Program-made: the position numbers and the translations under genes
The notes under the pieces: generated by a model
Seen by the model: only the letters and a program-made list of their open reading frames with translations
Database searches by the model: none
Told to the model about the DNA's origin: nothing
Shown here: piece by piece, positions 1-64,000 of the stretch
Position numbering within the stretch: position 1 is the first letter of the stretch
Layout of the letters: every line of letters begins with the position of its first letter
DNA from: Tautonia marina
GTDB lineage: Bacteria; Planctomycetota; Planctomycetia; Isosphaerales; Isosphaeraceae
Assembly: GCF_009177065.1 (NCBI RefSeq)
Contig: NZ_WEZF01000003.1
Span: forward strand, 186,001 to 250,000
Direction: 5' to 3'
Length of the DNA stretch: 64,000 nucleotides

Positions 1-435
1 TGCTCGACGAGCGCAAATCCTAAGGCCGCCGCGCCTGATGACGCTCGGCCTGGCTATCACCCCCGACGACTCCTGAAGTGTCATACGCGCGATGGGGTGG
101 AAGTCTTCTCGGCTCGGCCACGACGCCATTGGCACTTCGGCACGGGGCGCCAGGCCGTTGGGTTGCTGGGAGCCGCTTCTGGGCGATTTGTGAGCCCCTG
201 GTGACTCGTCCGTCGGTTGCTGGGCACACTCATTCGATCGCCGGCGATGAACGTCCGACCCGGTCTGCCTGTCACGATGATGCCTGAGTGGGGCTTTTTT
301 CCAGACGGTACGGAGTCGGCTCGAAACCCAAGCTATGCCGGGGTCGCCTTCGAGGAGGACCTGCCTTGCGGTGCTAACCTACTGCCATCCTCTGGATCGA
401 CCTGTCCGGCGAAGGGCCCTAGGAATGACCGAGTT
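1..435. other. No convincing gene
   Basis: I see only short overlapping open frames on both strands here, with no recognisable motif, no clear ribosome binding site and no codon pattern that stands out. It may be decayed coding sequence. Confidence 0.4.
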
Positions 436-609
436 ATGGATGCCAAAGTCGCTCCCCAGAGGGGGCGGCTCTCGAACGATTTCTACGCCCAACGGGTCGA
501 ACTCGACACCACCGAGCGCGAGGAGGAAGCCTTCCGTCGCCTGACCGCCCTGACGAAGGCCGTCCGCATCACCCCCACGGAAAATCTCCGGGTAAAACTC
601 GACAAATAA
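436..609 (+). CDS. Possible small hypothetical protein or C-terminal gene remnant (57 aa)
   Basis: I do not recognise this protein. From the ATG at 436 the frame gives a short, charged, probably helical peptide with a run 'TEREEEAFRRLTALTKAV' typical of a soluble coiled or helical segment. The frame stays open upstream to 217, but that part (Pro/Gly-rich, no motif) does not look like protein. No ribosome binding site is obvious. It could be a decayed C-terminus of a larger gene. The composition of the last 50 residues is the only argument for coding. Confidence 0.25.
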   Translation: MDAKVAPQRGRLSNDFYAQRVELDTTEREEEAFRRLTALTKAVRITPTENLRVKLDK

Positions 610-808
610 GCCAAAATTGATACAACAAGGGAAGGGGGTAGGGGGATGGGATTCCCCTTCTTCGGTGGCGGGCCGAGTACCTCGACCCCCCCCCCGAAGA
701 AGAAATACCCCAACGAGCGAGCAGATACCGGAAATTCGACCAGAATTCCGAATCGGGGTGCCTTCGTGTCCGTTCCGGGCTTTCTACGGCCCTGTACCCG
801 AGTGATCT

Positions 809-911
809 ACTGACCGCCGCATAAAGAAGATCATGTCGTCGTTGGGTTCTGCCGCGGAAATCGCGTGGCCAATCGCTTCAGGAACTTGATCTTCTTTATG
901 CGGCGATCAGT
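809..911. repeat. Long inverted repeat, 24-nt arms with one mismatch
   Basis: The arm at 809-832 (starting ACTGACCGCCGC) is the reverse complement of the arm at 888-911 (ending CGGCGATCAGT) with a single mismatch. The arms enclose 55 nt. The right arm abuts the first palindrome at 911. No target-site duplication is visible at the outer edges and no T-tract follows. It could be a small MITE-like element, a strong RNA hairpin or an operator. The sequence alone does not decide. Confidence 0.7.
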
Positions 912-931
912 AATTGAACGCCGTTCAATTA
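911..931. promoter_or_regulatory. Odd-length palindrome 1 (TetR-operator-like)
   Basis: Arms TAATTGAACG and CGTTCAATTA pair perfectly around a central C. This size and spacing suit a dimeric regulator of the TetR type, but no such regulator gene lies in the window. It is followed by AGCTCGACC, as is palindrome 3. Confidence 0.55.
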
Positions 932-1109
932 GCTCGACCAGTCAATCTCAATCCAGGCTTCCACCAGGACTGGGAGCGAATCCCCGTCACGATGGCCCAC
1001 GTGGGGGTCCAGAGCCCATGCGCTCCCGCATCTTCCCGGTCGAGCACCGGGCCAGCGAGATGAGCTGGAGCGCAATCAGGGCACCTTCCCACCCGACCGA
1101 CCAAAGGGC

Positions 1110-1130
1110 TTAATGAACGGCGTTCATTAA
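1110..1130. promoter_or_regulatory. Odd-length palindrome 2 (TetR-operator-like)
   Basis: Arms TTAATGAACG and CGTTCATTAA are perfect around a central G. The core TGAACGnCGTTCA is shared with palindrome 1. The centre lies 199 bp from that of palindrome 1. Confidence 0.55.
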
Positions 1131-1311
1131 GCTCCCCACAAACTCCATTCATGCACCACCGAGGGCTGGCAGTGAATTCTCGTCACGATGGCCCACGCCG
1201 AGGTCCAGGCCCAGTCAACGCCGGCCCGCCTCATCCCGGTCGAGCACCGGGCCAACGAAATGACTCAAGACGAGATCGAGGCAATGTTCGGCCCGACCGA
1301 TCCGAGTGCTT

Positions 1312-1328
1312 ATTGTACTGAGTACAAT
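1312..1328. promoter_or_regulatory. Odd-length palindrome 3, different core
   Basis: Arms ATTGTACT and AGTACAAT are perfect around a central G. The core differs from palindromes 1 and 2, but both arms differ together so that pairing is kept. It sits at the same place in the repeated unit, 200 bp after palindrome 2. Confidence 0.5.
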
Positions 1329-1345
1329 TAGCTCGACCCATCAAA

Positions 1346-2280
1346 TTCAATTCATGCGTCCCCCCAGCCAGAAAAATTCCACGAGCCGAAGGTTATCCGC
1401 CCAGGCCCGCGCGCGGGGGCGCGGGCGGCCCGTCCTAACTCCAGGCTGGGCAATGGTTTGCGTCGCGCACTACTGTTCGTCGAACTGCGAACTCCGTCGA
1501 AAATCGGTGATAATCCCCGAATCTTCACTTGATTGAATCGGTTTGTTCGGCGTGAATACCGGCGTCGCCGATCCAGGTAACCACTTGTTCTATCGAACCT
1601 TACGTCGGAAACCGGATTCCCACCGAGTCGGCGTACGGCGATCGCGTTTCACTCGGTTGATCTCCGCGCTCTCACCGGCATCCTGGGGACTTGGGAACGG
1701 GCGTTTCCAAACCTCGGAACCATCAGCCAGCACAGACCAATGAGTGTTTGCGCGGATTGCTGCGAAATCGACGGGCAATCCATTGCGGCCCGATAGGTCC
1801 CCAGGGTCGGGCCGTCGCCGATCCGGTTGCGACGCTCAGTGCATGGCCCACATGCCCCTGCACCAGGGCTCGCCCCCACCAGATCGCGGCACAGGATTGC
1901 CGGGTGAATGCCGGAGCAATCTGATCAAGTGCAATTATGCTATATAATAAATATTTGTTTTATAAAATGATCTGGCATGCTTCCTGTTTCCGTGACCTGC
2001 GGAGAAGGCTCGCACGTGTCCCGCCGATGCCCCTTCGGATCGCAGGCCGAAAGCCCGGTGTGGTGGGCCAATCTGGCCTCGGGAGTCGAGACGAGGAGAT
2101 GGAGGCGACTTCCGGCCGGAACGTCGCCGGGCCGATCGGGAGACGGGGGGCGAGCGTTGCAGGCCGAGGTCGAGATTCCTCGGGATATTTCGCATGCGGG
2201 AACTGATCGGGTCGGAGGAGTACCGCCGGTGCGTCCCGTCGCTCGCATGCGGACCGGCCACTCCTGATCGCAGGTCGGCA
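1346..2280. other. Gene-poor stretch, no supported gene
   Basis: Only short overlapping frames are present and none carries a recognisable motif. A short AT-rich patch at about 1934-1970 stands out from the GC-rich surroundings and could hold a promoter. I could not assign it to a gene. Confidence 0.4.
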
Positions 2281-2985
2281 TCACTCCCGGACCTCATCTG
2301 ACCCAAAAGTGGACCCCGGACCCTCCGGGGAGTGCGGGAGGCGAATCGGGCCGCCCCGCACGGCCGAGAGGACGCACCGGGTCGCGGTCCAGGGCGCACC
2401 GTCGAGGGTGAGCGAGTCGTCCTCGTCATGGAAGTGCGTGGCGGACGAGGCATCGAGGAGCAACGGCGTCCCCGAGGCCCCTTCGGACGGGATCGCCCCG
2501 AAGACGAACCGATCGTCCTCCGCTCGATACTGGACCATCAGGAGGAGCGGCAGCTTCCCAGGCTCAAGGACGGGGCCGCCTGGAGGACCGATCGGGGCGG
2601 CCGAGGTCCCGAGCCAGGGACAGTCCGGCTGGGTCCCCTGGGCAAGCCGGACGCCCGGCGGCTCGCCGACGAGCGAGGCGAGCAGGCATTGGGTCGCCGT
2701 CAGCCGATGGCCGTCGAGGGTGACCAGGCCCTGGACGGGGTCGATCGCGGCGCCGGGGGGCAGCATGAGCCGCACGGCCGGACGAGCGGATCGTCCCGAC
2801 TCGGGTGCCAGGAAGGTCAGCCGGTCCCGACTCGGGTCGAACCAGATCGTGACGGACACGGGGGCCGGGGGCGGCATGAGCCCTTCGATCGCGGGAGTGA
2901 TCCGGCCGAACTGGTCGCGGAGATGGGCCGCCGTGGTCAGCCCGACGACGACGGCGAGCGGGACGCCGAATGCGAAGCGGATCAT
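2281..2985 (-). CDS. Secreted or membrane-anchored hypothetical protein (234 aa)
   Basis: I do not recognise a family. I chose the ATG at 2985 because it gives a short basic start followed by a hydrophobic segment (FAFGVPLAVVVGLTTAA), a signal peptide or N-terminal anchor. The frame is open further upstream to 3144, but that extension is polar and would bury the signal. The mature part contains an internal duplication: a block TLDG-x3-TAT-x-C around residues 90-100 recurs near residues 205-215, each time followed by a Gly/Pro-rich stretch. The two halves are probably related small beta domains carrying a single Cys each. It stands alone on the minus strand, facing away from the helicase gene. 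Confidence 0.6.
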   Translation of the reverse strand: MIRFAFGVPLAVVVGLTTAAHLRDQFGRITPAIEGLMPPPAPVSVTIWFDPSRDRLTFLAPESGRSARPAVRLMLPPGAAIDPVQGLVTLDGHRLTATQCLLASLVGEPPGVRLAQGTQPDCPWLGTSAAPIGPPGGPVLEPGKLPLLLMVQYRAEDDRFVFGAIPSEGASGTPLLLDASSATHFHDEDDSLTLDGAPWTATRCVLSAVRGGPIRLPHSPEGPGSTFGSDEVRE

Positions 2986-3243
2986 CCTGGGCCTCCCCGT
3001 CAACGGATCGGGGGCACCATCCCCCGAGGGAGCATAGGTTACGCGGGCGCCTCGTCTCTGCCCGGCGGAGTGGCCGATCCCCACCGGGCGGGAAACGAAA
3101 TCAAAGTTGCTTAAATGCGCATGCGCCGTTTTTTCGAAACGCAACGGACGCTTTTGTGTTGATTTTCATGAAACTCGGTCATTGCCGCGTGGCGACGGGT
3201 CTAGGATCGGAGTGGGAGCGAGATCATCTCGCCCGAAACGAAG

Positions 3244-6200
3244 ATGGGCCCGAGGGTGCGGCGAACACTCCCGGACCCGGTGAACGCCAAGCTTCTGTGG
3301 AGCCTGACGCCCATGTCTATTCTAACCCCGCGCACCCCGTGCCTGTCGAGCACGCACCCCCACCTGGTCGCCGAGTGGCACCCGACCCGTAACGGAAGCC
3401 TGTCGAGCGACCACGTGACGGCAGGGAGCAACAAGAAAGTATGGTGGCGATGTAGCAACGACCCATCACATGAGTGGCCTGCGGTGATCCGATCCCGGTC
3501 TCAGGGCAGCGGCTGCCCGATCTGCCAGGGCCGGCAAGCATCGCCAGCGACTTCCCTGAGGGCATTGCACCCGGAACTGGCCGCCGAATGGCACCCGACG
3601 CGCAATGGCGACCTGACCCCCGACGATGTCGTGCCGGGAAGCGGGAGAAAAGTCTGGTGGCGATGTCGAAGGGACACAAGCCACGAGTGGGATGCGGTTG
3701 TCGGTAGCCGCGCTCAGGGCTGCGGTTGCCCGATCTGCCGGGGCCTAAGAGCATCGCCAGCGACCTGCCTGAGGGCGTTGCATCCCGAACTGGCCGCCGA
3801 ATGGCACCCGACCCTCAATGGCGACCTGACCCCCGACGATGTCGTGCCGGGAAGTGAGAAGGTCGTCTGGTGGCAGTGCAGGAAGGACCCCTCCCACGAG
3901 TGGAAGGCCAAAGTACAGAGTCGAGCGAAGCCTTCCGGAGGATGCCCAGGATGCAAATCCCTGAGGGCATTGCACCCCGAACTGGCCGCCGAATGGCACC
4001 CGACGCGCAATGGCGACCTGACCCCCGACAAGGTAACACCTGGCAGCAAACGGAAAGTCTGGTGGCAGTGCCATGCGACACCCCCGCACGAGTGGCAAGC
4101 ACAGGTCAACAACCGGACCAACGGAGCAGGCTGCTCTATCTGCGGCGGCAGGGTGGCTTCCCCGACCACTTCGCTCAGGGCGTTGCATCCCGAACTGGCC
4201 GCCGAATGGCACCCGACCCTCAATGGCAATCTGACCCCCGACGATGTCGTGCCGGGGAGCGCCAGGGCCGTCTGGTGGCGCTGCCCAGTCGATCCGACGC
4301 ATGAGTGGCAGACAGTGATCCATCGCCGGGTCGCCGGCGTCGGCTGTCGGACCTGTGGTGGCCGTGTAGCCACTCCGACGACTTCGCTGAGAGCCTTGAT
4401 GCCGCATTTAGCGGCGGAGTGGCACCCGACGCGCAATGGCGACCTGACCCCCGACGATGTCGTGCCGGGGAGCGCCAGGGCCGTCTGGTGGCGTTGTAGC
4501 AACAATCCCTCTCATGAGTGGGAGGCGGTACCTTACAGCCGGAGTCGAGGCGGGAACGGTTGCCCGGCATGCAACGTAGGTTGGACAGTAGGAGCAATCC
4601 GAGGCTTTGTCGCATCCCTTTCCGAACATCTGGATGCGTTAACCCCAGCCGAATTGTATCTGCTCTTCCAGCAACAAGGGCTGCTCGGAATCAACGGCAA
4701 GGGAAAGGCGTTTGCCAAAGCCCTCGCCACCGGCCGTTTCCCGTCCGAGGAATTGGGCAAGTTCGTCCGAGGCGAGCCGTCGTTGGTGGATGAGTTCCTC
4801 GCCGACCCCACGCGGACGCTGGAGGGGCCGGGGTGCGAGGACGGCGACGGGGCAGTCGGACTGGCCGTTGTGCCCGACAGCCCTACTGACGGAACGGGCG
4901 GGTCCGTCGTCGCCCCGGAGGCCGAGGGGCTGCCCACCGTCGAGTCGAGCCGGGTGCTCGCGGCGCTTGATCACGCCGTGATCTCTTCGGCCGACGCCGA
5001 GGCGGTCGAATTCCTGGTCGCCTCGGCCGTGGCCAAGCTCTGGACCCATGCCTTCCTCGACGAGGCGACCGCCGTCGCCCAGGCCGAGGACTTCCACGGC
5101 AGCGTCTATGCCGAGCAGGTGAAGGATCGGTTCCTCGACGAATATCGCCGTGCCAGCAGGCTATCGGTCCCCAAAGGCTATGCCTTCGCGATCGACGGCC
5201 GGCCGGTCGCCCCGAACCTGATGCAGCGGCTGGTGGCCGTGCGGGTCCGCGACGACCGCCGGGTGGGCAACTGGTCGGGCACCGGGGCGGGCAAGACCCT
5301 CTCGGCCGTGCTGGCCTCGCGCGTGGCCCGCTGCCGCCTGACCGTCGTGTGCTGCCCTAACGCCGTGGTCGAGGGCTGGCGCGACGCGATCCTCGCCGCC
5401 TTCCCGGACAGCGTCGTGGCCACCAAGACCTTCGAGCCCGACCGGCCGGACTGTGGCCGGCCCCGCTACCTGGTCCTCAACTACGAGATGCTCCAGCAGG
5501 ACGATTCGGCGGCGTGGGTCGGCGAACTCGTCGCCCGCGAGCGGATCGACCTGGTGATCATCGACGAGGTCCACTTCGTCAAGCAGCGGGCCGTCGAGAG
5601 GATGTCCTTGCGGCGGCGCAACCTCTTCGCCCTGACCTCGCACGCCTCGGAGCGGAACCCCGACCTCCGCATCCTTGGCCTGTCGGCCACGCCGGTGATC
5701 AACAACCTCCAGGAGGGCAAGAGCCTCGTGGAACTGGTCACCGGGGTCGCGCACGAGGAGTTGGAGACCCGCGCCACGCTGTCCAACTGCATGCGGCTGC
5801 ACCAGCGGCTCACCACGCTGGGCATCCGCTGGATGCCGAAGTATGCCACCGGCTACGAGCAGGTCGAGGTCCCGGTCGATTGCTCGGCCGTCCTCGACGA
5901 GGTCCGGGCCCTGGGCCGCAAGAACGGCAACCCGTTGTCGCTGGAGCAGGTGCTCATGAAGGCCCGCCTGCCGGTGATCCGCACGCAGGTGCGGCCGAAG
6001 ACGCTGATCTACACGCACTACGTCCAGGGCATCGACCGCATGCTGCACGACGCGCTGGTCGCCGACGGCTGGCGGGTGGGCTTCTACACCGGCGAGGACA
6101 AGTCCGGGCTGGCGGGCTTCCTCGACGGCGACGTGGACGTGCTGATCGGCTCGGCGTCGATCGGTGTGGGCGTCGATGGCCTCCAGCGCGTCTGCAACCG

Positions 6201-7161
6201 GCTGATCGTGGCCGTCTTGCCCTGGACGGGCGCCGACTTCGAGCAACTCAAGGGCCGGGTGTTCCGCCAGGGCCAGGCGCAGGAGACGGTGACGCTGGTC
6301 CTGCCGCTGACCTACGCCGAGGTCGGCGGCAGGCGGTGGTCGTGGTGCGAGTCGCGTCTGAACCGGCTGCGGTTCAAGAAGTCCCTGGCCGACGCGGCGG
6401 TCGATGGCGTGGTGCCGGAGGGTCACCTGCGGACCCCGGCCCAGGCATACCAGGACGTGATGGGCTGGCTCCGGCGTCTGGATGATGGCCAGGTCGAGGC
6501 CGTCGCACGCACGCCGATCCGCGTGCCCGACGTGCCCGGCGGCGAGGCGGACGCCCGTCGTCGCCGCCACGGCGACTTCACGAAGATGAACCAGGTCTGG
6601 GGCCGGATGGCCAGCGCATCGCTCCACCGCCGGCTCCAGGCCGACCCCGGCGAGTGGGCCCACTACCACGCCCTGTTCCGCTCGGCCCGCGCCGACTGGG
6701 CCGTCGTGCCGTCCGAGGAATTGATCCGCTGGTGCCGCCGCCGGAGCGGCTACGTCATCGGCGACTTCGGCTGCGGCGAGGCGACGCTGGCGAAGGACCT
6801 CGCGGACCTGCACGTCGTCCACAGCTTCGACCACGTGGCGATCGACGATTCCGTCGTCGCCTGCGACATGGCACGCGTGCCGTTGGAGGACGAGTCGCTC
6901 GACCTAGCGGTCTTCTCGTTGTCGCTGATGGGTGCTGACGTGACGGCCTACCTCCGCGAGGCGCACCGGACGTTGAAGCTCGACGGCGAGTTGCACATCG
7001 TCGAGCCGACCTCGCGATTCACCGACCGCGACCGCTTCGCGCGGGACCTGGCCCGGCTGGGCTTCGACGTGGTCCGCGTCGAGGACTGGTGGAAGTTCAC
7101 CCACATCCGGGCCTTGAAGACCGACCGGACGCCCCAGGACGGAGCCGCGAGCACATTCTGA
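3244..7161 (+). CDS. Six zinc ribbons + SNF2-like helicase + Rrp8-like methyltransferase fusion (1305 aa)
   Basis: Residues 35-450 are six copies of a 66-69-residue treble-clef zinc ribbon: AEWHPTxNG, then WWxC, HEW, and a closing GCPxC, giving a Cys-His-Cys-Cys ligand set (DUF4379/PF14311-like). A linker follows. Residues 650-1060 are a superfamily 2 ATPase with Walker A GTGAGKT (679-685), DEVH (774-777), SATP (about 814) and motif VI GRVFRQGQ (about 1004-1011), which is SNF2-like. Residues 1170-1300 are a SAM-dependent methyltransferase with GDFGCGEA (1173-1180), CDMARVPLED (1207) and VFSLSLMG. That set is the signature of the Rrp8/nucleomethylin family. The start could also be the ATG at 3313, which has a GGAG upstream and begins just before the first ribbon. 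It lies 260 bp upstream of the Cmr operon on the same strand. A role in defence is inference. Confidence 0.85.
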   Translation: MGPRVRRTLPDPVNAKLLWSLTPMSILTPRTPCLSSTHPHLVAEWHPTRNGSLSSDHVTAGSNKKVWWRCSNDPSHEWPAVIRSRSQGSGCPICQGRQASPATSLRALHPELAAEWHPTRNGDLTPDDVVPGSGRKVWWRCRRDTSHEWDAVVGSRAQGCGCPICRGLRASPATCLRALHPELAAEWHPTLNGDLTPDDVVPGSEKVVWWQCRKDPSHEWKAKVQSRAKPSGGCPGCKSLRALHPELAAEWHPTRNGDLTPDKVTPGSKRKVWWQCHATPPHEWQAQVNNRTNGAGCSICGGRVASPTTSLRALHPELAAEWHPTLNGNLTPDDVVPGSARAVWWRCPVDPTHEWQTVIHRRVAGVGCRTCGGRVATPTTSLRALMPHLAAEWHPTRNGDLTPDDVVPGSARAVWWRCSNNPSHEWEAVPYSRSRGGNGCPACNVGWTVGAIRGFVASLSEHLDALTPAELYLLFQQQGLLGINGKGKAFAKALATGRFPSEELGKFVRGEPSLVDEFLADPTRTLEGPGCEDGDGAVGLAVVPDSPTDGTGGSVVAPEAEGLPTVESSRVLAALDHAVISSADAEAVEFLVASAVAKLWTHAFLDEATAVAQAEDFHGSVYAEQVKDRFLDEYRRASRLSVPKGYAFAIDGRPVAPNLMQRLVAVRVRDDRRVGNWSGTGAGKTLSAVLASRVARCRLTVVCCPNAVVEGWRDAILAAFPDSVVATKTFEPDRPDCGRPRYLVLNYEMLQQDDSAAWVGELVARERIDLVIIDEVHFVKQRAVERMSLRRRNLFALTSHASERNPDLRILGLSATPVINNLQEGKSLVELVTGVAHEELETRATLSNCMRLHQRLTTLGIRWMPKYATGYEQVEVPVDCSAVLDEVRALGRKNGNPLSLEQVLMKARLPVIRTQVRPKTLIYTHYVQGIDRMLHDALVADGWRVGFYTGEDKSGLAGFLDGDVDVLIGSASIGVGVDGLQRVCNRLIVAVLPWTGADFEQLKGRVFRQGQAQETVTLVLPLTYAEVGGRRWSWCESRLNRLRFKKSLADAAVDGVVPEGHLRTPAQAYQDVMGWLRRLDDGQVEAVARTPIRVPDVPGGEADARRRRHGDFTKMNQVWGRMASASLHRRLQADPGEWAHYHALFRSARADWAVVPSEELIRWCRRRSGYVIGDFGCGEATLAKDLADLHVVHSFDHVAIDDSVVACDMARVPLEDESLDLAVFSLSLMGADVTAYLREAHRTLKLDGELHIVEPTSRFTDRDRFARDLARLGFDVVRVEDWWKFTHIRALKTDRTPQDGAASTF
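3349..4590 (+). repeat. Six tandem coding repeats of about 200 bp (zinc-ribbon units)
   Basis: The zinc-ribbon copies are also repeats at DNA level. The segment encoding 'GDLTPDDVVPGS' is nearly identical in units 2, 3, 5 and 6, and GCCGCCGAATGGCACCCGAC recurs in units 2-5. Unit 3 is shorter, lacking a few residues after the last Cys pair. Such identity suggests recent unit duplication or gene conversion within the gene. Confidence 0.8.
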
Positions 7162-7421
7162 CGCCGGCCGACTTGGCCGGAGGGCCGCGCCGGTTTGGCC
7201 CCCGGCCACCCGATCGTCCCGCGCCCCGGCGCGGGACGAAGCCCAGAGGAGGGCGAGGGTGGTGATCGTAGGCCGGGATGGCCGCCTGGTCCAGGTACGG
7301 GGTGCTCGGGACGGCCGGGGTGGAGCCGACGCGGTGCTCATGCTGCGATGATTTTCTGTCATGTCCTTGTGGCTCGGGCTTCAACCCGGTATGGTGTCGT
7401 CGCGCATGCCATCAATATGTC

Positions 7422-9428
7422 ATGACGGTTGTCTCGATGGTCAGCGAGGCAGACTGGTCGTGTCCCCGATGTCCGGCATATCGGCCGGAGTGTGACTCAA
7501 CGTCGGAGACCCCGGACGTGGACCCTCTCGACGCCGCCGATGCCGAAACTCGGGGTCATTTCCTGGCGTTCTCCCTGGGGCCCGTCCAGCCGTTCATCGC
7601 TTCGGCCCGCTCGGTCCGCGACCTCTGGACCGGCAGCTACCTGCTGAGTTGGCTGTGCCTCGCCGCGATGCAGCCAATCCGGCATCGCTTCGGTGACGGG
7701 GCGATCCTCTCGCCGAGCCTCGACGGAAATCCCTTGCTGGAAACGCGAGGGGACGCCCGCGAGGGGTTGCCCTCGGCCTGCTTGCCGAACCGATTTCTTG
7801 CCCGCATCCCCGACGATGACGACGACACCACCCGCCTCTTGGCCGATGAGTGCGAGCGGAGTTGTCGAGCGGGCTGGAAGCGGATCAGCGGCGCGGTCCG
7901 ACAGGGGCTCGCAGTTCGCATGGAGGGCCTCGACCCGCACTGGGATCGGCTCTGGGACGACCAGGTGGATGACTTCTTCGAGGTCCATACCGTCGTCCTG
8001 CCGCTCGCTCGATGTGACGCGCCGACGCTTGAACGCCTGCTCGGCGAGCAGAATGACCCGACTCGGCCCGATGGGCTCGCCTGGGGCCGCTTGCAACTGA
8101 TCGCCCGCCTGATGGAGGCGCGACGGTCTGCCGGGCACCATCCTGCCTACGCTGCCCGGGGCGACGTGCCCCAGAAGTGCTCGCTGCTGGGCAGCTACGA
8201 GCAGATGGGGCCGGCCGGGCTGGACGAGTCCCGACGCTTCTGGGAGGCGTTGGCCGTCCCCGAGAACGCCTGGTCCGGCACCAGGACGCGGCAGTCCGAG
8301 CGGCTCTGCGCCGTCAGCTTGGTCAAGCGGTTCGCCTGGCCGGCGTTCCTGCACGAGGAAGTGGGACTCCCGCCCGAGTCCGGCTACTTCCCAGACACGG
8401 CCACCGTGGCGGCTTCCAGGTGGCTCGCGACGGAGCCGGAGATCAGGCCAGATCGCGAGCGAGGGGAGCATGGGGCCTGGTCCGGGCAGTGGCTACACCG
8501 GGCCGAGCATGAAGGCCCCGGCAGGAGGCGCGTCGATGATGACCGCGACCCTCCCCCTCGTGACGGACTCCTGCGGACCATCCGGCGCAAGCGGCTCGCC
8601 CAGGATGCCCCCCCGGCGTACCTGGCAATCCTGATGATGGATGGCGACCGGCTGGGGCAATGGCTCGCAGGGATCGGGCCCGACGGTACGACAGCGACCC
8701 GGGTCGCACCGAACGAGTGGATCGCCGCGATCAGCCGAGCACTGGCCCAGTTCTCGGTCGGGCGCGTCCCGGAGATCGTCCGCCGGCACGGCGGCATCCC
8801 CATCTACTCCGGCGGGGACGACGTGCTCGCCTTCCTGCCCCTCGAAGATGCCCTCCCCTGCGTCCGCGAACTCCGAGATGCCTACGTCGAAGGATGGGCC
8901 CGGTGGGTCGAGCCGCTTTGCGAGCCGGAGGCCCGGTCGGGGGCCACCGTCAGTGCCGGCCTCGCCGTGGTCCACCACAAGGAGGACCTGCGATACGCCC
9001 TGGGCCGGGCCCGAGCGGCCGAGCATGCCGCCAAGGAGGCGGGTCGGGACGCCGTGACGCTGGCGATCTGCCGCCGATCGGGCGAGCACACATCCGTCGA
9101 CCTGCCCAGGGAGATGGTCCCCCGTCTGGAACGATGGCACGCGTCTTTCGCAGCGGGCGCATCCGATCGGTGGCTGTACACCCTCCGTTCAGAGTTTCCG
9201 ACGCTTGGTGGCGATGGGCTGCCCTGGCCGGCCGTTAAGGCCGAAGTCCGGCGCGTTGCGGCTCGCGCCGAAGATTCGGCACGGCGGATCGACCCCGGCG
9301 AAGCGGTGGGCCTGCTGGACGCCTATCGCGAGGCGATGGAGGGGCGAGGTCGATCCCGGGAGCGCGTGCTGGAAGACTTCATCACCCTGGCCCAATCGGC
9401 CTCGTTCCTGGCCCGAGGGAGGGACTGA
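7422..9428 (+). CDS. cmr2: Type III-B CRISPR protein Cas10/Cmr2 (cyclic oligoadenylate synthase)
   Basis: This is the large subunit of the Cmr effector complex. The palm begins at about residue 45 with FSLGPVQPFIASARSVRDLW, and the catalytic palm carries MDGDRLG and GGDD (464-467), the motif that makes cyclic oligoadenylate from ATP on target RNA binding. I see no His-Asp motif or room for an N-terminal HD nuclease, so DNA cleavage by Cas10 is probably absent. The frame is open from 7278, but the first 48 residues look unlike any Cmr2. I chose ATG 7422; ATG 7437 is also possible. The stop overlaps the cmr3 start (TGATG). Cyclic oligoadenylate would feed the CARF proteins downstream. Confidence 0.9.
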   Translation: MTVVSMVSEADWSCPRCPAYRPECDSTSETPDVDPLDAADAETRGHFLAFSLGPVQPFIASARSVRDLWTGSYLLSWLCLAAMQPIRHRFGDGAILSPSLDGNPLLETRGDAREGLPSACLPNRFLARIPDDDDDTTRLLADECERSCRAGWKRISGAVRQGLAVRMEGLDPHWDRLWDDQVDDFFEVHTVVLPLARCDAPTLERLLGEQNDPTRPDGLAWGRLQLIARLMEARRSAGHHPAYAARGDVPQKCSLLGSYEQMGPAGLDESRRFWEALAVPENAWSGTRTRQSERLCAVSLVKRFAWPAFLHEEVGLPPESGYFPDTATVAASRWLATEPEIRPDRERGEHGAWSGQWLHRAEHEGPGRRRVDDDRDPPPRDGLLRTIRRKRLAQDAPPAYLAILMMDGDRLGQWLAGIGPDGTTATRVAPNEWIAAISRALAQFSVGRVPEIVRRHGGIPIYSGGDDVLAFLPLEDALPCVRELRDAYVEGWARWVEPLCEPEARSGATVSAGLAVVHHKEDLRYALGRARAAEHAAKEAGRDAVTLAICRRSGEHTSVDLPREMVPRLERWHASFAAGASDRWLYTLRSEFPTLGGDGLPWPAVKAEVRRVAARAEDSARRIDPGEAVGLLDAYREAMEGRGRSRERVLEDFITLAQSASFLARGRD

Positions 9429-10549
9429 TGACGCCCCCGGACCGCGTCCGCATCGGCCTCGGAATCGAGGCGCTCGACCTGCTATTCTTCCGGGGCGGCC
9501 GGCCCTTCGGCCCCGCGACCCGTGCCGAGGGCGGGCTGCCCCAGCCACAGACCCTGGCAGGGGCGCTGCGGACGGCGGCGCTGGCCGCGCACGGCTTCGA
9601 CTTCGCCGGATGGTCGCGAAGGGTCCGGGAGGCTTCGGCCCAAGGAAAGGGTGGCCTGGCGGGTCTCCTGGAGGAATTCGGTGCCCCGACGGGCCTGGTC
9701 GGTAGCCTGTTCCGCGGCCCTTGGTTGATGGAACAGGCTGGAGGATCGGCGCCCTCGCTGCTGTTGCCCGTCCCGGCGAACCTCTACAGGACCGAGGCTG
9801 GGCGATGGGCCCGCTCCGACCCGCTGCCCGAAGCTCCTCCCGGCTGGGAGTCGAGGCCATCGGCCAGGCGACCCCTCTGGCGGCGTGGCGATCCATCCGC
9901 GAAGCGGCCCGAGGGGTTCCTGCGTCCCGCCGGCATGAACGCCTACCTCCGAGGGGGCGTCCCTACCGATGCGGATTGGGTCAGGCCGGCCGAACTGTAC
10001 GACTTCGACAGTCGGACCGGCCTGGAGATCGACCCGCAGACCCTGGCCGGGGCCGAGGGCCAGTTGTATGCGACTCGGATGCTCGCCCTGCGGCGGCATG
10101 TCTGTTTCTATGCCGAAATCCTCCCCCCGACCTCGCACGCCGATGCCGTCCGTTGCCTGCTCGGCGGGCCCTTCCCGTGGGGCGGCGAGGGCCGGTATGC
10201 CGTCGCCCGGGTGCTGGACCACTGCGTTGAATGGCCCGACGGCGGGGATGCGGAGGGGCTGCCGCTCCGAGTGCTGGCCTCACCCGGGCTCTATCGCATC
10301 GCGAGCCTGCCCGATCGGATCGCCGAGGAGTACCTGGTCGCCGTCGCCTCCGGACGGGCCTTTGCCGTCTCGGGCTGGGATGTGGCCCGCAACGCCCCAA
10401 GGCCGACCCGATTCGCTGCGCCGGCCGGCGCAGCCTACTTCCTCGACGCCGACGTATCCGAGGTCGAGACATCATCGCTCTGCACCGACCCGGACCTCGT
10501 CGCCGAGGGCTGGGGATTCGCCCTCAAGGGAGCCTGGCGGCATGCCTGA
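9428..10549 (+). CDS. cmr3: Type III-B CRISPR protein Cmr3 (Cas5-like RAMP)
   Basis: Cmr3 caps the Cmr complex next to Cas10 and binds the 5' handle of the crRNA. The N-terminus (IGLGIEALDLLFFRGGRPFG followed by a PQPQTLAGALRTA segment) is typical of Cmr3: an RAMP strand, the FRxGRPF loop, then the 'P.p.tl.GalR' helix. At 373 residues it has the usual length. It overlaps cmr2 by one base and cmr4 by 8 bases, so translation is very likely coupled through the operon. Confidence 0.85.
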   Translation: MTPPDRVRIGLGIEALDLLFFRGGRPFGPATRAEGGLPQPQTLAGALRTAALAAHGFDFAGWSRRVREASAQGKGGLAGLLEEFGAPTGLVGSLFRGPWLMEQAGGSAPSLLLPVPANLYRTEAGRWARSDPLPEAPPGWESRPSARRPLWRRGDPSAKRPEGFLRPAGMNAYLRGGVPTDADWVRPAELYDFDSRTGLEIDPQTLAGAEGQLYATRMLALRRHVCFYAEILPPTSHADAVRCLLGGPFPWGGEGRYAVARVLDHCVEWPDGGDAEGLPLRVLASPGLYRIASLPDRIAEEYLVAVASGRAFAVSGWDVARNAPRPTRFAAPAGAAYFLDADVSEVETSSLCTDPDLVAEGWGFALKGAWRHA

Positions 10550-11513
10550 GAACGTCGTCTCCGCGATCCTGGGCCTGCACGCCCAGACCTCGCTCCATCC
10601 CGGGGCTGGGACCGCCCTGGGCATCGTCGACCTGCCAGTGCAGCGCGAGCGTCACACGCGATGGCCGACGATCCCCGGCTCCTCGCTCAAGGGCGTGCTC
10701 CGCGACGCCTGCCGGGAGCGCTACAAGACCGAGTATGCTGGCGATCGCCAGCGGACCAATCAGGAGAGCCCCAGGCTCCGCGCCGCCTTCGGCCCGCACA
10801 CCGAGGCGGCCGGAGAATCGGCCGGCGCCCTGAGCCTCACCGACGCCCGACTGCTGGCCTTCCCGGTCCGGTCGCTCCGGGGCGTCTTCGCCTGGGTGAC
10901 TTGCCCGGCCGTTCTGGATCGGCTCCGTCGCGACCTGGCGCTCTGCCGCTTCGGGTCCATCGACTGGCAGGTCCCGCTTGTCGAGAAGAATCGGGTGATG
11001 CTCCCCTCGGACGACTGCCCATGCCTGATCGAGGGCGGGCGCGTCGCCCTGGAGGAGTTCCTCTTCGTGCGTGCTGGCGACTCGGACGGCCTGATCGCTG
11101 CCTGGATCGCCGATCACGTCCTGCCCGATTCGGCCGCCTTCGACGCGACACGAGCCCGTTTCCGACGCAGCCTGCTCGTGCTGCACGACGACGACTTCGA
11201 CCACTTTGCCCAGTATGCCACCGAGATCAACGCACGAATCGGTTTGGACTACGAGACCAAGACCGTCAAGGGCAAGGCCCTTTTCTACGAAGAGTACCTG
11301 CCCCCGGAGACGCTCTTCTACGCGCTCGTGCTGGCCAATGAGGCACGGGCCAGGGCCAATGGCGAACATCCCTCGGCCGGCCGTGCCATGGGGGCGGCGG
11401 ATGTTTTCGATGTCCTGAGGGAGACGCTCCCGGAGGTCCTCCAGGTGGGGGCGGACCAGTCGATCGGCAAGGGATATTGCGCCACGAGACTCGCCCGAGG
11501 GAGGCACGACTGA
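10542..11513 (+). CDS. cmr4: Type III-B CRISPR protein Cmr4 (Cas7-like backbone, target RNA cleavage)
   Basis: Cmr4 forms the backbone filament and cuts target RNA. The start region shows LGLHAQTSLHPGAGTALGIVD and then the Gly-rich RAMP loop IPGSSLKGVLRDACR, both characteristic of the Cmr4/RAMP superfamily. The acidic residues needed for RNA cleavage are probably in the GIVDLPVQRERHTRWP loop (an Asp near residue 26). I chose ATG 10542, which overlaps cmr3 by 8 bases; the frame is open upstream but that part shadows cmr3. The C-terminus has QVGADQSIGKGY, the usual Cmr4 closing Gly-rich element. At 323 residues it is normal in size. Confidence 0.88.
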   Translation: MPENVVSAILGLHAQTSLHPGAGTALGIVDLPVQRERHTRWPTIPGSSLKGVLRDACRERYKTEYAGDRQRTNQESPRLRAAFGPHTEAAGESAGALSLTDARLLAFPVRSLRGVFAWVTCPAVLDRLRRDLALCRFGSIDWQVPLVEKNRVMLPSDDCPCLIEGGRVALEEFLFVRAGDSDGLIAAWIADHVLPDSAAFDATRARFRRSLLVLHDDDFDHFAQYATEINARIGLDYETKTVKGKALFYEEYLPPETLFYALVLANEARARANGEHPSAGRAMGAADVFDVLRETLPEVLQVGADQSIGKGYCATRLARGRHD

Positions 11514-11911
11514 TGGCCGGCCACCAGACCCTCGATCAGCGTCGTGCCGCCCACGCCTGGCGGGTCGTTCAACAGGTCAAGGATGAGGGCAGGGACGATG
11601 CCAGGCGGGAATTCAAGCTCCAGGCCAAACGTCTGCCGGCCCGGGTCGTGACGGCGGGCCTTGGCCAGGCCCTGGCCTTCCTGGAGGCCAAGGACTACGC
11701 GCCACACCTGCGGGCCGCGTTGACTGACTGGATCGGGCAGCAGGTGCTGGTGGCCCCAGGCCGCACTGGCGACCGGCTGCTCCGGTGGGTCGTCGAGGGT
11801 GACTCCGACTTCCTCCGGCTCGCGACCGCCGAATGCCTTGTCTACTTGCAGTGGGTCGTCCGCTTCGCCGAGGCGGAGTTCCGCGACATCAGCGACGTGG
11901 AGGAGGTCTGA
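11513..11911 (+). CDS. cmr5: Type III-B CRISPR small subunit Cmr5
   Basis: This is a 132-residue all-helical protein that starts QTLDQRRAAHAWRVVQQV, the standard opening of the Cmr5 small subunit, which lines the inner face of the complex and contacts the target RNA. It uses the ATG that overlaps the cmr4 stop (TGATG). The assignment rests on that N-terminus, size and position between cmr4 and cmr6. Nothing odd is seen. Confidence 0.85.
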   Translation: MAGHQTLDQRRAAHAWRVVQQVKDEGRDDARREFKLQAKRLPARVVTAGLGQALAFLEAKDYAPHLRAALTDWIGQQVLVAPGRTGDRLLRWVVEGDSDFLRLATAECLVYLQWVVRFAEAEFRDISDVEEV

Positions 11912-11914
11912 GGG

Positions 11915-14422
11915 ATGCCCATCGGCAGGGTCCAGTTCTGGGTACGCTCCCGATCCCAAGGCGCCGTCCTCGATGAGCGAGGCACGCGTCTCCTGTTCAC
12001 GGCGAAGGACCTGGAAGGGCTCAGGGTCGAGGAGATTCGCGATGGCCTGGAGGTTGCCTTCAACCTCGGCCCCGATGGGACTGCCCGCCGCGTCCGTCAA
12101 CCGCGATCGTCATTCCTTCGTTTGCCGAAATCCCTCGACAGGGACGATCCCCTCCTGAGCGCTGTCCCGCTGTCGCCCTCGCTCCGTGACTTGGTGGAGC
12201 GGTTCAAGGGGCTCGTCCATCCCGGCCTCCGGTTGGACAAGTACATGATGCCCGCCGTTAACCAGGAGGGGCAGAAGCGGGTCCTGTCCGAGGTCGCGGA
12301 GCGATCGCAGGGGGATACGCAACTCCTCGCCGAGGTCTTGCGGCGTCGGGACGCGATGCTGGACGCCGCCGGGACCGTGCGTTGGGGGCGCGAGACTAAG
12401 GGGCCGCTGACACTGCACCTGGCACGGGCCTCGGCGTTGGAGAACGCCGGCCTTTGCCTGCACCCGATCTACGGGTTCACCTTCCTTCCCGGCTCGGGCC
12501 TCAAGGGCCTGGCCCGTGCCTATGCCGAGACCGTCTGGCGGCCGGGCCAGCCCGATGACGCGGCGGCGGCAAGGGACATTGAACGCATCTTCGGCTTCAT
12601 TCGGGGGGCGGGGGACGAGGGGGCGGCAGCCGGCACCATCATCTTCCACGACGCCTGGCCTGCGTCCTGGCCCCGGCTGATGGTGGACATTATCAACAAC
12701 CACCACTTTGGCTACTACCGGGGGGAGGACTGGCCGGGAGACTGGGAATCGCCGTCGATGGTCTACTTCCTGGCCGTGCCCGCAGGCCAGGTGTTCTCGT
12801 TCGCGCTGGGCAAGCGGCGAGGAGATGTTGAGGATCGCCTGCTGGGCCTCGCCCGCGCATGGCTGGACGGTGGCCTGACTCACCTGGGCTGCGGGGCCAA
12901 GACCGCCGCCGGCTACGGCCGCTTCACCGCGCAGGGCGACGAACCGCCCGTAGCAAGCGGCCCGCACCGCACGAACTTCTCGGCGGCCCTGTCGCTCGAA
13001 TCGCCGGCCTTCCTGGCCGGGGCGAGCCAACAGCAGGACGACTGCGACCTCCGCCCCGCGACGCTCCGGGGCCTGCTCCGCTGGTGGTGGCGGACCCTGC
13101 ACGCCGGCGCCCTCAACCTGACGCAGTTGCGGGACCTGGAAGCGGCGATCTGGGGCAACACCGCTGCCGGCAGCGTCGTCGATCTCCAGATCGAGTCGCA
13201 GCAACCGGCCGCCTTGCCCTACGACAAACGCACCAGGGTCAATATGAGGCAGGAGGAGAAGGTCGGCCCCTATGGCATCCCCAAGGCCGACCCGGGGAAG
13301 ACGACCCAGGGTCTCTGGTATGCCACTCGCGGTATGGATGACAGCGGCCGGCGCCGCTTCGTCATCGAACCCGGGGCGACCTGGACGATCCGGCTGACGG
13401 CACGGACCAATCAGGCGCTGCGGGATCGCGGGATCGGCCCCGAAGACGTGCTCGCCCAGGCCCGTGCCGCGCTCTGGCTGCTCTGCCGGTACGGCGGGGT
13501 CGGGTCCAAGGCGCGCAAAGGATTCGGGTCACTCTCGTCCGACGGGCTGGACGACCTAGACCTCGAACGCTGCCGCGAGGTCTCCCGCCGGCTCCGCAGG
13601 CGTCTTGGCCTGCCCGAGGACGAACGCCCGGGGACGGCCGAATCTCCGGCCCTCTGCGACCTCGCGGCAGAGGAAGTCGAGGCCGAGTTCCCCTGGGCCG
13701 ATGTCTGGGCTGTGCTCGATCAGGTTGGCTTCGCCTGGCAGGCGTTCGCCAAGAGGTTTTCCCACGACCGCGATCAGCAGGAGCAGTTGGTCCCGACCTG
13801 GTCCGAGCGGGATGCCCCCACGGGCTTCACGAAGGCGTCGCTCGGGGTGCCCCGGCGGATGGATGGCGGGGACCGGCGATGGGCGGGCGAACGACACGCA
13901 TCGCCGGTCCACATCCACGTCGAGCGGGCCGGCGGCAACGCCCATCGGGTCCGGGCCATCGCCTTCGCCGCACCCAGGCTGCCGACTCGCGAGAGCAGCG
14001 TGACGTTCCTGCAAACGTTCCTCGACCACCTGCGTGACGACCTCCTGTGTCGGTCGCAACTTCCTCCGAGGTCCTCCCGGCCGAGCCCGAGCGGGCGCGG
14101 CGGGCGACCCAGCCCGGCAGGGGGCGGGGGACTCGGCCAGCGCCGGGGTACGGGAACGGCCCGGACGCGGGGCGAACTCCATGGCGGTCCAGCGCCTGCT
14201 GCCCCGCCCCGTAGCCATCCCAAAGCCGGCGATCGCGTCGAGGCCACCTTGCTCCCCGAGCGTACGAAAAAGGGCGGTTGGAAGGCGCGACACGAGCCGA
14301 CCGGCCTGAGCGGGCCGATCGTCGATTCGGCCAAGGTGCCCTCCGACAAGGAGCCTGGCAACGGCATGACGCTCATCGTTCACGCGGTCGGCGCCCGCGA
14401 GATGTCGTTCCGAGTTGAGTGA
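11915..14422 (+). CDS. cmr6-cmr1: Cmr6-Cmr1 fusion flanked by OB-like segments (835 aa)
   Basis: One chain appears to hold two RAMP subunits. Residues 1-65 resemble a small OB or cold-shock-like domain (GRVQFWV...GAVLDERGTRLLF). Residues 70-345 are Cmr6, with the Gly-rich loop FLPGSGLKGLARAYAE (190-205). Residues 350-690 are Cmr1, with LRPATLRGLLRWWWRTL (about 380-397), the best Cmr1 signature. A Pro/Gly/Ser/Arg-rich, probably disordered linker (about 710-760) leads to a C-terminal segment containing GDRVEATLLPERTKKGGWKA, again OB-like. It starts 4 bases after cmr5. The fusion fixes the two subunits at 1:1 at the 3' end of the crRNA. The Cmr6 and Cmr1 calls are firm; the OB-like ends are inference. 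Confidence 0.85.
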   Translation: MPIGRVQFWVRSRSQGAVLDERGTRLLFTAKDLEGLRVEEIRDGLEVAFNLGPDGTARRVRQPRSSFLRLPKSLDRDDPLLSAVPLSPSLRDLVERFKGLVHPGLRLDKYMMPAVNQEGQKRVLSEVAERSQGDTQLLAEVLRRRDAMLDAAGTVRWGRETKGPLTLHLARASALENAGLCLHPIYGFTFLPGSGLKGLARAYAETVWRPGQPDDAAAARDIERIFGFIRGAGDEGAAAGTIIFHDAWPASWPRLMVDIINNHHFGYYRGEDWPGDWESPSMVYFLAVPAGQVFSFALGKRRGDVEDRLLGLARAWLDGGLTHLGCGAKTAAGYGRFTAQGDEPPVASGPHRTNFSAALSLESPAFLAGASQQQDDCDLRPATLRGLLRWWWRTLHAGALNLTQLRDLEAAIWGNTAAGSVVDLQIESQQPAALPYDKRTRVNMRQEEKVGPYGIPKADPGKTTQGLWYATRGMDDSGRRRFVIEPGATWTIRLTARTNQALRDRGIGPEDVLAQARAALWLLCRYGGVGSKARKGFGSLSSDGLDDLDLERCREVSRRLRRRLGLPEDERPGTAESPALCDLAAEEVEAEFPWADVWAVLDQVGFAWQAFAKRFSHDRDQQEQLVPTWSERDAPTGFTKASLGVPRRMDGGDRRWAGERHASPVHIHVERAGGNAHRVRAIAFAAPRLPTRESSVTFLQTFLDHLRDDLLCRSQLPPRSSRPSPSGRGGRPSPAGGGGLGQRRGTGTARTRGELHGGPAPAAPPRSHPKAGDRVEATLLPERTKKGGWKARHEPTGLSGPIVDSAKVPSDKEPGNGMTLIVHAVGAREMSFRVE

Positions 14423-14436
14423 TTGGACCCCCGTCG

Positions 14437-15627
14437 ATGCGTATCCTCCTCTGCCTGCTGTCCGAGCAGCACGTGCCCAACCTGCTCTCGGTCCACCACT
14501 TCAAGCCCGACCGGCTCGTGCTGGTCGAGACCGGGGAGATGAGGCGGCGTCACGCCGCCGAGCATCTCCTCGGGGCCCTAGAGGCCGGCAGCCTGGACTA
14601 CACTGACCGGCACGAGGTCCAACCGCTGGAGCACGAGGACTCCCTGCCCGAGGTCCGTCGCGCCTTGCAGGAGGCATTCGGACGCCATCCATCGGCCGAG
14701 TGGATCGTGAACCTGACGGGTGGCACCAAGCCGATGTCCATCGCCGCGTTCATGTTCTTCTCGGTGATGGACGCCTCGTCGATCTACCTCAGTGGCCGGG
14801 AGCCGAACCTCATCCGCTGGATGGACGGTTCGAAGGTCGAGCCTTGTGACTATCGGCCCAGCATTGCCGAGTTTCTCGCCGGTTACGGGTTTCCCTCACG
14901 AAAGCCCCCCGAGAAAGTCGCCGAGGCCGAGGAGCGAGCACGAGGATGGTGGGACCTGGCGCGGGTCCTGGCGACCCAGAGCACTGCCGACGGCTTGATC
15001 CGCTTCGAGGACGATCGGGAGCGAGGCAAGGCCCGGGACAGGGGCTTCGACCTTGAACGCCGGCACCTGGAACCCGGGGCGATCGCGGACCCGGACCTCC
15101 TCCGAGCCATCAACATGCACTTCGGCTTGGCCGAGCAGGACGGCGTACCGACTGGCAAGCTGGACAAGTACCAGACGCAATTCCTGCTGGGGGGCTGGCT
15201 GGAAGTCTTCATCTGGGGCCTGCTCGATCGCCATCGGGACGCTCTGGACATCTGGGACGTGCGGCTCGGGTTGGAGCCGACGAGCCCAGACACTCGGGTT
15301 GGCAACGACTTCGACGTGGCCTTCATGCACCGTTACCGGCTCTGGATGGTCGAGTGCAAGACCGGCAGCCAGGAGCACGACCCCGGCGGCGACATCCTCT
15401 ACAAGGTCGAGGCCGTCATCCGTCAGTTCCGGGCCCTGCACGTGCGTACTGCCTTGGCCACGACCTCCGACTTCCTGACCGACCCCCGGACCGGCACAAT
15501 CAGGGAAGGACATCGCAACCGGGCTGCGTCCTACGGCTGTGCGTTGGTGACCCGCGATCAGGTCCGTGCCATGGCCGAGGCCGACGACCCTGTCGATCTG
15601 ATCCGAGAGGCCCTGGGGCTCCGATGA
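14437..15627 (+). CDS. CARF-nuclease effector, Card1/Can2-like
   Basis: This is a predicted ancillary effector of type III immunity. A CARF sensor binds cyclic tetra-adenylate and switches on a PD-(D/E)xK nuclease. The N-terminus ILLCLLSEQHVPNLLSV and the ligand-loop motif NLTGGTKPM (about residue 93) match the DUF1887/Card1/Can2 group. The nuclease shows NDFDVAF (Asp291) and, 15 residues later, VECKTG (Glu306, Lys308). At 396 residues it fits the family. I chose ATG 14437; a GTG at 14419 overlapping the previous stop is possible but adds only six residues. Known relatives cut supercoiled or single-stranded DNA and RNA, leading to dormancy. Confidence 0.82.
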   Translation: MRILLCLLSEQHVPNLLSVHHFKPDRLVLVETGEMRRRHAAEHLLGALEAGSLDYTDRHEVQPLEHEDSLPEVRRALQEAFGRHPSAEWIVNLTGGTKPMSIAAFMFFSVMDASSIYLSGREPNLIRWMDGSKVEPCDYRPSIAEFLAGYGFPSRKPPEKVAEAEERARGWWDLARVLATQSTADGLIRFEDDRERGKARDRGFDLERRHLEPGAIADPDLLRAINMHFGLAEQDGVPTGKLDKYQTQFLLGGWLEVFIWGLLDRHRDALDIWDVRLGLEPTSPDTRVGNDFDVAFMHRYRLWMVECKTGSQEHDPGGDILYKVEAVIRQFRALHVRTALATTSDFLTDPRTGTIREGHRNRAASYGCALVTRDQVRAMAEADDPVDLIREALGLR

Positions 15628-15628
15628 C

Positions 15629-16774
15629 ATGCGACCCGCCACCACGCTGATCAGCACTGTCGGCACGAGCCTCTTTATGCCGAACCTCGCCGGGTTGCGG
15701 GCCGACGACCCCGACCCCGTGCGGAACCGGCTGGCCGCCGCCTACGACGCACGAGAATGGGACGCCGTGGCCGGGGCCCTGGCGACATTGCCCCCCACCG
15801 AGCGGACCTGCGGTGCCGAGATCAACTCGATCGCAAGCCTGCTGGCCAGGGGATACGCCGTCCCCGATGCGAACCTGTTCTTCTGCCACTCGGATACCGA
15901 CGACGGCCGGGCCATCGGTCGGGTCCTGACTGCTTACTACCGCCGGGCCGGCCATCCCATCGCCGAGACGAGGGTGATCGACGGATTGCAGGACAGCGAT
16001 CCCAGCCGGTTCCGCACTGAGGGCCTGCGCAACCTGGCCAGGGTTGTCTGCCGGCTGGTGCGCGACTATGGCCCCGGCGCATGCGCCATCAACGCCACCG
16101 GCGGGTACAAGGCCCAGATCGCCGTGGCCGTATTGCTGGGCCAGGCTCTCGGCGTTCCGGTCTACTACAAACACGAGCGGTTCGACGAGATCATCTCCTT
16201 CCCGCCGATGCCCGTGGCGCTCGACGTGCGGGCCTGGATGCGTCACAGCGGCCTGCTGGCCCTGCTCGACGCCGAAGGCCAGGTGCCGGCCGCCTCGCTC
16301 GCCGAAGACCTGGCGGATGGGGGCGAGGTCCTCGAATGCTTCGTCGACCGCGTTGAGGTCGACGGCGAGGAGTACCTGGCCCTCTCGCCGACCGGCCAGA
16401 TCGTCCATGAGACCTTCCGAGAACGGTTCCGCACCGAGCGTGACCGACTCCTACCCCCTCCTGTGCTCGCCTCGGAGAAGCACCCGCCGAAGCTCGGCGG
16501 CCACGGCGTAATCCTCCGCCACCGCGAGGAGTTGCGGCGATACCTCGCGGCGATCACCGACGGAGTCCCGCAGGTCCGATCGTGCCATACGGTCTATTGC
16601 AACCCCGACCTGCCCCGCCCCCTGATGTTCCGGCTGAGGGGCGAGGAGGTCCAGGGGACCTGGTCTGACGGCTCCGAGGCGGTCACATTCGCGGTCGAGT
16701 CGTCGGCGACGACCGACGGCCAGCGTGAGGCCGTCGTCGCGGCCCTCAACGACTGGCTCCAGGCACACCGGTAG
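15629..16774 (+). CDS. CARF-wHTH protein with unassigned C-terminal domain (possible RNase effector)
   Basis: The N-terminal half is a CARF domain of the APE2256/Csm6-N type: LISTVGTSLF at residues 7-16, NATGGYKAQIAV at about 154, and YYKHERFDEIISFPPMPVAL. A winged-helix segment follows (about 200-260: HSGLLALLDAEGQVPAASLA). The last 80 residues contain YCNPDLPRP and end in a helix after TFAVESSATTD. CARF-wHTH-RelE proteins (Cami1 type) share this order, so the tail may be a ribosome-dependent RNase, but I cannot confirm the fold. The APE2256 domain could also act as a ring nuclease that degrades the signal. The gene starts one base after the Card1-like stop. Its TAG stop is in frame with the cas1 remnant that follows. 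Confidence 0.75.
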   Translation: MRPATTLISTVGTSLFMPNLAGLRADDPDPVRNRLAAAYDAREWDAVAGALATLPPTERTCGAEINSIASLLARGYAVPDANLFFCHSDTDDGRAIGRVLTAYYRRAGHPIAETRVIDGLQDSDPSRFRTEGLRNLARVVCRLVRDYGPGACAINATGGYKAQIAVAVLLGQALGVPVYYKHERFDEIISFPPMPVALDVRAWMRHSGLLALLDAEGQVPAASLAEDLADGGEVLECFVDRVEVDGEEYLALSPTGQIVHETFRERFRTERDRLLPPPVLASEKHPPKLGGHGVILRHREELRRYLAAITDGVPQVRSCHTVYCNPDLPRPLMFRLRGEEVQGTWSDGSEAVTFAVESSATTDGQREAVVAALNDWLQAHR

Positions 16775-16792
16775 CTCGAACGCCCCGAGGCA

Positions 16793-17041
16793 GTGGCCAC
16801 ACTCTACGTCACCAAGCCAGACCCCGACTGCCCCGGTGGTGTTCGCCTGACCCGCGAGGGCTTGAAACCCTTCTTCACCGAATGGGAAACGCACTTGCTC
16901 CGGCCGTTGCGGGAGGCGGAGCCCGACGCCGAGGGTCCCGACCGGCTCGCTGTCAGGCCACTCCTCGACCGCCAGATCGAACGGCTGGTGGCCGACCTGC
17001 GTGGCGGCCCCGCCTACCGCCCCTTCGTCTATGGAGGCTGA
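16793..17041 (+). pseudogene. cas1: Cas1 C-terminal remnant (82 codons)
   Basis: The 82 residues match only the last part of Cas1: GGVRLTREGLKPFFTEWE, then a helix RPLLDRQIERLVADLRGG and a closing YRPF. Full Cas1 proteins are roughly 300-340 residues, and the metal-binding Glu, His and Asp lie upstream of this part, so integrase activity cannot remain. The reading frame is the same as that of the preceding CARF gene, separated only by its TAG and six codons, as if a deletion joined the two. A GGAGG near its end serves as ribosome binding site for cas2, which may explain why the piece persists. Confidence 0.75.
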
Positions 17042-17044
17042 TCG

Positions 17045-17350
17045 GTGCCGACCCATGGCGAGGCGACCCGCTACCTCGTCTGTTACGACATCCCCGACAC
17101 CCCCCGGCGCAACCGGATCGCCAAGTGCCTGGATGATTTCGGCGGCCGCGTCCAGTATAGTGTCTTCGAGATGGTCCTCGATCATCGGCTCTTTGACAAG
17201 CTGATCGAGGAATTAACCGCTATAGTCGACCCGGCCTCCGACCGCGTCTCGGTCTATCCGCTTTGTGCCGCCTGCTCCAGGAAGTCGCTACTGCTCGGCC
17301 GGCGTGCCGATGAGGTCCGACCCGGTGATGAAATCGTCTTTATCCACTGA
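17045..17350 (+). CDS. cas2: CRISPR adaptation protein Cas2
   Basis: This is a small ferredoxin-fold protein that bridges two Cas1 dimers during spacer capture. RYLVCYDIPDTPRRNRIAK carries the conserved Asp of the first strand, and VQYSVFEMVL is the usual second strand. At 101 residues it has normal length. The start is a GTG with GGAGG six bases upstream, inside the end of the cas1 remnant. With Cas1 truncated, it has no partner in this window, unless a full Cas1 is encoded elsewhere. Confidence 0.9.
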   Translation: MPTHGEATRYLVCYDIPDTPRRNRIAKCLDDFGGRVQYSVFEMVLDHRLFDKLIEELTAIVDPASDRVSVYPLCAACSRKSLLLGRRADEVRPGDEIVFIH

Positions 17351-17585
17351 GTCAGTGATGCACGTCTAACGGGCCAAGACGCCCTGTTTTGCCTGATCGT
17401 TATCTTCAGCGCCTCCTTGGGAACCGTCGGTTACGGAACGTTCTAAACCTTACCAAGGTCTGGATTTTCGTAAGCGGATTAGCCCGGAATGCACGAACTT
17501 CCTTAGGAAGCATCCTGCCCTCCGACGCCGGTTACGGAAATTGCCCGTGCAACTTATTTTCTGAGAAGGAGTTGCGCACTGTGCC
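17351..17585 (+). promoter_or_regulatory. CRISPR leader
   Basis: This non-coding segment between cas2 and the first repeat is richer in A and T than its surroundings. It contains the 11-mer CGGTTACGGAA twice (17428-17438 and 17529-17539), exactly 101 bp apart. The perfect repeats lie at this end and the worn ones at the other, so this is the leader side, with array transcription left to right. Confidence 0.7.
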
Positions 17586-18803
17586 GCGTACGTCCTCGCC
17601 CCGATCACGAGGGGATTGAAACACATGGTACGGGCGTCCTCAAGGAGCCTGTCGATGCCGATCCGCGTACGTCCTCGCCCCGATCACGAGAGGATTGAAA
17701 CGATCAGGCTATTGGCCAGGGCTGCGATGGGTGGGCTCCACGACGTACGTCCTCGCCCCGATCACGAGGGGATTGAAACGTTGATCCACGCCTTCCACTC
17801 GCTCCTCAGCCACTTCGGGCGTACGTCCTCGCCCCGATCACGAGGGGATTGAAACATCAGGCCGTCATCCATCGGCCGGTAGTTGGGCTCAGTCGGGTTG
17901 CGTACGTCCTCGCCCCGATCACGAGGGGATTGAAACGCATACGTGCGCCCTGGATTTGACGCTCGGGATCATTACGGGCGTACGTCCTCGCCCCGATCAC
18001 GAGGGGATTGAAACCAGAAGAGCCGACCGCAGACCTCGTAGTAGCGGTCCTCCCAGTTCTGCGTACGTCCTCGCCCCGATCACGAGGGGATTGAAACTGA
18101 TGGAGTCGAGCAGTTGCTCGCGGTCGGCAAGGATTTGCGTACGTCCTCGCCCCGATCACGAGGGGATTGAAACAACGTCCTGGTAATCACGGGCATCGAA
18201 CGCCATGTCCGTAGCGTACGTCCTCGCCCCGATCACGAGGGGATTGAAACATGTTATATGCGAAGCACGCATCAACATCTTGATCCATATGGCGCACGTC
18301 CTCGCCCCGATCACGAGGGGATTGAAACGTGGCGAACCGCATGTGGACGAACGTCTCCTGGTCCTCCGGGATGCGTACGCCCGCGCCCCGATCACGAGGG
18401 GATTGAAACGCGTCGGGGCTCCAGTGTGAGCGAAGCGTGTGGGTCCGGGCGTATGTCCTCGCCCCGATCACGAGGGGATTGAAACATGCCACGCGATTCC
18501 TTGCTCGTGACGATCGACGCCTGTTCGGCGTACGCCCGCGCCCCGATCACGAGGGAATTGAAACGTTGATCGTCGCTTGCCTCGCAGTGGTTCCCAGTTA
18601 TGCGATAGCGCGTACGCCCGCGCCCCAATCACAAGGGGATTGAAACGACGTTTTGATGTTTTCGGACAAAGCCTTGATTTCGGCTTCGACTTGTACGTCC
18701 ACGCCCCGAACACGAGGGGATTGAAACGCCGTCACCGCGAGATAGGGGTCGCGGAATTTGTCCCGCTCGCGTATGCCCCGCCCTGTTCACGAGGGGATTG
18801 CAG
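17586..18803 (+). CRISPR. CRISPR array, 16 repeats (last one degenerate), 15 spacers
   Basis: The repeat is 37 nt, starting GCGTACGTCCTCGCCCC and ending GGGGATTGAAAC, so crRNAs should carry the type III 8-nt handle AUUGAAAC. Repeat starts are 17586, 17665, 17743, 17819, 17900, 17978, 18061, 18137, 18214, 18292, 18373, 18449, 18528, 18610, 18691 and 18769. Spacers are 39-46 nt. The leader-proximal repeats are nearly identical; from the tenth on they drift, and the last ends ATTGCAG and has lost the handle. CCCC and GGGG can pair around GATCACGA in almost all copies. The array sits between cas2 and cas6 on the same strand. I could not match any spacer to sequence in the window. Confidence 0.97.
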
Positions 18804-18808
18804 TAGTG

Positions 18809-19675
18809 ATGACACCGTCATTGGACACAGCGGTATTACGGGAACTGAACGTCCGTGCCTGGCGGTTGCACCTGTCAACACCGGGAGTCCTCGTCACGGT
18901 GCCCCTGCTGCGTGGCGTCTGGGGGGCGGCACTGCGTGATGGGTCGCAGGAGCGGTATCGCGAGGTCTTCGAGGGCGACGAGGTTCGAGTACCCCGCTAC
19001 CTGATGCGACCGGCCCCACGCGAGGCTGACCCGGCACCGGCCGTGGAGTTCATCGTCTTCGGTCGGACGGACCAGGACACCGACTCGGCCCTGTGGGCAG
19101 CCTGGGACGAGGCCGAGCGGCGGGGCCTCGGCCCCGAGCGGCGGCCGTTTCGCATTACGGCGGCCATCCCTCTGGCCTGGGACGAAACCCCACTGGGGCC
19201 GGCACGGGTGCAGCCGGGGTTCGCTCTGGACCCGATGCCCTGGCCGACCGGGAGCATCGCCGCAGGCTGTCGGATCGACATCCCGGCCCCCTTGCGTCTG
19301 CTCCGCCAGGGTCGGTTGATCGACGCGCCGACGCCCGCCGACCTGGCACTCGCCGCCCTCCGCCGGATCGGGGGCTTGCTTGGATCGGTGGCCGATCCCC
19401 TCTGGGAACGACGGGCCGACTGGCTCGACGCTGCCCGAGCGGTGCCGCACCGGCCCTGGCGCGGCCGACGGCTCGATCTGGTCCGCTACTCTGGCTCTCA
19501 GCATCGTGAGGTTGAGCTACGCGGCGTCGTCGGCTCACTCGACCTTCCCCATGGCCCCGGTCCGCTCGCCCCGCTCCTGGCCGCCGCCCAGTGGCTCCAC
19601 CTGGGAAAGGGAACTGTCATGGGCTTAGGCCAGGTCCGTATCCTGCCTCTCGATGTCGACAAGACTCACCGTTGA
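18809..19675 (+). CDS. cas6: Cas6 pre-crRNA processing endoribonuclease
   Basis: Cas6 cuts the array transcript at the base of each repeat. The C-terminus has the hallmark GVVGSLDLPHGPG, then LLAAAQWLHLGKGTVMGLGQV, the Gly-rich RAMP loop of Cas6. I chose ATG 18809 (GTG 18806 is adjacent). The frame is open to 18758, but that part reads through the last repeat. The start is only 6 bases beyond the array, so the gene has no room for its own promoter outside the array and is probably transcribed with it. The 288 residues fit the Cas6 family. Confidence 0.85.
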   Translation: MTPSLDTAVLRELNVRAWRLHLSTPGVLVTVPLLRGVWGAALRDGSQERYREVFEGDEVRVPRYLMRPAPREADPAPAVEFIVFGRTDQDTDSALWAAWDEAERRGLGPERRPFRITAAIPLAWDETPLGPARVQPGFALDPMPWPTGSIAAGCRIDIPAPLRLLRQGRLIDAPTPADLALAALRRIGGLLGSVADPLWERRADWLDAARAVPHRPWRGRRLDLVRYSGSQHREVELRGVVGSLDLPHGPGPLAPLLAAAQWLHLGKGTVMGLGQVRILPLDVDKTHR

Positions 19676-19785
19676 GGTTCCCAGGGCACGGATGCCATCA
19701 ATGCCTGGTCATCGGACAGGACGGAGATTACGATGGCAGTGATGTCGAACTCCATGAATGCTCCCAGACGCCTTGCGTGCGCCTC

Positions 19786-22632
19786 ATGCCGAAGCCCGAA
19801 GACCAGGCCCGACAGCAGATCGACGCGAAACTCGAAGCGGCAGGATGGGTCGTCCAGGACGCGGACGAACTGAACCTTTTTGCCGGACGGGGGATCGCCG
19901 TCCGGGAGTTCGCGTTGAAGCACGGGCACGGCTTCGCGGACTACCTGCTCTACGTCGACCGCAAGGCGGCCGGGGTCGTCGAGGCGAAGAAGGAGGGGAC
20001 GACGCTGACCGGCGTCGAAACCCAGGCCACGCGCTACAGCGAGGGGCTTCCCGACGCCCTGCCGGCCCACCATCGGCCCTTGCCGTTCCTGTATCAGAGC
20101 ACCGGCGAGGAGACCCGCTTCACGAACTGGCTCGACCCCGAGCCCCGATCGCGGGAAGTCTTCACCTTCCACCGGCCCGAGACGCATGCGGAATGGCTGG
20201 CCGACTGGCCCAGCACGCTACGCAAGCGCCTCAAGGACATGCCGGCGCTCGACGAGAAAGGTCTCTGGCCGGCGCAGTTGAGGGCGGTGCAGAACCTTGA
20301 GGCGTCGCTCGCGGCCGACAAGCCCCGAGCCCTGATTCAGATGGCCACCGGGAGCGGCAAGACGTTCACGGCGGTCAATGCGATCTACCGTCTCATCAAG
20401 CACGCCGGGGCTCGCCGAGTGCTGTTCCTGGTCGACCGGGCCAACCTCGGCCGCCAGGCGGAGAACGAGTTCCGATCGTTCGACACGCCCGACGACGGAC
20501 GCAAGTTCGATCAGCTTTACAACGTCAACCACCTGCAAGGCCGCCGGCCCGATCCCGTCGCCCGCGTTTGCATCTCGACCATCCAGCGCCTCTACTCGAT
20601 CCTCCAGGGCAAGGAATTGCCGCCCGAGGCCGACGAGGTCTCCGCCTTCGAGACGATGGACGACCTCCGCCGCGAGCCGATGCCGGTCGTCTACAACCCG
20701 AACATCCCCATCGAATTCTTCGATTTCATCGTCATTGACGAGTGCCATCGCTCGATCTACACCCTCTGGAAGCAGGTACTCGACTACTTCGACGCCTACC
20801 TCATCGGCCTGACCGCCACGCCCTCGAAACAGACCTTCGGGTTCTTCAACAAGAACCTGGTCATGGAGTACGGCCACGATCAGGCCGTCGTTGATGGCGT
20901 GAACGTCGACTTCAACGTCTACAAGATCGCCACGAAGATCACCCAGGGCGGCTCGGTCGTCGAGGCCGGTTATCAGGTCGGCAGGCGCGACCGCCAGACC
21001 CGCAAGATGCGCTGGGAGACGCTCGACGACGACCTGGAGTACGACGCCAAGGCGCTCGACCGCGATGTCGTCTCCAGGGACCAGATTCGGACCGTGATCC
21101 GCGCCTTCCGCGACCGGCTCCCGACCGAGATTTTCCCCGGCCGTGACGAGGTCCCCAAGACCCTCATCTACGCCAAGGACGACAGTCACGCCGATGAGAT
21201 CGTCCAGGTCGTCCGCGAGGAGTTCGGCAAGGGGAACGAGTTCTGCCAGAAGATCACCTACCGCACCGGCACCGCACGCATCGTCTCGACCGAGACGGAT
21301 GAGGACGGCAACGCCATCGAGAGCGTCACCTACAAGTCGAGCGGGGTGAAGGCCGAGCACCTGCTCAGCGACTTCCGCAATCGCTACAACCCCCGGATCG
21401 TCGTGACCGTCGACATGATCGCCACCGGCACCGACATCAAGCCGCTGGAGGTCGTCATGTTCATGAGAGCGGTTAAGAGTCGCAACTTCTTCGAGCAGAT
21501 GAAGGGCCGGGGCGTCCGCGTCATCAAGGACGCCGACTTCCGGGCCGTCACGCCCGATGCGAAGGGAAAGACCCACTTCGTTATCGTCGACTGCGTCGGA
21601 CAGTGTGAGACGAAGCTGGTGGACACGAAACCCCTGGAGGCGAAGCCCACCGTCGCGTTCGACAAGTTGCTCCAGGCCGTCGGCGGGGGCAGTACCGATC
21701 CGGATGTCCTCTCCTCGATCGCCTCGCGCCTCTCCCGGCTCGACAAGACGCTCTCCCCAGCCGACCGCGACGCACTGGCCGACCTCGCCGGGGGGAAGAC
21801 GATCCGCGACCTCGCCGCCGATCTCGTCGCCACGCTCGACCCAGACCGCCACGCCGACGCCGCTCGACTCGCCCACGACCTCCCGCCCGACGCCGAGCCC
21901 TCCCCCGAGCAACTCGCCCAGGCCGCCGAGGCGATCCGGCTGGAGGCCGCCATGCCCCTGATGGCCAACCCGACACTCCGCAAGGCGCTGGCCGAGTCGA
22001 AACAACGCTCCGAGCAGACGATCGACGAGGTCAGCATCGACGAGGTCCTGCACGCGGGTTATTCGGCCGACGCGACCGATCGGGCCCGCACGGTGGTCGA
22101 GTCGTTCGAGGCGTTCCTCCGCGAGCACCGCGACGAGATCACCGCGCTCCAGGTCCTCTACAGCCGGCCCCACGCCCATCGCCTGCGGTTCGCCGACATC
22201 AAGGCGCTGGCCGAGACGATCCAGGCCCCTCCCCGGCGGCTGACGCCCGAGGTCCTCTGGCGGGCCTACGAGGCGCTCGACCGCTCAAAGGTCCGGGGCG
22301 CCTCGGCCCCCCGGCTGCTGACCGACATCGTCTCGCTCGTCCGCTTCGCCACGCACCAGGACGACGAGTTGTCCCCCTTCCGCGAGCAGGTCGACGCCCG
22401 CTTCGCCGACTGGCTCGCCCGCCAGGAGGCCGCCGGCCGCCGCTTCTCCCCCGAGCAGCGCGAGTGGCTGGCCCTGATCCGCGACCACATCGCCGCCAAC
22501 CTCGCCATCGAGCCCGACGACTTCGACTACTCCCCCTTCAACCAGAAGGGCGGGCTCGGTAGGGTCTACTCCCTCTTCGGCGACGAGTTCGAGCAGATTA
22601 TCGACGAGTTGAATGAGGTCCTGGCGGCATGA
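19786..22632 (+). CDS. hsdR: Type I restriction enzyme, R subunit
   Basis: HsdR provides DNA translocation and cleavage in a type I restriction-modification complex. The nuclease region comes first, with GFADYLLYVD and VVEAKKEG (Glu and Lys of the PD-ExK core, about residues 66-70). Then come the motor motifs TGSGKTFTAVN (about 187), DECHRSIY (about 318), LIGLTATPSKQT and a helicase C domain containing MKGRGVRV. The C-terminal third fits the EcoEI-type HsdR C-terminal domain. I chose ATG 19786, which starts PKPEDQARQQIDAKLEAAGW, a common HsdR opening; upstream codons look random. It overlaps hsdS by 4 bases (ATGA). It lies 110 bp downstream of cas6. Confidence 0.92.
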   Translation: MPKPEDQARQQIDAKLEAAGWVVQDADELNLFAGRGIAVREFALKHGHGFADYLLYVDRKAAGVVEAKKEGTTLTGVETQATRYSEGLPDALPAHHRPLPFLYQSTGEETRFTNWLDPEPRSREVFTFHRPETHAEWLADWPSTLRKRLKDMPALDEKGLWPAQLRAVQNLEASLAADKPRALIQMATGSGKTFTAVNAIYRLIKHAGARRVLFLVDRANLGRQAENEFRSFDTPDDGRKFDQLYNVNHLQGRRPDPVARVCISTIQRLYSILQGKELPPEADEVSAFETMDDLRREPMPVVYNPNIPIEFFDFIVIDECHRSIYTLWKQVLDYFDAYLIGLTATPSKQTFGFFNKNLVMEYGHDQAVVDGVNVDFNVYKIATKITQGGSVVEAGYQVGRRDRQTRKMRWETLDDDLEYDAKALDRDVVSRDQIRTVIRAFRDRLPTEIFPGRDEVPKTLIYAKDDSHADEIVQVVREEFGKGNEFCQKITYRTGTARIVSTETDEDGNAIESVTYKSSGVKAEHLLSDFRNRYNPRIVVTVDMIATGTDIKPLEVVMFMRAVKSRNFFEQMKGRGVRVIKDADFRAVTPDAKGKTHFVIVDCVGQCETKLVDTKPLEAKPTVAFDKLLQAVGGGSTDPDVLSSIASRLSRLDKTLSPADRDALADLAGGKTIRDLAADLVATLDPDRHADAARLAHDLPPDAEPSPEQLAQAAEAIRLEAAMPLMANPTLRKALAESKQRSEQTIDEVSIDEVLHAGYSADATDRARTVVESFEAFLREHRDEITALQVLYSRPHAHRLRFADIKALAETIQAPPRRLTPEVLWRAYEALDRSKVRGASAPRLLTDIVSLVRFATHQDDELSPFREQVDARFADWLARQEAAGRRFSPEQREWLALIRDHIAANLAIEPDDFDYSPFNQKGGLGRVYSLFGDEFEQIIDELNEVLAA

Positions 22633-24239
22633 CTGACGAGGATCAACAACCTCTCCCACGAGGATGGGAGTGGGCGTCGCTCACCCAGATTGCCGAGGTC
22701 AAGGGCGGGATCACCAAGGGCCAGAAGCGGAAAACGCGAGATGGGCTCCGAGAGGTCCCCTACCTCCGGGTTGCGAACGTACAACGCGGCTTCCTCGACC
22801 TTGACGAGGTCAAGACGATCGAGGCGACGGAGGACGAAGTCCGGGGCTTGATTCTCCTGCCCGGCGACATCCTGTTCACTGAGGGCGGCGACCGCGACAA
22901 GCTCGGGCGCGGCTGGGTCTGGCGCGGCGAGATCGCCGAGTGTATCCACCAGAACCACATCTTCCGCGCCCGCCTTCGGTCCCCCGAGATCGAGCCGAAG
23001 ATCATTTCCTGGTACGGCAATACGGCTGGCCAAGACTACTTCACGCGCCAGGGGAAGCAGACGACCAACCTCGCGTCGATCAACCTGACGAAGCTCAGCG
23101 CCTTCCCCGTACCGATCCCGCCTTCGGCCGAACAACGTCGCATCGTCGCCGCCATCGAGGAGCACTTCTCCCGCCTCGACGAGGGGATTGCGGCGTTGGA
23201 GAGCGCGAGGGCGAGGCTGAGGCGCTACCGGGCCTCGGTGCTCAAGGCCGCCTGCGAGGGCCGCCTCGTCCCCACCGAGGCCGAACTCGCCCGCGCCGAG
23301 GGCCACGACTACGAGCCCGCCGACCGCCTCCTCTCCCGCATCCTCCAGCACCGCCGCTCCCGCTGGGAGGCCGACCAACTCGCCAAGCTCCACGCCCAGG
23401 GCAAGCCCCCCAAGGACGACCGCTGGAAGGCAAAGTACGCCGAGCCGAACCCGCCCGACACCAGCAGCCTGCCGGAGTTGCCCGAGGGGTGGACGTGGGC
23501 GGCAGCCGCCCAGATCGCCGAGATTCAGGGCGGAATCCAGAAGCAGCCCAAGCGCACCCCGAAGGAGAACGCCTACCCCTTTCTCCGGGTGGCGAACGTC
23601 TACCGCAATCGCCTGGAACTCGACGATGTCCACCGGATCGAGTTGTTCGGCGACGAACTCGACAAGCTGCGGTTGCAGCCGGGCGACCTCCTGATCGTCG
23701 AGGGCAACGGCAGCCCGACCGAGATCGGCCGCATGGCGATCTGGAACGGTGCCATCAGCGATTGCGTCCACCAGAACCACATCATCCGCGCCCGCCTGGT
23801 CGGCGACCTGCCGCCCTCCTACGTCGGTTGCTACTGGAACTCCCCAGACGGCTCGTCTCGGGTCATGCAAGTGTCCAGTTCCACCAGCGGCCTGCACACC
23901 CTGAGCGTGACGAAGGTCAACGCCCTGCCGGTGGCGCTCCCGCCGCTTGCCGAGCAACACCGCATCGTCGCCGAGGTCGAGCGCCGCCTCTCCCTCATCA
24001 ACGCCCTCGACGCCGCCCTCGCCGCTGGCCTGAAGCGGGTCGAGCGGTTGCGGCAGGCGATCCTCAAGCGGGCCTTCTCCGGCCGCCTCGTCCCCCAGGA
24101 CCCCGCCGACGAGCCCGCCTCAGCCCTTCTCGAACGCATTCGGGCCGGCGGTTCGCCGCCGGCCCCAAAACCTCGGGCTGGTCAGGGGGCTCGATCCCGA
24201 CGGTCTGGGCCGGATCATCAGCCATCCCTCTTCGATTAG
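22629..24239 (+). CDS. hsdS: Type I restriction enzyme, specificity subunit S
   Basis: HsdS recognises the bipartite DNA target. Two target recognition domains are visible: residues 1-170 (GWEWASLTQIAEVKGGI...LPGDILFTEGG) and about 275-430 (GWTWAAAAQIAEIQGGI...QPGDLLIVEGN). Each ends in the conserved helix start (PPSAEQRRIVAAIEEHF and PPLAEQHRIVAEVERRL). Both domains share one layout, so they probably arose by duplication. At 536 residues the length is normal. It is translationally coupled to hsdR. Unusually, hsdM does not follow directly but lies about 3.9 kb downstream. Confidence 0.92.
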   Translation: MTDEDQQPLPRGWEWASLTQIAEVKGGITKGQKRKTRDGLREVPYLRVANVQRGFLDLDEVKTIEATEDEVRGLILLPGDILFTEGGDRDKLGRGWVWRGEIAECIHQNHIFRARLRSPEIEPKIISWYGNTAGQDYFTRQGKQTTNLASINLTKLSAFPVPIPPSAEQRRIVAAIEEHFSRLDEGIAALESARARLRRYRASVLKAACEGRLVPTEAELARAEGHDYEPADRLLSRILQHRRSRWEADQLAKLHAQGKPPKDDRWKAKYAEPNPPDTSSLPELPEGWTWAAAAQIAEIQGGIQKQPKRTPKENAYPFLRVANVYRNRLELDDVHRIELFGDELDKLRLQPGDLLIVEGNGSPTEIGRMAIWNGAISDCVHQNHIIRARLVGDLPPSYVGCYWNSPDGSSRVMQVSSSTSGLHTLSVTKVNALPVALPPLAEQHRIVAEVERRLSLINALDAALAAGLKRVERLRQAILKRAFSGRLVPQDPADEPASALLERIRAGGSPPAPKPRAGQGARSRRSGPDHQPSLFD

Positions 24240-24317
24240 CGTTCGATTCTTGCTCGTTTCTTGGCCTAGATTACGAGTGGTTGCTCAAATCGACAGCACC
24301 AAGGAGCCAAGAACACC

Positions 24318-24632
24318 ATGCCATCCCCACTGTACCAGTACCCGCACTCCGCGAGGGTTGATCTCGATGAGGCTTTCCCGGGCCTTCGCGAGAAGGTGAC
24401 AACGGAGAACGTCCAGATCATCGGGTCGCTGATCGAGGAATTCAAACAAGCGTTTGGTGACGACGTTGAAACCGAATTGGAAGAATTCATCCGGGAAGGA
24501 ATCTCTGGTGACTCCGATTCCTGGAATGGCACGGTAGAACGCAACGGCACGACGATCCCGCTGAATTTCATGATTGACGATGATCTCGACGAGAACGATC
24601 GTCGCGTTTACGTAATCTGCCCTCGACCTTAA
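24318..24632 (+). CDS. Small acidic hypothetical protein (104 aa)
   Basis: I do not recognise a family. The protein is acidic, with a helical middle (TENVQIIGSLIEEFKQAFG) and a C-terminal beta-like part containing WNGTVERNGTTIPLNFMIDD. It has an AAGGAG about 12 bases upstream of the ATG, and lower GC and different codon use from hsdS, so it looks like a real, separately acquired gene. It follows hsdS by 78 bp on the same strand. A role as an inhibitor or antitoxin is possible from size and charge alone, but nothing more supports it. Confidence 0.6.
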   Translation: MPSPLYQYPHSARVDLDEAFPGLREKVTTENVQIIGSLIEEFKQAFGDDVETELEEFIREGISGDSDSWNGTVERNGTTIPLNFMIDDDLDENDRRVYVICPRP

Positions 24633-24757
24633 GCCGACAGGGCTTGAACGATCGTTTGTCAATCGTTGCCCCTGTCTCGATCGAGCAGGCGATCGAGGCC
24701 GCAGGCACCATGCAGGACGCGGACCAGTCGAGCCTCGGCGGGGTTCCTGCCATCGGA

Positions 24758-25018
24758 TCATCCCCGCCGTTCGGCATCGCGGCGATGGACCTCGTGCCGG
24801 ATCGCATCCCAGTCTTGCCGCGTCATCGGCGTCGCCGGCGCCAAGTCGAGCCCCTCGACCAGCAGGCCATCGACCCGATGCCGAGCGGCCTACCGCCGTT
24901 GGTCCTCGCGGATCAGGGCGCTCATGTACTCCCCGACGCTGTTAAACCCCCGGCGGGCCGCCTCCTATTCCACGAACGCCTTGTCCTCGTCGGGCAGCGT
25001 GATGTTCATGCTCGCCAT
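24758..25018 (-). pseudogene. ParD/CopG-type antitoxin pseudogene with two in-frame stops
   Basis: Read on the minus strand from 25018, the frame gives MNITLPDEDKAFVE, a TAG, then EAARRGFNSVGEYMSALIRE with DQRR, a second TAG, and a tail with TPMTRQDWDAIRHEVHRR before the true stop. That is the full layout of a ParD-type ribbon-helix-helix antitoxin (87 codons), broken only by two stop codons. I find no intact ParE toxin downstream at 24640-24757. A dead toxin-antitoxin locus is the simplest reading. Confidence 0.7.
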
Positions 25019-25175
25019 GCCGGGCCCTCCTCTCGGATCGAGCATACCCCGCCGGGAGCGGGTCGCCAAGGCGACCAAGGCCGCCTGGCGCTCAGCTTCG
25101 TAATGATCCACAGGTCCGCAATCCCCTGCCTGATCCGGGGAGCGATCACCCTCTGGATCGGAGGACCGACCCGAG

Positions 25176-25403
25176 CTACTTCTGCCCGGCTCTACGGCGC
25201 CCGGCGGCCTTCATCGACTTCTTCACCGCCCGCGTCTTCGCCTTCTTCGCGGGCTTCGCCTTCGCCGATCCTGCGAGTTTGGCCCTGGCGCGGGCAATGG
25301 CCGCCGGGCTCGCGAGCCCGGCGGCTTCCAGAATCTCGATCCGCTTCTCCAGGGGCATCTCCGCGACTTTCAGGGAGACCCGGCGGATGCGGTCGGTCGT
25401 CAT
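25176..25403 (-). CDS. Small basic protein (75 aa)
   Basis: Unknown family. The first 45 residues look like two helices (PLEKRIEILEAAGLASPAAIARARAKL). The last 30 are a Lys/Arg/Ala-rich tail (AKPAKKAKTRAVKKSMKAAG) that should bind nucleic acid. It starts four bases after the stop of the ADP-ribosyltransferase-like gene on the same strand, so the two form an operon. It might be its partner or immunity protein, by position only. Confidence 0.55.
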   Translation of the reverse strand: MTTDRIRRVSLKVAEMPLEKRIEILEAAGLASPAAIARARAKLAGSAKAKPAKKAKTRAVKKSMKAAGRRRAGQK

Positions 25404-25407
25404 CGGA

Positions 25408-25980
25408 TCACTCCTCCCTCGGCTTCACCCACCAGGTTCCGAGGATGCAATTGGGCTCTCGGACGCAGATTTGGACGTGGGCCTGCGGGTTGATCCCGCT
25501 CGCATCCCAGAGCCGATCCGCCGTCGGGACGAACACCGCGCGGCAACTGTCGATCGGATCGCCCTCTTCCTCGGCCGTTTGGTACGCGAAGTTGAAGACC
25601 GCGCAGTTGAGGCGTTTCTGCCGGATGTTCGGAGGCGGCTTCTCCCCGATCTGGTCCATCGTGTCCAGGTAGCCCTCATGGAACCGCTTGAGGTCCTTCG
25701 CGAAACCAGGGTCCAGGAGATCGAGGCAATTGCCGAGCCGGATCATCGAGCCAAGCACGGCGATCTCCTCGGTCCACCCCTTGCTCCGCTTGAGTTGCTG
25801 GGCCCAGAGGAACGCCTGCTGGGGAGCATACTCCCAGAAGTAGATGCCGTGCCCGAGCCAATCGTAGTCGTTCCGGCTCGGCTCGAACTCGGCCGCTCCC
25901 CGGACGATGTCCTGGGCCACCGACCACTTCGTCCCATGATACCCGATGACGGTCCGGTGGTAGTCACTATAGCGGGGCAC
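25408..25980 (-). CDS. ADP-ribosyltransferase-like protein (about 190 aa)
   Basis: The segment VIGYHGT followed about 30 residues later by GHGIYFWE resembles the H-Y-E layout of ADP-ribosyltransferases of the PARP/diphtheria-toxin class. In that class a His sits in the first strand, a Tyr in the second and an acidic residue later; an Asp or Glu near the C-terminus could be the third. This fold assignment is pattern-based and not certain. I chose the GTG at 25980, which has an AGGAA six bases upstream and gives a natural N-terminus just before the His motif. The frame is open to 26106 but that part looks non-coding. It sits inside the interrupted type I R-M locus, opposite in strand to hsd genes, and could be a toxin or abortive-infection effector. 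Confidence 0.6.
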   Translation of the reverse strand: MPRYSDYHRTVIGYHGTKWSVAQDIVRGAAEFEPSRNDYDWLGHGIYFWEYAPQQAFLWAQQLKRSKGWTEEIAVLGSMIRLGNCLDLLDPGFAKDLKRFHEGYLDTMDQIGEKPPPNIRQKRLNCAVFNFAYQTAEEEGDPIDSCRAVFVPTADRLWDASGINPQAHVQICVREPNCILGTWWVKPREE

Positions 25981-26333
25981 GGCCGGTTCCTGGTTGGCAT
26001 GGGGTGAGACGACGAACCGTATCCACTCGATCGTCCAGGCTCCCCGCTCCGCTTGAGCAGGTTCCCGAGCCGCCCAGCCGGTCGTCCGTCGAGTCGTCAT
26101 CAGCATCCTGAGTCACCAGCCCCGAAATGACCACCCACTTCGCACCACCCTCATCGGCGACCTGAACCGCTCCCCCCGTCGCCCTCGCCGTTTTGCTTGA
26201 CCCCGAAGGACCCCGGCATGAGACTGATCCCTCCCGGTCGTAGGTGTGTCCCAATTCAGCCCGGTCGCCCGCACCATTGCGGACGACTCCCCGAGCGAAC
26301 CTGAGCCCACAGCCCCAGCGACGAAGTGATGGC
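25981..26333. other. Intergenic region between divergent genes
   Basis: This separates the minus-strand ADP-ribosyltransferase-like gene from the plus-strand GIY-YIG gene and should hold both promoters. I see no convincing gene or clear repeat. Confidence 0.4.
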
Positions 26334-27188
26334 ATGACGCGCCCGAACGCCAAGACGATCCAGATTTTCCTGCCCACCGGCGAGCCGCGCGGGCTTCGCA
26401 TCGCGGAGATGACCAACCGGATCGTCCAGGTCGTGCTCATTCCCCGCTCCGACCTCGCCCGAGCCAAGGAGCGGCCCGAATTCGGCCAGGTCGCCGCCTA
26501 CTTCCTCTTCGGCGAGTCGGAGGAGGCCGCCAAGCCCCAAGTCTACGTCGGGCAGTCCGAGGACCCCAGGTCCCGGCTCGACCGCCACAACGTCACCAAG
26601 GACTTCTGGCGCACCGCCGCCGTCTGCGTCTCCCGCACCCAGAGCTTCACCCCCGCCCACATCCGATACCTGGAGTGGTACAGCATCCAGGAGGCCCGCC
26701 GCATCGGCCGCTTCGAGGTCGTCAACGAGGTCACCCCCGGCAAGCCCTTCGTCACCGAGCCGATCGAGGCCGACCTGCTCGACGCCTTCGACACGCTCGG
26801 CATCCTCCTCTCGGCGCTGGGCTACCCGATCTTCGAGCCGATCTTCAGCCCCGTGGCCGCCCCGCTGTTCTTCTGCACCGCCCGCGAGGCCGACGGCAAG
26901 GGCGAACTCGTCGAGGACGGCTTCGTCGTCCGGGCCGGATCGACCGGACGGGCCGACATCGTCCCCTCGGCCTCCTCGACCTTCGTGGCCGCCCGCGAGA
27001 AGCTCCGGGGCGCCGGCATCCTCGTCGAGGAGGACAGCCGCATTCGCTTCACCCAGGACTATCTTTTCTCCTCGCCCAGCACGGCGGCGATGGTCGTCAT
27101 GGGCCGGACCGCCAATGGATGGGTCGAGTGGAAGGACACCGAGGGCCGTACGCTGCACGAGGTCTACCGGGTTGAGGCCCTCGGATGA
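26334..27188 (+). CDS. GIY-YIG nuclease-like protein with DUF4357-type C-terminus (284 aa)
   Basis: Residues 40-120 hold a GIY-YIG-like fold: AAYFLFGE, then QVYVGQSEDPRSRLDRHN, matching the second strand and following helix of GIY-YIG nucleases. The first strand motif is altered from the canonical Gly-Ile-Tyr. The last 60 residues (AREKLRGAGILVEE...YLFSSPSTAAMVVMGR) fit DUF4357, a small domain seen in R-M-associated proteins. I chose ATG 26334; upstream codons look random. The gene lies between hsdS and hsdM on their strand. Such proteins often travel with type I R-M systems, and a supplementary nuclease role is likely but unproven. Confidence 0.75.
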   Translation: MTRPNAKTIQIFLPTGEPRGLRIAEMTNRIVQVVLIPRSDLARAKERPEFGQVAAYFLFGESEEAAKPQVYVGQSEDPRSRLDRHNVTKDFWRTAAVCVSRTQSFTPAHIRYLEWYSIQEARRIGRFEVVNEVTPGKPFVTEPIEADLLDAFDTLGILLSALGYPIFEPIFSPVAAPLFFCTAREADGKGELVEDGFVVRAGSTGRADIVPSASSTFVAAREKLRGAGILVEEDSRIRFTQDYLFSSPSTAAMVVMGRTANGWVEWKDTEGRTLHEVYRVEALG

Positions 27189-27255
27189 CGCACGGTCCTG
27201 GTATGATGGTCCTGGCCGGGTCAGCAGGAATCTCGGGGCCGATGGGGACGATCGC

Positions 27256-27537
27256 ATGTGCACCCGATCGACGCTCGCGCATGGCGAGCGGCATCATCTG
27301 TTCGTCGACTTACTCCGATCGGGCGAGGTTTATCTGACCCTGGAGAAGTCCGACTTCGAGGCCCACCGCGATCGCGTCACCGTCGCCATCCCGCTGGATG
27401 TTTGGGAGCAGATTCGCCACGTCGAGGTCCGTGCTGACGACTGGTGGGACGATGATGACGACCCCTCCCCCGGGCAGGGCAATGGCGCCCCGAACCCCGA
27501 GCCGCCCGACCGATCTGCCGAGTCGGGTGGCCCATGA
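27256..27537 (+). CDS. Small hypothetical protein (93 aa)
   Basis: Not recognised. The first 65 residues look like a folded beta domain (HHLFVDLLRSGEVYLTLEKSDF, VTVAIPLDVWEQIRH), and the tail is acidic and Pro-rich (DDWWDDDDDPSPG). It begins 67 bp after the GIY-YIG gene on the same strand and overlaps the next small frame. It could be a regulator or inhibitor belonging to the cassette. Confidence 0.5.
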   Translation: MCTRSTLAHGERHHLFVDLLRSGEVYLTLEKSDFEAHRDRVTVAIPLDVWEQIRHVEVRADDWWDDDDDPSPGQGNGAPNPEPPDRSAESGGP

Positions 27538-27727
27538 ACAACATGCCGACGAACCGACCTTTGAACGACCCTCTACGCCCCAACACGATCCCGATCGCAA
27601 GGTCCGCGACGCGGCCATCCGGCGCATCGCCGGCTCGATGGCCGACGATCCCGAGTTCGATGCCGCAACCGAGCAGGTTCGTCGCGACCGCTTGGCCGCC
27701 CGCGACCGGGACGAGCCGTGTTCCTGA
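27527..27727 (+). CDS. Possible small helical protein (66 aa), antitoxin-like
   Basis: From a GTG at 27527 the frame gives an acidic helical peptide (RDAAIRRIAGSMADDPEFDA, then TEQVRRDRLAARDRDEP) that looks more like protein than the overlapping frame starting at 27534. It overlaps the previous gene by 11 bases. Size and character suit an antitoxin, but no toxin gene follows; a GTG at 27719 opens only a short peptide starting VFLI. Treat it as tentative. Confidence 0.35.
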   Translation: MAHEQHADEPTFERPSTPQHDPDRKVRDAAIRRIAGSMADDPEFDAATEQVRRDRLAARDRDEPCS

Positions 27728-27782
27728 TCCATCATCCCCGGATCGCCCGACGGCTCGCTTCACGCCGGAGGAGGAGGCCACG

Positions 27783-28025
27783 ATGTCCAGGACGATCCAA
27801 GGGTTGATCCAGGGCAAGACGATCGCCCTGGAGGCCGAGCCGGGACTGGCCGACGGCCAGCGCGTCGAGGTCACGATCCGGCCCCTCATCGACCCCGACG
27901 AACGAAAGCGGCGTCTCGCCGCCCTGGCCGGATCGCTGGCGTACCTGCCCGAGGAGGAGTGGGAGTCGCTCGACGCAATCGTCCACGAGCGCCAGCAGTG
28001 GTCGCACCGGGAGCGTCCCGGGTGA
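27783..28025 (+). CDS. Small antitoxin-like protein (80 aa)
   Basis: The N-terminal 40 residues (IQGLIQGKTIALEAEPGL, GQRVEVTIRPL) form a small beta domain like the AF2212/DUF104 antitoxins. The C-terminal half is helical (KRRLAALAGSLAYLPEEEWE) and could bind a toxin. It has a GGAGGAGG just upstream of the ATG, the best ribosome binding site in this cassette. The stop overlaps a GTG that opens the toxin remnant below (GTGA), the usual coupling in vapBC-type pairs. Confidence 0.6.
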   Translation: MSRTIQGLIQGKTIALEAEPGLADGQRVEVTIRPLIDPDERKRRLAALAGSLAYLPEEEWESLDAIVHERQQWSHRERPG

Positions 28026-28099
28026 GCGACCTGCTCGGCACCAACACGGACTCCGACTCCTTCGCGCCGATCGCGGCCTCGATGTCGAGGATTGGCTGA
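28022..28099 (+). pseudogene. Truncated PIN-domain (VapC-like) toxin remnant, 25 codons
   Basis: From the GTG overlapping the antitoxin stop, the peptide begins SDLLGTNTDSDSF. PIN toxins begin with a similar LLDTNxxSD, in which the Asp is catalytic. Here it is Gly, and the frame ends after 25 residues, just before hsdM. This is a suggestive but short match. Confidence 0.4.
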
Positions 28100-28124
28100 C
28101 CCCCTGATCCCCCAGAACGACGCC

Positions 28125-29621
28125 ATGAGCACCGACGCCCAGCAGATCGTCTCCAAGCTCTGGAACTATTGCAACGTCCTCCGCGACGATGGCCTGTCCT
28201 ATGGCGACTACGTCGAGCAGTTGACGTTCCTGTTGTTCCTCAAGATGGCCCACGAGCAGACGCAGCCGCCCTGGCGCAAACCCTCGATCATCCCCGATGG
28301 CTTCGACTGGCCAAGCCTGCTCGCCCGCGACGGCGACGACCTGGAGACGCACTATCGCCATGTGCTGGAGACGCTGCCGAAGCAAGGCGGGATGCTACGG
28401 GTCATCTTCCAGAAGGCCCAGAACAAGATTCAGGACCCGGCCAAGCTCCGACGCCTGATCGTCGACCTGATCGACAAGCAGCAATGGCGGATGATCGACG
28501 CCGACGTGAAGGGAGATGCTTACGAGGGCCTGCTGGAGAAAAACGCCCAGGACACCAAGGGCGGAGCCGGCCAGTACTTCACCCCCCGTCCGCTCATCCA
28601 GGCGATCGTCGAGGTCATGCGTCCCCAGCCCGGCGAGACGATTTGTGACCCCGCCTGCGGCACCGGCGGCTTCCTGCTGGCTGCCCACGACTTCATCGCC
28701 CAGCACAATCCGAGCCTCGACCGCGACCAGAAGCGGCACCTGAAATTAGAGGCGCTGCGAGGCATCGAGATCGTCGACGGCGTCACCCGCCTCTGCGCCA
28801 TGAACCTGCTCCTGCACGGTGTCGGCCCCGACGCCGATGAGGCGACCCCGCCCGTCTCGACCGACGACAGCCTTCGCTCCGACCCCGGCGATCGCTTCGA
28901 CCTGATCCTCACCAACCCGCCGTTCGGCAAGAAGTCGAGCTACCTCTACGTCAACGAGGAGGGCGAGCAGGACCGCCAGGCGATGACGATCGTCCGCGAC
29001 GACTTCTACGCCACGACCAGCAACAAGCAGTTGAATTTCCTCCAGCACGTGAAAACCCTGCTCAAGGTTCCCGGCCGGGCAGCCGTCGTCGTGCCCGACA
29101 ACGTCCTGTTCGAGGGTGGCGCCGGCGAGTCGATCCGGCGACGGCTGCTCCAGGAGTGCGACGTTCACACGATCCTCCGCCTGCCCACGGGCATCTTCTA
29201 CGCCCAGGGCGTGAAGGCCAACGTCCTCTTCTTCGACCGGAAGCCGGCCAGCCCGAATCCCTGGACCCAGACCGTCTGGGTTTACGATCTGCGGACGAAC
29301 ATCCACTTCACGCTCAAGACGAACCGCCTGAAGCGGTCGGACCTTGACGACTTCGTCGCCTGCTACCATCCCGAGAATCGCCACGAACGCCGACCCACCT
29401 GGACCGAGTCGACCCCTGAGGGTCGCTGGCGGCCGTACACCTACGAGGAGTTACTCAAGCGCGACAAGGTGAGCCTCGATCTGTTCTGGCTCCGTGATGA
29501 ATCGCTTGAAGACTCTGCCGGCCTTGAAGACCCGGACGTGATCGCCTCGGAGATCGTCGAGGACCTCCGCGCCGCCCTGGCCGAGTTCGAGGCGATCCAG
29601 GAGCAATTGACCGACTCTTGA
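28125..29621 (+). CDS. hsdM: Type I DNA methyltransferase, M subunit
   Basis: HsdM methylates adenine within the target recognised by HsdS. The N-terminal helical domain (QQIVSKLWNYCNVLRDDGLSY) is followed by the Rossmann methyltransferase. It has the SAM motif DPACGTGGFLLAAHDF (about residue 176) and the catalytic motif TNPPFGKKSS (about 263-272). At 498 residues it is of usual size. I chose ATG 28125 over a TTG at 28092 that overlaps the toxin remnant. It lies about 3.9 kb downstream of hsdS, separated by the accessory cassette. That split is unusual, since M and S are normally adjacent. Confidence 0.92.
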   Translation: MSTDAQQIVSKLWNYCNVLRDDGLSYGDYVEQLTFLLFLKMAHEQTQPPWRKPSIIPDGFDWPSLLARDGDDLETHYRHVLETLPKQGGMLRVIFQKAQNKIQDPAKLRRLIVDLIDKQQWRMIDADVKGDAYEGLLEKNAQDTKGGAGQYFTPRPLIQAIVEVMRPQPGETICDPACGTGGFLLAAHDFIAQHNPSLDRDQKRHLKLEALRGIEIVDGVTRLCAMNLLLHGVGPDADEATPPVSTDDSLRSDPGDRFDLILTNPPFGKKSSYLYVNEEGEQDRQAMTIVRDDFYATTSNKQLNFLQHVKTLLKVPGRAAVVVPDNVLFEGGAGESIRRRLLQECDVHTILRLPTGIFYAQGVKANVLFFDRKPASPNPWTQTVWVYDLRTNIHFTLKTNRLKRSDLDDFVACYHPENRHERRPTWTESTPEGRWRPYTYEELLKRDKVSLDLFWLRDESLEDSAGLEDPDVIASEIVEDLRAALAEFEAIQEQLTDS

Positions 29622-30164
29622 TGATCGGCCACGCGGGGATTCATTGGGTGATCTCGGCCGACTCGATGACGCTCATGGGGTTTCCAGTTCCCCGATCGGA
29701 TTCTCTCCAAGGCGCACACCACCATCGCCAGGATGAACACTGCCGCGAATGCCCACCCTCACGAGCGAGACCAGTAGAAACTCAGGTCCGGCCGCAGGCC
29801 CGGCTTCTCGTTCAGGGCCGCTAGGAGACCTTGGAACGGGCGTTCGCCGGACTTGTCGATCATCTTGCTGGTGAGCCGATTTGAACGCACCACGAGCCTT
29901 GAAGGCTGTCTGGCGCGGGCCGGCCCGTTTCGTTCAAAGCGGCCCGAAGGGGTCGCGTTGGGCCCGGCCGCAGGGCGGGATCGGGGGGTGATCGCCCCCT
30001 CGAAAGACCCCGTCCTGGCTGACAAATAGGGTGTCGCCGAGATTGCCCGGCTCCGGTCACTGGAGAATGCTGGCAACGGGACGGCCCAGACCCATGACGA
30101 AATGGGTAGACGCTATGTGTCGCGGTGGGCTGGGTCCGCAAGGCGTTGGGCTGACGTGACAGGC
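29622..30164. other. Gap after hsdM, no supported gene
   Basis: Short frames only. A minus-strand stretch near 29770-29860 could encode a peptide with SGERPFQGLLAALNEKPGL, which looks protein-like but has no start or partner. It may be the tail of a lost gene. No terminator with a T-tract is clear. Confidence 0.35.
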
Positions 30165-30827
30165 TCAGGTGTCGGGGATGGCCATGAACGGCCCACCAGC
30201 CCCCAACTGGACCTCGATCCGATGACGGATGTACTCGTCGGGATGCGACCGGGCGACATCGACCGCCAGGGGGATGAGAGGACTCAATTCGGCGGGGTAG
30301 GCGTCCGCTTCCAGGCGCAGCATCGGGATGATTCGTCGGCGAACTTCCAGGTCCGGGTACGCGACAAACTCGCGGAGCATCTGGCAATCGAACCGCTGCC
30401 GCAAGTCGCCCAGGTCTTCGTTCCGGGGGTTGCCCGCCCAAACCGCCCAGTACATGGCGCTGGCCGCCCCGGCTTTCTCGGCATTGGACCCGGACTCCAG
30501 GTACCCCAGCAACGTCAGGATGACCCGACGTGCCCCGAGGGACCGCACGCAAGGTTCGATGAAAACTCGGTTGAGGCTCGGGTTCCGCTCCAGCACGGCG
30601 GCACGGAGCATCGGGTCGAAAAGCCGCTTCGGGACCGGCTGGAACTTAAACACCAACGCGACGAACACCTTCCGGTCCGGGTCCGCAAGCCCCTCTCCGA
30701 GCCACCGCCAATCATCCGGCGAGTTCTGGGCGACACGCTTCCGCGCCGCCTGCATCTGCCAGTGAGCATCCTGGCCCGGCTTACAGCGGGCGTCCGACCA
30801 CAGGCGGTAATGCTCGTCCCAGGTCAT
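30165..30827 (-). CDS. HEAT-like helical repeat protein, hypothetical (220 aa)
   Basis: The sequence is entirely helical, in pairs such as RRVILTLLGYLESGSNAEKA and LEVRRRIIPMLRLEADAY, as in HEAT or armadillo-type repeats that serve as protein-binding scaffolds. A Trp-rich N-terminus (TWDEHYRLW, DDWRWLGEGL) has no match I know. It stands alone on the minus strand between hsdM and the recombinase remnant. Its function is unknown. Confidence 0.65.
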   Translation of the reverse strand: MTWDEHYRLWSDARCKPGQDAHWQMQAARKRVAQNSPDDWRWLGEGLADPDRKVFVALVFKFQPVPKRLFDPMLRAAVLERNPSLNRVFIEPCVRSLGARRVILTLLGYLESGSNAEKAGAASAMYWAVWAGNPRNEDLGDLRQRFDCQMLREFVAYPDLEVRRRIIPMLRLEADAYPAELSPLIPLAVDVARSHPDEYIRHRIEVQLGAGGPFMAIPDT

Positions 30828-31079
30828 CGTGTCGAGCGATCCCCCGCCGCCTGACGCCCAAGCCCGGCGGACCGGCCCGCCGCGCGATCGTCATGATAGC
30901 AGGCCAGCCGCCGCTGCGGTCCGCCCTGCCGGATGAGGTAGCCCATCTGGCACGGTCGCCGTGGCCAGGCGGCAACGTCCGCCCCTGGCCGCTGTCCGGG
31001 ATCGGCGGGGCGGGGGTAGCGTTTCGTGGGACGACCGTCCCACCAGATTCAACAGGGCCTCAGGGCCAGTCTCATGGTG

Positions 31080-31700
31080 AGATTGGCCCGGACCCTGGAT
31101 AGCGCCAAGGCCAACAGGGCGAAGCTCCTGAGGGCCTACCGTGAGATCGAGAGCGGCAAGCGGTCCGACCGGACCGAACAGTCCAAATCCATTGTCCACG
31201 CCACGCGGTCCAGTGCCCGGTTGGTTATCGCCATCCTCGACCGGCTGGCCCGCAACCTTTACGTCCTCTCCGGGCTGATGGAGTCGGGCGTGGACTTCGT
31301 CACCTGCGGCAACCGGCACGCGAACCGGCTGACCATTCACATCCTCGCCGCCGTGGCCGAGGACGAGGCCCTGCGAATCAGCGAGCGGACGTGGGCTGCC
31401 CTGGCGGCATTCAAGGCCCGTGGCCGGCCTCTGAGGGCCGCCCGGTCCGATGGCCGGCGGGTGAACCGGGAGGCGGCCCAGTGGAGCCGGGAGCGAGACG
31501 AGCGGGGCCGCCGGGAGAACGCCGACGCGGCCTTAGCCAATCTGACGCCGATGCTGGCCGATTTACGGGCCGAGGGCCGTTCCTTGCAAGGAGATCGCCG
31601 ACCGACTGAACGCCGAGGGCCACCACACCCTCCGAGCGGCGGTCTGGAACACAAGGCCCAGGTCAAGCGCGTGCTGGATCGCCTAGAAGGCCGATGGCGA
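31080..31700 (+). pseudogene. Serine recombinase (resolvase family) pseudogene
   Basis: The segment LVIAILDRLARNLYVLSGLM followed by SGVDFVTC, then HILAAVAEDEALRISERTWA, is the resolvase domain of a large serine recombinase, the part after the catalytic Ser. The N-terminus with that Ser is missing or unrecognisable: only YREIESGKRSDR precedes it. Near 31590 the frame shifts: EIADRLNAEGHHTLRAAVWN continues in another frame and then returns to the original frame (QVKRVLDRL). With the N-terminus lost and two frameshifts it cannot be active. It may have mobilised part of the island. Confidence 0.75.
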
Positions 31701-31752
31701 CCTTCGACAGGCCATGAAGCAGATCGCCAGGAGCAGCAGACTGATCGGCGAA

Positions 31753-31986
31753 CTACTTCGAAAAGCAGAACGTGACGCCGAACCCCATCACCGTCGCCGC
31801 CATCAGGCGGAAGACGAGAGGTTTTAAGATGTCGGGCGGCTGGTACGGCTGGCCAGCAAAGATGTCGTGGTATGGCAACACGAACAGAGCGACGAACGTT
31901 GACGCAATCATGCACACGACGTAGAACGCGGTTCGTGCAGGCGTGCTTGGGCCATCTGCGCTGGACTTGGACACGGAACCTGACAT
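31753..31986 (-). CDS. Small two-helix membrane protein (77 aa)
   Basis: From ATG 31986, with AGGAG eight bases upstream, the protein has a polar N-terminus and two hydrophobic segments (TAFYVVCMIASTFVALFVLP and LVFRLMAATVMGFGVTFC) separated by a Pro/Tyr-rich loop (GQPYQPPDILKP). I do not recognise a family. Its end overlaps the recombinase remnant. Its AT content is higher than its neighbours, fitting recent arrival. Confidence 0.55.
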   Translation of the reverse strand: MSGSVSKSSADGPSTPARTAFYVVCMIASTFVALFVLPYHDIFAGQPYQPPDILKPLVFRLMAATVMGFGVTFCFSK

Positions 31987-32562
31987 CGGTGACACTCCTG
32001 GAGAGATGAAAAGAACAACCACCGCCTACCATTGGACCGGGCCTGGAGACTGAAGAATCCTAGTTCACATCGGAGGCGTCAGAACTGTCACCAACACCAC
32101 TCCGACCGGCATTAAAATGGACGGGCTAGAGACCATCACGCGCATGCAGTTGCCCATAGCTAAGACGATCACCCTCACGACGAGCCGTACCGAGGCCGAC
32201 CGGAACGCAATCCCCCAGGACCTATGGCCCGAGCCGGCCGGCCTCCTGCTGGGTCGCCTGGACCGAAGACGGCCGCCGCATCGCCGATGCCGACGACTTC
32301 GTGGCGGTCCGGGCGGCGGCGCGGCGGGCCGGCGTTACTCAGCCCATCTGCGGATGGCTTCCGTCGATCGACCAGGTCCGCACCATTGGCGGCTCATGAG
32401 GTTCGCCGAAGTCGCCCCCCCGAAATCTGGGGCAAATGTGGGGCAACGTCGGCTCCGCATCGCCGACGCATCGCCGACACATTATCGACTTGATTTCGCC
32501 GTAAACCACGGTACCATAAGGGTTGCAGGCACAAAATCGACGCAAACCCGCCTCATTGGCGG
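31987..32562. other. Right end of the island, mostly non-coding
   Basis: Apart from the frameshifted remnant, I see only a tandem CGCATCGCCGA pair near 32456-32480 and a small hairpin CCGCC/GGCGG just before the tRNA fragment. These are the sort of short repeats found beside attachment sites, but this is not proof. Confidence 0.35.
32117..32399 (+). pseudogene. Frameshifted remnant of a small protein
   Basis: The first part in one frame (TLTTSRTEADRNAIPQDLWP) and the second in another (WVAWTEDGRRIADADDF, RAAARRAGVTQPICGWLP) both look like protein and join near 32240. I do not know the family. It could be a planctomycete small protein broken by a single frameshift, in the decayed right end of the island. 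Confidence 0.35.
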
Positions 32563-32631
32563 TGCCGACGCGCTAGGTTCAGGTCCTAGTCCGGTTCACC
32601 CCGGGTGGAGGTTCGAGTCCTCTCTTCGGCA
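32563..32631 (+). tRNA. tRNA-Leu(CAG) 3' portion, 5' end missing (likely attachment-site scar)
   Basis: The anticodon stem-loop CTAGG-TTCAGGT-CCTAG (anticodon CAG), a class II variable arm, the T arm GGAGG-TTCGAGT-CCTCT and the 3' acceptor strand CTTCGGC plus A are all present. The matching 5' acceptor strand GCCGAAG is absent, and the upstream sequence does not rebuild a normal D arm. A terminator follows about 60 bp downstream. A tRNA cut in this way usually marks integration of a mobile element into the 3' half of the gene. Confidence 0.7.
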
Positions 32632-32687
32632 CTCAACCCTGCAATGGGTTAAGACGTTTGAAACCGCCGGTCTGGCGGGTGTTAAGG

Positions 32688-32755
32688 AAGCTGGGTTTTC
32701 CGAGAGTGCCTCAGACGGCGCAGTTCTTTCGGAACACCCAGCTTTCTTTTTTTCT
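32688..32755 (+). terminator. Rho-independent terminator after the tRNA-Leu fragment
   Basis: AAGCTGGGT (32688-32696) pairs perfectly with ACCCAGCTT (32736-32744), with some pairing inside the 39-nt loop. A run of mostly T (TTCTTTTTTTC) follows. It suits the plus-strand tRNA; the minus-strand urease genes end about 125 bp further right. Confidence 0.75.
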
Positions 32756-32880
32756 TGTCGAGCGTTCCCGAGATCGAAGAGGCCTCCGGCCGAACCTCGG
32801 AGGTTCTGTTCACCGTGGTCTGTTGGCCTGTCCCGTTTCGCTGAGTGATTCCGGAAAAGACCACTGAACTCGGGGAGAGT

Positions 32881-33825
32881 TCATTCTTCGGTCGCGGAAC
32901 GGGTGCGTAACGCTCCGGGAGATGACTGCTTCCTCTGGGCAGGTGTCGAGAACCAGTGGTTGTTGGCCAGGCCGCTGGATCGGAGCAACCAGGGAGGGGA
33001 GTCGGGACCGCCTAACCACTGGGCGGCCAGTTGCAAAGCGGTTCGAACCAGTGCCTCGGTGACGACGGTCGGGTGGCCGCACCATCGGATGCAGGTCCCC
33101 CCGGCATCGAGGGGGAAGATGGCCTGCCGCAGCCCCGGGGGCGGCGCGGGGAGTGCCTCCGGCAACGGTCCCGACGCGTAGAGACTGCCCGAGGCGAGTT
33201 CTCCGCCGAAGTACCAATCGACTTCCGAGGGGGACCAGGGTCCATCCCAACGGAAGCGATCGCGGTAGAGGAGTCGGCCGGATCGCCGGACCTCGAAGTC
33301 CTGGACGATCCGATCGAAGACGAATCGCTCCGACGCTGCCCCCCGTTCGTATCGGCCGGCCAGCCAGATGTCTCCCCAGATGACCCGGCCGGTCGGGGAA
33401 AGCTCAACCCGACCGCGCTGGAAGAATCGGCTCCCCCGATAGGGAATCGTCGGACCGGGAAGGACGACCAGCAGGGCGTCGTCCTCGACCTCGACGGCCC
33501 ACTGCTGGGAGCTAAAGCTCGCGCCGGCGGGATGAATCCGGGATGCGGACTGACCCGTCACGACGGCACGGGTGCCAGCTCGGGCGACGAGTTCCAGCAG
33601 GTGACCGTCCCCATCCAGCAACCCCGCCGTAAGGTTGATGAGATAGAGAAGGGCCGCCGGCTCATCGTCGAGATCGAAGGGGGGCATGAGCCTGACGGGA
33701 ATCTGCTGGTAGCAGCGGCCCAGGCGTGTTCGGCCCCGGTCGTTGATCAGTTCGATCCGAGCGCCTCCGACGCGAGCGGCAGGGTGGCCAACGGGTTCGA
33801 TCCCGTGGAACTCGGGGGGAGTCAG
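32881..33825 (-). CDS. ureD: Urease accessory protein UreD (UreH)
   Basis: UreD binds apo-urease and, with UreF and UreG, helps deliver nickel. The segment [20 protein letters not shown] followed by [14 protein letters not shown] is the UreD hallmark; [12 protein letters not shown] follows. The start is uncertain. No ATG, GTG or TTG lies in frame at the expected place near the end of ureG. The nearest candidate is a CTG at 33825 overlapping the ureG stop. The frame runs back to 34026, but that part shadows ureG, and the next ATG would cut into the conserved core. It is the last gene of the urease operon. Confidence 0.85.
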
Positions 33826-34592
33826 GAGTTCGGCACGCTCGATTCGGCGAGCTGCTCCCGGACCCAGGATACCACCTGATCGACCCCCTCGTTCTGGCGA
33901 ATGCTGATCAAGAGGAACGGCCGCTCCCCGCGCATCCGGGTGCTGTCCCTCCGCATCACCTCCAGGTCGGCCCCCACGTGAGGAGCCAGGTCGGTCTTGT
34001 TGATCACGAGCAGATCGGAGTTGCAAATGCCCGGCCCCCCCTTGCGGGGGATCTTGTCCCCCTCGGCCACGTCGATGACGAAGATGAAGCGGTCGGCCAG
34101 TTCTCGGGAGAAGACAGCCGTGAGGTTGTCGCCCCCAGACTCGACGATGACCAGTTCCAGACCCGGAAACTGGCGCTGAAAGTTGCCGACGGCGCTGAGG
34201 TTGGCGCTGGCGTCGTCTCGAATGGCCGTGTGAGGGCAGCCTCCGGTCTGGATACCGACGATGCGCTCCAGCGGCAGGGCCTCACGTCGGGAGAGGAACT
34301 CGGCGTCTTCGTGAGTGTAGATATCATTCGTAATGACGGCCAGGTTGACCTCGGGCCAGAGGGCGTGGCAGAGCGCCTCGACCAGCGCCGTCTTTCCCGA
34401 TCCGACCGGCCCGGCGACACCGAGGGTGAAGACCTGCCGCGTCGGCCCGGCATAGCGGGCCGGGCCAGGTCGTCCCATGTGGTCGTGGGGGTGGTCGTGA
34501 TCCTTGTGGAAGACGACCGCTGGCCGGAGTCGCCGTCGGGAGGGCCGGGAGAACACGGCCGGATCGCCATCAGGATCGGAACATGCGGGCAT
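33822..34592 (-). CDS. ureG: Urease accessory GTPase UreG
   Basis: UreG is the GTPase that powers nickel insertion. It has the P-loop [17 protein letters not shown], the metal motif [11 protein letters not shown], the VESGGDNL switch region and [10 protein letters not shown] for guanine specificity. The N-terminus holds a His/Asp-rich stretch ([10 protein letters not shown]) able to bind nickel. I chose ATG 34592, which keeps that stretch and overlaps the end of ureF by 23 bases. At 256 residues it is slightly longer than minimal UreG because of the His-rich tail. No ureE is present, so this tail may take on its nickel-storage role. Confidence 0.93.
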
Positions 34593-35250
34593 AGAGTCGC
34601 GTCTGTTCATCGCAGAGAATCTCGTAGGAAGGGCATCCGGCGCCGGCCGTCTCAGAATCGCGATCAACGAGGTCGGCGACCAGGGCCTGGAGTTCGCCAT
34701 GCAGGTAGGCCAGGATTTGCTGGCCGTGGGTGTGGCCGACAGGAATCGCTCGGACCCCGGCGCCGATCACGCCGAGGGCCGCCTGGTGCAGATAGGCCGT
34801 CAGCACCTCCTGAGGATCGCCGTCGGCCAGGGCGCCGAGCAGACCGAAGGCGACCGAATGATGCCAGAACTCGGGATCGTCTGAGAAGGACTTGAGGATC
34901 GGGACGAGCCGCGAGCAACACCACTCCCAGGTGGCCCCGAGGGTCATGAGTTGGCCGCCCATCTCTCGGCTGGCGCCCCGAATCGAGGGGGGAAGGATCG
35001 AGGCATCGGCCAGGCCGTTCAGGGACGCCAGAGCGGCGATGTCTCCACCCCGCGTCGCGCGGCAGGAGGAAGCGACAAGGACTCCCTCCAGCGGGCCGAG
35101 CGAGGTTCGAAGCCAGTGCGCGGTCCAGCGCTCGAGGGTCTCGGCGTCTCGAACCGAGCCCCGAGCGATGGCGGCTTCAAGCCCCCAGGAGTGGGTGTAG
35201 CCGCTGATCGGGAGCGCCGAATCGGCCATTTGGAGCAGAGCGAGGTTCAT
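34570..35250 (-). CDS. ureF: Urease accessory protein UreF
   Basis: UreF is a helical GTPase-activating or gating partner of UreG in the UreDFG complex. [21 protein letters not shown] is the typical UreF N-terminus. Later [19 protein letters not shown] is also conserved. I chose ATG 35250 because the upstream frame to 35502 shadows ureC. It starts 8 bases after the ureC stop, and its end overlaps ureG. Confidence 0.92.
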
Positions 35251-35258
35251 GGCTCGGG

Positions 35259-36980
35259 TTAGAACAGGAAGTAACGCTGGGTCATTGGGAGTTCGGCCAG
35301 CGGCTCGCTGCCGACCTTCTCGCCGTCGACACGGACCTCGTAGGTATCGGGGTCGACCTTGATCTCGGGCGTGGCCTCGTTCCGCTTCATGTCTTTCTTG
35401 CCCACGGTGCGGCAGCCATCGACCGCCACCACCTCGCGGTGGAGGCCGTAGCGATCGACGATGCCTTGCTCCAGCGAGGCCTTTGAGACGAAGGTCAGGC
35501 ACGACTTCGAGAGGGCCCGTCCGTACGTCGCGAACTGGGGACGCATGTAGACCGGCTGGGGCGTGGCGATGCTCGCGTTCGGGTCTCCCATCTGGGCGCA
35601 GACGATCATTCCGCCCTTGAGTACCAGGAACGGCTTGACCCCGAAATAGGCCGGCTCGTAGATGACAAGATCGGCCAGCTTGCCCGCCTCGATGCTGCCG
35701 ACGTGCTGGGCGATGCCGTGGCTGAGGGCGGGGTTGATCGTGTACTTGGCGACGTAGCGCTTCACCCGCTCGTTGTCATTGCGGGCCGAGTCGCTCGCCA
35801 TCGCCCCGTACTGGACCTTCATCTTGTGCGCGGTTTGCCAGCATCGAACGATCGCCTCGCCGATCCGGCCCATGGCCTGGGAGTCGGAACTCATCATGCT
35901 GATGATGCCCCGGTCGTGGAAGATGTCCTCGGCGCCGATCGTCTCGGCCCGGATGCGGCTCTCGGCGAAGGCAACATCCTCGGGAATGTCACGCGAGAGG
36001 TGGTGGCAGACCATCAACATATCGAGGTGTTCGTCGATGGTGTTGACGGTGAACGGCCGGGTTGGGTTGGTGCTGGAGGGCAAGACATTCGGCAAGGCCG
36101 CGATGCTGATGATGTCTGGGGCGTGACCGCCACCGGCTCCCTCGGTGTGGAAGCTGTGGATGGTCCGGCCCTTCATGGCGGCGACCGAATCTTCCAGGAA
36201 GCCGGATTCATTGAGCGTATCGGTATGAATGGCAATCTGGATGTCGTAGCGGTCGGCCACGGAGAGGCTGGTGTCGATGACCGCGGGGGTGGTGCCCCAG
36301 TCCTCGTGCAGTTTCAAGGCGCAGGCGCCGGCCTCGATCTGCTCGTCGAGCGGCTTGGCCAGGCTGCTATTCCCCTTGCCCATAACGCCGACGTTGATCG
36401 GCAAACCCTCGAATGCCTGGAGCATTCGCATGATGTACCAGGGGCCGGGGGTACAGGTTGTCGCCCAGGTGCCGGTGGCCGAGCCGGTGCCGCCGCCGAT
36501 GAGGGTGGTGATGCCCGACGCCAGGGCCGTCTCGATTTGCTGGGGGCAGATGAAGTGGATGTGCGTATCGACCCCGCCAGCGACGACGATTTTCCCCTCG
36601 GCGGCGATGATCTCCGTCCCCGGGCCGATGACGAGCCTTGGGTCGACGCCGTCCTGGGTCAGGGGGTTGCCCGACTTACCGACGGCGACGATCCGGCCTT
36701 CCCGAATGCCAATGTCTCCCTTGACGATTCCCCAGTAGTCGATGATCACGGCGTTGGTGATGACCAGATCGCAGTGAGGGGGGCTCATCGGTTCTTCGAG
36801 CGGGCACTGGTCCTGACCGTCTCGGATGGACTTGCCGCCGCCGAAGATCGACTCCTCGCCGTAGTCGGTCGAGTCGTGTTCAATTTCGATGATCAGCTCG
36901 GTGTCGGCCAGGCGGATGCGATCGCCCTTGGTCGGCCCGTACTTCTTGGCGTAGGCCTTGCGGGAGAGTCGGACGCTCAT
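35259..36980 (-). CDS. ureC: Urease alpha subunit (catalytic)
   Basis: UreC hydrolyses urea to ammonia and carbamate at a two-nickel centre. The nickel ligands are seen: [10 protein letters not shown] (two His), ALKLHEDWG (the carbamylated Lys), [24 protein letters not shown], the mobile-flap motif [13 protein letters not shown], and [10 protein letters not shown] (Asp). I chose ATG 36980 ([19 protein letters not shown]), the usual start. The protein is 573 residues, normal for a separate alpha subunit. It is in an operon with ureB upstream and ureF downstream. Confidence 0.97.
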
Positions 36981-37033
36981 CGTGAAGTCGTCTCCGGGAG
37001 TGGGCCGATCGGCCCGAAATTGCGGCCGACGGA

Positions 37034-37411
37034 TCACTCGGACGGCGAGTGACCGTACCCCTGGTCCTTGAAGCGTTGAAGGCTCGTCGTTCGGATGTAC
37101 GGGTCGTCGAGCCGACCCGACACGAGCGCGTTGAAGCCGTAGACGACGCGACGGCCACCGTAAGGAATGAGGTTCACCGTTTTGACCTCTCCCGGCTCGA
37201 ATCGCACGGAGGTGCCGCTGGGCAGGTCTGGCCTCATGCCGTAGGCCTTCTCGCGGTCGAAGACGAGGGCCCGGTTCACCTCAAAGAAATGATAGTGAGC
37301 ACCAATCTGGACCGGACGGTCGCCGGTGTTGTTGACCGTCAGCGTCACGATCGGCCGGCCCGCGTTGAGCTCCAGATCGTCGTCGTCAAAGAAGTACTCA
37401 CCAGGAACCAT
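37034..37411 (-). CDS. ureB: Urease beta subunit
   Basis: UreB is a small structural subunit. The start [19 protein letters not shown] and the later [31 protein letters not shown] are the family core. I prefer ATG 37411 because a GGGAGG sits six bases upstream; the ATG at 37417 lies directly on that site. It is 125 residues, with 53 bp to ureC. Confidence 0.93.
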
Positions 37412-37436
37412 GATCATCCTCCCAGGTTCGCAAGGG

Positions 37437-37739
37437 TCAGCGGATCGGATTGTGGACGGTGACGAGCTTGCTGCCGTCGGGGAAGGTTGGCTCGACCTGG
37501 ATCATCGAGATCATCTCGGCGACGCCCTCCATCACGTCGTCTCTCGTGAGAATTTCCCGGCCGGCGCTCATGATTTCGGCAACCGACTTGCCGTCACGGG
37601 CCATTTCCATTAACTCGGCGGTGATGAGCGCGGTCGCTTCAGGCACGTTCAGCTTCAGGCCACGCTGCTTGCGCTGCCGGGCCACCTGAGCGGCCACGAA
37701 GATCAAGAGCTTGTCCCGTTCCTGGGGAGAGAGGTTCAT
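37437..37739 (-). CDS. ureA: Urease gamma subunit
   Basis: This 100-residue protein has [39 protein letters not shown] and [18 protein letters not shown], all standard for UreA. It is the first structural gene of the urease set and follows the urea transporter by 36 bp on the same strand, with 25 bp to ureB. Confidence 0.95.
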
Positions 37740-37775
37740 GGGTTGATCGGCTCCCGACGGCGGAAGGTAGTGGGA

Positions 37776-38777
37776 TCAGGTGGTCTCGGTCTCGGCGGCG
37801 GGCGGGTGCTCGCGGACGTAGGTCTCGGTGGCCGGGACGCCAGGCCCAGGAAGGAACCTTCCGTCGAACCAGCCAAGAACCAGGACACTCCAGGTGGCGA
37901 GGATGAACGGCGCCGTGAGTGCGGGCACGCCGAGCATCGGGACGAATTCGGTCAACGGCACCGAGATGAGAATGCCCAGCACAGGCGGGATCAAGGATCG
38001 CCGCCAGATGAACAGCGCCAGGGCTGCCAGGGTCGCGTTGTAACTGTAAAGGCCGAGGGTAATGTTCTCGATCAGGAAACGCTGGATGAGCCGTTCCGGG
38101 TCGAGGGCGCGCATCTCCGGGGTCACGTGGTAGTTGGCCGCCAGCACCCCCATCGCCGAGGCGACCAGCACCCAAACGCCATGCCGCCAGTTGTTGAGCG
38201 AGATGCCGAGCAGGAAGAGGACCGCGGTGCCGATGTTGGCCTGAAACATCACCTGGCTGATCCCGTTGGCCACGGCCCGGACGACGCTGCCCGCGACCGC
38301 CGGATCACCCGGGCCCACCGGGACGGCGCCAAGCGATGGCCCGATCAGGAAGAGCACCCAGGCCATGAGAACGAACGGGCTGGTGTACGTCGGGAAGGGA
38401 AGGGACGTGCGGAAGACCCGCGTCAGAAGCGTCGCCGCCACGCCACCAACGAGCAGGAGCACCAGGCTTGAGACGTTCGGCTGAAAGAAGAAAAAGGTGG
38501 CGATTCCGACCAAAGCCGCATTGAATCCGAAGATCCCGGCTGCGGCCTCCTCGGCGTCGAACGACAGCAGGCGAGCGGTCCCCAGGCCGATGACTGCTCC
38601 CGCGACTGCCCCGGCGGCCATCACGGGGGAACTCAGCGCGATCCCGAGGACAAAGCAGAGGCCGGTCAGGGCGTTCTCCTGGAAGAAAACCTGGCCAATG
38701 CCACGAAAGACCGCCAGCACCGGGGCCGGGATGGCTTCGGTCGATTGCGAGCGCGCGGAGAGGGAGAGTGGACTCAC
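37776..38777 (-). CDS. Urea transporter (UT family)
   Basis: A 333-residue integral membrane protein with about ten hydrophobic segments. The first part, QVFFQENALTGLCFVLGIAL, and the equivalent later QVMFQANIGTAVLFLLGISL form the two pseudo-symmetric halves of a urea channel. ENITLGLYSYNATLAALAL and FGFNAALVGIATFFFF are the conserved selectivity-region motifs of the UT family. It lies upstream of ureA on the same strand, so urea uptake and hydrolysis are co-transcribed. Confidence 0.9.
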   Translation of the reverse strand: MSPLSLSARSQSTEAIPAPVLAVFRGIGQVFFQENALTGLCFVLGIALSSPVMAAGAVAGAVIGLGTARLLSFDAEEAAAGIFGFNAALVGIATFFFFQPNVSSLVLLLVGGVAATLLTRVFRTSLPFPTYTSPFVLMAWVLFLIGPSLGAVPVGPGDPAVAGSVVRAVANGISQVMFQANIGTAVLFLLGISLNNWRHGVWVLVASAMGVLAANYHVTPEMRALDPERLIQRFLIENITLGLYSYNATLAALALFIWRRSLIPPVLGILISVPLTEFVPMLGVPALTAPFILATWSVLVLGWFDGRFLPGPGVPATETYVREHPPAAETETT

Positions 38778-38840
38778 AGATGAAGATCCGACTGGTCCTG
38801 GGGTGCGGACTCGTCAACGCAAGAGCGACCGATTTGAGGC

Positions 38841-39560
38841 TCAGTCCAGCAGATCGACGGTTCCCGATCGCAGCCGATAGAGACCGCCGACGACCTTCAA
38901 CTCGCCCGACTCGACCAGTTCGGGAAGAATCGGGCCGCTCGTCTTGAGGCTGCCGACGCATCGCCGGATATTCGCCTGGATCACGTTGTCGAGCCGATCG
39001 CCAGGCTTCCCCTCGGCGTCGGCCACGGCGGGCTTGATGATCTTTACCAGGGCGTCGATTGAGCCGGGCAGCGGTTCGTCGGACTCGGACCGGGCAATTG
39101 CCCCCTCAACCGCGCCGCACTTGTCGTGGCCCAGTACCAGGATCAACCGGGCACCCAGGACGGCGACGGCGAACTCGATGCTCCCCTGCACGATCGGCCC
39201 CGACCCGGTCACGTGGTTGCCGGCCACCCGGACGACGAACAGGTCACCCACCCCCTGATCAAAGACCAGTTCGGGGGGGACTCGGGAGTCGGCACAGGCG
39301 ACGATGATCGCCGATGGGGCCTGGCCCTCGGCCAGTTGCGCGAAGTCCTCCGGACGGCGGCGGCTGAGGAGGGAGGGCGTTCCATTGACGAACCGGCGGT
39401 TTCCCTCCATCAGTTTGGCGAGGACCGCGTCGGGGTCCTGGGTCCGAACTCCCGATCCGAACGAGCGGGTTGTTCCCGACCACGCGACGCCGAAAGCCCC
39501 CGACGCCAGAGCGGTCGCCTGGACAAACGCACGACGGGAGAACCGGTTCAAAGATCGCAT
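38841..39560 (-). CDS. Beta-class carbonic anhydrase with Tat signal
   Basis: It interconverts CO2 and bicarbonate. The zinc ligands and dyad are clear: CADSRVPPE (Cys, Asp-Arg) and GHDKCGAVEGA (His, Cys). The N-terminus FSRRAFVQATALASGAFGVAWS is a twin-arginine signal, so the enzyme should be exported as a folded protein. At 239 residues the length fits. It lies 63 bp upstream of the urea transporter on the same strand. It would convert the CO2 released by urease to bicarbonate, though the two enzymes may lie on opposite sides of the membrane. Confidence 0.92.
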   Translation of the reverse strand: MRSLNRFSRRAFVQATALASGAFGVAWSGTTRSFGSGVRTQDPDAVLAKLMEGNRRFVNGTPSLLSRRRPEDFAQLAEGQAPSAIIVACADSRVPPELVFDQGVGDLFVVRVAGNHVTGSGPIVQGSIEFAVAVLGARLILVLGHDKCGAVEGAIARSESDEPLPGSIDALVKIIKPAVADAEGKPGDRLDNVIQANIRRCVGSLKTSGPILPELVESGELKVVGGLYRLRSGTVDLLD

Positions 39561-40048
39561 TGACGAACGCTCCTCAGATTGAGGCCACCGGCGCCCAATT
39601 GCGCTGCAAACATCCGAAGCTCACACGATCGATTTTCAATCGGATCGAGGAAAAGGGAGATCGGGCTGACGAGAGGATCACCCGATGGTAACACCTCGCA
39701 TCGTCTGCGTGCGTTGCTCGTCTATTCGAGATTATCGTACCTTCAAGACTATTGTGCCGATCGCAAAAAACCTCTCTCGATTTTTCAAATTTCTCGAAAT
39801 CTTTCCTGAGTTTGAGGTCCTGAAGGGCAAGCCCCTGGTGCATTCAACGCAGGGAACGGAAGACTTGACGAGGCGATCGGGGCGAACGGCGGTTGCGTTG
39901 TCTTTTCGGCAAATCTGGATTTCATTCAGGGACCGGGCCGCGGATTCCGAAAATTCCGATCGTCCCGAGCGACAGAATCGGGGCAGCCTCCCTCGCCAGG
40001 ATCGGCGAACGAAGGCGTCGCATCGGACGCTTTAGGAAAGGATTTCCG
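39561..40048. other. Divergent intergenic region, no gene
   Basis: This separates the minus-strand carbonic anhydrase/urease run from the plus-strand barrel gene and should hold promoters for both. It is richer in A and T between 39690 and 39800. An open frame at 39685-40035 shows no protein-like features. Confidence 0.45.
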
Positions 40049-41359
40049 ATGGCGAGACTTTCGAGGATTGGAGCCCTGTTGACGGTCATAGCCGTCACGG
40101 CGAGTCCGGCGGGAGGGCAGGAGATTCCGCCGCCTCAGCGCACCTTCGGAGATGTGTCGGGCTCATACTACGGCAGGGGCCTGGAACCCGAGTCCTTGCC
40201 GGCCGAGATTGCCGAAGACGTTGCCGGGGCCTCGGGGGAGTTCCGGCTAGGGCCCACCCCGGTCTCGGAGGTCGGCCTGCTTCGAAACCTGTTCGGGCTC
40301 TCCGAGGAACCCGGCTCGCTTCGCACGTTCGGGTGGGTGGAGGGGGGCTACACGGGTGCTTCGACCGGACCGGGCCTGCTCCGAGTCCAGCCGAGGCAAA
40401 ACCGTTTCGGAAACGAGTTTCTGCTCAACCAGATCGGCCTGGTTGTCCAGAAACCGCTTCGACAGGACGCGTTCGACCTCGGGTTCACCGTCCGCTACTT
40501 TGCCGGGGCCGACGCCGCCCTCGGCCAGCCGAAAGGCGGGATCGACTTCCCACCTGGAAACCCCCGGTTCGGCCACGACTTCCGTGACCTCTTCCTCGAC
40601 GTCCACCTGCCGATCCTGACCGAACGCGGCCTCGACTTCAAAATCGGCCGGATGAACACGATCATCGGCTACAACGGCTTTCTCGCCCCCTACCGGCCGC
40701 TCTACTCCAGCGACTATCAGTTCTTTTACGCTCAGGACGGTGCCTTCACCGGATTCCTGGCCAACCTGCACCTGAACGACCGCCTGGATGTTTGGAGCGG
40801 GATGACGCTGGGGGCCAACACCTTCTTCACCCTGCGAAGCCCGAATTCGTATTGCTACATCGGTCAGGTCAACTACTGGCTGACCGAGGAGCGCCGTACT
40901 CGACTGACCGGCTCGGTCTACGCCGGCCCCGACGCAATCTTCGCGGCTCCGGGGCTTAACGGAGACTTTGTGACGATGGTCGAATTGCGGCTCCAGCAGA
41001 ACTGGAGCCCGAGGCTCACGCAGATCATTCAGAACAACATGGGGTGGGACGCCAACACTCCCGTCGGAACGGGGTCGTTTTACGGGCTGTACTCGATCCT
41101 CATCTATCACGCGGCACCGAAACTCGACACCATCCTTCGCACCGAGTGGTTCAGCGATCCCCAGGGGACGAGGACCGGATTCGCCACGGATTACGCCGCG
41201 GTCACCTTCGGGATCAACTGGCATCCGAACCGCATTCTGGAGGTCCGGCCGGAGATCCGAGGCGATTTCGCCGGCGATCCGGCCTTCGGCACCAGTGATA
41301 CTCTGGGAGGCCGTTCCAGTCAGCTCACCGGAGGGATCAGTTTCCTCGTCAAGTACTGA
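40049..41359 (+). CDS. Outer-membrane beta-barrel protein, BBP2 type
   Basis: A signal peptide (LSRIGALLTVIAVTASPAGG) precedes a protein made of alternating strands with aromatic girdles, ending in a terminal Tyr (ISFLVKY) as porins do. The sequence LRTFGWVEGGYTGAS followed by a run of strands, and IGRMNTIIGYNGFLAPY, match the putative beta-barrel porin-2 family common in planctomycetes. A good AAAGGA lies six bases before ATG 40049; the upstream frame to 39893 is not coding. It probably acts as an outer-membrane pore, with substrate unknown. Confidence 0.82.
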   Translation: MARLSRIGALLTVIAVTASPAGGQEIPPPQRTFGDVSGSYYGRGLEPESLPAEIAEDVAGASGEFRLGPTPVSEVGLLRNLFGLSEEPGSLRTFGWVEGGYTGASTGPGLLRVQPRQNRFGNEFLLNQIGLVVQKPLRQDAFDLGFTVRYFAGADAALGQPKGGIDFPPGNPRFGHDFRDLFLDVHLPILTERGLDFKIGRMNTIIGYNGFLAPYRPLYSSDYQFFYAQDGAFTGFLANLHLNDRLDVWSGMTLGANTFFTLRSPNSYCYIGQVNYWLTEERRTRLTGSVYAGPDAIFAAPGLNGDFVTMVELRLQQNWSPRLTQIIQNNMGWDANTPVGTGSFYGLYSILIYHAAPKLDTILRTEWFSDPQGTRTGFATDYAAVTFGINWHPNRILEVRPEIRGDFAGDPAFGTSDTLGGRSSQLTGGISFLVKY

Positions 41360-41641
41360 GCCAGGAGGGTGATCCGGCAGGAATCCAGGCCCGGAGATCG
41401 CCCTCTCGGAACGATCGCCACCGCCTCTTGCCGCCTGATCATCAACCATTGAGAGACAGAGGGCGATTCTTCAATTCCCTGCATCGAGGCATCGGGGCCG
41501 AGGCCGTCGTGATTCCCTTGCGGCCCGGGGAAATCGCAGCGCAAACGTACACCCTGTTTACGTGCTGAATATCCGGGAGTAACCTATCGGTGAGATCGGG
41601 AGTCTTCAACAAGTTCCTCTCAGACGGAAGGGCATTCCGCA

Positions 41642-42229
41642 ATGGAATCCCGAACCCCGCTCAGTCTGCTCGATCGGCTCCGGGATGACCCGAATTCCGA
41701 GGAAGCCTGGGTGGAGTTCCATATCCGCTACGGGAAGGTTCTTTACACCTGGTGCCGACGTTGGGGACTCCAGCCAAGTGACGCCGAGGACGTGACTCAG
41801 GACACCCTGCTCGCCGTCTCGCGGCAAATCAAGGATTTCCACTACGACCCCAACGGCAGCTTTCGGGCCTGGATGAAGACCATCGCCTACCGGCTCTGGA
41901 TTCGGGTCGTCGAGCGAAGCGCCCGGCAGGCCGCGATCGGTGGCAACGCCGCGCTGGAGGAACTGGCTTCGGTCGCCGCTCGTGATGACCTGGCTCGATT
42001 CTGTGAGGCCCAGGCCAGACAGGTGATTTTGGAACAGGCGTTTGACCGGGTCAGAAATCGCGTCTCCCCAAATACCTGGGAGGCCTTCCGGCTGACGGCC
42101 CTTGAAGACCGCAGCGGGGCCGAGGTCGCCCGAGCGCTCGGCCTGACCATCGGCGACGTCTACAACGCTCGTTGGCGCGTGCAACAACTGCTCCGGGACG
42201 CGGTCCGAACGCTGGATCCGGATGCTTGA
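41642..42229 (+). CDS. ECF-type RNA polymerase sigma factor
   Basis: A 195-residue sigma-70-family factor. Region 2 is clear (EEAWVEFHIRYGKVLYTWCR and DAEDVTQDTLLAV), as is region 4 (WEAFRLTALEDRSGAEVARA). It reads like the planctomycete ECF groups that sit next to protein kinases. The kinase gene begins 57 bp downstream on the same strand, so signal-dependent control of the sigma factor by that kinase is likely. Confidence 0.9.
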   Translation: MESRTPLSLLDRLRDDPNSEEAWVEFHIRYGKVLYTWCRRWGLQPSDAEDVTQDTLLAVSRQIKDFHYDPNGSFRAWMKTIAYRLWIRVVERSARQAAIGGNAALEELASVAARDDLARFCEAQARQVILEQAFDRVRNRVSPNTWEAFRLTALEDRSGAEVARALGLTIGDVYNARWRVQQLLRDAVRTLDPDA

Positions 42230-42286
42230 ATTTCCTCGCCCGGGGGATCGATCCGCAATGCCGGCTGTCGTAGGAACACGCCTCGC

Positions 42287-44863
42287 ATGACCACGGGATG
42301 CCCAGGAGAGGCCTCGCTTCGGGGCTTCCTCGAGCGCGAGGGTGACCAACTCGACGCAGAGGCCATCGAGAAACACGTCTCGAACTGCGATGCATGTCAG
42401 GCCCTACTCGATCTCTGGACCGACCTACCCTCTGAGTTCCAGAGTTGGCTCACCGGACTCGACGACGCAAACCATGACGAAACCCCGGTCGGACGGCTGC
42501 TCGATGATCGCATCCGATCGGCGCTTCTCAAGTGCAATGCCCAGACCTCGCACGACAAGGATGACGAGAGGCCGTGCCTCGATCGGGTTGGCCCCTATCG
42601 TATTCAGCGTCGCTCCGGAGCCGGAGGGATGGGCATCGTATTTGAAGCGGTCGATACGAGACTCGGCCGCCGGGTGGCTCTGAAGATGATTTTGGGCTCG
42701 GCCGAGGGCTCGGGGCCCGTGCCAGTTGATCGCTTTCGGCGTGAGGGGGCAGTGCTGGCGGCCCTGAACCATCCAAACATTGTCCCTGTTTACGAAGTGG
42801 GAGAACACAACGGCCAGCCGTATCTCGTCCTGGAGTTCGTCCCCGGAGGCACTCTCTCCCAGCGGGCCGGAGGCCGCCCTTTGCCTCCCCGAGAGGCAGC
42901 CCGGGTGGTCGGTACCCTCGCCGGTGCGGTCCAGTACGCCCATGAGCAGGGAGTCATCCATCGAGACCTGAAGCCGGGGAACATCCTGTTGAAACCGACC
43001 CCGGGATCGAGTGTCGGAGGGGAGACCGACGACCGTCCTCCGATCGGAGGCGAATGGCTGATGATCGCCGACTTCGGCCTGGCCCGATGGCGGCGTGATC
43101 TGGCCGAGCTGACCCGATCTGGCCAACCGGTTGGCACCCCGGCCTACATGGCCCCGGAACAGGCCGCGGGCCTCGGCGAAGGGATCGGCCCTGCCGTCGA
43201 CATCTACGCGCTGGGCGTCATCCTCTACGAACTGCTCACGGGTCGCCCCCCCTTTCAGGCCGAGACCATCGCCAGCACCCTGCGGATGGTCCAGGAATCG
43301 GACGCCCTCTCACCTCGGACCCTCCAGCCGGGAGTTCCCCGAGATCTGGAGACGATTACCCTGAAGTGCCTGGATAAAGACCCTCGCCGACGATACGCCA
43401 GCGCCGGGGCTCTGGCGGCCGACCTCGATCGCTTCCTGGAGCATCGCTCGATCGTCGCCCGGCCGATTCGACCGGCCGGACGTGCCTGGCGCTGGTGCCG
43501 CCGCAATCCTGGGTTCGCGGCCGTCCTCGCCATCACCGCCGCCCTGCTTGTGGCTCTGGTTGTCGGCTCCATCTCCTTCGCCATCGTCCAGGCCGACCTC
43601 CGCCGCCAGACCGAGCTTCGCGAACGCCAGGCCCGCCAGAATGCCGCCGACGCCCGAGCCGCCCGCGACCTCGCCAGTCTCAGCCTTCAGCGTGCCCTGA
43701 CCGGTTACTCCAGCGTCGTCGACGGCGTGCTGGCCATCAGCCCATTTGATAACCCAAAGGTCCGTTCCGTCCAGGACACCGGCCACCGAATTCTGTCGGA
43801 ATGGTGTGTCGAGTATCTTGATTCCTTGCAGCCGGGCGTCGCCTGGACGATCGCCGATATCCAGGTCGCCCTCACGCTCGCCCGGGTTCGGTACGATCTC
43901 GACCAGGAGTCCGAGGCCGAGCCTCTCCTGTCCGAGGCCTGGGAAGCGGCCCGGAGGCTGGGCGGGTTCGACCAGAGTGATTCCAGGGCAATCCAGCTTC
44001 TGGCGGTCTCATCCATGCGACTGGGCAATACGCTCAATCAGAAGGGCCGTCAGAGCGATGCGATCAAGTCCTATGAATTGTCCGACCGCCTCCTCGTGGA
44101 CCTGCTCCGCGCCGATCCCGGCGAGTCATATTATCTCAATATGCGATTCGGACTCCTCGGCAACCTCGCGTCGACGCTCGCCAGGCTCGGCCGTGTGGAG
44201 GAGGCGATTCAGGCAGAGCGGGAGGGCATCCGGATGCTGGAGGCACTGGTGGAGACCCACCCGGGTGATTCGAACCACCCGATCGAGCTTGGTCTCCGGG
44301 CCGCCCGAGTCGGGAGGCTGCACCTCGACTCCGGGCAGTGGGAGGATGCCTGGTCTACCCTCTCCACGGCCCTCGAACAGTTGGAACTCGTGCCTGCCGA
44401 CTCCCCTCGAATCAACGAGGTTCGCAAGGCGCAAATCAATGGACTTCGAGCACGGGCACGGGCCGGCTACCACCTCGGCCGCCTCGAAGCCGTTGTGCCC
44501 GACCTCGAGAGGGCTCTCTCGATGACCAGGAATCCGAGAGAGCGATGGGAACTGCAAATTCAATCCATCGAGGCCCGGGTCCGGGTTGGAATTCTGGACG
44601 GTGCTGTCGATGACGCGGAGGCCCTCCTTGCGGACACCGAAGCAGTCACCGCGTACCCCCTGGAGATTGCAAATGTGTTCGCCCTGCTCGCTGGCGATCC
44701 GTCCCTCCCCCCTCCGGCCCACGAACTCCTGAAGGAAAAAGTGGTCCAGCTCATCAAGACGGCACAATCCACCGGAAGGCTCAACGACCCTGACGTGATA
44801 AAGGAGCTTTTCGTGGCTCCCGACCTCGCTCCGCTCCGATCCCTGCTCAACTCGCCCCAGTGA
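42287..44863 (+). CDS. Receptor-like Ser/Thr protein kinase with zinc finger and TPR-like domain
   Basis: Residues 30-40 contain HVSNCDACQALL, a His-x3-Cys-x2-Cys anti-sigma-type zinc finger. The kinase domain (102-390) has the Gly loop GAGGMGIVFE, ALKM (Lys133), HRDLKPGN (about 225), DFGLAR (about 263) and APEQ. A single transmembrane helix follows (FAAVLAITAALLVALVVG, about 410). The rest is an extracytoplasmic or periplasmic TPR-like helical domain. At 858 residues it is typical of planctomycete kinases. It should act with the adjacent ECF sigma factor: the zinc finger may bind it and the kinase may modify it. Confidence 0.92.
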   Translation: MTTGCPGEASLRGFLEREGDQLDAEAIEKHVSNCDACQALLDLWTDLPSEFQSWLTGLDDANHDETPVGRLLDDRIRSALLKCNAQTSHDKDDERPCLDRVGPYRIQRRSGAGGMGIVFEAVDTRLGRRVALKMILGSAEGSGPVPVDRFRREGAVLAALNHPNIVPVYEVGEHNGQPYLVLEFVPGGTLSQRAGGRPLPPREAARVVGTLAGAVQYAHEQGVIHRDLKPGNILLKPTPGSSVGGETDDRPPIGGEWLMIADFGLARWRRDLAELTRSGQPVGTPAYMAPEQAAGLGEGIGPAVDIYALGVILYELLTGRPPFQAETIASTLRMVQESDALSPRTLQPGVPRDLETITLKCLDKDPRRRYASAGALAADLDRFLEHRSIVARPIRPAGRAWRWCRRNPGFAAVLAITAALLVALVVGSISFAIVQADLRRQTELRERQARQNAADARAARDLASLSLQRALTGYSSVVDGVLAISPFDNPKVRSVQDTGHRILSEWCVEYLDSLQPGVAWTIADIQVALTLARVRYDLDQESEAEPLLSEAWEAARRLGGFDQSDSRAIQLLAVSSMRLGNTLNQKGRQSDAIKSYELSDRLLVDLLRADPGESYYLNMRFGLLGNLASTLARLGRVEEAIQAEREGIRMLEALVETHPGDSNHPIELGLRAARVGRLHLDSGQWEDAWSTLSTALEQLELVPADSPRINEVRKAQINGLRARARAGYHLGRLEAVVPDLERALSMTRNPRERWELQIQSIEARVRVGILDGAVDDAEALLADTEAVTAYPLEIANVFALLAGDPSLPPPAHELLKEKVVQLIKTAQSTGRLNDPDVIKELFVAPDLAPLRSLLNSPQ

Positions 44864-44899
44864 CGAACGAGTCTCGGTCCTCGTCAGCTGCGTTCATGA

Positions 44900-46579
44900 T
44901 CAGAAATAAAGCTGGAACCGCAGCCAGAACATATCGGCCGTCTCCTGGAAGCGTCCCGGAGCGTAGAGGACAGGGTCGTCGAAGCCGCCGTGCAGCCAGA
45001 ACATGTAAATCTTGACGTATTCGTTCCAGTACCAGTTCACTCCCAGCTCCGTCGTGGCGGCCTGGTTCGACCAGAGGTTTCGGTCGGCCAGTCCGGCGTT
45101 AAAGACCTCCTCGCCCATCGCCAGTGTGCTGAAGCGACCGGTCAGCTCCCAGGCCCCCAACCCTCGCCGCTGACCCTTCCGGGTGGGGATGAGCGGACGG
45201 AGCGGGTAGAGGCGAGTCCGGCGCTCGACTTCCTCGCCGGTCAGGAAGTAACCCCCGGCGACGTAGAATCCTGAGAACGGCACCCGGGTTGACCCGGCCG
45301 CAGGCGAGGCCGCGTAGCCGCCGTAGCCGTACTGCCACTCGCCGATCAGGGACAGGCTCTGATGGAAATAGGCCGCGTGGACCGAGCCGATCAGGCGGTC
45401 GCCTCGCTCCTGGACTCCTCGGTTGAGAATCAGGAACGGCACCGTGCCCGCACCCGGGATGTCTGCGTTTGGCGAACCGCCGCCGATCCGAAACGATGCC
45501 GGGACAGGCGGCTGGTCCTGGCGACCAAAAGCGACCGAGGCGCCCAGGTTCAGGAATCGGGCCATCGGCAACCCTTCGGATTGCTGAAACGGCCGGGCGT
45601 TGACATAGCCGACCAGGTCCAGAGCATTGTTGAACGCCTCGAACGAATTGCGCGAGCCGTTGAAAACACCGGCTGCATAGTCGAGCCGCTTGTCAAAGAG
45701 GTAGCCCCATCCCATCGCGCCGAACTGGCGGTTGAGGGACAGATTGGTGGTAAAGATCGACCGCTCGGGCGTTAGCAGCCAGTAGTTCGAGATCGCGAAC
45801 TGATCGTAAAACATGGGGGTGAAGAATCGGCCCAGGCGGAGCTCGAAGCGGTCGTCGAAATGGAGGTTGACGAAGGCGTTCAGGATGTTCAGGGTCCCGA
45901 AGCCGCGATTGATCGAGAATTCGTACTCGATCGGTCGGGTGAAATTTCCACTGAAGAAGATCCGCTGCCGAGGGAGGAAGATGCCGCTGTTGGCCGGCTG
46001 CTGGTCGATCGGGTCCCAGAATCGGCCCTCGATCTGGGACTCATAATGAATCCGAAGCCGAAATTTTCCCTCGTCGGACTGGAGCAGGAACCCGCCCAGC
46101 TCGGCAATGCTCGGCCTCGGATAGCCCGGGATCGGGTCAACAGGCGCGAGTTGCTCCTCGGTGTAGTCGGGAACCGGGGTCTCGACGGTGGCCGGGTCGG
46201 CGGGCATCGGGGCCGCGGGGGCTGCATCGTCAACCGGAAGCTCTGGATCATCGCCGATGCGGATTCGGCCCGAGACCTCGTCGAGCCGTTGAAGGATCAA
46301 CTGCATCTGCTCGGAATGCTCGGCCCTCGTCCGCATCAGTTCCTCGGCGAGCGCCTGGTTTTGACGCTCCATCTCGAGGAGCCGTTCGGCGAGCTGCTCC
46401 ACGGTCACCCCTGGCGAGTCACCGACCTCTGCCGGGGCCATCGCCGCGCCCGCACGGGGCAACGACGGCGGCGGCCCAAGGGGTTCCTGCGCCCGAACAA
46501 GGGTGCAACCAATCGCAACGCCCCCCCAGACGACAAGCACGCCCCCCCAAGACCTCGCAGCGGTCAATCGGGATCGCAC
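44900..46579 (-). CDS. Phosphate-selective porin (OprP/OprO-like)
   Basis: After a signal sequence (ARSWGGVLVVWGGVAIGCTL), a coiled-coil of about 40 residues (VEQLAERLLEMERQNQALAE) probably trimerises or anchors to peptidoglycan. A Pro/Asp-rich linker follows. Then a porin O/P-type barrel carries RIHYESQIEGRFW and LRLGRFFTPMFYDQFAISNY and ends in aromatic LRFQLYF. I chose the GTG at 46579, preceded by a GGAGAGG, to expose the signal; the frame is open to 46777. Substrate selectivity is not visible. Confidence 0.82.
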   Translation of the reverse strand: MRSRLTAARSWGGVLVVWGGVAIGCTLVRAQEPLGPPPSLPRAGAAMAPAEVGDSPGVTVEQLAERLLEMERQNQALAEELMRTRAEHSEQMQLILQRLDEVSGRIRIGDDPELPVDDAAPAAPMPADPATVETPVPDYTEEQLAPVDPIPGYPRPSIAELGGFLLQSDEGKFRLRIHYESQIEGRFWDPIDQQPANSGIFLPRQRIFFSGNFTRPIEYEFSINRGFGTLNILNAFVNLHFDDRFELRLGRFFTPMFYDQFAISNYWLLTPERSIFTTNLSLNRQFGAMGWGYLFDKRLDYAAGVFNGSRNSFEAFNNALDLVGYVNARPFQQSEGLPMARFLNLGASVAFGRQDQPPVPASFRIGGGSPNADIPGAGTVPFLILNRGVQERGDRLIGSVHAAYFHQSLSLIGEWQYGYGGYAASPAAGSTRVPFSGFYVAGGYFLTGEEVERRTRLYPLRPLIPTRKGQRRGLGAWELTGRFSTLAMGEEVFNAGLADRNLWSNQAATTELGVNWYWNEYVKIYMFWLHGGFDDPVLYAPGRFQETADMFWLRFQLYF

Positions 46580-47051
46580 GATCGCGCATCCTCTCCGAGA
46601 GGGACCGACCAGCGGCGACCGGCACCGGGAACCCCGAGGGCCAGGCACACCCGTCCGATCGTCCGAGCTGGGCTGTCCCAGGATCGCCTTTGCTCCAGGT
46701 CCACCCCAACCCTCCGGGGTGTGGTCGATGAGTCGACCTGTCACGCGCGGCTCCGGGCGGCCGACCATAACCGGCATTCAAATGCGTTGCAATCCGGATT
46801 CCGACCTGCCAATCACCATCGCCTGGAGACCGACATCCAACGCTCGATCCGAAGAAGCCAAATCGATTCACTTGCGAATGAGAGACGCAAGGGCGATCGA
46901 GCTTCGTCGTCAGACGACCTCGAACGGTACGACGACGGCGGCGAAATTTGCCTCGGCCGAAACTTTTCATCCGTGATTCGGGTACAGTGCTCAACAGACG
47001 TCCGCAGGGCGATCCCGGAGTCGTCACGTTCCTGAACGCCGAGATCACGCC
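46580..47051. other. Divergent intergenic region
   Basis: This lies between the minus-strand porin and the plus-strand membrane gene. I see no gene and no clear promoter consensus. Frames crossing it are Arg/Pro-rich and random-looking. Confidence 0.4.
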
Positions 47052-47759
47052 ATGACCGAATCCGAGCCGAATCGAACAGCGTCATCGGCCGGACCGACGC
47101 TCGCTACGATCATGGTGGCCATCCTCGTGATTCAGGCGACGGGCTGGGCCTCAGGGCTGAGAGGGAAGACGCTGGCTGAGGCAGTCGAGCGGGGCGCCGC
47201 CCGGGTTGAGGCACAATCGGTCGGCGAGGTGGCCGAGGCGGACATCCGCCGGGCAATCGACAACCAGCGGTCGAGCCTGCGGTTCTGGGCGGTTCTGTCG
47301 GCCGTCGGCGACTTCGTCGTCGAACCGTTGGCACCGGCGCTCAGGGCCGTGCTAGCGGCCTCAGGCTTTGCCGCCATCGCGGCCCTCTCGGGCAGGCCGG
47401 TTCGTTATGCCGAGGCGATGGCGGAGGCGGCCGCGGCCCAATGGTTCTGGGTGATCGGACTCGGCGTTCAAGTTACGCTGATGATTGTGATGGACCGGAC
47501 GGAGGTTGAGACGTCTCTGGTCCTGTGGCTCCCGCCAGGCTCCTATCCGGCGGTCTCCTGGATTGCCGCGAGGCAATTCGACCTCTTCGCCCTCCTCGGG
47601 TGGATCGCGGTCGGCCGGTCCGGCTGGCGGCTCGGCCTGGTCGGTCCGGTGACGGCGGGAGGGGTTTGTCTGCTGCTTTGGGGGATCGAGGCGTCGCTCC
47701 GAATTGGTATGGCGACTCTCTGCGGCGCCGCCATCCGGGCGACGCTGATGCCTCGTTAA
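47052..47759 (+). CDS. Polytopic membrane protein, hypothetical (235 aa)
   Basis: Five or so hydrophobic segments, e.g. LATIMVAILVIQATGWASGL near the start, FAAIAALSG, WFWVIGLGVQVTLMIVM and LVGPVTAGGVCLLLWGI. A short amphipathic helix follows the first segment. I do not recognise the family; the layout recalls Yip1-type proteins. It begins 38 bp upstream of the MacA-like gene and is likely co-transcribed with the efflux system. Confidence 0.65.
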   Translation: MTESEPNRTASSAGPTLATIMVAILVIQATGWASGLRGKTLAEAVERGAARVEAQSVGEVAEADIRRAIDNQRSSLRFWAVLSAVGDFVVEPLAPALRAVLAASGFAAIAALSGRPVRYAEAMAEAAAAQWFWVIGLGVQVTLMIVMDRTEVETSLVLWLPPGSYPAVSWIAARQFDLFALLGWIAVGRSGWRLGLVGPVTAGGVCLLLWGIEASLRIGMATLCGAAIRATLMPR

Positions 47760-47797
47760 CGGTCGGAAGGTTGGCGGATTGAGAGGACACGACGACG

Positions 47798-49099
47798 ATG
47801 CGACGTACTTTGCTCCTGGGCTCCGGTCTGATCATTCTGGTCGTCGCCCTTGCTGCCGCAAACCTCCGGAGGGACGGGAGCCTCTACGAGCTTGACTGGC
47901 AACTGATGAGGACACCGCCACGCGAGGTCGAGCTGGCGACCCCTGTTCGGGCTGAGATCGTCGAAACGATCTCGGCCACCGGTACGGTTGAGCCGGTCGA
48001 GGAGGCCGAGATTGCTCCTCAGGTGGTTGGCCGAGTCGTGGCGGTGCATGTGGAGGATGGGGATCGGGTCTCAGCGGGCGACCTCCTGGTGCAGCTTGAT
48101 CCGACGGAGGCCCAGGCTCGGCTCGCATCGGCCGAGGCGAGGATTGATCGGCTCCGAGCCCTGATTGTCGATGCCGAGGAAGATGTCCAGAAAGCCACGC
48201 GCGACCTGGATCGAACCGGAACACTGGCCACCCGCAACGTCGCAACACCGACCGAACTGGCCGACGCCCGGAGCATTCTGGCCAAGTCTCAGGCCTCGCT
48301 CGACGTGGCCCGAAACGAGTTGATCGAGAGCGAGGCCATGCGGCGCATGAGCCAGCAGGAATTGCAATACACGGAGATCCGGGCCCCGATTGACGGCGTC
48401 GTCGCCGACTGCGAAGTTGAGGTCGGGGAGGTTGCCATCGCGGGCACGACCAACCTGCCGGGAGCCCTGCTGATGTCCATCCTCAACCCTGATCTCATGC
48501 AGGTCCGCGCCGACGTGGATGAGACCGACGTTCCCCTCGTTCGAGCCGGCCAGCCCGCCCGAATCTACCTCCAGGCCGACCTGCTGACGGCCATTCCCGG
48601 CGTGGTCGGTCGCGTGGCACCCCGAGGGAGGCTGGAGCAGGAGGTCGTCACGTTTGAGACGATCATCCGCGATGAGGGCGGCGACGATTCTCCCCTTCGC
48701 CCCGGCATGACGGCCACGGTCGAGATCGAGGTCCGCCGCGCCGCCGACGTCCTAAGCGTCCCCGTCCAGGCCGTCGTGCAACGCAGGCGCAAGGATCTCC
48801 CAGACTCTCAAGCCCTCCAGGCGTGGCTCGATCGGCACCCGCTGGCCCCCGGCGAGGCGGTCACGGATCTCGGCGCTCGCTACGTGACAACCTCCTTCGT
48901 GGCAATCGACGGAAAGGCCCGGGCCCGTCCTGTCGAAGTCGGTCTGAGCGACGAACGCCGCGTCGAGATCCGAAGCGGGCTCGAGCCCGACGACCTCGTC
49001 ATCGTCGGCCCGTTTCGCACGCTCGACGAACTCAAAGATGGCGATCCGATCATCGAGGCCGAACCCGACACAGTGACCGAGATCGAGCAGACGCCGTGA
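47798..49099 (+). CDS. HlyD/MacA-type periplasmic adaptor
   Basis: This is the membrane-fusion partner of an ABC efflux pump. An N-terminal anchor (LLLGSGLIILVVALAAANL) is followed by a lipoyl half-motif (ISATGTVEPVEEAEIAPQV, GRVVAVHVEDGDRVSAGDLL). Then come a long coiled-coil hairpin (residues about 100-190), a second lipoyl half (YTEIRAPIDGVVADCEVEVG) and a beta-barrel/MP domain. It shares a GTGA overlap with the ATPase gene, so the two are translationally coupled. Together with the next two genes it forms a MacAB-like tripartite pump; the outer channel is not in the window. Confidence 0.88.
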   Translation: MRRTLLLGSGLIILVVALAAANLRRDGSLYELDWQLMRTPPREVELATPVRAEIVETISATGTVEPVEEAEIAPQVVGRVVAVHVEDGDRVSAGDLLVQLDPTEAQARLASAEARIDRLRALIVDAEEDVQKATRDLDRTGTLATRNVATPTELADARSILAKSQASLDVARNELIESEAMRRMSQQELQYTEIRAPIDGVVADCEVEVGEVAIAGTTNLPGALLMSILNPDLMQVRADVDETDVPLVRAGQPARIYLQADLLTAIPGVVGRVAPRGRLEQEVVTFETIIRDEGGDDSPLRPGMTATVEIEVRRAADVLSVPVQAVVQRRRKDLPDSQALQAWLDRHPLAPGEAVTDLGARYVTTSFVAIDGKARARPVEVGLSDERRVEIRSGLEPDDLVIVGPFRTLDELKDGDPIIEAEPDTVTEIEQTP

Positions 49100-49851
49100 T
49101 CGCAGACGAACCCTTCCCATCCGACTCGGGGGTGATCGGTGGCGAGTCGCCGCCGGTCATTCTTCTCCAGGGCATTACCAAAACCTATCTGATGGGCACA
49201 GAGAAGGTGCGGGCCCTCGACGGAGTCGACCTCCGGATCGACGCGAACGAGTTCGTGGCGATCATGGGGCCTTCGGGATCGGGGAAATCGACCCTGATGA
49301 ATATCGTCGGCCTGCTTGACGTCCCGACGAGCGGCCAGTACTGGCTCGCCGGTCGGGACGTGGCCCGCCTCTCGCAGTCGGAGCAGGCCCGGGAGCGGGG
49401 CCGGCGGATTGGCTTCGTCTTCCAGACCTTCGAGCTGCTCCCCAGACAAACGGCGCTGCGGAACGTCGAGCTTCCGCTGGTCTACTCCGGCGTCCGAGAC
49501 CGTCGCGCCCGGGCTGTCGAGGCGTTACGCCAGGTCGGGCTGGCCGACCGTATGGGTCATCGCCCGAACCAGATGTCAGGGGGCCAGCGGCAGCGGGTCG
49601 CGATTGCTCGGGCCCTTGTGCAGAAGCCTGCCCTCATCCTGGCCGACGAGCCGACGGGGAATCTTGACACCCGCACAAGCGGCGAGATTCTCGACCTGTT
49701 CGACGACCTCCACGCCAAGGGGCAGACCATCGTGCTCGTCACCCACGAGCCGGACATCGCCGCTCGCTGCCGACGAGTCGTGCGACTCCGAGACGGCCGG
49801 GTCGAGTCCGACGATCCGAGCGGATCGGACGGAGGAGCACTCGGATGCTGA
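49096..49851 (+). CDS. ABC transporter ATP-binding protein, MacB-type
   Basis: A 251-residue ATPase: Walker A GPSGSGKST, Q-loop FQTFELLP, signature MSGGQRQRVAIARAL, Walker B LILADEPTGNLD, and H-loop THEPD. These match the LolD/MacB ATPase class. The start is a GTG overlapping the adaptor stop. The end overlaps the permease start by 7 bases. Confidence 0.93.
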   Translation: MIADEPFPSDSGVIGGESPPVILLQGITKTYLMGTEKVRALDGVDLRIDANEFVAIMGPSGSGKSTLMNIVGLLDVPTSGQYWLAGRDVARLSQSEQARERGRRIGFVFQTFELLPRQTALRNVELPLVYSGVRDRRARAVEALRQVGLADRMGHRPNQMSGGQRQRVAIARALVQKPALILADEPTGNLDTRTSGEILDLFDDLHAKGQTIVLVTHEPDIAARCRRVVRLRDGRVESDDPSGSDGGALGC

Positions 49852-51059
49852 TCCTCGCCAACGTCCACACGGCACTCGAACAGATCTGGGCGAACAAGCT
49901 GCGATCGGTGCTGACGGTCGTGGGGATCGTCATTGCCGTGACCTCGACGATCACCGTCGTCAGCGTCGTTCAAGGCTTCACCGGCTACGTGGCCGAGTTC
50001 CTTCAGGGGCTCGGGACGAATGCCATGTGGATCTGGCCGGAGCGGCCCGGAGGGGAAGCGGGCAAGCGACTCGGGCGGGTGACGCTCGACCTCCGTGATG
50101 TCGAGGCCCTGCGGACCGAGTGCTCCACGCTGCGATCCATCTCTCCCCTGATCCCCAGACCCTCGGTGCCCGTGGCGCTCGGTCGGACCGAGGTGACAAC
50201 CCAGCTTGAGGGTGTTTCAGCCGAGTACCACGCGATCCGCAACCTGCCGGTCGAGGTGGGTCGGCCCTTCGCGTTCCTCGACGTCGAGCGTCGTCATCCG
50301 GTCTGCATCCTCGGCCGGGAGGTCTTGCGGAAGCTCGACGCTGGGGATGATCTTGTCGGCCGGACGCTGCTTGTGGACGGTCGACGCTTCCGGGTCGTAG
50401 GCATCCTCGCCGAAAAGGGGAGCGTGCTGGGTAATAGCCAGGACGACCTCGTCTTGATTCCCTATACGGTCGCCCTGACCATGTACCCGGCCACCCGCAC
50501 TTCCATCGCCCTCACCGCCCGAGCCTTCGACGAGGAGCAGGTGCCCGAGGCCAAGGCACAGATCGTCAGCCTGCTCCGCCGTCGGCACCGTCTTGAAGCG
50601 TATCAGCCGAACGACTTTCAAATTCGCACGCAGGACGAATTGCTGACGGCCTTCAACAGCATCAGCATCGCGGCGACGGCGGTGCTGGCCGGAATCGTCG
50701 GCATCTCGCTGCTCGTCGGCGGCATCGGAATTATGAACGTGATGCTCGTCAGCGTCACCGAACGAACCCGAGAGATCGGCCTTCGCAAGGCCGTCGGCGC
50801 CCGTCGACGCGACATCATGCTCCAGTTCCTGACCGAGGCCGTCGGCCTGAGTCTCCTCGGTGGCGGCCTCGGTGTCGGCCTTGGTTATGCCATCACGGCG
50901 ATCGTCAGTCTCCATCCTCAGATGGTCGACGTGGCCGTCCCGCTCTGGGCCGTTGCCTTGGGCTTTGGCATCTCCGCCGGTACCGGGGTCGTCTTCGGCA
51001 TCCTTCCTGCCTTGAAGGCCGCCCTGCTGAATCCGATCGACGCCCTTCGGCATGAGTAG
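49845..51059 (+). CDS. ABC transporter permease, MacB-type (FtsX-like)
   Basis: A 404-residue permease with an N-terminal transmembrane helix (LRSVLTVVGIVIAVTSTITV), a large periplasmic MacB core domain and three C-terminal helices, including LLVGGIGIMNVMLVSVTERT followed by EIGLRKAVGARRRDI, the FtsX/MacB hallmark. It pairs with the separate ATPase, as in split MacB systems. A hairpin at 51071 follows its stop. Confidence 0.93.
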   Translation: MLILANVHTALEQIWANKLRSVLTVVGIVIAVTSTITVVSVVQGFTGYVAEFLQGLGTNAMWIWPERPGGEAGKRLGRVTLDLRDVEALRTECSTLRSISPLIPRPSVPVALGRTEVTTQLEGVSAEYHAIRNLPVEVGRPFAFLDVERRHPVCILGREVLRKLDAGDDLVGRTLLVDGRRFRVVGILAEKGSVLGNSQDDLVLIPYTVALTMYPATRTSIALTARAFDEEQVPEAKAQIVSLLRRRHRLEAYQPNDFQIRTQDELLTAFNSISIAATAVLAGIVGISLLVGGIGIMNVMLVSVTERTREIGLRKAVGARRRDIMLQFLTEAVGLSLLGGGLGVGLGYAITAIVSLHPQMVDVAVPLWAVALGFGISAGTGVVFGILPALKAALLNPIDALRHE

Positions 51060-51070
51060 TTGTTGAAGCC

Positions 51071-51103
51071 GGGGCAGCTGATCTTCCAATGATCAGCTGC
51101 CCC
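51071..51103 (+). terminator. Strong hairpin after the efflux operon
   Basis: GGGGCAGCTGATC (51071-51083) and GATCAGCTGCCCC (51091-51103) are perfectly complementary around a 7-nt loop. No T-run follows, so termination may need Rho, or the hairpin may be an mRNA 3' stabiliser. The IS3 remnant starts about 50 bp later, so an IS end could also be involved. Confidence 0.5.
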
Positions 51104-51144
51104 AAAGTTCGGGCGACATGAAAATTGGCCTCGCTTCATCCCGG

Positions 51145-51530
51145 GCCATAGAGGGTAGCTGGTCAGACACAAGGGTGTGGGGCGGCTGATGGCCCGGATG
51201 GACCGAGAGGCGATCGTTTTCGGTCCACGCACCAGCACGCGAGACCCGGACCATGTGATCTACCCGTATCCGCTCCGAGGGCTGCCGATCGACCACCGCG
51301 ATCAGATCTGGTCCACCGACATCACCTCCATTCCGCTGGAGCGGGGCTTCATGGATCGGATCTCGCAGATCGACTGGTTCCGCCAATCCGTACTCTGCTG
51401 GCGGCTGTCGAACACGCTCGACGGCCGGTTCTTCCCGGAGGTCTGGGAAACAGTCCAGAGCGGAGGTCGGCCCGCGAACTTCAAAACCGATCAGGGAGTG
51501 CAGTTCACGGCGAGGGGACGGCCTTGAGGG
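51145..51530 (+). pseudogene. IS3-family transposase (rve integrase) fragment
   Basis: The peptide GRLMARMDREAI, then YPYPLRGLPID and QIWSTDITSIPLERGFM, then SVLCWRLSNTL, and finally FKTDQGVQFT is the central and C-terminal catalytic core of an IS3-type orfB transposase. The first catalytic Asp (STDIT) and the TDQG Asp are present, but the N-terminus and the rest of the C-terminus are gone. It is a dead remnant. Confidence 0.8.
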
Positions 51531-51859
51531 GTGACACGTCAAATCCGGCCCGAGTAGACTCGACAGGAGGGGGCTACGTTCAAGGTTTCTGACGCGAGAA
51601 ACCATTGACATCCATGATCCTAAAACAATTGAGAGTACGGAGTTCCTCAAATGGTGTCGATCGGAGGTGCATGGCTTTCGAGAGGGGTGGGGGAGACAGA
51701 GTGTTCACATTGATTGAGAGGGGCTTTCCCTCGATGAGCCGTTGCCGTGGTGACGGAAGTCAGCGATTACGAGTGGGCGATCCGTTGGCGACAGACGCTC
51801 TTTTTCGACACACGTTCAATTGGCAACGTTGCGACCTTTAACTTCACAAGACCTTACCA
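51531..51859. other. Gap after the IS remnant, no gene
   Basis: Lower GC than the surroundings. Only random-looking short frames are present. The upstream sequence of the exchanger gene probably holds its promoter. Confidence 0.4.
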
Positions 51860-52900
51860 ATGCACTCGATCAATCCAACTGAATGGGAATTACCGTTGGC
51901 CATTTTCGTTTTTACTACATGTACGCTGGTGATTGGAGTGGCGGGCTGGGGGCTGAGCGCCTCGGCGGATCGGTTGGCGGATCGGACCGGATTGGGTGAA
52001 GCGGTGACCGGCGCACTTCTGCTGGGAGGTACGACCTCGCTGTCAGGCATCGTGGTGTCGGTGACGGCGGCACTCGATGCCCGCGCGGAACTGGCCATGA
52101 GCAATGCGCTGGGAGGAATCGCGGCACAGACGGCCTTCCTGGCCGTGGCCGACATCACCTACCGTCGGGCGAATCTCGAGCATGCCGCCGCATCGACGGC
52201 GAACATGATGCAGGGGTCGCTTCTGGTCACCTTGCTGGCCATCGTCCTGGTCGGTGCGTATTCTCCGGAGGTCACTGTCTGGGACATTCACCCCGCCACG
52301 CCGATCCTGCTCGCGACGTACCTTTATGGGATCAGCCTGGTCAGGAAATCGCGGACCGATCCGATGTGGCAACCTGAGCTGACCGAAGAAACGCGAACCG
52401 ATCAGCCGGATCAGGAAACCGAGGGCGTGAGTCTCGGCGGCCTCTGGCTCCGCTTTGGGGGGCTCGCCCTGACCATCGGAGTGGCTGGCTGGGTGCTCAA
52501 GCATGCCGCCGTAAGCCTCTCCGAACAAACGGGGCTGACGCAGACGGCGATCGGCATGGTCTTCACCACAGTCTCGACTTCGTTGCCCGAGTTGGTGACC
52601 ACGATTGCCGCGGTGCGTCGAGGAGCACTGACCCTCGCCGTGGGGGGAATCATCGGGGGAAACGCATTTGATACGCTATTTGTGGCCGCCTCGGACGTCG
52701 CGTACCGCGAGGGATCGATCTATCATGCGATCTCGGATCGGTTGGTGTTCTGGATCGCGCTGACCATCCTGATGATTGGAGTCTTGCTGATGGGACTGAT
52801 TCGGCGGGAGAAGGTGGGTTTCATGCGGATCGGTTTCGAGAGTTGCGTGATCTTGATTCTGTACCTGAGTGCCATCGCCTTGCTGTTTGCCGGTGGATGA
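51860..52900 (+). CDS. Sodium/calcium exchanger family membrane protein
   Basis: A 346-residue antiporter with two inverted halves of about five helices each. Alpha-repeat 1 lies at about 45-90 (EAVTGALLLGGTTSLSGIVV). Alpha-repeat 2 lies at about 228-280 (TAIGMVFTTVSTSLPELVTT, then GGIIGGNAFDTLF). Both match the CaCA superfamily core. The middle loop is hydrophilic and acidic. The acidic ligand of repeat 1 is replaced by Gly in SLSGIV, whereas repeat 2 keeps SLPELV; ion selectivity may thus differ from classic exchangers. Confidence 0.83.
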   Translation: MHSINPTEWELPLAIFVFTTCTLVIGVAGWGLSASADRLADRTGLGEAVTGALLLGGTTSLSGIVVSVTAALDARAELAMSNALGGIAAQTAFLAVADITYRRANLEHAAASTANMMQGSLLVTLLAIVLVGAYSPEVTVWDIHPATPILLATYLYGISLVRKSRTDPMWQPELTEETRTDQPDQETEGVSLGGLWLRFGGLALTIGVAGWVLKHAAVSLSEQTGLTQTAIGMVFTTVSTSLPELVTTIAAVRRGALTLAVGGIIGGNAFDTLFVAASDVAYREGSIYHAISDRLVFWIALTILMIGVLLMGLIRREKVGFMRIGFESCVILILYLSAIALLFAGG

Positions 52901-53134
52901 GGATGGGCAGGGGGGAGTCGTGTATCCGGCACGGGGAGCTATCGAGCTTCATCAACAACCGTTGAGAGGGTGCGGCAGATCCTTGACAAGTGATTCGAGA
53001 CGATGAACGATCCTTGCTGACTAGTTCGAATCCTTCGACCCGCACAGGGCAAGAAGGGCAGGAGTCAAGGTTGGCTCGCGTCATCGGTTGAAGACTCAGC
53101 AAGGCCAGAAAACATTTGTCACGATTGAGCATCC

Positions 53135-54523
53135 ATGAATCACGAAGCGGGACTTCTCCTCGACGAGGAAGCGGAACGACCGAGCCGAGTTCGCTATGTG
53201 GTGCTGCTGGCACTGGCGATGGCGGCGGTCATCTCGTACCTGTCTCGGGTTGCCCTGGCTCCAGCGGCCTCGACCATCCAGTCGCAGATGGGATTGGACG
53301 ATCGGGAGATGGGGTACGTTCTGGGTGGCTTTTTCCTGGGGTATCTCTGGGCTCAGGTTCCGGGGGGATGGCTCGGGGATCGCCTGGGTGCGCGGTGGGG
53401 GCTGGCACTCCTCAGCCTGCTCTGGTCGATTGCGACGATTGGGACTGCGCTTGCGGATTCGGCAACGTCGCTCTGGTGGACCCGAGCGGCGGTCGGGTTC
53501 GCACAGGGCGGCGTGTTTCCGATCTCGGCGAAGGTCATTACCGCATGGTTTCCAGTCGATCGTCGGGGGATTGCGGGAGCGGTCCCGACCGCCTGCATGT
53601 CGGTAGGATCGGTGCTTGCCAATGGCCTGACGGTGCTCATGATTCCGGTGATCGGCTGGCGAGGGGTGTTCCATGTGTACGCAGCGATGGGAATCGTTTG
53701 GGCCGTGCTCTTTGGAATCTGGTATCGCAACAGTCCCCGAGAGCACTCAGGGACGAACGAGGCGGAACGGACGTTAATTCTCGGACAGTGGGGACCGGGC
53801 CGAAAATCGGCGAAATCGCACGACGGGACGATTGCAAGCGGAGAGGAACCCGCGTCTGAGGTCCCGGCGATCTCGACCGGAAGGGCACTGACGACGATGG
53901 CGATCAGCCCGGGAATGTGGGCGTTTTGTGGCCAATCGTTTTTTCGGGCATTCGGATACGCGTTTTTTATCACATGGTTCCCGGTCTATCTGGAACGAAG
54001 TCGAGGGTTACGGATCGAAGATGCCGGAATGTTAAGCATGGGACCACTCTTCGGGGTCGTGGTAGGCAGTTTTCTGGGTGGCTACTGGGTTGACTTGATC
54101 CTGAGGAGGACCGGAAAACCCTGGCTCAGTCGGAGTGGACTGTCGGCGGGGGCACTTCTCGTCTGCAGCCTGACGATGCTCGCCGCCACCTGGATTCACG
54201 ATCCGATGGGGGCAGTCTTTCTGATCACGATCGGGACGCTGTTCTTCGGCATCACCGGTCCCACGACCTGGGCGACGACCATGGATATTGCGGGAGGTCA
54301 CACGGCGACTGTTTTTGCGGTCATGAACATGGCGGGAAATTTTGGTGCGATGGCTTGCCCGGTTGTGGTCGGATATCTTTTTGAAGAAATTCGAGATACA
54401 GGTGGCGAATGGGAACTGGTCCTCTACCTCTTTTCGGTGGTCTATCTGGCCGGAGCGATTTGCTGGCTCGTACTCGATCCGACGCGATCTGTTGTGAATC
54501 GCATCAGAAGCAAACCATCATAA
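53135..54523 (+). CDS. Major facilitator superfamily transporter (anion:cation symporter type)
   Basis: A 462-residue transporter with twelve helices. The loop 2-3 motif GGWLGDRLGARWGLAL is the MFS hallmark. The first helix region (YVVLLALAMAAVISYLSRVAL) and QMGLDDREMGYVLGGFFLGY resemble the ACS family, which carries sugar acids such as galactonate or glucarate. The gene lies 89 bp upstream of the DapA-like gene on the same strand, so it may import the lyase substrate. Confidence 0.88.
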   Translation: MNHEAGLLLDEEAERPSRVRYVVLLALAMAAVISYLSRVALAPAASTIQSQMGLDDREMGYVLGGFFLGYLWAQVPGGWLGDRLGARWGLALLSLLWSIATIGTALADSATSLWWTRAAVGFAQGGVFPISAKVITAWFPVDRRGIAGAVPTACMSVGSVLANGLTVLMIPVIGWRGVFHVYAAMGIVWAVLFGIWYRNSPREHSGTNEAERTLILGQWGPGRKSAKSHDGTIASGEEPASEVPAISTGRALTTMAISPGMWAFCGQSFFRAFGYAFFITWFPVYLERSRGLRIEDAGMLSMGPLFGVVVGSFLGGYWVDLILRRTGKPWLSRSGLSAGALLVCSLTMLAATWIHDPMGAVFLITIGTLFFGITGPTTWATTMDIAGGHTATVFAVMNMAGNFGAMACPVVVGYLFEEIRDTGGEWELVLYLFSVVYLAGAICWLVLDPTRSVVNRIRSKPS

Positions 54524-54611
54524 ATCACTTTCAACGGCATCTCAGCGCAAGGCCAACCTCTGTGTGATTGCAGCGCTTTCCCATCCAAGCAGACAGTGAA
54601 AGGAACATTTT

Positions 54612-55523
54612 ATGGACTTCGATCGTGACCGACTCTCGACGGTCCAGCTCGTTCCGCCGACCCCCTTTTCACCAGACGGGCAAGCGATTTTGCCCGAGGT
54701 GCTCGAAGACTTTCTCCGAACGGTCCATCACAAGGGGATTCGAGTCGTTCTCCCGGGTGCAGGCACAGGGGAGTTCCATTCGCTCACCGCGTCGGAGGTG
54801 GTTTCCTGTGTTCAGGCTGCTCGAAAGGCGATGGGCCGAGAAGGGATCGTGGTGGCCCCCATCGGCCTGGGGCTGCATCATGCCCTTGAAACGGGGAAGG
54901 GGGCAATTGAGGTCGGAGCCGATGCGTTGCTCGTCATGCCTCCCGTTCATCCATATCTCAGCGATTCAGGAGTTCGAGACTATTTTGACTTCCTGATGAA
55001 GAAATTGCCGAAACCCTTTCTTGTGTATAAAAAAGGACCCTTTCCGAGTGATGACCTGCTAGTGGAGTTGGGAGCATCCGATCAATTCATCGGGGTAAAA
55101 TATGCTGTGAATGATCTTGACGCGTTCACCCGCTTTGCGGCGAAGGTCGGGGGGCAACTCGGCCTGTACTGCGGGACGGCCGAGCGGTACGCCCCCTTTT
55201 TTCATCTGGCAGGGGCCACCGGGTACACCTCAGGAGCGGGGAATCTCTGTCCGCGATTGACGTTGGCAATGCACCAGGCGCTCGTGGAAGGTCGATATCA
55301 GGAGGCGATGCGGCTGCTCGCGTTGCTTCGACCAATCGAAGATGGCCGCGCACGGTCCGCAGACTCCTATAATATCTCGCTGTTGAAAACCGGCCTGAGT
55401 CTTCTCGGGCGAGACTTTGGACCACCACGTCCTCCCCAGCGCCAGGTGACCGAACAGGAAGCCTGGGAGATCAAGAGGCTGCTGGATCCCATTCTGGTTG
55501 CAGAGGCAGCCCTGGACCATTGA
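54612..55523 (+). CDS. Dihydrodipicolinate synthase/KDG aldolase family lyase
   Basis: A class I aldolase-type TIM barrel of 303 residues. It shows PPTPFSPDG, GAGTGEFHSLTASE, the strand ADALLVMPPVHPYLSD, a Tyr in PFLVYKKG, and the Schiff-base strand FIGVKYAVND with its Lys. The PPVHPYLS loop resembles 5-dehydro-4-deoxyglucarate dehydratase, and with the MFS transporter upstream sugar-acid breakdown is more likely than lysine synthesis. Exact substrate not determinable here. Confidence 0.82.
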   Translation: MDFDRDRLSTVQLVPPTPFSPDGQAILPEVLEDFLRTVHHKGIRVVLPGAGTGEFHSLTASEVVSCVQAARKAMGREGIVVAPIGLGLHHALETGKGAIEVGADALLVMPPVHPYLSDSGVRDYFDFLMKKLPKPFLVYKKGPFPSDDLLVELGASDQFIGVKYAVNDLDAFTRFAAKVGGQLGLYCGTAERYAPFFHLAGATGYTSGAGNLCPRLTLAMHQALVEGRYQEAMRLLALLRPIEDGRARSADSYNISLLKTGLSLLGRDFGPPRPPQRQVTEQEAWEIKRLLDPILVAEAALDH

Positions 55524-55555
55524 GCTGCCCCCCCATTTCAAGAGGACTCAAGGGT

Positions 55556-56449
55556 TCAAGATTGGGTTCCGGTCAGGTAACGCCGGTCGATCTTGGCGGC
55601 CACTGTGCCGATTCCATAGTAGCCGACGGAGATTCTGGCCACGTGCGTCAGGAGGTCGTACGCCCGCCAACGATCCCATCCGAACTCTGACTCCATCCAG
55701 AGAATCAGGTATGCAAAGGCCTGCGCCGTGGAACGCTCCATGGGTGCTCCACTGGCGATGGCCATGATTTCCGAGGGAGATTCAATTCGAGGCCCAGGTA
55801 TCGTCATTCCTTTGCGCAAATTTACGGTAATGGTCGTCTCGGCCGGCATTTCCAGGCCGGTTGCGGAGAGCTCACCGTGCCCCATAGCAGCATGAGCATC
55901 TCCGAGAGAGAGGAGGCCCCCAGGAACGAAGACAGGCAATACGATGGTATTGCCCGGGGAGGTTTCGATCAGGTCCATGTTGCCGCCGTGCGGACCTGCG
56001 GGCGCGGTTGTGGGAGCGCCCCAGTCGGGAGCGGTCCCGATACATCCGAGCATTGGACTGTAAGGAATGGTGATCGAATCACTCCAGTAGATCACGTTAT
56101 CTCGAATCGGACAAACATGAGTGCCGTGAGGACACTCGTTACCGAGCCATTCGCAAAGCTGTTTCGGGTCGGCGGTTCTCGTGGCGCACTGTCCGATGGT
56201 GGGCCGAATTTCGTGGATCGTCACCGCAAGTGCGTCGCCCGGCTCCGCGCCCTCAATCCAGATCGGCCCGGTCAGGGGATTGCTGTAGGGCATGGTGGTC
56301 TTATCGCGTCGATCGGCGTTTGTCCGAATCTGCCCCGAAAGGGCATCCTCCGACTCCACCATCACCGTCTCGCCCGGCTCAATGCGAAGTCGAGGCTGGT
56401 GATGGCGGCTGAATTCATAATGGAGCGGGCCCATGGGCAAGTGTTTCAT
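55556..56449 (-). CDS. Acetamidase/formamidase family protein
   Basis: It is predicted to hydrolyse short amides to ammonia and an acid. Motifs of the FmdA/AmdA family are clear: NPLTGPIWIEGAEPGD, PHGGNMDL, LSLGDAHAAMGHGELSATGLE and MPAETTITVNL. I chose ATG 56449 with a GAGGAG upstream; the longer frame to 56506 adds a random-looking tail. It is convergent with the DapA-like gene and divergent from the kelch gene. At 297 residues it is a compact family member. Confidence 0.87.
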   Translation of the reverse strand: MKHLPMGPLHYEFSRHHQPRLRIEPGETVMVESEDALSGQIRTNADRRDKTTMPYSNPLTGPIWIEGAEPGDALAVTIHEIRPTIGQCATRTADPKQLCEWLGNECPHGTHVCPIRDNVIYWSDSITIPYSPMLGCIGTAPDWGAPTTAPAGPHGGNMDLIETSPGNTIVLPVFVPGGLLSLGDAHAAMGHGELSATGLEMPAETTITVNLRKGMTIPGPRIESPSEIMAIASGAPMERSTAQAFAYLILWMESEFGWDRWRAYDLLTHVARISVGYYGIGTVAAKIDRRYLTGTQS

Positions 56450-56632
56450 AAGACTCCTCAATTCCGATGAACACCGATTCGTCACGTGTCTGGTTCGCCG
56501 ACTCAACTGAGCATAGCAGGGCTTCGTGACGATTACCGCCCATCACCCTCTGGATGTCGCGCAACGAGCATCGTACGATTCCGACTTGGATCGTTGGGAA
56601 CCGGGTTCCTCTGGCTTCGATGGAATGGCAAC

Positions 56633-58006
56633 ATGCTTATCTTTCTGTCTCTCGTTCTGGCCACCTTGCCGGGACTTGCAGGTGTGGGAGAAGGAAATCC
56701 ACAAGCCGACGCAGGGCTCAGGTTGACCTCACCAGACCAGGATCAACACTGGCGAGTCGGAAGCAAGCACTGGATCACCTGGGAGCCCCGAGAGTTGCCG
56801 GAGTCGTCGCGGGGAAACCTGATCTTCTCAGCGGATGACGGTGACACGTGGGAACCCGTGGATCAAGTCGATTGGGAATCCGGGGAATACCTCTGGACGG
56901 TCCCGGATCGGGAGTCGAACTCCTGCTTGCTTCGGCTCGAGGTGGAGGGGGAGTCACCCCGTTCGATCTCGTCATCACGATTTGCGGTCCTGCCTTCGCG
57001 GGAGGTTCCCAGCTATCGCTGGATCAAGGTCACCGACTCGGCTCCCTTCGCGGCGAGAGATGGAGCCGGCGCCCTGGTCTTTCAAGGATCGATGTGGCTG
57101 ATCGGTGGATGGAACCCCGGCGATAAGACCCATTTTCCCCGGATCTGCAATAACGAGGTCTGGAGCAGTGAGGATGGAGCGCATTGGGTTCTTGAAAAAC
57201 CGAATACGTTCCTGGATCAATCGTTTGACCCAACCTCCGACTGGGAAGGCCGACATACTGCAGGCTACGCCGTGTTGAACGACATGATGTGGATCATCGG
57301 AGGGGATGTAAACCAGGGGCACTATCAGCACGATGTCTGGAACAGCAAGGATGGTCGCACATGGAATTCTGTGAATGAGCAACAGCCAGTGCCGTGGGGT
57401 CCCCGAGCTTTGCATTACACGTTGGTGTTTCAGGACCGGATCTGGGTGATGGGCGGTCAGACCATGCCTGGCTTTGCCCCGTCGGAGGAAGTCTTTTACG
57501 GGGATCTGTGGTCCTCGGGTGACGGAGTGAATTGGGAACAAGTGATTCCGGAGCAGCCCTCATGGGCTCCTCGGGGAATGATCGGAGGCGCGGCGGTCCA
57601 TCGTGATCGCATGTGGATTCTTGGTGGAGGGACCTACGATACGCCCCAAACGCCCACGCGAATCTATTACAACGATGTCTGGAGCTCTGCCGACGGGAAC
57701 CGTTGGACCCTGCACACGAGTCGAGCCCCCTGGGCGGCGAGGCAGTATCACGAAGTCGCCTCGTTTGATGGTCGGCTCTGGGTCATGGAAGGGTTTTCCG
57801 GCGCCAATCGAAACGACGTCTGGTACTCGGAAGATGGCGTCAACTGGTACGAGATTCCGGAGACTCCCTGGGCCCCCCGCCACGCGGCCAGTGTGTTTCT
57901 GTTCGACGATGCACTCTGGGTCGTCGCGGGGAACAACATGCAGCCGGACGTCTGGAAGTTGGTGCGGGAGGAGTCAGATTCTTCGGCTCCGAGTTCCGAA
58001 CGGTGA
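56633..58006 (+). CDS. Secreted kelch-repeat (galactose-oxidase-like beta-propeller) protein
   Basis: ATG 56633 gives a clean signal peptide (LIFLSLVLATLPGLAG). Next is a beta-sandwich-like domain (LTSPDQDQHWRVGSKHWITW) and then repeated kelch blades, such as VFQGSMWLIGGWNPG, VLNDMMWIIGGDVNQ, VFQDRIWVMGGQTMPG and VHRDRMWILGGGTYD. Each is followed by a NDVWSSxDGxxW strand. Six or so blades are visible. It probably binds or processes an extracellular ligand. I see no catalytic residues that point to an oxidase. Confidence 0.82.
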   Translation: MLIFLSLVLATLPGLAGVGEGNPQADAGLRLTSPDQDQHWRVGSKHWITWEPRELPESSRGNLIFSADDGDTWEPVDQVDWESGEYLWTVPDRESNSCLLRLEVEGESPRSISSSRFAVLPSREVPSYRWIKVTDSAPFAARDGAGALVFQGSMWLIGGWNPGDKTHFPRICNNEVWSSEDGAHWVLEKPNTFLDQSFDPTSDWEGRHTAGYAVLNDMMWIIGGDVNQGHYQHDVWNSKDGRTWNSVNEQQPVPWGPRALHYTLVFQDRIWVMGGQTMPGFAPSEEVFYGDLWSSGDGVNWEQVIPEQPSWAPRGMIGGAAVHRDRMWILGGGTYDTPQTPTRIYYNDVWSSADGNRWTLHTSRAPWAARQYHEVASFDGRLWVMEGFSGANRNDVWYSEDGVNWYEIPETPWAPRHAASVFLFDDALWVVAGNNMQPDVWKLVREESDSSAPSSER

Positions 58007-58067
58007 CGAAATAAGTGAGAGAAGCTCAAGGGCGTTACCAGATTCTCGAAAGTGAAGAGGATTGGGG

Positions 58068-58922
58068 ATGATTATTGACGTTCACAGTCACACATGGAAG
58101 TATCCGGAACATTTCACTGATGACTTCCGAATTCAGGCAAGTCGGGCCAAGGCTGGAGAAGAGCTAGACTTGACCGTTCGGTTCGAAGAATACCAACAGA
58201 CTTCGGTGCCGGACGTGCGGACCATCGTCTTTGGCGGCAAGGCGCGGTTGAGCGGGCTCTGGGTGGATGATCACGACGTCGCGCGGTATGTGGCCGAACA
58301 CCCTGACCGGCTCATCGGCTTCCTTTCGCTTGATCCCACGCAGGACGGCTGGGAACGGGAGCTGTCTGAGGGGCACCAGGATCTGGGACTGCGCGGAATC
58401 AAATTGATGCCGATGTATGCAGGGTTCTCACCAGATGATGAGCGACTCGACTTCCTTTGGTCGTACGCCAGCCAACACAGACTTCCGGTCCTTCTGCACA
58501 CCGGGACGACGTTTGTGTCTCAGGCGCCTCTGGACTGCACGTTGCCACGATTGCTCGATCGCGTGGCAATCCGGTTCCCCGACGTAAAGATCATTCTGGC
58601 ACACTTGGGTCATCCCTACGAAGGGGAATGCGTTGCGGTGATCCGGAAGCATCCCAATGTTTATGCAGATCTGAGTGCCTTACATTACCGTCCGTTTCAG
58701 CTCTATCAGAGTTTGATGCTCGTGCAGGAGTACGGAGTCTGGAAGAAAATTCTCTTTGGAACGGATTATCCCTTTACGACGGTCAACGCCACGATTGAAG
58801 GCTTGCGCGGCTTGAACCGGATGGTGGAAGGCACCCATCTGCCTCGGCTTGACCCAGACGCGATCGAGGAGGTCATTTTTCGAGATTCGCTCCCACTGCT
58901 GGGTCTTGAGGCTCTGGGGTGA
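58068..58922 (+). CDS. Amidohydrolase family protein (TIM-barrel metal-dependent hydrolase)
   Basis: Metal-binding motif IIDVHSHTW at the start, RGIKLMPMYAGFSPDD and PVLLHTGTT (His), ILAHLGHPYEGE (His) and FGTDYPFTT (Asp) define the amidohydrolase_2 type. At 284 residues it has normal length. I chose ATG 58068, with GAAGAGGA upstream; TTG 58062 would add two residues. Members act as decarboxylases or lactone hydrolases, and the reaction here is open. The context is the same catabolic-looking cluster. Confidence 0.85.
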   Translation: MIIDVHSHTWKYPEHFTDDFRIQASRAKAGEELDLTVRFEEYQQTSVPDVRTIVFGGKARLSGLWVDDHDVARYVAEHPDRLIGFLSLDPTQDGWERELSEGHQDLGLRGIKLMPMYAGFSPDDERLDFLWSYASQHRLPVLLHTGTTFVSQAPLDCTLPRLLDRVAIRFPDVKIILAHLGHPYEGECVAVIRKHPNVYADLSALHYRPFQLYQSLMLVQEYGVWKKILFGTDYPFTTVNATIEGLRGLNRMVEGTHLPRLDPDAIEEVIFRDSLPLLGLEALG

Positions 58923-59128
58923 GACCGTTCAACCCGTTGATCTCGGATTTGTCCATTGCGAGGAACAGCAATCCCTATCCGTCTCGTTCGCACAACCCGA
59001 ATTGCTGAGGGCGCATCATCACTGCCAGGGGTGGTCGAAACCCGATAATTTCCTGGGAGCGGCGGAAGGCTTCCCTTCGGTTTCGACCGAAGCCGAGTTT
59101 CATCGATGAACGAAGGGGATCGACGAGT

Positions 59129-59563
59129 ATGACGTTGACGCAACGATCACGACGCTCTGGGATCATGGTCCTGGCCATGGTTGCGCTGGTGCCGATGGCA
59201 GCGGTTGCGAACGGGATTGCCTGGAATCACAGTTACGCCACGGCTCGGAATTCGTCGGTGCAAACAGGGAAGCCGATCCTTGTCTCCGTCTCATCCCGAG
59301 GATGTGGCTGGTGCAAACAACTGGAACGCACGACGTTCCGGGATCCGAGAGTCGTGGAAATGCTCAATGGTCAAACCGTTCCGCTGAAGATCGACGCGAA
59401 CGATCCCGCGCACGAATCATTGGTCGAAGCGCTCGGCCTTCAGGCAGTGCCGACGCTGGCCGCGATCACGGCAGACGGTCGCATTGTGGCGAATCAGACC
59501 GGGTATCTTGATGCGAGGGAATTCCTCTCCTGGATTCGCCCTGTGGTCGGACCGGCGAGATGA
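59129..59563 (+). CDS. Exported thioredoxin-like protein
   Basis: A signal peptide (SGIMVLAMVALVPMAAVANG) precedes a thioredoxin fold: PILVSVSSRGCGWCKQLER has the active-site pair Cys-Gly-Trp-Cys, DPRVVEML and VPLKIDAN follow, and AVPTLAAI holds the cis-Pro. At 144 residues it is a minimal thioredoxin_7/DsbD-gamma-type protein, probably working outside the cytoplasmic membrane. It has an AAGGGG ribosome binding site. Confidence 0.88.
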   Translation: MTLTQRSRRSGIMVLAMVALVPMAAVANGIAWNHSYATARNSSVQTGKPILVSVSSRGCGWCKQLERTTFRDPRVVEMLNGQTVPLKIDANDPAHESLVEALGLQAVPTLAAITADGRIVANQTGYLDAREFLSWIRPVVGPAR

Positions 59564-59701
59564 GGACAGAGCAGACTCCGGGCAGGGGTTCCAACCCAGC
59601 CCGGAGTGAATTTGTTGAACCGCAACGTGAATTCGGGCGTTTCCCCGATTCGATGAGCCAAGACGAGACACTGCCTGAACTTCTCACGAGGGATTCGCTC
59701 G

Positions 59702-60799
59702 ATGCTCTTGAGTTCCATTGGTCTGACGCTTGAAGAACTGGACACCCCGGCACTGCTTCTGGATCTTGTTGCGTTCGAGGCGAACGTCCAGACCATGGCC
59801 AATCACCTGGGCGCCCGGAAGGTTCAGTGGCGACCGCATGCCAAGGCTTTCAAAAGCCCTGCGATTGCCCATGAACTGCGAAGAGCCGGCGCGATTGGTG
59901 TGACGGTAGCCAAGGTCTCCGAAGCGGAAGTGATGGCTTCGGCCGGGATCGAAGACATCCTGATCGCTCACATGGTGGTGGGACCGTCGAAGGTCGCTCG
60001 GCTGGCAGCTTTGCAACGTCGGAGTGACGTCAAGGCCACGGTGGATCATCCCGATCAACTGGAGCCGATGGGGTCGGCCGCGGTCAGGGCAGGGGTCGAG
60101 GTGGGGATTCTGGTCGATGTGGATCTGGGAATGCGTCGGTGTGGGGTTCGGTCGGCGGAAGCGGCCGTGGAGTTGGCTCGTCGGGTCTCAGAAACGCCCG
60201 GCCTGCGATTCGATGGGCTGATGGGATATGAAGGACATACGCTGTTCATTCCCGATCCCGACGCCAAGCGACAGGCAATTGATGAGGCAATCGGGCGGCT
60301 TCTCGCGGCGAAATCAGCGGTGGAGAATGCTGGCCTTCCCTGTCGGATTGTCTCGGCGGGTGGTTCGGGTTCCTACCAGTTCACCGCAGACATCCCAGGG
60401 ATCACCGAACTTCAGGCGGGTGGAGGAGTCTTCGCCTGCCGTTACTACACGGAAATTTGCCGGGTCGCGGGGCATCAGCCCGCGATTGCGGTCCTGGCAA
60501 CGGTCGTGAGCCGTCCGGAACCGGATCGGGCGATCCTCGACATTGGGCGGAAGTCGATCAGCGATTTCCAGACACCGCCGGTCCTTGCCGATCATCCGGG
60601 GTGTCAGGTCCTGGGGCTCTCGGCGGAGCACGCCACGGTTGAGGTGGCCTCGGGGGAGTCGCTGCGGATTGGGGATCGCGTTCGGGTCATTCCGGGCTAC
60701 AGCGACTTCACCTTCGTGCTGCACGACCGGATTCTTGCTCACCGAAGCGGAGTCGTTGAAGCATGCTGGCCGTTGCTCGGCCGAGGCATGCTCCAGTAA
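59702..60799 (+). CDS. D-threonine aldolase/D-serine dehydratase-like PLP enzyme
   Basis: An alanine-racemase-type TIM barrel at the N-terminus, with RPHAKAFKSP holding the PLP Lys, a strand GILVDVDLGMRRCGV and the Gly loop VSAGGSGSYQ, then a beta domain with the metal-site HD near the end (SDFTFVLHD). These are features of the DSD1/D-threonine aldolase family. It has 365 residues. It ends 8 bp from the end of the convergent DUF1501 gene. Confidence 0.86.
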   Translation: MLLSSIGLTLEELDTPALLLDLVAFEANVQTMANHLGARKVQWRPHAKAFKSPAIAHELRRAGAIGVTVAKVSEAEVMASAGIEDILIAHMVVGPSKVARLAALQRRSDVKATVDHPDQLEPMGSAAVRAGVEVGILVDVDLGMRRCGVRSAEAAVELARRVSETPGLRFDGLMGYEGHTLFIPDPDAKRQAIDEAIGRLLAAKSAVENAGLPCRIVSAGGSGSYQFTADIPGITELQAGGGVFACRYYTEICRVAGHQPAIAVLATVVSRPEPDRAILDIGRKSISDFQTPPVLADHPGCQVLGLSAEHATVEVASGESLRIGDRVRVIPGYSDFTFVLHDRILAHRSGVVEACWPLLGRGMLQ

Positions 60800-60807
60800 T
60801 CATCCGG

Positions 60808-62277
60808 TCAGCCGGCGTGGTGGGGAGGGGATTGCAGGATCCCCTCGACGACCTGGGAGGGTCGGCCGTCGGTGATCCGGTGCTCGCGACCGTTGGCACG
60901 ATAGATCAGATGCTCGTGGTCGATTCCGAGCAGGTTCATGACCGTGGCCTGGAAGTCGTTCGGCGTGACGACATTCTCGACGGCACGGTGGCCCACCTCG
61001 TCGGTCGCGCCAAAGGTCATGCCCCCTTTGATCCCACCACCGGCCATCCAGATGGAGAATCCCTGGCCGTTGTGGTCGCGGCCGGCCGAGTCGTTGAGCT
61101 CCCCTTCGGTGACGGGAAGCCGTCCGATCTCACCTCCCCAGTGAACCAGGGTGGTCTCTAGCAAACCGCGTTGCTTGAGGTCCTTGATCAGGGCGGCCGC
61201 GGGTCGGTCGGTCCGTCGGCAGATGCCCGGCAAGGTCGATTTGATCGAGTTGTGGTTGTCCCAGGGCTGGCCGCCGAGGAAAAGCTGAACGAATCGGACG
61301 CCTCGTTCGACCAGGCGGCGGGCAATCAGACATCGCGTACCGTATTCGCGGGTGTCATCGTGGTCGAGCCCGTAGAGGCGCTTGATGGACTCCGGCTCAT
61401 CGGAGACGTCGAGCGCTTCCTTGGCCGCGACCTGCATGGAGGCGGCGAGTTCGTAGCTGCGGATCCGGGATTCGAGGTCGTCCTCTCCGGGGTGTTGTTC
61501 CAGATGGCGCCGGTTGAGCTGATCGAGGAAGGAGAGATTGTTCTCCTGAACGGTTCCCCGGAGGTGAGACGGAGGATCGAGGTTGAGGATTCGAGGCTCC
61601 TGAGGACGCAGGACGGTCCCCTGGTACAACGGGGGCATGAATCCGCTCGACCAGTTATGCGAGCCGTCGACCGGCTGGCCACCGGGATCGGAGAGGACCA
61701 TGTAGGCGGGTAATTCCTGCGACTCGCTGCCGAGTCCGTAAACGATCCAGCTTCCGAGGGTGGGGCGTCCGGTGATTCCGGCAATGCCACCGTGGAAATA
61801 GCGGATCGAAACCTCGTGCCCATTGTGACCAGTGTGCATGGACCGGATCACACAGAGGTCGTCGACGACTCCGGCGATCTCGGGAAGCAGTTCGGAAACT
61901 TCGGTCCCGCACTCGCCGTGCTTCCGAAATTTCCAGGGAGAGCCGAGGAGGGTCTTGCTGGCGCGATTGACGAAGCTGAAGGCCACATCGCCGTCGTATT
62001 CCTTCCCGTGGAGTCGGGAAAGCTCGGGCTTCGGGTCAAGCAGGTCGACGTGAGACGGTCCACCGTGCATGAACAGCGAGATCATCGCGTTCGCCTTGGG
62101 AGCGAACATCGGAGGCCGAGCCGCCAGGTTGAGCGGCAGGTTCTCGTTCGGCTTCTGGGGAGACTCGGCCAGAACGCCGTCCTGCTTGAGCAAGGAAGCA
62201 AGGGCGAAGGCCCCCACTCCGAACCCGGTGTTCGCCAGGAAGGCTCGCCGACCCCATCGATCGGAATCAGTCCACAT
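60808..62277 (-). CDS. DUF1501 protein (sulfatase-like fold), Tat-exported
   Basis: A 489-residue member of DUF1501. It has a Tat-like start (WGRRAFLANTGFGVGAFAL), then ISLFMHGGPSHVDLLDPKPEL, HGGIAGITGRPTLGSWIVYG, GGQPWDNH and VHWGGEIGRLPVT. All are core motifs of this planctomycete-enriched family, which has an alkaline-phosphatase-like fold. Its start overlaps the end of the DUF1549/1553 gene by 11 bases, so they are co-translated and probably work together outside the membrane. The exact role is unknown. Confidence 0.92.
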   Translation of the reverse strand: MWTDSDRWGRRAFLANTGFGVGAFALASLLKQDGVLAESPQKPNENLPLNLAARPPMFAPKANAMISLFMHGGPSHVDLLDPKPELSRLHGKEYDGDVAFSFVNRASKTLLGSPWKFRKHGECGTEVSELLPEIAGVVDDLCVIRSMHTGHNGHEVSIRYFHGGIAGITGRPTLGSWIVYGLGSESQELPAYMVLSDPGGQPVDGSHNWSSGFMPPLYQGTVLRPQEPRILNLDPPSHLRGTVQENNLSFLDQLNRRHLEQHPGEDDLESRIRSYELAASMQVAAKEALDVSDEPESIKRLYGLDHDDTREYGTRCLIARRLVERGVRFVQLFLGGQPWDNHNSIKSTLPGICRRTDRPAAALIKDLKQRGLLETTLVHWGGEIGRLPVTEGELNDSAGRDHNGQGFSIWMAGGGIKGGMTFGATDEVGHRAVENVVTPNDFQATVMNLLGIDHEHLIYRANGREHRITDGRPSQVVEGILQSPPHHAG

Positions 62278-64000
62278 AGAGAAACTCGTTTGAACTGAGA
62301 AGTTGGTGGCAAAGGTTGGCGAGCACTGCCCGCTCCGGCCCCGACTCTACCTGTTCCGGACCGATCACAGCCCGCTGGGCCGTGACAAACTCTCGCGCGA
62401 GGTCAAGTTCCTCGGGCGAGATGGATCGCTGATAGGCGAGCGACCAGGCATAGGCGATCATCTGAGCCATTGTGGCTCCCTGCTCTCCTCGGAAGGTGTC
62501 GGAATCGTTCCAGGAGGCGGCTTCGACCTGGTCGGTCGCAAAGTCAGCGGGAGTCTCGGCGATGAGTCGATCGGCCATTGCCTCGGCCTCACTGACCACG
62601 AACGGGCTATTCATGAGCATCAGCGCCTGGGGGGCCGAGGTGCTGAGCGTCCGACGCTCGCAGTTGACATCCATCAGCGGCGCATCGAAGGCCGTCAGGA
62701 ACGAGATCGGCCGGGATCGCCGCACTTCCACATAGATGCTGCGGCGCGTCGAGTTCCCCTCGGGAATCGCCTCGCCAAAGGTGCCCTCGACGGCAGGAAT
62801 TGAGGGTCCGAACGGGGTGAGGTCGAGCCGGCCACTGGCGGCCAGGATGCGATCTCGAAGGATTTCCGCGTCGAGGCGACGCACCGGAGAACGGCCGTAG
62901 TAGATGTTGGAGGAGTCGACCAGGTCGAGTTCCGGGTTGTGCCGGGAAGACTGACGATAGACCGTTGACGTCATGATCAAGCGGTGCATCGCCTTGAGAC
63001 TCCAGCCCTGTCGCACCAACTCGGTTGCCAGCCAGTCGAGCAACTCAGGATGCGACGGCAACTGACCGAGGAACCCGAAGTCTCCGGGAGTCTCGACCAG
63101 TCCACGGCCAAAGTGGTGCATCCAGATCCGGTTGGCCAGGACGCGACCGACCAGGGGATGCTTTCCACTGACCAGATGACGGGCGTAGGCGAGCCGACGG
63201 CCGGAACTGGGCACGGTCGGGTCGTTGTCGGGGATCTCGAAGCGTTCCCCCTCGGGAGCGAGGACAGTCAGGTCGCCGGGAGAGACCGGATCGAGCGGCT
63301 GTCGGTGGTCGCCTCGATGGAACAGACGGGTTTCGGGCCGAACGTCAGGAATCTCGTCGAGAACGGCGATGAAATCCTCGACCGGTTTCTCGGAGCGTTT
63401 GGCGGCAATCTGTTCGCGATCGGCCTTCAGTTCATCGGCCGCTTTCGGATTGTACTGGTAAAGGTTCCCGGCCGTGATGTTGAGGCTGGGATTGGCGGCG
63501 AGCAGCGCCTTCTGGTCCTCGCTTCGTTGATCGGCGGGCGTTTCGAAGGCGTCGCGAAGGGCGGCACGGCGGTCCTCGGGGAACTTTTGCAATTCCACGT
63601 CGAACGCTGCCGCGATGAAGGCTTGGGTTTTCGCGTCGACCGCGGCCTGGAGTTTCTGGGCCTCTGCCTCGATTACCTGAGAACGCGTTCGCTCCTCCTC
63701 GGTGAAGAGCGAAACCAGACGCTGCGAGGGACGGCGCCACTGCTGAGGGTTGAGGGCGGGCTCGAAGACGGCTCGGAGGCGGAAGTAGTCGGCCTGGGGG
63801 ATGGGGTCGTAACGGTGGTCGTGACACTGGGCGCACCCGACCGTCAGACCGAGCATCGAGGAACCGACGACCTTGAGCGTGTCGGCCACGACCTGATTCG
63901 CGTCGAGGGCCAGGTCGCCCCCGCCGGTTGAGGTGGGGTCGGCAACGGTTCTTAGGAATCCCGTGGCCGCGAGGGTCTCTTGCTGATCGGTGGTCAGGTT
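62267..64000 (-). CDS. DUF1549/DUF1553 (planctomycete cytochrome-associated) protein, 5' end outside window
   Basis: The frame is open to the window edge, so the N-terminus (a cytochrome c-like and DUF1549 part) is missing. Visible are the end of DUF1549 (GLTVGCAQCHDHRYDPI, a c-type-heme-like Cys-x2-Cys-His) and DUF1553 (RVLANRIWMHHFGRGLV, then GDFGFLGQLPSHPELLDWLA). It ends in LSSNEFLYVD and overlaps DUF1501. The pair is a hallmark of planctomycetes. A GTG at 63889 is internal, not the start. Confidence 0.93.
   Translation of the reverse strand, partial: NLTTDQQETLAATGFLRTVADPTSTGGGDLALDANQVVADTLKVVGSSMLGLTVGCAQCHDHRYDPIPQADYFRLRAVFEPALNPQQWRRPSQRLVSLFTEEERTRSQVIEAEAQKLQAAVDAKTQAFIAAAFDVELQKFPEDRRAALRDAFETPADQRSEDQKALLAANPSLNITAGNLYQYNPKAADELKADREQIAAKRSEKPVEDFIAVLDEIPDVRPETRLFHRGDHRQPLDPVSPGDLTVLAPEGERFEIPDNDPTVPSSGRRLAYARHLVSGKHPLVGRVLANRIWMHHFGRGLVETPGDFGFLGQLPSHPELLDWLATELVRQGWSLKAMHRLIMTSTVYRQSSRHNPELDLVDSSNIYYGRSPVRRLDAEILRDRILAASGRLDLTPFGPSIPAVEGTFGEAIPEGNSTRRSIYVEVRRSRPISFLTAFDAPLMDVNCERRTLSTSAPQALMLMNSPFVVSEAEAMADRLIAETPADFATDQVEAASWNDSDTFRGEQGATMAQMIAYAWSLAYQRSISPEELDLAREFVTAQRAVIGPEQVESGPERAVLANLCHQLLSSNEFLYVD

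Follow-up and report, generated by a model that had tools for sequence, protein, structure and literature searches.

Exchangeable repeat arrays, an SNF2-type motor and an Rrp8-type methyltransferase in one protein: a possible nuclease-free machine acting on DNA

Introduction

Restriction-modification systems of Type I and Type ISP couple an SF2 translocase to target recognition and to a methyltransferase. DISARM contains an SNF2-like helicase, DrmD, together with a methyltransferase, DrmMI/DrmMII. Eukaryotic Rrp8 or nucleomethylin (PF05148, PDB 2zfu) possesses neither a motor nor a repeat array, and its substrate is rRNA. In addition, phage homing endonucleases have been proposed to bind DNA through modular zinc fingers of the CapR/DUF723/DUF4379 type (PMC10448857, PMC12350094).

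The gene described here is located in Tautonia marina at 3244-7161 (+) of the window, the whole stretch of 64,000 nucleotides that was analysed. Its product resembles Type I and Type ISP enzymes in combining recognition, SF2 translocase and methyltransferase. However, no nuclease domain was found and the window protein has no N6_Mtase match, the methyltransferase is of the Rrp8 type without a DPPY motif IV, and recognition would fall to a repeat array instead of a TRD. Scans with Pfam, NCBIfam and PADLOC found no nuclease domain in the window protein. With DISARM it shares an SNF2-like motor plus a methyltransferase, but the match to DrmD is short and at motif level only (PADLOC 25.6 bits; NCBIfam 26.5 against a cut-off of 610), and the gene is followed by cmr genes and has no drmA/B/C context. 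Phage homing endonucleases share with the family the same or related modular repeats, a variable repeat number, carriage by phages and, in one clear case, insertion into a split gene. Where their nuclease sits, the family has a motor and a methyltransferase, and it is also spread widely over cellular genomes and plasmids. A repeat array and a motor (40 % identical) are likewise found in an INT_rpt-helicase protein (G373; L006/L047), which lacks the methyltransferase and has a gene for a RecD-like SF1 helicase 42 bp downstream. This layout suggests that the array-motor module takes other partners.

An earlier note on this DNA knew of no described defence system with such a layout, and the literature search found no described system of this kind. 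In the open-access literature no description of a prokaryotic or phage Rrp8 or of this fusion was found, nor any paper on N1-methyladenine in phage defence or on Rrp8 together with SNF2. The gene family is apparently undescribed.

Domain architecture of the gene

The gene is a single open frame of 1305 codons with coding-like codon positions (GC3 0.85 vs GC2 0.51), the start of which lies more likely at codon 24 (MSILTPRT, ATG at nucleotide 3313). Its features are the following:

3244..7161 (+), whole gene: array, connector, SNF2-type motor and Rrp8-type methyltransferase (1305 aa as called)
3364..3534 (+), DUF4379 repeat 1 (78.5 bits)
3577..3744 (+), DUF4379 repeat 2 (81.2 bits)
3790..3957 (+), DUF4379 repeat 3 (82.7 bits)
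3982..4152 (+), DUF4379 repeat 4 (81.2 bits)
4195..4365 (+), DUF4379 repeat 5 (71.0 bits)
4408..4575 (+), DUF4379 repeat 6 (76.9 bits)
4576..5130 (+), probable connector between array and motor (translations of homologues of either array type, compared by eye)
5131..6420 (+), SF2 motor with SNF2-like fold (Pfam, structure comparison, motifs)
5278-5298 (+), Walker A, GTGAGKT (sequence)
5563-5574 (+), DEVH (sequence)
5683-5694 (+), SATP (sequence)
6244-6276 (+), motif VI, with GRVFRQGQ inside (sequence)
6568..7158 (+), Rrp8/nucleomethylin-type methyltransferase (Pfam, PDB sequence and structure comparison)
6760-6783 (+), methyltransferase motif I, GDFGCGEA (sequence)
6823-6846 (+), methyltransferase SFDHVAID (sequence)
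6862-6891 (+), methyltransferase CDMARVPLED (sequence)
6916-6933 (+), methyltransferase SLSLMG (sequence)
7216..7237 (+), perfect inverted repeat with 8-bp arms before cmr2, a predicted possible hairpin (sequence reading)

Pfam matches six DUF4379 repeats (E 7e-123) and ResIII/Helicase_C/SNF2; residues 1110-1280 match the Rrp8 family, Methyltransf_8, with an E of 4.6e-44. The six Cys-His-Cys-Cys zinc ribbons read by the earlier note are thus the six treble-clef zinc ribbons of DUF4379, and the motifs which it quoted for the methyltransferase (GDFGCGEA, CDMARVPLED, SLSLMG) are all located in the frame. Its placement of this domain at the C-terminus holds, but the domain begins closer to residue 1110 than to residue 1165.

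The same domain layout was found in unrelated organisms in proteins which are 40-65 % identical, and dN/dS values of about 0.07-0.32 across array, motor and methyltransferase show purifying selection on every part. The open frame is therefore neither a chance product nor an assembly artefact.

Methyltransferase and motor

The window copy matches PF05148 with 151.3 bits (cut-off 27), the scanned homologues with 102.7-158.7 bits. Among PDB sequences the only strong match is human RRP8/nucleomethylin (2zfu; E 8.6e-35, next match 0.044), and the Rrp8 likeness proposed before was borne out against ordinary class I methyltransferases (123.6 vs 16.8 bits). Structure comparison with nucleomethylin gave a TM of 0.84 and, by VIA-align, a Z of 26.5 (rmsd 1.9 Å, 37 % identity). 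The motif set is the same as in the human enzyme, to which the window copy is 42 % identical, and the conserved region before motif I is also present. Compared with human RRP8, family members show 33-42 % identity, which falls inside the 33-79 % found among themselves. A near-invariant His follows the Asp of motif II (FDH) in the prokaryotic family, whereas human Rrp8 has a Leu. SLSLMG takes the place of the DPPY motif of N6-adenine enzymes, and the SAM motif is also intact in most phage copies. On the methyltransferase tree human RRP8 sits on a long branch of uncertain rooting. In 293 genomes of the same phylum and 14 control genomes, PF05148 was seen to match nothing else at E <= 1e-15.

All motifs of an SF2/SNF2-like ATPase given in the earlier note are present. 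Motifs I, II, III and VI are intact in the window copy (GTGAGKT, DEVH, SATP, GRVFRQGQ), and Walker A and the SAT core are invariant or nearly so across 18 homologues. The closest structures are SNF2 remodellers: nearly all of the top 50 Foldseek matches are SNF2 dsDNA translocases, which are also the best matches of VIA-align (Ino80, Z 28.2). DEAD-box RNA helicases align well, too (Z about 23.5), with a value of 23.7 to set beside that of Ino80.

Exchange of the repeat array

The core of motor and methyltransferase is constant, and the array consists of one of four repeat types (DUF4379, INT_rpt, DUF723-like and a further repeat). At least six switches of array type are seen on the core tree, and DUF4379 arrays comprise 3-12 repeats. 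Repeat-type DNA-binding modules as in homing endonucleases are thus present as DUF4379, DUF723 and INT_rpt arrays. An alignment of 61 DUF4379 repeats shows columns of high and low entropy, from which no repeat code is derivable without targets.

In the PDB, mt-SAF33, an assembly factor of the trypanosome mitoribosome, was the sole DUF4379 protein found, and for this reason an RNA target is a serious rival to a DNA target. Array and motor might locate structured rRNA, tRNA or phage transcripts, on which the Rrp8 domain would write m1A and so alter or stop translation. That Rrp8 belongs to a family of rRNA methyltransferases counts against a DNA methyltransferase, and mitoribosomal proteins are the best Foldseek matches of the array; the DEAD-box alignments agree with this explanation as well. 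However, the motor matches SNF2 dsDNA motors best, arrays of varying length and swapped repeat type are ill-suited to a single fixed rRNA site, and related modules are tied to DNA homing endonucleases. Furthermore, one protein encoded near a homologue fuses six DUF4379 repeats with a weakly matched restriction-endonuclease domain. On balance an RNA target is considered unlikely, though it carries real weight.

Distribution and mobility

The gene family is rare, solitary and horizontally moving. When about 190-390 genomes were sampled per phylum, the query genomes counted in, no more than three had the gene; carriers come from many bacterial phyla and from Archaea, and also include plasmids and viral contigs of up to 413 kb. 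Archaeal and bacterial copies are intermixed on the core tree, on which the positions of the long-branch phage sequences are uncertain. A viral scan with the motor-methyltransferase alignment returned distant helicases only, and the family was recovered with the methyltransferase alone. No member was found in the isolate phage records searched. Terminase-like matches (three over the cut-off) and GOLLD RNA on the large viral contigs point to tailed phages; nucleocytoplasmic giant viruses were set aside as their source, and the capsid model PF04451, run without a positive control, had no match.

In one phage contig (L067) the gene lies inside an insertion that interrupts a dNMP-kinase gene, the joined halves of which align continuously with 35 phage records. 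In a second (L068) a truncated second mnmA follows directly 3' of the gene and a GIY-YIG/NUMOD3 endonuclease gene lies upstream; a NUMOD4-HNH_3 endonuclease (L073) and an IS1595 transposase upstream of the gene (L077) were found elsewhere. The homing endonucleases of L068 and L073 are confirmed. Around the gene in L067 and L068, group I/II introns had no Rfam match at the gathering threshold.

These loci, the array repeats of homing-endonuclease type and decayed gene copies agree with a homing or mobile insertion part: the protein would spread its own gene or a linked endonuclease, a lesion or the motor promoting recombination into copies without the insert. But cellular copies are flanked by intact housekeeping genes, and no endonuclease was recognised in most neighbourhoods read. 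By blastn, paralogues within two genomes and close homologues are similar mainly over the coding region, so no ends of a mobile element were found and a self-mobile element with shared ends was rejected; L014 and L018 have one more shared stretch upstream of the gene. Jumbo phages are, moreover, rich in homing endonucleases, so that adjacency may be chance. Taken together, this explanation is quite unlikely. One archaeal genome contains several copies or fragments of the gene, and some phage and archaeal copies are broken; selfish DNA would explain these as well as a useful gene.

Anti-restriction methyltransferases are common on plasmids and in phages. Since plasmids and phages carry the gene, the protein might mark the DNA of its carrier and shield it from restriction or other attack. 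A methyl group on the Watson-Crick face would, however, damage the carrier's replication, and genome-wide marking calls for low specificity whereas the arrays are long. Such self-modification is improbable.

Genomic neighbourhood

In the window the gene is followed by an ordinary type III-B CRISPR operon (7278-18800) on the same strand, with a gap of 117 bp before cmr2. To this extent its description as the head of a defence island is right, but the homologues stand alone. No CRISPR genes were seen beside them at 22 genome-scan loci or three plasmid loci, and no Cas family appears in the neighbour tally or the scanned neighbours. An accessory gene of the adjoining system was therefore rejected, and it is highly improbable: the operon already has two CARF effectors, and the inverted repeat in the gap is a weak argument against a transcript shared with cmr2.

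A general link to defence islands did not hold up either. Neighbours of homologues are mostly housekeeping or plasmid genes, phage genes also occurring, and defence genes are not enriched among them. When 116 neighbour proteins were scanned with PADLOC, the matches of widest occurrence were PD-T4-6-type kinase models, each of them near two family members. One homologue locus overlaps a gene of MmeI-type restriction-modification.

Proposed mechanism

The reading favoured here, which falls somewhat short of being probable, is a stand-alone, mobile and nuclease-free DNA methyltransferase, targeted by its array and driven by ATP, which would serve conflict among mobile DNAs or their homing. The analysis shows the architecture, the intact motifs, the exchange of arrays, the mobility and the selection, and we infer a DNA substrate, an m1A product and a role in conflict. 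The N-terminal array would select the target, the task proposed for the same repeats in phage homing endonucleases, and the SNF2-type motor would use ATP to travel along the bound duplex or to distort it. The Rrp8 domain would methylate a base with S-adenosylmethionine as the donor, by homology at N1 of adenine. The Watson-Crick face thus methylated is normally buried in the duplex, which would account for the need for a motor in cis. The mark would stop the target from being copied or transcribed, or trigger its recombination. The likeliest use would be in the conflict of mobile DNAs: cells or plasmids would turn the protein on the DNA of phages and plasmids, or phages and mobile insertions would turn it on their rivals. 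Against this reading stand the lack of defence-gene enrichment around homologues and the fact that strand separation is not a classical activity of SNF2 motors.

A bolder version is doubtful: a new interference or homing machine in which exchangeable arrays address DNA, the SNF2 motor exposes bases and Rrp8-type N1-methyladenine is the weapon, with eukaryotic Rrp8 of shared ancestry.

Swappable nucleic-acid-binding repeats, a remodeller-type motor and a eukaryote-type ribosome-modifying methyltransferase are united in one bacterial protein. A gene that stands alone makes the question directly accessible to experiment, with one protein, two catalytic sites and one array. If an array-addressed DNA methylating motor is confirmed, DNA could be attacked or marked without cutting, a repeat array of exchangeable modules would be added, the target code of which might be deciphered, and a universal ribosome-modifying enzyme of eukaryotes would be tied to a mobile gene of phages, Bacteria and Archaea. 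The family may be a new means for genomes to attack or mark one another's DNA.

Domain architecture of the fusion protein

The gene proposed in the earlier note is borne out as real by its 1305 codons and a base composition of coding type.

3244-7161 (+), array-motor-methyltransferase ORF

In its product, Pfam finds six DUF4379 treble-clef repeats (E 7e-123), ResIII/Helicase_C/SNF2-related matches and Methyltransf_8 (PF05148, the Rrp8 family profile) at residues 1110-1280 (151 bits, cut-off 27). It is the only DUF4379 protein and the sole strong Rrp8-type protein of its genome, the remaining PF05148 matches reaching at most 34 bits. Further matches at E <= 1e-15 were found neither in 294 genomes of the same phylum (its own included) nor in 14 control genomes.

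The sole strong PDB sequence match of the C-terminal methyltransferase domain (METHYLTRANSFERASE) is human RRP8/nucleomethylin (2zfu, E 8.6e-35) and the second best a generic O-methyltransferase (E 0.044), which upholds the earlier assignment as Rrp8-like rather than ordinary. The domain in the AlphaFold model of the protein (mean pLDDT 80) matches 2zfu with TM 0.84 (Z 26.5, rmsd 1.9 A, 199 residues). Family members are 33-42% identical to human RRP8, and identity among them falls to 33%. Eighteen cellular and plasmid members conserve the SAM motif and the acidic residues, and the phage copies mostly do so too. Since SLSLMG stands in place of the DPPY of N6-adenine enzymes, N6 chemistry appears unlikely from the motifs; by analogy with Rrp8, the product may quite possibly be N1-methyladenine. 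Since a duplex hides N1 of adenine, it would be understandable for the motor to sit on the same chain; exposure of N1 by an SNF2 motor is conjecture.

Exchange of the repeat array

Among homologues the motor-methyltransferase core is constant and the N-terminus varies. DUF4379-type arrays comprise 3 to 12 repeats; INT_rpt (integrase repeat) arrays occur on the same core in Chloroflexota, Simkaniaceae and Nitrososphaerota, and DUF723-like arrays plus a fourth repeat type on viral contigs. On the core tree the array type changed at least six times between five states. One viral member (L070) apparently combines DUF723-like and INT_rpt units, as read by eye, and in another (L074) a DUF723-repeat ORF lies immediately upstream of a motor-methyltransferase ORF without array. 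On a 308-kb viral contig (L093:319-6564) four successive INT_rpt-repeat ORFs directly precede an array-less motor-methyltransferase ORF, apparently an array broken into pieces.

Published work proposes that CapR, DUF723 and DUF4379-type modules serve phage homing endonucleases for DNA binding, and suggests that being modular helps them to diversify targets (PMC10448857; PMC12350094). This link, together with the motor, whose motifs are intact and whose top structural matches are the SNF2 remodellers Chd1, Ino80 (Z 28.2), Isw1, SWI/SNF, CSB and Mot1, favours DNA over RNA as the target. For RNA speak the single solved DUF4379 protein found, the trypanosome mitoribosomal assembly factor mt-SAF33, and Foldseek, which places the predicted array nearest to mitoribosomal proteins; DEAD-box RNA helicases, ranking after the remodellers at Z about 23.5, make the motor fold compatible with RNA too. 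On balance, the protein probably acts on DNA.

Genomic neighbourhood

Downstream of the gene lie a CRISPR system, with no cas1 among the ORFs scanned at this locus, and a restriction-modification system:

7278-18800, type III-B CRISPR system (cmr2, cmr3, cmr4, cmr5, cmr6-cmr1 fusion, effectors, cas2, array)
11915-14422, cmr6-cmr1 fusion, single chain
14419-15627, Card1-like effector
15629-16774, CARF-DUF2103 effector
17045-17350, cas2
17584-18800, CRISPR array, 16 repeats
19591-29621, type I restriction-modification system
19591-22632, hsdR
22629-24239, hsdS
26244-27188, DUF4357/RAMA-like gene with weak GIY-YIG match, between hsdS and hsdM
28092-29621, hsdM

The placement in a defence island, put forward earlier, does not generalise, since CRISPR neighbours were seen beside no homologue and, among the PADLOC families listed for 116 neighbour proteins (25 families at most), the most widespread (PD-T4-6-type kinase models) occur in two members each. 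In a Polyangia genome an MmeI-type restriction-modification gene (L018:5533-8817) shares 22 bp with the open frame of the family member. In Simkaniaceae a 743-aa protein with six DUF4379 repeats (L019:11922-14150), lying 1 kb from an INT_rpt-type member, weakly matches the MTES_1575 restriction endonuclease and also has an I-TevI-like DNA-binding match. A further genome (G373) encodes an INT_rpt-helicase without methyltransferase (L047:8219-14629) and, 42 bp downstream, a 1275-aa RecD-like SF1 helicase; the pair may be a distinct two-gene system built on the same array-motor module.

Distribution and viral copies

Scanning some 85,000 species genomes yielded 22 loci, in Planctomycetota, Myxococcota, Chloroflexota, Actinomycetota, Chlamydiota, a proteobacterial MAG, Thermoplasmata, Nitrososphaeria and others. 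Three plasmids also carry the gene, one of them cyanobacterial (59% identity to the protein studied here). The gene is rare among the genomes sampled: the 392 from its own phylum hold this copy and one motor-only relative; in other phyla 3/200, 2/251, 2/189 and 1/296 genomes were positive, query genomes included. One Nitrososphaeraceae genome has several copies or fragments. Bacterial and archaeal copies intermingle in the core tree, so the gene moves. All parts are under purifying selection, and the array is the least constrained of them (dN/dS of roughly 0.13-0.32 with connector; motor 0.10-0.21; methyltransferase 0.07-0.23).

Scanning IMG/VR with the methyltransferase alone gave 11 contigs, the largest of 413 kb; the fusion is present in most of them, and a second viral scan added others; isolate phage records searched contained none. 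Hits to a terminase large-subunit model occur in four viral records, in three of them above the cut-off, and others have phage-type tRNA nucleotidyltransferases near the family gene. Some viral-labelled contigs may be plasmids, and L091 looks cyanobacterial. A 102-kb viral contig with a family member also carries a GOLLD RNA (L077:10585-11004).

Phage genes are known to be split by homing endonucleases. In the viral record L067 a dNMP-kinase gene is divided into two halves, separated by the family gene, a second kinase and a putative endonuclease of HNH type that Pfam did not confirm. Once joined, the halves give a single continuous alignment to 35 phage records. In L068 a truncated second mnmA follows the family gene and a GIY-YIG/NUMOD3 endonuclease lies upstream; L073 has a NUMOD4-HNH_3 endonuclease nearby and L077 an IS1595 transposase upstream. 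These settings resemble such splitting, short of proof of homing.

Novelty and possible role

The component parts are known, and the whole fits none of the known systems with which it was compared. Unlike homing endonucleases and restriction-modification systems it has no nuclease, unlike N6-adenine methyltransferases no DPPY motif, and it shows no link to DISARM genes, nor was one to CRISPR genes seen in any homologue. Neither a prokaryotic Rrp8 nor an array-motor-Rrp8 fusion was found in the open-access literature searched, where DUF4379 receives three passing mentions, in agreement with the earlier statement that no described defence system with this layout was known. The claim to novelty concerns the architecture rather than any demonstrated biology. 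Tentatively, its most likely role would be interference between mobile DNAs, be it defence of a host or plasmid, competition among phages, or homing.
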